23,700 nt of DNA, from NCBI GenBank assembly GCA_029834535.1, contig JAQMWT010000258.1, forward strand, positions 1-23,700, given 5' to 3'. The position numbers and the translations under genes were made by a program. Position 1 is the stretch's first letter. The number at the start of each line of letters is the position of its first letter. This DNA comes from Chrysophaeum taylorii. Taxonomy: Eukaryota; Sar; Pelagophyceae; Pelagomonadales; Pelagomonadaceae. The notes below the pieces were generated by a model. The model made no database searches, had not been told where the DNA came from, and saw nothing but the letters and a program-made list of their open reading frames with translations. Shown here piece by piece: positions 1 through 23,700 of the stretch.

Positions 1-2
1 AT

Positions 3-2207
3 CACCCTGGTCATCTCTTCGTACGACGTCAGGCCTTACAACTTGGACCCTTCCGTGCTCTCGTTCATCTCATTTCCGAACATGCTCACGCTTTTCACAA
101 GTTTCCTCCCGCTCAATATGCCTATGCTTTGCTCACACCCCATTCCATTTTGGATCATAATGACGCTTCTTATGGTGCCTCCGAGCCTCACCTCTCCGCC
201 ATCGAAGACTACATCACCGTGCAATCTCATTACATTGAGGCCCGCTTTGGCGATGCTCCTCTACTAATTGTTCAACTTGTCGAAGACCCCGATTATGCTC
301 ATACTACTGATCAGGTCGCCTCTTACGCAATTACCCATCTTACGACGGCTCACGACCCCAGCACTGTTGGTCCGGGCGAATATAAAATTCAAGCCAAAGA
401 TATCAAAATTGATGAATGTGAGTTGAACTGCCTCAAAGGTCTCTCAGACGCTGATCGTAAAGCTTATATCTCCGCTATCTCCAAAGAGATATTTGATATT
501 GTTGAGTTTGACTGCTTTAAACTCGCATTGCCAATGGTCAACTCAAAGCCTATTGACACCCGCCTCGTCCTACGTATAAAAACCAATGCTGCCGGTCAAT
601 ATCTCAAACATAAAGCACGCCTGGTCCTACGAGGATTCTTAGCCTCTCTGGGCACTGATTTTTTCAACACATTCAGCCCCATGGCACAGCTTACTGGCAT
701 CCGTTGTGTTCTGGCGCTAGCAGCCCATCTGCGACTTCCCGTCTACCACGTCGACGTACCTAACGCTTTTGTTCAAGCTCCCATAGACTCTCACGCCTAT
801 GTTAAACTGCCACAAGGTATTTACCTTCTCGATCCTGAAGATACCAAATATCAAGGCCGTCGTCTCCCAAAGTTACTTAAATCTCTTTATGGATTACGAC
901 AAAGTCCTGCCCTATGGAATCAAACTATAAATAGCTTCTTTGATTCTTTAGGCTATACACGCTTCCGAACAGATACGTGCATTTACGCTAAAGTCCAAGC
1001 TGACGCTACATTTTTAATTTGCACGCTCTCAGTGGATGACGTCGTCATCACTTGCACTTCGGAAACTCTACGTCGTGAATTCCAGCAAGCCCTGAAAAAG
1101 GAATACTCAGTCGACACCTTTGAAGAAGCTCATACTCTCTTAGGCATGCGCATCACGCGTACTACTGACGGTTCCATCTCACCGGACTGTCAAGCTAAAC
1201 TTGATGCATTGTTCGAAGAGTACCCCATTTTAATGCAGTTACGTCCCACTTCTACACCGATGTCACCATCAACCACTAAAAAAACTGGAGAGCCATCTTC
1301 TGATATGGACAAGTTTATTCTTCATACCTTCTCCACCTTGCTCGGCAAGCTCACTTTTGTACAATTGGCCTGTCGTCCTGATTTATCCCAAAGCCTTAGT
1401 CGTTGCTCTCGAGGAATGCATAATCCAGCATTTCTACATGTTCAAGTACTAACAGGAACGCTCCGCTACTTGCGCAAGCCCGAAAATCGTAATCTTCGAC
1501 TCTGGTACTACTCTGGCTCTTCCGCACTAATGGACCATCTTAGACTTCTCATCGGCACTTGCACTGATATGGCAACCATGTTGGATTACACTAAAGAACA
1601 AGTCAATTCAGGTAACTTTGATCCATTGGTCGCGTTCGTTGATGCCGATAACGCACCCTCTTATGAACAAGACCGCAAGTCTACAACCGGCTACGCCATC
1701 TTTTTGTTCGGTTCTCTCATCACTTGGAAGTCTAAACTACAGCCTATTACCGCTACTTCTACGCATGAGAGTGAACTCATCGCCCTTAATATGTGTGCCG
1801 ATGATGTGGTCTGGTTACGCAAATTGTTAACGGAAATGGCATTCGCTATAAACCCTCAATACTATCTTCGTCAACCTTCAGGGAAAGATCTGTTACTAGA
1901 TTATGATGCTCACGACAACCCGCTCCCAACGGACACGTCGTTCATACGTAACAGTCCTATACTTGGGGACTCTGCTTCTGCTATCCATCTATCAAATAAT
2001 CCCGACAGTGCGACTAAGGCCAAAGCTATCAGCACACGCTGGTTTCGTATTCGCGACTACGTACAGCTAAAACGTATACGTCTACATCATGTTTCCGGTA
2101 CTCAAAACATTGCTGACGGATTTACTAAACCCTTCGGAGCTCCGCTCTTCAGCAGATTCCGCACGTTACTTGGCTTACAGCAACCCATAGCTCCGCAAGA
2201 TGGGTGA
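3..2207 (+). CDS. Copia pol polyprotein, C-terminal part: reverse transcriptase and RNase H (5' partial)
   Basis: The frame is open from the window edge to the TGA at 2205-2207, with no ATG needed, so this is the C-terminal end of a polyprotein that begins upstream. Residues below are counted from codon 129-131. The RT domain covers about 120-345: the KARLVLRGF block at 162-170, a first catalytic Asp in HVDVPNAF (D209), SLYGLRQSP at 252-260, and the catalytic box at 301-304. That box reads SVDD where copia elements usually have YVDD; both aspartates are kept. RNase H covers about 500-668, with FVDAD (D505), STHESE (E547/E549), GDSAS (D614) and NIADGFTKPF. Between these blocks there is extra sequence (about 570-610) compared with typical copia RNase H. 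No stop or frameshift interrupts about 735 codons, unlike every other retroelement frame in the window, so this copy may be young. Confidence 0.93.
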   Translation, partial: HPGHLFVRRQALQLGPFRALVHLISEHAHAFHKFPPAQYAYALLTPHSILDHNDASYGASEPHLSAIEDYITVQSHYIEARFGDAPLLIVQLVEDPDYAHTTDQVASYAITHLTTAHDPSTVGPGEYKIQAKDIKIDECELNCLKGLSDADRKAYISAISKEIFDIVEFDCFKLALPMVNSKPIDTRLVLRIKTNAAGQYLKHKARLVLRGFLASLGTDFFNTFSPMAQLTGIRCVLALAAHLRLPVYHVDVPNAFVQAPIDSHAYVKLPQGIYLLDPEDTKYQGRRLPKLLKSLYGLRQSPALWNQTINSFFDSLGYTRFRTDTCIYAKVQADATFLICTLSVDDVVITCTSETLRREFQQALKKEYSVDTFEEAHTLLGMRITRTTDGSISPDCQAKLDALFEEYPILMQLRPTSTPMSPSTTKKTGEPSSDMDKFILHTFSTLLGKLTFVQLACRPDLSQSLSRCSRGMHNPAFLHVQVLTGTLRYLRKPENRNLRLWYYSGSSALMDHLRLLIGTCTDMATMLDYTKEQVNSGNFDPLVAFVDADNAPSYEQDRKSTTGYAIFLFGSLITWKSKLQPITATSTHESELIALNMCADDVVWLRKLLTEMAFAINPQYYLRQPSGKDLLLDYDAHDNPLPTDTSFIRNSPILGDSASAIHLSNNPDSATKAKAISTRWFRIRDYVQLKRIRLHHVSGTQNIADGFTKPFGAPLFSRFRTLLGLQQPIAPQDG

Positions 2208-2317
2208 CCCTTACCCTTCACTATGTCCGAAGTGACGTTAAACTAACCCTCATGTACAACGGAACCAAGGCTCGCTATTATGTGAAATGAAATACGCAAT
2301 GCGGGGATCTTTCTAAG

Positions 2318-4309
2318 ATGAACCCAACAAAGAACAAGGATGCTGCGAGCCGACGTTATTCGTTACTGAACCGTGGCCGCGGTGGCGTGTCATCATTATC
2401 TTCCCCTTTCAATGCGTTAAATCCAGGCGCTGCTCCAACCAGCTCTCCTAATCGGAGACATCAGACATATCTTTCGGTCGCTCAAGGAAATCAGGCCGCG
2501 CCCGCGACGCCTAAGTCATCAACTGTCCAACAACAAACTAAACCGCAAGCAGCAAAGTCCGAGTACTTCCTGCTCAAACACTGCAAGTTCGATGCGATGG
2601 CGAGGATGTCAGGAACATCATGGCGCTTGGTACCCAGCCACCAAACTTTCTACTGCCACCACCTAAAGATCCTCAATGTTGGCATCAGTCCATTCAACAG
2701 CTGCTTACGGAAGCACAACAAACAAACTTTGTGGACAATTTCCAGTTCCTGAGTTCCTTGCTATGTGTAAAGGCAAGGCGCATCAGGAACGCGCCTCATA
2801 TATCACCCAATGAAGGTATACGCTACCATCGATACCCATCCATTAAAGGGGTTGTCAAAGTACATGTGGCGTGTACCAGGTGCTATAATAAAACCAATGC
2901 GCCGGGTACACCCCTTGTACTCGCCATTTGCTCTGAAGATGAGCTTAAAACGGACAAGATAATGAAAATCATCGAAGATCATCTCGCGTCTGAACACATG
3001 CTTCGCATTGTTTTGACGTACCGCGTCCCTTCTTTCTGTTGATTTGTGTCATGTGCAACTTATCACAGCATGGGACAGCGTTAATTCGCAATAATCAACA
3101 ATCTTTTCATCTTCCATGTTATAACGATCCAGCTGCACACATGAGAGCTATCATTCTCCGCCTTGGAAAGTCCATTGCTATTAACAAGCTGCTCAAAGAG
3201 GCGCTCATGCATTGCATGGCGAGTCGTAACGTTGATGCCTCTAAAATCATCATTAACCCTGACGACAATGCTCCTCTCTTGTTACAGCTTCCTTATATCT
3301 CGAATGTCAATCTTGAGATTCTTGTAGCGGCTTGGTCCTTACTACAATCTGTTGAGGATAAAATGTGTGTAGTGACCAACCCTGATGAGCTACTTAATGT
3401 GCTCATCGAACGCTTCGTTAATGACGTTTCTCACCAACTTAACGCGACTTCTTCCGAGACGGTACCGCCAATGCTTAACTACTTTCGCCAACTTCCACCT
3501 GAACATCAATCCTCTTTTAAAAACGTGCTAGTCCAGGTTGGCTATCCCTCCGCTATAATCGATGCCTTTTCAGATAATACATTATCGGAAGGTGTATTAC
3601 CAGTACCAGTCGAAACCCCATCCGCTGAGTCCATGCCAGACACATTTAATGACAACATATGGTTGAATCCCTACGCCAGATAAAAGAAGAGATTCAGTCG
3701 TTATCCTCACGTCTCACTAACAGTGAACAGCAATTGATGGCAAAAGACCAACAGCTATCGGTTACGCTAGAGAACTTAACCCAGGTACAAGAAGCTTACG
3801 AAAATCTACACACTCAAGTCACCGACAATATTAAGCATGTCGCGCTTTTGGATAACATACTATCAAGCCTCCAGATGAATCAAGATAACATTGTACCAAC
3901 CTTAGCTGTCTTTGTCCACATAATTTCACGATCGCTTGTTTCGTCTATTGGACAGTTTCCTCCAAATACCTATAATGAATCACAGCAAGCTCTAATCGAC
4001 GATGCAGCGCATAATGTACATGCAGCTATGTCTAATGCACAGGATCGTGTTATCCCGGCACTTGATCTGCATACACTAACACCGGACGCAGCTATGTCCT
4101 TCCTCTCGTCTGTTATGGCACCCCTGGTCACCTTAAGTGATGCTATGACTACGAACAATACTGTTAATGACCAATCCTCCGAAGATCATGATTCTTCCTC
4201 TCCAGAGTTAAAGGAACTGGAAGATAATAGCGAGGATGAATTGGACCACACATCTGATGTTGTGGATACCGCTCCTTTACGCAACATCACGACACGCCGG
4301 ACCTCTTAA
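2318..4309 (+). pseudogene. ORF2 of copia element A, downstream of RNase H; function unknown, split over four frames
   Basis: Four overlapping open stretches (2318-2752, 2620-3042, up to 3683, and 3659-4309) follow one another with frame changes, consistent with one protein of roughly 650 residues broken by indels; introns are a less likely alternative. It starts with an ATG 110 bases after the pol stop. The N-terminus is Ser/Pro/Gln-rich and basic. The middle has Cys-x2-Cys (2872-2883), a further Cys, and His-x4-His, followed by Cys-x2-Cys-x17-His-x2-Cys (from 3045). The C-terminal part is predicted helical and ends in an acidic tail. No signal peptide or membrane segment is evident, so an envelope protein is unlikely. 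I do not recognise the family. A decayed homologue sits at about 20900-22800 on the minus strand, including a shared ISPNEG motif. Gag is not visible in this window, so a displaced gag-like role cannot be excluded. Confidence 0.6.
3659..4309 (+). other. Coiled-coil and acidic-tail segment of ORF2
   Basis: This is the last open stretch of ORF2 (216 codons, ending TAA). Residues about 1-70 are rich in Glu, Gln, Leu and Lys with heptad-like spacing, as expected for a coiled coil (for example QIKEEIQSLSSRL). The middle is mixed and helical. The last 50 residues are strongly acidic (SSEDHDSSSPELKELEDNSE) before a short basic end. A coiled coil suggests oligomerisation, and an acidic tail is common in capsid-associated or chromatin-binding proteins, but neither role is shown by the sequence. 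The upstream stretch runs 25 bases into this one in a different frame, consistent with an indel near 3660-3683. Confidence 0.5.
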
Positions 4310-4431
4310 ATTGATCTGTCGTGTTACCTCCCCATGTCTTGTTGTTGTTTGTTCACCTGTTCGCAGCTCCTATGTACATTACCCAAGTTCGCCCTCAATA
4401 ACGTCTGAAATGCATACACCCTTCTTTCACA

Positions 4432-4844
4432 CGTTGAGGTGGTCCAGAGAGCTACACTATTGTGTGTACGACACTGGAACTTCTCACTCCTTTCACACCT
4501 ATCTCCACAAGAGGGTTTTCTCTCCGTAATACGGCTTTCCCTCTTTCCTTCCTTACCCCTTCCGCCCTTATATCTCAGATTATGAAGAATTAGATCTGCA
4601 GTTCACTTCCAACAAGGAGTAGACCTCCAGGTGCGTACCGTCAGGTATGGGGTTGTCTGTTTAATTAATGGAGGCTTCATTCCTCATTGTCAGTGTGAAC
4701 GCTTCTATGGGACCTAATGTCCTTAAGAAGTTAGGGCCTAAATCCCTACCTTGTGTAGTAGCATGTGACAAGCGGAATGGTCTGCACACGCCTAAGACTG
4801 CACGCAGTCTCTACCATGTACCCGGAGAGGGTCAAATCTCTCTA
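4432..4844 (+). repeat. 3' LTR of element A (about 413 bp)
   Basis: This sequence is repeated at 13618-13684 plus 18599-18923 (same strand) and at 20816-20076 (minus strand, with an insertion). The start is placed at the TGTTGAGG seen in the inverted copy, which here reads CGTTGAGG. The end is placed at TCAAATCTCTCTA, aligned to CTCCA and TCTCA in the other copies. Long stretches such as the CCGTAATACGG block and the following pyrimidine-rich run are almost identical in all three. A TATA-like CTTATATCT at about 4566 lies where an LTR promoter could be, but this is only suggestive. Confidence 0.8.
4524..4534. promoter_or_regulatory. Conserved 11-bp palindrome in A-family LTRs
   Basis: CCGTAATACGG has perfect 5-bp arms around one base. 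It is unchanged at 18618-18628 and 20729-20739 although the surrounding LTRs differ. It may be a transcription factor site in the LTR; that role is inferred. Confidence 0.35.
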
Positions 4845-5454
4845 ATAGTGCTATATACCTCGGGACGCGCTAGACCATGATGATGAGCTTGAGCACAAAT
4901 CAGAGGACTAATTGACTGTGTAGAAAGGAAGAAGAAGGGTAAGGAAGAGATCACGTTCTCAACGGACGGATAAGGGTAAGAGGCAGCAGATTTCTCTGCA
5001 GCTAGGAGACATCCTTTGGTGCCTTCGGTGAGGCCAGCGCGGCGTGCCACGCTCTCGCCCAAACATGCGCAGAGCGCATCGCTGCGCGAACCTGGGTGAC
5101 AAGCGGCTGCGCCAACTTCACAGAGGCAAAGGCGGCCCAAACTCGCCGCATCTACCGTGAGTGGGGGATCGCCAACGCATTAGGCCGGGCTCGCTGTGCC
5201 CTCACCGCCCTCACCCATGTCGCCGCCTCGGGGAACCCCGCCCAGGCCGCCCGATCCCAGCAGGACGTCACCCTTCGTCGCACATACGTCCGGCGGCAGC
5301 ATGCGTACGACCTACGGGCGGGGCCCGTCCTCTCTTCGCCTGCCCCAAGCCTCGGCGATAACCCCGACTAGGTCCCGCGTACTTGTCTCCGCCCGTCAGG
5401 CACATCCCTCATACCCCACAAACCCACCCACATCCTTCATGCTCCCCACACACA
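4845..5454. other. GC-rich stretch between elements A and B; possible unrelated LTR
   Basis: About 600 bases with a sharp rise in GC from about 5020 to 5370. On the minus strand it follows a G8 tract and begins TGTGTGTGGGG, and it could end at TGCTCA near 4890, so it may be an LTR of about 565 bp attached to the 3' end of element B. However, it does not resemble the sequence next to B's primer site, and no second copy exists in the window. It also contains the unidentified plus-strand ORF at 5006-5371. Confidence 0.3.
5006..5371 (+). CDS. Unidentified GC-rich ORF, about 121 codons
   Basis: The frame is open from after a TAG at 5003-5005 to the TAG at 5369-5371. An in-frame GTG exists at 5096, but there is no clear ATG start. 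The product is rich in Ala and Arg (for example AAQTRRIYREWGIANALGR), with an N-terminal Cys-containing part and a Pro-rich end. Its base composition differs from both neighbours. I do not recognise it. It could be a gag fragment of another retroelement, an exon, or a chance ORF in GC-rich DNA, where stops are rare; overlapping open frames in the same place favour caution. Confidence 0.25.
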   Translation, partial: ETSFGAFGEASAACHALAQTCAERIAARTWVTSGCANFTEAKAAQTRRIYREWGIANALGRARCALTALTHVAASGNPAQAARSQQDVTLRRTYVRRQHAYDLRAGPVLSSPAPSLGDNPD

Positions 5455-5467
5455 CCCCCCCCTCTTA
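5455..5467 (-). promoter_or_regulatory. Polypurine-tract-like site (minus strand)
   Basis: On the minus strand the sequence reads CTAAGA followed by eight G and then TGTGTGTGG. A run of this type directly before TG is typical of the plus-strand primer site and LTR start of copia elements. It lies only about 12 bases beyond the last stop of element B's decayed frame. This is consistent with an internal deletion that removed RT and RNase H but kept the 3' end. Confidence 0.35.
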
Positions 5468-5478
5468 GCAGTCGACAT

Positions 5479-6444
5479 TTAAAGACATCCTTTCGGGACA
5501 TCATTTGGCGGCTTAGCATCCCTTTTAATGTTGAGATCAGATGCGATGCTGACGGCATGGCCCTGGTGCAGAGCGCTGACACTGATGAGGAGCATCAATG
5601 TGCTGGACATGTTGGTTGTGGCGCGAGCCGTGGATTGCTCCTGCTGGTATTTCCAGTTGCGACCATACTCTGAAGCGATAATGCGTCTGGTGAAAGTTTT
5701 CCATCGTCGACACGTTTCACGATATATAGTTGATCCTTGGGAATGCGGAATCCGCGCTCGTCCTTGAGATCTGCTTTGAGTTTGTCACTCTGGTTGCGAT
5801 GCACGAGAACTGGAGTAAAACCTGAATCGTCGAGAACAACCTCTAGTCGGTCGTTTCGTTTGGGCATCGGGATGCTACCATCCGGCGGGGGTGGCCGGTT
5901 GAGGAACGAAAAATCCTGTTCAGGTGTCTCGTCGCTGACGGGACTTGGATCAGCAGCGGAGGTTGGATCCGGTTCTTTGTGCTCGTCATGTGCAGGTTTG
6001 TCATCAGGGTCGTCATCTTGAGTCTCACCCTCATTTGTCGATTCCTGGCTAGCTTCCGGCATTTGCTGTTCGCTTATAGCTGGGGGCGGGTCCTCTTGCC
6101 GTACCTCTGCTGGGTTCTGTGCGAGTGCTTTGACCCGCTCAACCTCCTTGTTGCGGGGGTTGACTGGCATGTCTGCATCAACGTGGAAGTCGTTAGAGGT
6201 GACGTTTTTTCAATATCGCCCCTGATGTACAAGCAGAAGGGAGCTATGAACATCACGGATAAAATCGGTCCGTGCCGGGGAGGTTGGGGACGTAATTGTT
6301 GCTTGCAAGATAGGATGCGGGGACGCTGGAGGGTTCCAGCTTGTGACTTTGAGGATAGACAAAGGTGACAGGTTCACTAAAGGGAAGGAGCTTCAAGAGC
6401 GGTGCCATGGGTGGCATGATGCGCCGGGGGACGGTGCAAGTCAT
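5479..6444 (-). pseudogene. Element B: post-integrase region and linker of copia pol
   Basis: After the integrase core the frame shifts near 6441. The next stretch (6444-6253) contains SHKLEPSSVPASYLASNNYV, matching the segment with conserved Lys-Leu and Gly/Ala-Tyr positions that follows integrase in copia polyproteins. Then comes an acidic, proline-rich linker (6170 to about 5700) with runs such as GETQDDDPDDKPAHDEHKEP. Past about 5740 a second frame, ending at TAA 5481-5479, looks at least as protein-like as the first. No RT motif follows, so the conserved catalytic part of pol ends here. Confidence 0.65.
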
Positions 6445-7154
6445 GTTGGTGTGCGAAGGCAGTCCATGAGAGCGCTGATTGTCGGCTTGAATCTTATGCA
6501 GCAGAGCAAAGGGATATGATAATACTCGGCGGCAATAGACTTTCCTTCGATGCGGACACTGCGAAGATTGAGGAGGCGAACTACAGTGCCTCGGTTGTTT
6601 TCCTTTATGATGTTTTCCGCAAAATTCCGCTGGTGGAGGTGGCGACCAATGATTTGAAACTGGATGCCGAGTTGCACCTTGAGCAGGTGGAATGCTTCTG
6701 AGCCGAAAGTTGAGAATGCATCGGACGATATGATGTTCACATTTACATCGAATTCGACCTTAATCACATTGACCACGTAGAGGATGCCAGCCAGAACGTC
6801 CTGTGCGTTTAGTTTGCGCAGGAAGTAGACCCACTTGTGTGCTGAGATAATACACACAAAGTGCATGATGTAGCGAAAGCCACCATAGCATTTGCCGATG
6901 CTCGGGTATGAGACATCCATGTGGAGGTGTTGGCCAGGAGCATAGGCCAATTCATCCTGTGACCAGGAATTGTTCTTGTGACTGAAGCTTACATGCGATT
7001 GGCAGCGCTTGCATTCACTGCAGTCTTGCAGATACCGATCATCACCTGTACGGAGATTCGTTACATTGGCGGCAATCGTGCGGCGAAGAATCTCTGGTTG
7101 CTGGTGATGTATGCGGTGCCAGCGAGTGACCAAAAGCACTCTTTTGGCGTGCTG
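6441..7154 (-). pseudogene. Element B: integrase (HHCC zinc finger and DDE core)
   Basis: This is the C-terminal part of the open stretch 7952-6441. The zinc finger shows His residues in RWHRIHH and Cys in DCSECKRC. The catalytic core shows D in HLHMDVSYP (residue 346 of the stretch, about 6917), D in NIISSDAF (411) and E in RNFAENIIKENNRG (446), a D-34-E spacing close to the usual 35. The family inserts element cDNA into the genome using these three acidic residues. The domain is complete in one frame, but it is cut off from the methyltransferase N-part and from the linker by frameshifts. It sits after the methyltransferase, whereas ordinary copia elements go directly from protease to integrase. 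Confidence 0.88.
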
Positions 7155-7249
7155 AATGGTGCCGGGCTTTTGCAATGCAACCTGGTTGATGTCTCCGGGG
7201 CTGGGGATGCCATTGCGTATTGTTGCCCATTCGATGTGAAAGTTCACGT

Positions 7250-9308
7250 GGTGGTGCGATTCGTGGAGTGCGAGGACAGCGCTGTAATTTGCCTGCAGCA
7301 TGTGGTGCGGGACGGCGTTGGCCAGTGCCTTAAACGCGAAGTACGGCGGGTGCTGTTGGAACAGGCGGAGCTGTTCCGGGTCCGAGTGGTGTCCAAACTT
7401 TGCGATTTCGTTGAGGGTTGCATAGAGGATGTGGTCTGGAGAGATCAGCAGCAAGGCGTTGGAGTAGCTCGTGTTGGTTGGGTACGAGCCAGTGACCGAG
7501 TAACACTTGGTGCTTTTCTGAAGCGTGTCTCCGATGTGGCCGACGTAGTCCGCGCAAGTGGGATGTGCTTTGGACATTATGAGTCCCTTGGGGTCATCGA
7601 GAGTAATTCGCCCTCGTGAGTCGATCGCGGCAAAGCCAGGATGCGACCGATTCAAGTAGTGGACCCAAGTGGACGGGCGCGAGCAACTGTGAGCGGCGGC
7701 CAAGGAGGTGGTGTAGGCGACGACCAGAACGGCGGTGCCCTTGGGAACATCCAGGGAAAAGGCGTGCGTTGGGGAGAAGACTGCGGGTTGATGTGAACAG
7801 TCAAATATCCGAGGGGGCCTGGAGTGTACGGTGAGGGAGGCGCGGGGAAATAGCCACAGGCGACGGCAGTAGCGACGGTGCCGGTGATGGCTCCATCCAA
7901 ATGGTAAGCACATTGGGACTCTGAGGCATGAAAACAGCGGAGGGTGTTCCAAACGGCGAGAGTGGGATGTTGCGACAAATGATTGTGCTGCAATGTGAAA
8001 ACCAGTAGGTGGGAAATGTACTCCATGGTGGTGTAGGGGGTGCCGTCGGCATCTAAACCGAGATCCGCGAAGGGCTTGGTGACGCGTGCAAGCATTTGAC
8101 AGATGCGGGCATTTTCGGAAATCGAGAGTTTAGAGGCGTTGGCGGGCGCGTAGGAAAAGGTGGCCTTGTGTTGGTAGTAGGTCAAGGTGGAGCGGGGCAC
8201 GGTGCCACGAAGGGCGGGGTTGGCGATCCAGAGATCGTCGGGGATAGTGTTGCTGGGGTCCAGAAGTGGAACCATGCTCGGAGGAGATGTTAACCAGGGA
8301 GAAGCGTTTTTCTCGAGGTTGTACTCGGTGAGCGGGTGTCGGGCATAGACAGCGAGATAGCGGGCCTTGCTGATCGCATCGCCGAAAGCGGAGGCTTTGC
8401 TAAGTGACCTAAGCGCTGATAGCCATTGGCGAGTTGGGTGTACTCGTGATGAGTTCGGGGGTTTGGAGGGACGTTCTCGACAATGGCGTAGGTCGAGAGC
8501 GTGCAGCGAACAAAGCGGATTTGTTCTGTGACAAAAAGATCGGCGGTCACCGGAGTGGCGTAGCCGTCATATTTTTTCATTACACTCAAATGTTGACATG
8601 GCAGTGTGAAACCCGCTAAGTCGAAATGGGGTAGTCGAATTTTGCCGGTTTGCAGAGCGGCATTGAGTTTTCGTAGATCGGCATAATGCTGAGCGTGCGG
8701 GAAGAGTTGTTGCGCGCGAGCGCGCATAATAGGGTGAATTTCACAGGTGACCACGACAGTACTACGGTTGTCGAAGCGTTTGCGAAAAGAGATGAAACCT
8801 TCTTGGTGAAGTCCACCTGCAATAATAGCTGTTTTTAGCGGAGGGGGTTGTGCTTGCACAGATAGATCCGCTGAGGTAGTGAATGCATATTGGGCGACAG
8901 TACGCGGGAGGCTAATGAGGTCCGATAAGAAGATGGAGTGATGCTGTAGCTTAGCAAAATCTAAGATGTGAGATTGCGAGCGTGTCTTTGCGACATGCTG
9001 TGTGATGTGTGCGAGTTCATCCTTGAGTGACCGGCGTTTTCCGGTGTGAAAACTAACCACAGCGCGGGTGGTTTGTTTCGGATGAGACGGCAGGGGCAAC
9101 AGGCCATTGGTTTGGCGATTGGCGAGAACTATTGCTGTTTCACCTAGAAGCTTCTTGTAATCGTGGGGATCAGCGGTCGACGTGTTCATTAGCTCATACA
9201 GGTGTGGTTCGTGTGGCAATGGCGGGTCGGTTGCTTGGACATTTTGAGCTTTGAGCTGCGATGTTGCTATAACCTGTAGACCTCTTCGGAATTGCGGGAC
9301 GACCAGAA
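7250..9308 (-). pseudogene. Element B: DNA (cytosine-5) methyltransferase domain between protease and integrase
   Basis: Motifs appear in canonical order. In the stretch starting 9219: motif I-like AIIAGGLHQEGF (residues 131-142), acidic residue in TCEIHP (E160), a DLRKL block (181-185), catalytic motif IV LPCQHLS (Cys208, codon 8598-8596), and motif VI VENVPPN (248-250). After a frameshift near 8400 a motif VIII-like KARYLAVYARHPL follows. Then comes a long putative target-recognition region (about 8330-7390, with a further frame change near 7790), then PEQLRLFQQHPP and motif X-like KALANAVPHHML (about 7328-7290). The family transfers a methyl group from S-adenosylmethionine to carbon 5 of cytosine. 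The frame upstream of 9219 is open back to the retroposon insertion and reads on from protease. It is not functional here because of the frameshifts. Residues 1-125 have no recognised domain. Confidence 0.85.
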
Positions 9309-9713
9309 ATAACTAACTAACTAACTTCAGACCTCTCCCGAGCATGGGAGCCAGGCCGGACCGACAGGAGCCAGTCCGGAATCACGGGCCTGTAGACGAG
9401 GGGCGCCGAAAGGTGGGTCGGCGGAGAGTGATCATCAAGCTTGTCGCCATGCGACGAGGAGACCGCGATGTGACTGACAACCAACTCGTCGATAACCTTC
9501 CGTCTGCGCCCCCCGGCCATACCCCGTCCCACTGCGAACGTTCCGGCTGCCAACCGGCCCGCCCGGGAGGCGAATAGGTGCCAACCTACGCCGGGAGGGC
9601 GGATGCCCTCGCAAGGCTCAGGATTCATGAGGCACCGTCCTCCATCGCAACCATGCGGTCGGCGATCTAACTAACTAACTAACTTCAGACCTCTCCCGAG
9701 CATGCGATCAGGG
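9309..9713 (-). mobile_element. Short retroposon copy R1 with nested 5'-truncated copy
   Basis: On the minus strand it starts CCCTGATCG and ends in GGTCTGAAG plus repeated GTTA units (9325-9309). The same approximately 350-bp body occurs at 19144-19496 and 20241-20588. Near its 5' end, at about 9705-9667, there is a second short copy consisting only of the last 21 bases (CATGCTCGGGAGAGGTCTGAAG) and a TTAG tail. It is flanked by GATCG on both sides, as expected for a truncated copy with a target duplication. The whole unit splits the protease-methyltransferase frame of element B. Open frames inside it are artefacts of GC-rich sequence. I see no convincing pol III A and B boxes. Confidence 0.75.
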
Positions 9714-10600
9714 TAAGGATATACGAGATATAAAGCGTATCCGGTGGATTCTTTTATGTCCTTTGTGGAGTGATCTGCGGCCTGCAAGTACAACGGTTTG
9801 ACACCGATGAAATGGCTGGTCAAGGTGCCTCTTCCCATACGTATGGTGTGTTCGGGAATCCGGCGTATCGACTCGGGTACATTGTGTTGAATTGCGCGAG
9901 TGAAGCAGAAGGATGCGCCACCGTCAATTAAGAAAGTTTCGGTGCCGGGTCCATTGCATCCGTGCAGCGAGTTAGTCTTCTTTGAGGTCTTGCCTGGAGT
10001 GTAAGTTGCACAAAGAAAATCTGCGACTCTGGGAGAGATGGTTGATGATGTCGGGAAATTCGTCATCGTGAGGCTTGGTGCCTGGTTGAGTAAGATGTGG
10101 TTGGCGGCACAGGCGTCGTCGGCAACCATCAGCGAAAAAGCTGACTCTGGTAGAGAGCACGCATAGTCACTGTGACGTTGTGCGTAATCTTCGGCGGAAT
10201 CATCTTCATCATCTATTTCGGGGATGGTTTCGTCGTAGAGGCCTAGGTGTCCGTGGTCATCATAGAATCCGAGATGGCCTTGGTCATCTTTTTCGTCAGG
10301 TTCGCCCTCATCAGATGGATCATCCGGAGGATCGGACGATAGCACCTGAAGAAACTCTGCGGCATCGTTATCGGCTTCGGAGAGAAGTATCTCGTCGGAG
10401 ATGGTGGTGATGAGGTTGATTAGCTTGCTCATGCGCTCGGAGCTGGACGTATGTTGGCGACCGGCTTGGCTGAGATTCCGTATGGTTTGGAGCTTGCGAC
10501 GGACTTCGCGAAGGGGGACTTTGAATCGCTGTGTCAGGAGTAGATGGTTTGGGTGGATGCGGTTGGGTTGGGAAGTTGACCTTGCGAAGATGCGGGTGCT
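9714..10600 (-). pseudogene. Element B: aspartic protease region
   Basis: The stretch 10630-9671 contains ETFLIDGGASFCFTRA with the catalytic Asp at residue 236 (codon 9925-9923). Copia proteases usually read D-S/T-G-A; here it is D-G-G-A. A second conserved block follows (TIRMGRGTLTSHFIGV). The last residues before the retroposon (YALYLVYPYP) join in frame with FLVVPQFRRGLQVIA on its far side, so the insertion split one frame. Upstream lies a very acidic region with an internal repeat (GHLGFYDDHGHLGLYDE). No CCHC zinc knuckle is visible between gag and protease. The frame is entered by a shift near 10540. Confidence 0.75.
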
Positions 10601-12319
10601 CGCGTTTGTCGGGGGTGACAGGAGCAGCACGGGGATTTTGCTTGTTCTTCGTTGGGGTGACAGGGGTGGCTTTGGGCTTTGGGCTTTGGACTGTCATTGA
10701 TGTCATAGTACGACGGAGAGCGAGGATTGTGAGGCTGTTTTTGGGGGGGGCTTCTTGGGATGTCGTGTAAACTGCTTCTTTCTATAGGCGTGTAGTTGTT
10801 GGATGAGATCATTGTCGTCATCTTGATCGAGGTCGGCCTCCGTGAGAAAAACAGCGACAGGGTCGGTGTCTTCGGTTGGATCCGGAGGGATTTCATCTTC
10901 GGAGGGAGAGGTGTCATCATCGTCTTCGGCGAGGTGGAGACCATTACGGCGGGAGCGCAAACGTGGATTGTCTTTGTCTTTAGTCGGCAGATGACCAAAG
11001 TCAGTGACGAATCGCAAAGGCTTGAAGTTGAGGGTGGGATGAGGCTTGAGGTGAGCCCAAAAGTTGCGCTCAAAAGTGGAGATGACTGTGACGCGAGCGA
11101 TTAGCTTGGGAAGGTGATTTATGGCTTATTTTTTCGTCGAGTAACAGCGAGTCGTTTGGAGTACGTAGACAGTTAGCAAGACGCGCGAAGCCCTTGATGT
11201 GAGTTGGGGCGCGGGAGTCAAGCAAGCTTTGAGGGTACTTGAACCGAAGTATTTGGTGGATTTCTTGGAGGATCTTTGCGTCAGAGAGTTGGATAGAAGA
11301 ATCGTTGGTTATTTGGCGAAGTTGCTGCTGAACATGGCGCATGTAGTCGATGTAATGCGCAGGTTCGTGAATCTCCGGGTTGAACGGCGTGTCCAGGAAG
11401 GCATTGTAGACATAATGCGCATGGTGGACGTGGTTTCGGCCCGTGTGCTTGTCGAGTGCGAGGCGAACTTGAAGCACAAATTCGAGTCCTATAGGATGGG
11501 AAGATCCGAGTGCGTCAATTTCGTCGTATGCTGGGTGCTTGGCGGTGTCGCTACCGGCATGCAGGAAATGGCGAAACAGGGGGTGCACGGTCTCGCGGAG
11601 TTACACGATGAAGTCGGCTTCTTTTCCTTGGAGATGAGGTTGGGTGATCGGATACAACTTGCCGTTTGTCATATCGGTCGGGTCCATGTCTTGATCTTTA
11701 AGTTCTTCGAGCTTTGGCTCGTAGACGTTCTCCAAGAAGTTTTTGCCGAATTTGCGGTAAGTGCCCTTGTAGTAGACGTAACGGCCTTGGAAATATTGCG
11801 TGTTCCCGGCGGTAGAATGGTTGTCGGGATCTTTATCGAACTCTTTGATGCAGTGGCTGAGAAGAGCGTCAGCGAAATTGTTAGATCCACGCAAGACGGA
11901 TTCCCACGTATAGAAGCCCTGCAGGAAATATTGGGTTATGCCTGTTTCAGGCATCAGATGTTCAACGAACAACTGCATGACACGAAACGAAAGCATTTGG
12001 GGCGTGACTTGTGCGGAGTCCATGGACTTGAGGACGGCGCTAGGTGGGTCACTAAAGGTGTTAGCCTTGGTCTTGGGGTCTTGTTGAGCTGGAGGGGGGG
12101 GTGGAGCCGCAGCAGCGACGGCAGGTGGTGGTGCTTGCGTTGCTTGCATTTGGTTCAGCATGGCGCGAAGGTCTTGAATGTCTTGTTTTTGGGCTGCCAT
12201 CTCCCTTTGATGCCGAGCTTCGTACGCTTGAGCTCGCTGTTGCATGTCTCTTGGTACTTGGCTTCTAGGCGAGCTTCTTGTTCTCTCATCTCCTTTTGGA
12301 GTTCTCGATTGGTTGGCAT
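10540..12319 (-). pseudogene. Element B: gag-like region, broken
   Basis: An ATG at 12319-12317 follows the primer site by about 75 bases and opens a Glu/Lys/Arg/Gln-rich helical stretch (coiled-coil-like). After a frameshift near 12250 the main frame runs from 12245, through Pro/Ala-rich APPPAVAAAAPPPPP, into a folded region of about 370 residues. It is broken by an in-frame TAA at 11603-11601; the flanking residues continue smoothly, so this looks like a point nonsense change. Further shifts occur near 11100, at a run of eight C near 10750, and near 10540. The C-terminal part is acidic, then basic and proline-rich. Assignment to gag rests on position and composition; no gag motif is recognised. 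Confidence 0.55.
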
Positions 12320-12392
12320 TTTGCTTGGGATCAGGAACGTCAGGGGGCGGTGGGACTCTTCTGGAAATCCTGAGGCTCTGCTGATACCGGGA

Positions 12393-12406
12393 CTGGGCCC
12401 ATAACC
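12393..12406 (-). promoter_or_regulatory. Primer-binding site of element B, matching the anticodon arm of initiator tRNA-Met
   Basis: The minus strand reads GGTTATGGGCCCAG, the exact complement of the CTGGGCCCATAACC anticodon stem-loop typical of eukaryotic initiator tRNA-Met. It begins one base after the LTR end (TTCTCA). Drosophila copia and yeast Ty5 are known to prime from an internal tRNA fragment in this way. Confidence 0.75.
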
Positions 12407-12407
12407 T

Positions 12408-12514
12408 TGAGAACAGTAATTTCTACTGTGTTACCCTTCAGCAGAGCGCGAGAGCAGTGGTAGTCTGCCCTCGAATCTGTCTCCTAGAACGAGGACAGCC
12501 GGTGTGAATAACAC
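12408..12514 (-). repeat. Putative 5' LTR of element B (about 107 bp)
   Basis: The 3' boundary (CA at 12409-12408) is fixed by the primer site. The 5' boundary is tentatively the TGTTATTCACACC at about 12514, giving TG...CA ends and a length similar to element C's LTRs. No matching 3' LTR is present, so the start is uncertain and the LTR could extend towards 12600. Confidence 0.45.
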
Positions 12515-12584
12515 CACGTCCTCTTAAATCAAAAGGTGCTAAAGTTAAGGGGACTAACCATGGAATAGGGGGTACTAAGCCTAA

Positions 12585-13617
12585 TTCAGATTTCTATCTC
12601 TAGAGGAAGCCGCCGAAGTGCCGAGCCCACCCGAGTTCGCGACCGAGAAAGAGAGAGAGCCACCAGAGAAAGATGCTGCTGCGGGCGCCGCTGAAGATTC
12701 AGAGGCGAGACGCGCGATGCACGAGATGGCAGCTGTGACGATGCAGATGCCGGGCGACGCGGATCCGAAGGGGCGATGCCATCATACTGCTCTGTCGCCG
12801 CGCGATGGGACAACGATCGAGGAAGACCTCGTCACCATCGGTTGCCTGCACACTGGCACGCTGACGTTCATGGCTGGACATATTTATAAAAGACGAGACG
12901 GGCCGAAGTTCGCAACGACCATTGGTGTTGATGGAATGGCTGATGTCTCCTATATTTGCCGCGAGATGGTCGCAAGTTGGCGAAGGACAAGATAATCTTC
13001 GACCAAGGCGAACTCCCAATCGAGCGCACCTTGTATGGGTCGGGGTTGAACACGACGACTATCCACAAATGGGTTGCGTTACGAGTTGCTCTTGCGACGA
13101 CGTTGACGAGTCGATTCCCATGTCCTGACGTTCAGATCAACTTATGAGCGCAACCCGGTGGAGGTTCCCATTTTCGGCCACCAGCACCCCGCGATGAGGC
13201 AGAGCATGAATACGATCGAGGATCGAGCTTTCGCTCGCTTGTGCACGATTAGAGACCACCAGCGTCCACCGCCGGAACGACCGGTAGTTTCGACGACCTG
13301 GGGAGTCTCGACCGTCACTCCTTCCCAAGTTTCGAGCAGCGCTTCCCATGAAGTGGTTGCCTACGCTGCGCGCACAATGAAGGTCGAGCCTGGACGCACT
13401 TGCAGCGTACCAGTCACCCTTTCAGAGCCATTGGAAGACGGGCAAGTTTTTGTCGCTATATCCTCTGGATACGAGCAGCTCGGGGTAGTCGATGGAATGT
13501 GTTCGTCTTGCGAGGATCACGACCAGTCCGCCGCTCGTGTAGCGATTTTATCCACCCAAGATGTGCCGACCGTGACTACTCAAGGAGAAGTGCTCGCCCT
13601 CGGTGATATTATTCGTT
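12585..13617 (+). pseudogene. Protease and protease-RT linker fragment, probably Ty3/gypsy-like
   Basis: Two stretches (12585-12995 and from about 12956) form one protein broken by a frameshift. The first has an acidic/Ala-rich start and then ATTIGVDGMADVSYICREM, which aligns with the D-S/T-G-A active-site region of retroviral-type proteases but with a degenerate triad. A further frame change near 13147 leads to 13158-13617, with AARTMKVEPGRTCSVPVTL and ARVAILSTQDVPTVTTQGEV. This resembles the beta-rich module found between protease and RT in many Ty3/gypsy polyproteins (conserved PG...VPV and late Gly). The fragment stops at 13617, where A-family LTR sequence begins. The assignment is from pattern only; a host gene fragment is possible. 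Confidence 0.45.
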
Positions 13618-13684
13618 TCCAGAGATTTACACTATTATGTGTGCGACACTGGAACATTTCACGCCTTTCACACCTATCTCTGCA
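13618..13684 (+). repeat. A-family LTR (copy A2), left piece, cut by element C
   Basis: CCAGAGATTTACACTATTATG to ACACCTATCTCTGCA aligns with 4446-4510. The LTR's first dozen bases are missing. The alignment resumes without a gap at 18604, on the far side of element C. Confidence 0.8.
13680..13684. repeat. Target-site duplication of element C, left copy (CTGCA)
   Basis: CTGCA directly precedes the element's first TG. The same five bases follow its last CA at 18599-18603. Confidence 0.85.
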
Positions 13685-13780
13685 TGTGACAACTGGAGTG
13701 GGGCGTTACACTAGCGATAAGGGAATGACGTTCGGATACTGGATACGAGGTGCAGGGGTAAGTGTCATAGCTTCCTCGCA
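13685..13780 (-). repeat. 3' LTR of element C (96 bp)
   Basis: It matches 18504-18598 except for one extra G, a two-base difference (TTC versus TAG context) and one G/A near the end. At under 100 bp it is unusually short for an LTR. Confidence 0.88.
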
Positions 13781-13885
13781 CAGGTGCTGGAAAAGAAAGA
13801 AAAGGAATAAGGGGTAAGTGAGGTCCTCACACAGGTGCTGGAAAAGAAAGAAAAGGAAAAAAAAAGGGTAAGTGAGACGCTCACA
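13773..13885. repeat. 51-bp tandem duplication at the inner edge of C's 3' LTR
   Basis: The block from TCCTCGCACAGGTGCTGG is repeated after 51 bp (13773 and 13824) and ends in a partial third GGGTAAGTGAG. It spans the LTR boundary. The purine-rich strand is the plus strand, opposite to what the plus-strand primer of a minus-oriented element requires. Confidence 0.7.
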
Positions 13886-13961
13886 GAGGAGAAGCTGGAA
13901 GGTGGAAAAAGACGTCGGGAGAGGCATTGTGGCAGAAAGAGACAGGAGATGTCGGGCGAAG

Positions 13962-15695
13962 TCACGAGGTGAGGTGACGAGCACGAAGCCGGAGGAATGG
14001 AGTAGCTTCCGTACTGCGGGTGAGGATATCGCTAACGTTGTCAAGGCGGGGAATGTGCTGGAGATCAATGATGTGATTGCGATGATATTCAGCGGTGCTG
14101 TAAAAGCGAATGTCAATATGGCGGGTGCGCCGCGTGAGACATTGGAGACGGACTTGGGTGACGCTGGTGCTGTTATCGACATACATTGGTACCGTGTGAC
14201 GAGGGAGATCAAAGGCCAAGAGAGCTCAGCAGTAGCGGCGTAAAGAGCGAGCAATTCAGCTTCAAAAGAGGAGCGGGCGAGGAGGTACTGCCAGCGTGAG
14301 CTGTAGGAGATCATAGAGCCACCAAGCAGAAAATAATAGCCAGTGGTAAAGTGACGGTCATCAGGGTCGTCGGCCCAGCTGGAGTCGGAATAACCACAGA
14401 GACGAAGGGTAGAATCGCGACCAAGAACAAGGGCAAGATCTTGAGTACCATTGAGATAACGGAGGGTATGAGATAGAGCGTGCCAGTGGGGTTTACCAGG
14501 ATTGTGTGTAAAACGCGCACACTGATTGACGGACCAAGTGATATCAGGGCGAGTCATAACAGAAATAAACGAGATAAAAAGACACAACCGACAATACGAC
14601 GAAAAGGGGATGCGTGCCATGAAGACGTGATCGGGGGAGCCAGGTGCAGGACAGAGCGGGAGTCAACTCTGGTTTACTGTTGATGAAGCGATGTTGGGCG
14701 AGGATTTCACGGATAGCATGGGATTGGTCGATAGCGAGCGTGCGACGTGCGCGATCACGCGTAATGCGGAGACCAACGTAAGTGTGAAGATCGAGCTCGT
14801 TGACATCAGTGAAGGCTTTGAAACGGAGGAAGAAGGCTTGGTAATGGCCAAGGCAATGACGAGGGTGCGCCACAAGAAGATCATCAACGACAAGAACAAG
14901 ACGTAGAACGACAGTAGAATTAAGCAAGAGCTTGTAACTGCAAGTGTCACCAGATCCGCGGACGAAGCCACAATCATTGACAAGGAAGCGTTCTAAGTAA
15001 AGCCACCAGTGGGGACGTGCTTGCGGGCAACCGTACCAAGAGCGACAGAGTTTGGAAATGAGTGTGGAGGTATCTTTGGGTTGGCTGGGAGCATAGCCTT
15101 CGGGTGGCCAGACATAGATGTCTTCGTCAATGGGAGCTTGGATAAAAGCGGAGCTGACATCCAGCGTATGCAAATCCCAGTCGTGAACAGCAACGCCGGA
15201 CAGGGGATTGTATGAAAGCAGATATGACATCTACAGGACGGTACGTGTCGTGGTAAGCAATGCCGTGAACCTGGGTGTAACCGCGGACAACGAGATGAGC
15301 ATTGTACGATTTGAAGCGGCCAGATTCATACTTCGTGCGGTGGACCCACTTCAAAGGGCAGATGGTGCCAGAAAAAGTAGAAGGAACGCGAACAACATCC
15401 GAGCAACCGAGCTGACCGAGGGAATGATATTCTTTGGCAATGGCTTGTAACCGACGTGCAGGATTTGGATGGGCTAGAGCTTCGCGCAAATGAGGGGACG
15501 TGAGAGCACGGTCATCAATGTACGAATATTGAGATGCTTATTCGGAAGCAGAGTATAAGCGTGGACGGATTGGGGATCATCAAGGGTTTTGGCGAGACAG
15601 AGGGGGAGGAAGACATAATGAACTAACAAACTGAAAGCTCGAAGAATTAACGTACAGGGAAGGACAAGATGACACAGAATCGAAGGGAATGACAA
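13962..15695 (-). pseudogene. Element C: copia reverse transcriptase and RNase H, frameshifted
   Basis: The order on the minus strand is pre-RT segment (LAKTLDDPQSVHAYTLL, from 15695), then RT start (KWVHRTKYESGRFKSYNAHL, YTQVHGIAYHDTYRPV), then a shift near 15230. The next stretch has DWDLHTLDVSSAFIQAPIDE and the catalytic box LVLVVDDLLV (DD at 14885-14880), where Tyr of the usual YVDD is Val. It continues with LHTYVGLRITRDRARRTLAI. After another shift near 14640 come TRPDITWSVNQCARFTHNP, GYSDSSWADDPDD (RNase H Asp) and SSFEAELLAL (RNase H Glu). A last shift near 14230 leads to PMYVDNSTSV (RNase H Asp) and RLDNVSDILTRS, ending at 13962. Several frame breaks make it a pseudogene. Confidence 0.88.
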
Positions 15696-15980
15696 GATGA
15701 CACAGAATCGACAGTGCGTGGTAAAACGCCAGTATTGTGGGTTTGAGTTGTTTCTCCATTTGTTTCAGAATAATGTGCGCTTTTGTCGACTTTGCGCGGT
15801 CGGCTCCGTTTGGCTCGACTTTGTTTTGCATGCTTTTTGTTTTGTCGGCTCAGGTTGGCTCGACTTTGTTGTGCACTTTGCTGTGGGGGTTGTTGGTTCT
15901 TCGGAGGTCATGGGCCCGGAGAATGGTCGGTTCACGTGATGGGGTGATCAGTCCCAGTGAAACCGGCGCATTCTCATCAA

Positions 15981-16062
15981 ACACAGGGGACAAGGGGGCA
16001 ACAGCGGAAGAACAGGTGACAATCGGGCAACAGCAGGAACAGGTGACAATGGGGCAACAGTA
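15981..16062. repeat. Minisatellite of about 27-30 bp, three degenerate units
   Basis: Units share GGGCAACAGC followed by GGAACAGGTGACAAT, with small insertions between copies. Confidence 0.7.
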
Positions 16063-16693
16063 GACGATAGCTTGGAAGCGTGATTCGAGAAAGTCGGAAC
16101 AACGTTGAAGTGCCTTCGGTGGGTGACATTGCAGGAAATCTGATAAGCGAAACTGTCAGCAAAATCGAGGTCTGAAAAACAATAGCGACAAAAGTGCCTG
16201 GGATGACTTGCGTTAGGCGATTGTGGCCACTGAGAATCGCAGCGGGCAAAGATAGCGGGAACACAGGCTGGTATATATGATGGCAGTGTACCAGACGTCT
16301 GATGAGAACGCTGCCTTTGGTCAGATATGTTGTATGGTGACCAGGCTATGACGATGGTCGGAGGCGACGGAAGCAAAAACAGGCGTAAACAGGGTTGATG
16401 CGAACGTTGGGTATTTGGGTGTTGTGACGCGAGCAAGTTGCCATGGGCACGACCGCGTCCTGTACGCGAAGATAGAAGACTTCTGACGCGCCAGCGGTGT
16501 AAGGAACACGGGGAGACCAGGTTGCTGTATGCCAGCCTGCTGTGGCAGATAAGAAAGTGGCCCGTTTTCGCATTCGCAAGAACGAAGTTGCCATCTGGGC
16601 CAACGTTGGAGGAGCAAGCGGCGATCTTTGCTCGTCATACTCGAATAGACGGCGGTAGAAGTTGGCGATAGTGGCAAAACAGTGGTGGCACGT

Positions 16694-16750
16694 AAGAACG
16701 TTGCAGATAGCGTCGCAGTGACACGGAAGAACAGTGCAGATAGCGTCGCG
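16694..16750. repeat. 33-bp tandem repeat, about 1.7 units
   Basis: AAGAACGTTGCAGATAGCGTCG at 16694 recurs as AAGAACAGTGCAGATAGCGTCG at 16727. Confidence 0.7.
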
Positions 16751-17040
16751 GGTGCGGAGAACGGAATTCACTTCGATAGCAAAACCGAATTTTAAAGGTC
16801 AGAAAAGCGGCGAAAAGGCGATAGTGCGCGAAGGAGAACCACAACATTGTGTTGATACCGGAGATGAAGAAGCCGAATCACACAGCAAAGAAGCGTCGGT
16901 CCAGGATCCCGAAGATGAGCGATCCAACCACATAGGAAGCACGAAAGTTGCGCACGCGAAAAATTGACAGGCACAGCTTAGTTGTAGCGGGTGAAATGCG
17001 CGATAGAACGTGATTCGCTGGTTTTACCAAAACCGACAAG

Positions 17041-17312
17041 CACAACGAGGAGCGGATGAACGAATAGGTGAAAATGCACAACGGGGAGTGGATCAACGAA
17101 TAGGCGAAATACAGAACGAGGAGGGGAGCAACGACGAGGTGAAAAGACAGAACGAGGAGAGGAGCAACGACGAGGAGAAAATACAGAACGAGGAGAGGAG
17201 CAACGACGAGGGGAAAATACAGAACGAGGAGAGGAGCAACGACGAGGTGAAAATACAGAACGAGGAGGGGAGCAACGACGAGGGGAAAATACAGAACGAA
17301 GGGCGCCTGTGC
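17041..17312. repeat. 36-bp minisatellite, seven to eight units
   Basis: Unit starts at 17041, 17077, 17112, 17148, 17184, 17220, 17256 and 17292 (CAGAACGAGGAG-type start). The first two units are more divergent. Because the unit is a multiple of three without stops, long open frames appear on both strands (for example a 12-residue repeat with QNEERSNDE on the plus strand). I regard these as by-products of the array rather than genes. Confidence 0.85.
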
Positions 17313-17649
17313 AATGGGAGCAAAAAAAAAATCCACAACGAGGGGCTTCCGTGGGATGGGGTTGTTGATGTGCTTGCGTCAGACAAGCGGCGGTACACAC
17401 GTTGACTTGCAATCAGCTTGATTGGCAGAAAGGTGCAAAGATGATGAGACAGAGTATCGGGAGGGGGATGTGAGACGTTGGGTGTGGCCGTTTAAGGCGG
17501 TGAAGGTGGTGGAATAGATGGTGGTATTAAGAAAAGCGGCGGAGTGGAACTACAATCAGTCAAGGTTGGAGTAGGCATAGGAGCAGAAAAGGTAGTGTTA
17601 CTGGTGTTGGTTTTGGTGGGTTGGTGTTGTTGGGTGTTTTTGGAGTCAT

Positions 17650-18470
17650 TGGAAGTGTTGCGCTGTTGAGAAGAACGGCGATGGTGGGTAGGGCGTTGTC
17701 GTGGAATAGCTAGGAACTTTGAAGTAGAGCCAGGTTGTTGGGAAAGGGGAGCGTCTAGGGTAGGTCAGTTGGAAGAGTCTGAAGTCGGGGTTGTGGCTGA
17801 CGACGCGGCGGATAGCGCGACGGTAGTGGTTGTGCATGCCATCTAAATTGATTGTTGTTGAACTTCTCAAGGGTACAACCACATTCATCGGTACGAAACG
17901 CAAGACGACAAAACAAAGCCAGCAAGTCGTGAAGCACGATGCACGTGGTCAAATGCGAGGACACACTAGAGGGTGCGTCGGATCAGGTACAATGCCGAGC
18001 AACTTGAACTCCGGTGATTGGTACAATGCCGAGCAACTTGTATACTCCGATGATGAACTTGTTGAGGAAGTTCGCTACGCGATCCCCACGGCCCATGTAG
18101 ACATCGGTAATGCGCTTGGAAAGTCGCGTGAAGTTCATGTCGCGGTTTTCATGGATATGAACCTTGTTGCTTGACGCGAAAGTCTTCTTCAGAGCAGCGA
18201 GGTGCTTCTGCAGAGCAGCAAGATGCTGAGATGCTAGTCCAAGGATCGTTGGTCGAGATAATGTGATCGCCGGTGGAGATGATCATGTTCTCAAGACGAC
18301 GTGTCCATTGGTGGAAAAAAAAAATGTCGCTCACCGCTGAAGGCATCAAGTTTTTGCGAAAGCTTGCTAGCTTGAATTTCGATCGAGGACATGATAGACG
18401 ACAACGAACCGAACACGTAGCAATGAACTGAAGCCGAGAAGGAATCGCCACGAAGTCAAGCACAGGCTCG
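17650..18470 (-). pseudogene. Element C: gag-like remnant
   Basis: Starting shortly after the primer site, one frame reads FFHQWTRRLENMIISTGDHI (about 18331-18270). After a shift near 18190 another reads NFTRLSKRITDVYMGRGDRV followed by ANFLNKFI. This is reminiscent of the helical copia gag core, in which a W-containing segment is followed by a Leu-rich helix region. A small tandem duplication (TTGCTCGGCATTGTACC) at about 17985-18040 and further shifts break it. The tail to about 17650 is Pro/Arg-rich with no clear CCHC zinc knuckle. Assignment rests mostly on position at the 5' end of element C. Confidence 0.45.
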
Positions 18471-18485
18471 ATCGTGAACGAACGA

Positions 18486-18503
18486 GCGCTGCACCTGCTA
18501 CCA
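18486..18503 (-). promoter_or_regulatory. Primer-binding site of element C (canonical tRNA 3'-end type)
   Basis: Directly after the 5' LTR the minus strand reads TGGTAGCAGGTGCAGCGC. TGG complements the CCA end of a tRNA, and TGGTAGCAG is the start expected for many initiator tRNA-Met 3' ends; beyond that the tRNA identity is not certain. This contrasts with the internal-tRNA sites of the A and B families. Confidence 0.65.
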
Positions 18504-18598
18504 TGTGACAACTGAGTGGGGCGTTACACTAGCGATAAGGGAATGACGTAGGGATACTGGATACGAGGTGCAGGGGTAAGTGTCATAGCTTCCTCACA
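18504..18598 (-). repeat. 5' LTR of element C (95 bp)
   Basis: It matches 13685-13780. It ends in CA on the plus strand at 18597-18598 and is followed by the CTGCA duplication (18599-18603). Confidence 0.88.
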
Positions 18599-18923
18599 CT
18601 GCAAGAGGGTTTTCTCTCCGTAATACGGCTTTCCCTCTTTCCTTCCTTACCCCCTTCCGCCCTTTTATCTCAGATTATGAAGAATTAGATCTGCAGTTCA
18701 CTTCCAACAAGGAGTAGACCTCCAGGTGCGTACCGTCAGGTATTGGGTTGTCTGTTTAAGTGGCGGAGAGCGTTCCTCGTTGTCAGTGTAAACAACACGG
18801 GACCTAATGTCCTTAAAATTTGGAGCAATCTTTGTTAGTAGAACGCAGCGTGAGAAGCGGACAGTGGCGACACATGCAGACTGCACACAGTATCTGCCCG
18901 CGACCCGGAGAGATCAAGTCTCA
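18599..18923 (+). repeat. A-family LTR (copy A2), right piece
   Basis: From GCAAGAGGGTTTTCTCTCCG it aligns with 4511-4844, with a few indels in the last third. It ends at TCTCA (CA 18922-18923) directly before a primer-site-like sequence, so A2 is a 5' LTR and not a solo LTR. Confidence 0.85.
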
Positions 18924-18937
18924 GGTTATAGACCCTG
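18924..18937 (+). promoter_or_regulatory. Degenerate primer-binding site of A2, internal initiator-tRNA type
   Basis: GGTTATAGACCCTG abuts the LTR end and matches element B's site GGTTATGGGCCCAG at 11 of 14 positions. It therefore probably paired with the same anticodon arm of initiator tRNA-Met. Confidence 0.55.
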
Positions 18938-19143
18938 TCATGGGGTGGCGTCAGCCCAACTGGCAGCCACCCGGTATGATGGGTGATCGATTTTACACGC
19001 GATTACAGGCCAATCATATCTTGGCGTTTGCGGTAGTCTACTACATATCTGTTGTGTACGGTATTTGACCACCAGTTAATTTGGTTTGTGACGAGTTGGG
19101 TCAGCCCACTGGTCATATGCCGCCTCGCTCAACCATACCGCCG
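18938..19143 (+). other. Probable leader of A2, no gene
   Basis: About 200 bases between the primer site and retroposon R2. It holds a repeated GTCAGCCCA-C-TGG motif (18949 and 19099) but no recognisable reading frame. Confidence 0.4.
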
Positions 19144-19496
19144 CCCTGATCGCCGACCGCATGATTGCGATGGAGACAGTGCCTGTGAATCCAGCCGCGC
19201 GGGCATCGCCCTCCCGCGTAGGTTGGCACCTATTCGCCTCCCAGGCGGGCCGGTTGGCAGCCGGAACGTTCGCAGTGGGACGGGGTATGGCCGGGGGCGC
19301 AGACGGAAGGTTATCGACAATTGGGTTGTCAGTCACATCGCGGTCTCCTCGTCGCATGGCGACAAGCTTGATGATCACTCTCCGCCTACCCACCTTTCGG
19401 CGCCCCTCGTCTACAGGCCCGTGATTCCGGACTGGCTCCTGTCGGTCCGGCCTGGCTCCCATGCTCGGGAGAGATCTGAAGTTAGTTAGTTAGTTA
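19144..19496 (+). mobile_element. Short retroposon copy R2
   Basis: It starts CCCTGATCGCCGACCGCATG and ends GATCTGAAG plus four GTTA units. Orientation is opposite to R1 and R3. The body is about 90 percent alike by eye, with small indels. An open frame ends at the TAG of the tail, and similar frames exist in the other copies; whether this reflects an ancestral protein is unknown. Confidence 0.75.
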
Positions 19497-20075
19497 ACCA
19501 ATAAAATTAAAATTTTCCCTACACAAGCCGCGGAAACTTGTACGGGTTTTTCCTCCTATTCGCCAACAAAAGACTGTCTGCTCGTGAATTAATCCCTTCT
19601 TCCTTCTCACGTCACCCTGTTTTTAAATAGCATGTTGATTTGTTTGGTCTTGGAAATAAGCCCACGCAAAATAGCGTACTGTACATAACACACTCAAAAA
19701 CCCTTCATTATGTGTCGAATCACTATCAATCCTATAACCTATTTTTAATAGGTCAGAACTAATAAAAACAAAAACCAATATCCACTACGGATATTATAAG
19801 CAGAACAATGGGTGATAAAATCAGCAGTTGCGCTTCAAGACAATTCAACGAAGGTAAGCACCTGGTGAGATGCTTCGCAGGCGACAAATCGCGCGTGGAC
19901 GGAATTCTGCTTCGATTGCGTAAACACGCAGAATTCTCGAGTATATAACTTCTTGAACAAGAAGCTGATATCATAATCGCTCAATGGAAAGCTGGAAAAA
20001 ATAAACGACTCTTTTACCTAATGACTCTCCAATGCCGATTGGATCAAACACTGCGAAACTTACGCTGGTTTCTTG
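19497..20075. other. AT-rich stretch, no supported gene
   Basis: It lies between retroposon R2 and the LTR of A3. It is markedly AT-rich at 19497-19830. Short open frames exist (46 codons from the ATG at 19808 on the plus strand; 71 codons on the minus strand at 19974-19759), with nothing to support them. It may be the interior of A2 or the target DNA of A3. Confidence 0.4.
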
Positions 20076-20816
20076 TGGAGAGATTTGACCCTCTCCGGGT
20101 ACATAGTAGGGCCGCGTCCAGTCTGGGCGTACAGACCATTCCACTTGTCATGCGCTACACAAGGTAAGGATTTGGGCCCTAACTCCTGGACGTTAATTAC
20201 CCATAAGCGTTTTCACGACAACGGGGAACAGAAGTCTCTGTTAACTAACTGACTACTTCAGACCCCTCCACGAGCATGGGAGCCAGGCCGGACCGACAGG
20301 ACCAGTCCGGAATCACGGGCCTATGGACGAGGGGGCGCCGAAAGGTGGGTCGGCGGAGATGATCAAGCTTGTCGCCATGCGACGAGGAGACCGCGATGTG
20401 ACTGACAACCAACTCGTCGATAACCTTCCGTGCGCGCCCCAGTGCCAAATGCGAACGTTCCGGTTGCCAACCGGCCCGCCCGGGAGGCGAATAGGTGCCA
20501 ACCTACGCCGGGAGGGCGGATGCCCTCGCAAGGCTCAGGATCCATGAGGCACCGTCCTCCATCGCAACCATGCGGTCGGCGATCAGGGTAATTAAACAGA
20601 AAACCCCGTACCCGACGGTACGCACCTGGAGGCCTACTCCATGTTGGAAAAGAGCTTCAGACTGGGTTCTTCATAGTCGTGAAAGAAAAGGGGCGGAAGG
20701 GTAAGGGAAGAAGAAGAAAGAGGGAAAGCCGTATTACGGAGAGAACCTCGTGTAGAGATGGGTGAAAAATATTCCAGTGTCGCACACATGATAGTGTAGC
20801 TCTGGACCCCTCAACA
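20076..20816 (-). repeat. 3' LTR of element A3, split by retroposon R3
   Basis: On the minus strand it begins TGTTGAGGGGTCC (20816) and ends TCAAATCTCTCCA (20076), aligning with 4432-4844 on both sides of the 20241-20588 insertion. Without the insertion it is about 393 bp. Confidence 0.82.
20241..20588 (-). mobile_element. Short retroposon copy R3, inside the LTR of A3
   Basis: It has the same orientation as R1. The minus strand starts CCCTGATCGCCGACCGCATGG (20588) and ends GGTCTGAAGTAGTCAGTTAGTTA (about 20241). The tail is interrupted by one changed unit. The LTR resumes on both sides, so the empty site can be read from A: TTTAATTA continuing in A as ATGGAGG. Confidence 0.8.
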
Positions 20817-20899
20817 TTAAAGCGAGACATGCAACAGACGTTCTTGAGGCGGAACTTGCGCAATATACATGACAATGGAACAAACAACATAAGAACAGG

Positions 20900-22800
20900 A
20901 CAATGGTATGATGTCGAGCGGCATATTACGTAAAAGCTGTATCAGTATCCACGTCAGATGTATGGTCCAATTCATCTTCGCTATTATCTTCTGGTTCTTT
21001 AACTCTGGAAGATGGAATTATGAACATCGGATGGTGGAGTCGTTAGTGGTGTAATGTGCGTGAATCATTGCATCACTCAAGGTAACAAAGGTGATAGATG
21101 AAGAGAGAAAGAAGAACGCAACAGTGTCGGGAGTAAACGTGCCGATCCAGTGCAGGAATAACACGATCATTTGCATGACGCGGCTGCATGGTGATGATGA
21201 GCGCTGCGTCGATTTGGTTGAGCCTCATTAAATTTGGAGAGCTGTCCAATAGATGAGCTAAGTGACCGAGAGCGATATGACAAATACAGCAGAGGACAGG
21301 ATTATGATGTCTGATGCATCTGAAGACTTGACAAGATGATCTAATAGAGACACATGCATTATCAATCTCGGGTGTTTAAATTTTCGTAAATCTCTTTGTG
21401 CGTGTGAAGATGTAGATGCAAGCGACCCGGTGTTGCTCTTGTGCATTCAATTGCTGTTCGGTATTAGTGAGACGCAAGGATAAAGACGAACCTAACTAAT
21501 TGTAAGATAGAGTAATAATATCGGTGGTTTTATCTGGCGGGTTCAGCGGGTGGATTGTCGATCGGCGCTGATAAACATCTTCGGCATCATCATCCGAAAA
21601 GGCATCACTTATGTCCGAAGGGTAGCCAACCTGGATTAGCTTACAGCTTTCAAAGGCAGCAAGCTGTATAGAGTTATAGTTGACGAAAATAATTAAGCAT
21701 TGGCGATACTGTCTCAGGAAATTGCATTAAGTTAGTGAAACATCATCAACAAGCGACAGCCCGTAGCAACTCATTTCGGGTTGGATTTACTATACATGGC
21801 ATCTTCAACAAGAATGTAACAGAGACTGTTGCTAAGAATCTCAAGTTTTACACTCGAGATAAAGGGCAACCGAGAAGTAAAAATCGCTAACTCTTCGTCA
21901 GGGTTAACAATGGACAGGCATCAACTTTAGGGATGTTGCGGTTGTGGTGCCTCTTCGCTTGCGTAGCGGCGATGGAGAAGGCGGAGGATTATAGCCCGAT
22001 GTGGGCCCGCTGATCGTTAAAACAAAAAATTGGAAGAGACTGCTGGCTGTTGCGAATTGGCTTATCCCATTATGTGGACGATCGCACAGCGCCTGAATCA
22101 ACAAGAAGAAAGGGCGCGGTACGTCGAAACAGTGAGATGCATGTTGACTTGAACGCGAGATGATCCTCAATAATTTGGCAGATCCTGTCAGTTAAGTTCA
22201 TCTTCATTACAAACCAGTGAGCACGACTGGTGTGCCTGGCGCTTCAACTTTGTAGCACTTTTGTACACGTCACATGAACTTTGACAACCCGGCAATGGGG
22301 AAGCGATGAATACAGTTCCTTCATTCGGAGATATAGCAGGGGCATGAAGACGGTTTCCATTAGGAGACATAGCAGGGGCGTTTCGATACGCGTCTTGACA
22401 CTAACATAGAGCTGGGATTTGGACAATATCTACAAGCTGCGTGTGTGATACTTCATGCTAACTGCGCAAAGACTTAAACCAGCACTGGGGTCCTTGTGTT
22501 GCGGAATAAGGAAGTGGGTGGTGATGAGCAAAGGGCAATGTTTGTTTACGGACATCATCGTGACCATCTCAAATTGTGGTGAGCGAAATATCAACTTGGC
22601 CTTGCGATTTAGACTGTGGTTGGGCAAGAGCGGGCAGGCGTTGATTGCGTCCTGCGCGCCACCGACAAATGGGTTTGATGTTCCATTAGAGAACAGGCAG
22701 TGCAACGCGGAGTTAGAAAATAAAAGGGAGCGAAGGCAGACAGTAGCGCAGCGCCCGACCCAGTTCATGGTAAGTGGCGTCGGCTCACTGCTGCTGGCGC
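20900..22800 (-). pseudogene. Element A3: decayed ORF2
   Basis: Scattered homology to 2318-4309 runs in the same order: a segment with ISPNEG (22370 stretch, matching HISPNEG of A), KVHVTCTK against A's KVHVACTRC, CNEDEL against CSEDEL, and nucleotide matches such as AACTTGAGATTCTTAGC at about 21840 and the 3' UTR at 20830-20920. Many stops and shifts leave no frame above about 110 codons. A small local duplication (CCCCTGCTAT-TCTCC) is present near 22340-22380. Its value is that it shows ORF2 is an inherited part of the A family. Confidence 0.65.
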
Positions 22801-22929
22801 ATTTTTAGTGGGGTTCATCATGAAGGTCTCCACATCAATTTTGCGTGGCATTTCCATTTTAGCAAACCAATCCTGTGCATGGCGGAGTTAGTTCCGTCGG
22901 CCGACCATGGAGGGTAATGATTAACCATC

Positions 22930-23700
22930 TTGTTGAGCCGCGGGTTGTTGTAAGCCGAGTAATGCGAAATCGGCTGAAGAGTGGAGCTCAAAGGGTTTGG
23001 TAAATCATCGGCGATATTGCGAGCAGAAGCTTGCGATGAGACGGATGCATTTTTAACTGTACGTAGTCGCGTATACGGAACCAACTTGTTGGCGCTGAAG
23101 TAGCACAACCTTAGTCGATATAATATAGGACATTAGATGAATGAGACAGCGAAACCGAATTCCAAGTATAGGACTGTTGGCGCATTCAGCTTACGCGTCC
23201 GATGGGAGGTTGTCGTAAACATCATAATCAATGTAGATCCCTGAAGGTTGGTGGAAATAAAGCGAAGGGTGCTATAACAGGTAGCCAACCGTTAGCAATT
23301 TGCGTAACCAAACCGCATCATCGCCATGATTGAGGGCGATAAATTCACTCTCATGCGTAAGTAGCTGTTATAGGCGCAGCTTAGACTTCCAAGTGATAAG
23401 AGAACCAAACAAAACGGGCGCGAGCCTGTTGTAGATTTGCGGTCTTGTTCATAAGAAGGTGCATTGTCGGCATCAACGAATGCGACCAGTGGATCAAAAT
23501 TACCTGAATTAACGTTCTTTAGTGTAGTCCAACATGATGGCCATGTCAGTACGATTGCCGATAAGAGTCGAAGATGGTCCATTAGAGCGGAAGAACCAAG
23601 TAGTACCAGAGACGAAGATTACGATTTTCGGGCTTACGCAAGTAGCGGAGCGTTCCTGTTAGTACTTGAACATGCAGAAATGGCTGGTTATGCAAACATA
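22930..23700 (-). pseudogene. Element A3: decayed RNase H end of pol
   Basis: The minus strand at 23582-23292 reads LVAFVDADNAPSYEQDRKST, identical to A's RNase H residues 500-519, then loses frame. The stretch 23108-22818 contains ARNIADDLPNPLSS against A's TQNIADGFTKPFGA. The segment corresponding to A's third RNase H Asp is largely deleted or scrambled between these two. The far right matches A at 1420-1500. Confidence 0.85.

Follow-up and report, generated by a model that had tools for sequence, protein, structure and literature searches.

A predicted, divergent C5 methyltransferase domain inside the pol of a high-copy Ty1/copia retrotransposon family of Chrysophaeum taylorii

The stretch of DNA that we analyzed (the window) spans the 23.7-kb contig C258 in full; the Chrysophaeum taylorii assembly to which this contig belongs comprises 697 contigs and 70.8 Mb. 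The window raises the question of whether the motifs of a cytosine-5 DNA methyltransferase, read between a protease and an integrase, are part of a retrotransposon and, if so, what use the element would have for such an enzyme. As a complete explanation we favor, with moderate confidence, that the window carries a decayed copy of a high-copy Ty1/copia family with a divergent C5 methyltransferase in its pol, which would methylate the element's own cDNA or insertions. The separate points of domain identity (a C5 methyltransferase) and architecture (within a copia pol), as judged from sequence, we regard as nearly certain.

On the minus strand of the window is a broken and truncated Ty1/copia element with the pol order protease, C5 DNA methyltransferase, integrase. 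An earlier note on this DNA had listed a set of methyltransferase motifs in order, and that set is indeed present on the minus strand, in the order given, across three neighboring ORFs, as found in six-frame ORFs and by tblastn with the pol of L016, the uninterrupted copy that served as reference. ORF 9312-8290 contains the motif I-like AIIAGGLHQEGF, motif II (CEI), ADLRKL, LPCQHLS and VENVPP, ORF 8566-7652 contains KARYLAVYARHPL, and ORF 8129-6441 contains ANAVPHHML. By tblastn the methyltransferase occupied three frames (9339-8296, 8395-7847 and 7850-7176), with the protease upstream (10165-9719) and the integrase downstream (7205-5694). The first part (8296..9339, minus strand) includes motifs I-like, II, III, IV (PCQ) and VI (ENV), and its equivalent passes PF00145 in L016 and L018. 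The second part (7847..8395, minus strand), in another frame, has the motif VIII-like KARYLAVYARH and the start of a large region between motifs VIII and IX; the third (7176..7850, minus strand), again in another frame, completes that region, continues through motif IX to motif X (NAVP), and is 91% identical to L016 over C258:7194-7850.

The remainder of the element could be followed on both sides of the enzyme, also on the minus strand. The start of the 5' LTR (12491..12604) was recognized from a sharp shared edge at ~12604, up to which the flanks of copies differ, and from the recurrence of its ~113 bp after the RT region of L016; the 3' tail of L016 (9389-9501) matches window positions 12602-12491 and also occurs in the leaders of L018-L022, in part of L017 and on the 3' side of L023. 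A 217-bp tandem repeat in L016 was also considered as the LTR and was dropped, as it sits in gag. A broken gag-like region (10142..12422; ORFs 12422-11601 and 11600-11070, then to 10142) is matched in pieces by the gag of L016 over 11857-10142, and the gag-like ORF gave no significant Pfam match in either the window copy or L016. The aspartic protease region of pol (9719..10165; C258:9710-10051 is 82% identical to L016) had no Pfam match in the window and contains DGGASFCFT, which we read as a retropepsin motif. The protease is split from the methyltransferase by a later insertion (9310..9707), foreign to the element and bounded by 40-bp direct repeats that are spaced 358 bp apart; stretches related to this insertion occur elsewhere in the window at 19213-19496 and 20242-20595. 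The integrase (5694..7205; C258:6513-7040 is 94% identical to L016) comprises a zinc region, a D-D(35)E core and an acidic linker, with an rve score of 19.8 bits, below the cut-off of 32.6. The last pol remnant (5443..5754) corresponds to pol residues 1414-1515, and past a break near 5443 the reverse transcriptase is missing, with no further minus-strand match to L016 pol in the window. The region between the protease and the integrase zinc region exceeds the span first noted, corresponding to about pol residues 157-860 in L016. Because of the two methyltransferase frame changes, the insertion and the break, the window copy is no longer one pol unit, and in this respect the earlier note needs correction.

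Two uninterrupted natural pol ORFs, of 1952 and 1868 aa, each have DNA_methylase and RVT_2 above the Pfam cut-offs, and a single natural frame runs from the protease through the RT domain in L016 and from the protease into the RT domain in L017. The integrase core of L016 (residues 1025-1125) is upstream of RVT_2 (residues 1686-1933), which is the copia order, and RVT_2 scored 133.2 bits in L016 and 97.9 in L017 (cut-off 31.6). Pfam rve scored 17.2 bits in L016, below the cut-off, and the D-D-35-E residues of the integrase, at pol 1025, 1090 and 1125, were present in 23/24 (Asp), 22/23 (Asp) and 18/18 (Glu) copies. Long terminal repeats flank the element: on C514, C104, C4 and C3 (best 40 of 333 candidates scored) the shared LTR-start sequence occurs twice, at a distance of 9.2-10.1 kb, and encloses matches to the protease, enzyme, integrase and RT. 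As an element, L016 is itself defective: its RT has VDG at a position where the four other covered copies have VDD.

More than 100 further places of the element are present in the genome (cluster count). Genome searches identified 151 matches to the protease (150 listed; best 150 of 231 candidates scored), 153 to the integrase (150 listed; best 150 of 753), 126 to the N-half of the methyltransferase (all listed; best 119 of 477) and 152 to its C-half (150 listed; best 150 of 338), and the RT search scored the best 150 of 1384; since each search scored the best candidates only, these copy numbers are lower bounds, and counts may also be inflated by pieces of one copy listed separately and by duplicate-looking contigs (C25/C521, C10/C297). 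A protease was found upstream, on the same strand and within 8 kb, for 104 of the 150 listed integrase matches, a set that leaves out the other 46 integrase matches and in which some matches are pieces of one copy. The enzyme was located between protease and integrase in 104/104 of these pairs using the N- and C-half lists, and in 92/104 using the N-half list alone; both halves were present in 90 pairs, the N-half only in two and the C-half only in 12. The median spacing between protease and integrase was 2836 bp (range 1550-5715, with 89/104 within 2500-3300), and even the shortest pair, of 1550 bp on C490, still had the C-half of the enzyme. The placement of a C5 methyltransferase-like domain between the protease and integrase of a copia-type pol, as proposed in the earlier note, is thus supported by all 104 pairs and by the occurrence of RVT_2 and PF00145 in one natural ORF, and the copies going straight from protease to integrase that would have spoken against it were absent among the 104 pairs. 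When matches were clustered, 97 of 138 integrase clusters had a protease cluster upstream, and the enzyme was within 3 kb upstream of 124/138 integrase places and within 3 kb downstream of 118/140 protease places; the other 14 integrase places and 22 protease places had no enzyme match in that range. Stops and frame changes break many copies. The possibility that the enzyme is a host gene beside an element was considered and rejected.

Broken copies would also be found if a methyltransferase gene had been inserted by chance into one element and copied passively ever since. We consider this scarcely credible given that the enzyme is in 104/104 protease-integrase pairs, that its dN/dS is as low as those of the protease and RT, and that a second copia family, with an RT identity of 42-44%, also has the domain before its integrase (both described below).

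The assignment of the domain to the C5 methyltransferases is based on ordered motifs that include the PCQ Cys and the ENV Glu. In alignment with C5 enzymes of phage, plasmid and host, motifs II, III, IV and VI and the motif VIII region were in the expected positions, and motifs IX (RYATLNEIAKF) and X (NAVP) come ~300 residues further on in L016; the motif names follow general usage for the family. The ~300-residue VIII-IX region is read as a putative target-recognition region. Among countable copies (a copy broken at a motif falls out of the denominator for that motif) the key residues were nearly invariant: the PCQ Cys in 27/27, the motif II Glu in 28/28, the ENV Glu in 27/28, the motif IX Glu in 24/24 and the NAVP Asn in 25/26, with the Val of ENV replaced by Ala in 3/27. 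Two motifs deviate. The usual FxGxG of motif I was absent, IIAGGLHQEGF being found in place of LFxGxGG, and at motif VIII the last Arg alone of QxRxR was kept (28/28 countable copies), with the earlier positions differing. As a consequence of these two deviations methyltransferase activity is not assured, and methyl transfer to the C5 of cytosine is a predicted function.

The profile evidence has to be taken from other copies because the window piece alone, which is frameshifted, scored 16 bits against PF00145 (E 0.0087), below the cut-off of 22. For L016 the score was 32.1 bits over its whole pol and 34 bits (E 2.7e-8) for the domain by itself, for L018 34 bits and for L017 29.9 bits, so that the search with the C5-methylase HMM suggested in the earlier note failed for the window piece and succeeded for these three copies. 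At E up to 1, PF00145 matched 7/10 aligned copies and NCBIfam TIGR00675 (dcm) matched 6/10, with a best E of 3.4e-8; the TIGR00675 score of L016 was 33.5 bits, below the model cut-off of 100.65. When the L016 domain was run by tblastn against 50,697 phage records, 18 of them matched at E 1 or better, and of the 10 listed, seven matched under a gene annotated as DNA methyltransferase or methylase, two under 'hypothetical protein' and one was an unannotated record; strong among those listed were only two vir335 records (of one phage; E 4e-6), the others being at 0.03-0.2. Comparison by hhalign with nine C5 enzymes gave a probability of 90.7% (E 1.3e-6 for that single comparison).

Given these results, the suggestion that the domain is not a methyltransferase at all, and that its motifs were simply read by eye in frameshifted DNA, is very improbable: the uninterrupted copies exceed the Pfam cut-off, and tblastn, hhalign and NCBIfam agree with one another. 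What speaks for it is the sub-threshold score of the window piece and two further outcomes. No relative was identified when 5.8 billion protein sequences were searched with the domain in two ways, once with the window piece and once with a 10-row alignment (8000 candidates sharing most words). The single-sequence structure prediction for the window piece (mean pLDDT 32, pTM 0.19) was unusable. Among solved structures, a set that holds DNMT3A, the profile search found nothing better than 8yf3 (E 1.2). A protein search with the whole pol returned 376 proteins, and PF00145 was absent among the domains shown for the best 120 of the 376. Two peptide patterns were scanned against viral contigs and two against prokaryote genomes, with 29 and 54 hits, respectively, none of which was confirmed as a relative.

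With regard to relatives of the enzyme, an element profile run against a set of ten sequences scored phage DNA methyltransferases best (vir335 5.8e-7, Miro 4.8e-5, Hades 9.7e-5), with the host DNMT2 at E 0.91 and the host DNMT5 not reported. The result thus came out against the DNMT5 or DNMT2 of the host being the closest relative, and a tree also puts both outside, weakly. In this 14-row tree (five element rows and nine references) the vir335 enzyme groups with the element enzyme at 93/95, a bootstrap that had not settled; because the rows are so few and DNMT1, DNMT3, CMT and DNMT6 are absent from it, the tree names no origin for the enzyme and does not establish descent from a phage enzyme. 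The DNA methyltransferase of Caudoviricetes sp. vir335 (DBA35631.1) is the best match to the catalytic region outside this genome in the collections searched (E 4e-6); it differs in being a free-standing phage protein of 371 aa with canonical motifs I and VIII.

In order to compare selection among domains, Nei-Gojobori dN/dS was calculated as medians over pairs with dS > 0.05, after dropping codons in stretches with <50% identity to L016 (windows of 11), in gaps and at stops, a filter that favors conserved sequence in every domain alike. Since pairs share copies and copies decay after insertion, the values serve for comparison between domains and are not absolute. The dN/dS of motifs I-VIII was 0.17 (29 copies, 402 pairs), compared with 0.15 for the protease (21 copies), 0.08 for the integrase (22 copies) and 0.20 for RT (5 copies, 10 pairs). 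The whole methyltransferase domain was at 0.19 (29 copies, 12 with a stop in the domain), the VIII-IX region at 0.23 (29 copies) and motifs IX-X at 0.16 (24 copies), and the linker after the enzyme and the acidic linker were at 0.31 (23 copies) and 0.42 (9 copies), respectively. The constraint on the enzyme therefore resembles that on the protease and RT, and its dN/dS is below those of the linkers.

The age of the capture is indicated by a second copia family. In the RT search a gap separated the members of the first family from a second set (C560, C681, C445, C214 and C601), whose identity was 42-44%. The enzyme was at one point suspected, from coordinates, to be absent from the second family, and reading 2.2 kb of C560 overturned this: the integrase there (31% identity, E 3.3e-36) is preceded by a stretch that has RYVTPEETARI at motif IX and shares 30% identity with the C-half of the enzyme (E 6.6e-7), both E-values being for that 2.2-kb locus alone. 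C214 has motif I- to III-like sequence, a weak match (profile E 0.0044, set of 12 frames), and, in another frame, a IV-VIII part (E 2.5e-7, set of 12 frames) in which GAPLSRIRWFAF occupies motif VIII. When searched against the genome, the C560 stretch gave 37 matches, with first-family copies returning from E 5.5e-5 on, and the IV-VIII part of C214 gave 58, with first-family copies from E 2.1e-5 on. Further diverged relatives are suggested by matches of 34-55% identity, most of them with stops, on C102, C681, C96, C315, C526 and C139. The second-family pieces were not recognized by Pfam. As this diverged family keeps a homologous domain before its integrase, the capture appears to be old; most simply, it would have happened before two or more copia families diverged, a later exchange of the segment between families being a less simple alternative.

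In both second-family copies that were read (C214 and C560), PCQ is replaced by ECT and ENV by EEM, and the dN/dS between their domains was 0.17 over 129 codons (one pair). Since the domain is kept under constraint with these replacements, it can persist without canonical catalysis, and this raises the question of whether the first family, too, retains it for a non-catalytic job (DNA or RNA binding, particle assembly or integration targeting), in the manner of a methyltransferase fold that is catalytically dead, with methylation lost or incidental. The deviating motifs I and VIII of the main family and the very large VIII-IX region (~300 residues in L016) point the same way. Against it, the main family shows hardly any variation at the Cys, Glu, Asn and motif IX/X residues, and the catalytic part is slightly more constrained than the VIII-IX region (0.17 versus 0.23), as expected if catalysis matters. 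On balance we consider a non-catalytic job unlikely. The PCQ-bearing and PCQ-less versions, both constrained, form a natural series for asking what use the enzyme is to a retrotransposon.

The precedents named in the earlier note, in dinoflagellates and Klebsormidium, are real and concern other classes of element: in the account of de Mendoza et al. (2018, PMC5890265), the elements that carry a DNMT are LINE and DIRS in Symbiodinium and Gypsy in Klebsormidium, and the Copia elements of Symbiodinium are described as having no DNMT domain. Close in organization is KnitGypsy-Dnmt3 of Klebsormidium nitens (PMC5890265), an LTR retrotransposon whose Pol polyprotein ORF likewise includes a C5 methyltransferase, under purifying selection (Ka/Ks < 0.2 as given there, median 0.17-0.19 here). 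There the enzyme belongs to the DNMT3 family, the element is Gypsy and the host is a charophyte; the present element is a copia (integrase before RT, RVT_2) from another lineage with an enzyme of no assigned family. SymbioDIRS-Dnmt3 and SymbioLINE-Dnmt resemble it as retrotransposon-borne DNMTs of very high copy number and are unlike it in being carried by DIRS and LINE elements, not copia; de novo CG methylation is reported for the SymbioDIRS-Dnmt3 enzyme (PMC5890265). For streptophytes and dinoflagellates, one sentence in a 2025 paper (PMC12344493) mentions 'LTR Copia and DIRS' elements that carry a DNMT3, citing the 2018 paper, which has Gypsy; the disagreement may be a slip or an unpublished detail, and because the sentence is ambiguous, priority for copia is not cleanly claimable. 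The words stramenopile, ochrophyte, Aureococcus and pelago- are absent from the main text of PMC12344493. In a stramenopile alga, Ectocarpus, the ParB-methyltransferase of Sola1-1_Ec32 is also a transposon-carried DNA methyltransferase, unlike the present case in being a separate gene of a DNA transposon and of the predicted N4-cytosine or N6-adenine type (PMC12477816, as described there). Beyond the sentence in PMC12344493, no copia element with a C5 methyltransferase was found in searches of the open-access literature. As far as could be searched, then, the element class and the enzyme lineage are new, and a retrotransposon-borne C5 methyltransferase as such is known. A copia case at >100 places, in two diverged families and with an enzyme unlike the host's own, indicates that such capture recurs and lasts.

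The use of the enzyme to the element has to be judged together with the methyltransferases of the host. The PF00145 search of the genome listed 57 matches, of which two are host genes, a DNMT2-like gene on C634 (1g55, E 3.9e-39) and a DNMT5-like gene on C621 (7r76, 482 bits), and the other 55 are presumed element copies. The structure 7r76 is deposited as Rad8 and corresponds to the DNMT5 of Cryptococcus; elsewhere, DNMT5 is a maintenance enzyme. Adjoining the host DNMT2 gene is one whose product is similar to light-harvesting proteins (VCPI-6, FCP8) from algae of the chlorophyll c type, which points to a photosynthetic alga, perhaps an ochrophyte-type one. DNMT1 and DNMT3 were not found in this non-exhaustive search (best 123 of 474 candidates scored), which, because it reads exon by exon, does not establish the absence of DNMT1, DNMT3 or DNMT6. 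DNMT5 and DNMT6 are described as present in pelagophytes and other stramenopiles (PMC9998398).

Clear CpG depletion was absent in the element copies, with observed/expected ratios of 0.98-1.04 in eight loci and a median of 1.03 in 20 more, compared with 1.06 and 1.09 in other copia stretches of the window and 1.26 and 1.46 in two host loci. Nor were C/T differences highest at CpG over 349 aligned pieces (CpT 0.138, CpG 0.125, CpC 0.094, CpA 0.071). The missing CpG footprint would be compatible with methylation in a non-CpG context or of short-lived cDNA only. It also counts in favor of an enzyme that methylates RNA (for instance, tRNA primers or the genomic RNA of the element) rather than DNA, in the manner of DNMT2. 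We consider an RNA substrate improbable, as phage DNA methyltransferases, not the host DNMT2 (E 0.91), scored best in the ten-sequence set, and as the large VIII-IX region is presumably unlike DNMT2. In its favor, retrotransposon enzymes are discussed as possible RNA methyltransferases in PMC5890265.

From the position of the domain inside pol, its upkeep under selection and its conserved catalytic residues, we infer a job in the replication cycle of the element. Methylation of the element's own DNA is our tentative choice for that job, to which we give slightly less than even credence. The element protease would free the enzyme, or the enzyme would act fused to the integrase, inside the virus-like particle, where cDNA is the most likely of the available substrates; cytosines of new double-stranded cDNA, or of fresh insertions, would be methylated, and the maintenance-type DNMT5 of the host could make such marks heritable. 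The outcome might be either that the cDNA is disguised as host DNA or that expression of the element is limited to a level that the host tolerates. Two observations count against methylation of own cDNA, namely that a clear CpG footprint is missing and that the sister family has no PCQ. Likewise, the proposal of the earlier note, that a retroelement-encoded enzyme could methylate its own or host copies, keeps its conditional form, the copies being without clear CpG depletion.

Since only DNMT2 and a maintenance-type DNMT5 were found besides the elements' own enzymes in the non-exhaustive search, a more speculative reading, of low probability, is that the copia-borne enzyme is the sole de novo methyltransferase and that DNMT5 copies its marks, in which case the methylome of the host would hinge on a selfish element and the second family, with its altered motifs, could be a regulator or decoy. 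With a DNMT5 in the host, it also becomes possible to test where de novo methylation comes from.

In the sister copia family, two loci (L075 on contig C214 and L084 on contig C560) were found to have retained the methyltransferase domain, although at both of them the PCQ of motif IV is replaced by ECT and the ENV of motif VI by EEM. The domain is under purifying selection in this family, with a dN/dS of 0.17 for the one pair compared. The sister-family domain is possibly a catalytically altered version of the enzyme.

Among the main-family loci, the median dS along pol was 0.54 for motifs I–VIII, 0.21 for motifs IX–X and 0.60 for the integrase, with the sets of copies differing between regions. 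This strong unevenness hints at recombination between subfamilies, with the qualification that it is drawn from copy sets that are not identical. Two further features were observed in this family: a perfect 217-bp tandem duplication within gag-like sequence of the uninterrupted C96 copy, L016 (457–890), and a 74-bp stretch common, in opposite orientation, to the break of the window element (5414–5487) and the leader of another copy, L017 (8100–8171).

The window element is interrupted between protease and methyltransferase by a short repeated sequence (9310–9707) with 40-bp direct repeats, which start TAACTAACTAACTAAC and lie 358 bp apart. Repeat comparison within the window identified relatives, in part inverted, at 19213–19496 and 20242–20595, and a similar translated stretch was detected in L074 on contig C560. 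By appearance, the insertion resembles a miniature non-autonomous element.

Other copia sequences share the window. A second element, different from the methyltransferase element, lies on the minus strand at 13618–18768 with LTR-like repeats at both sides; its RT fragments fall inside 13706–15537, one matching RVT_2 at 52.7 bits. A lone LTR-like stretch occupies 4443–4673. A third copia family (3–4309 and 20951–23694) has an RT ORF at 3–2207 (RVT_2, 141 bits; 33% identity to the RT of the methyltransferase family), followed by additional ORFs at 2291–4309, one coiled-coil-like; some copia elements carry an env-like gene at the corresponding position. Its 3–4309 portion has inverted matching stretches at the opposite contig end (20951–23694). 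Finally, a minisatellite of approximately seven 36-bp units was observed at 17044–17299, inside open frames of both strands.
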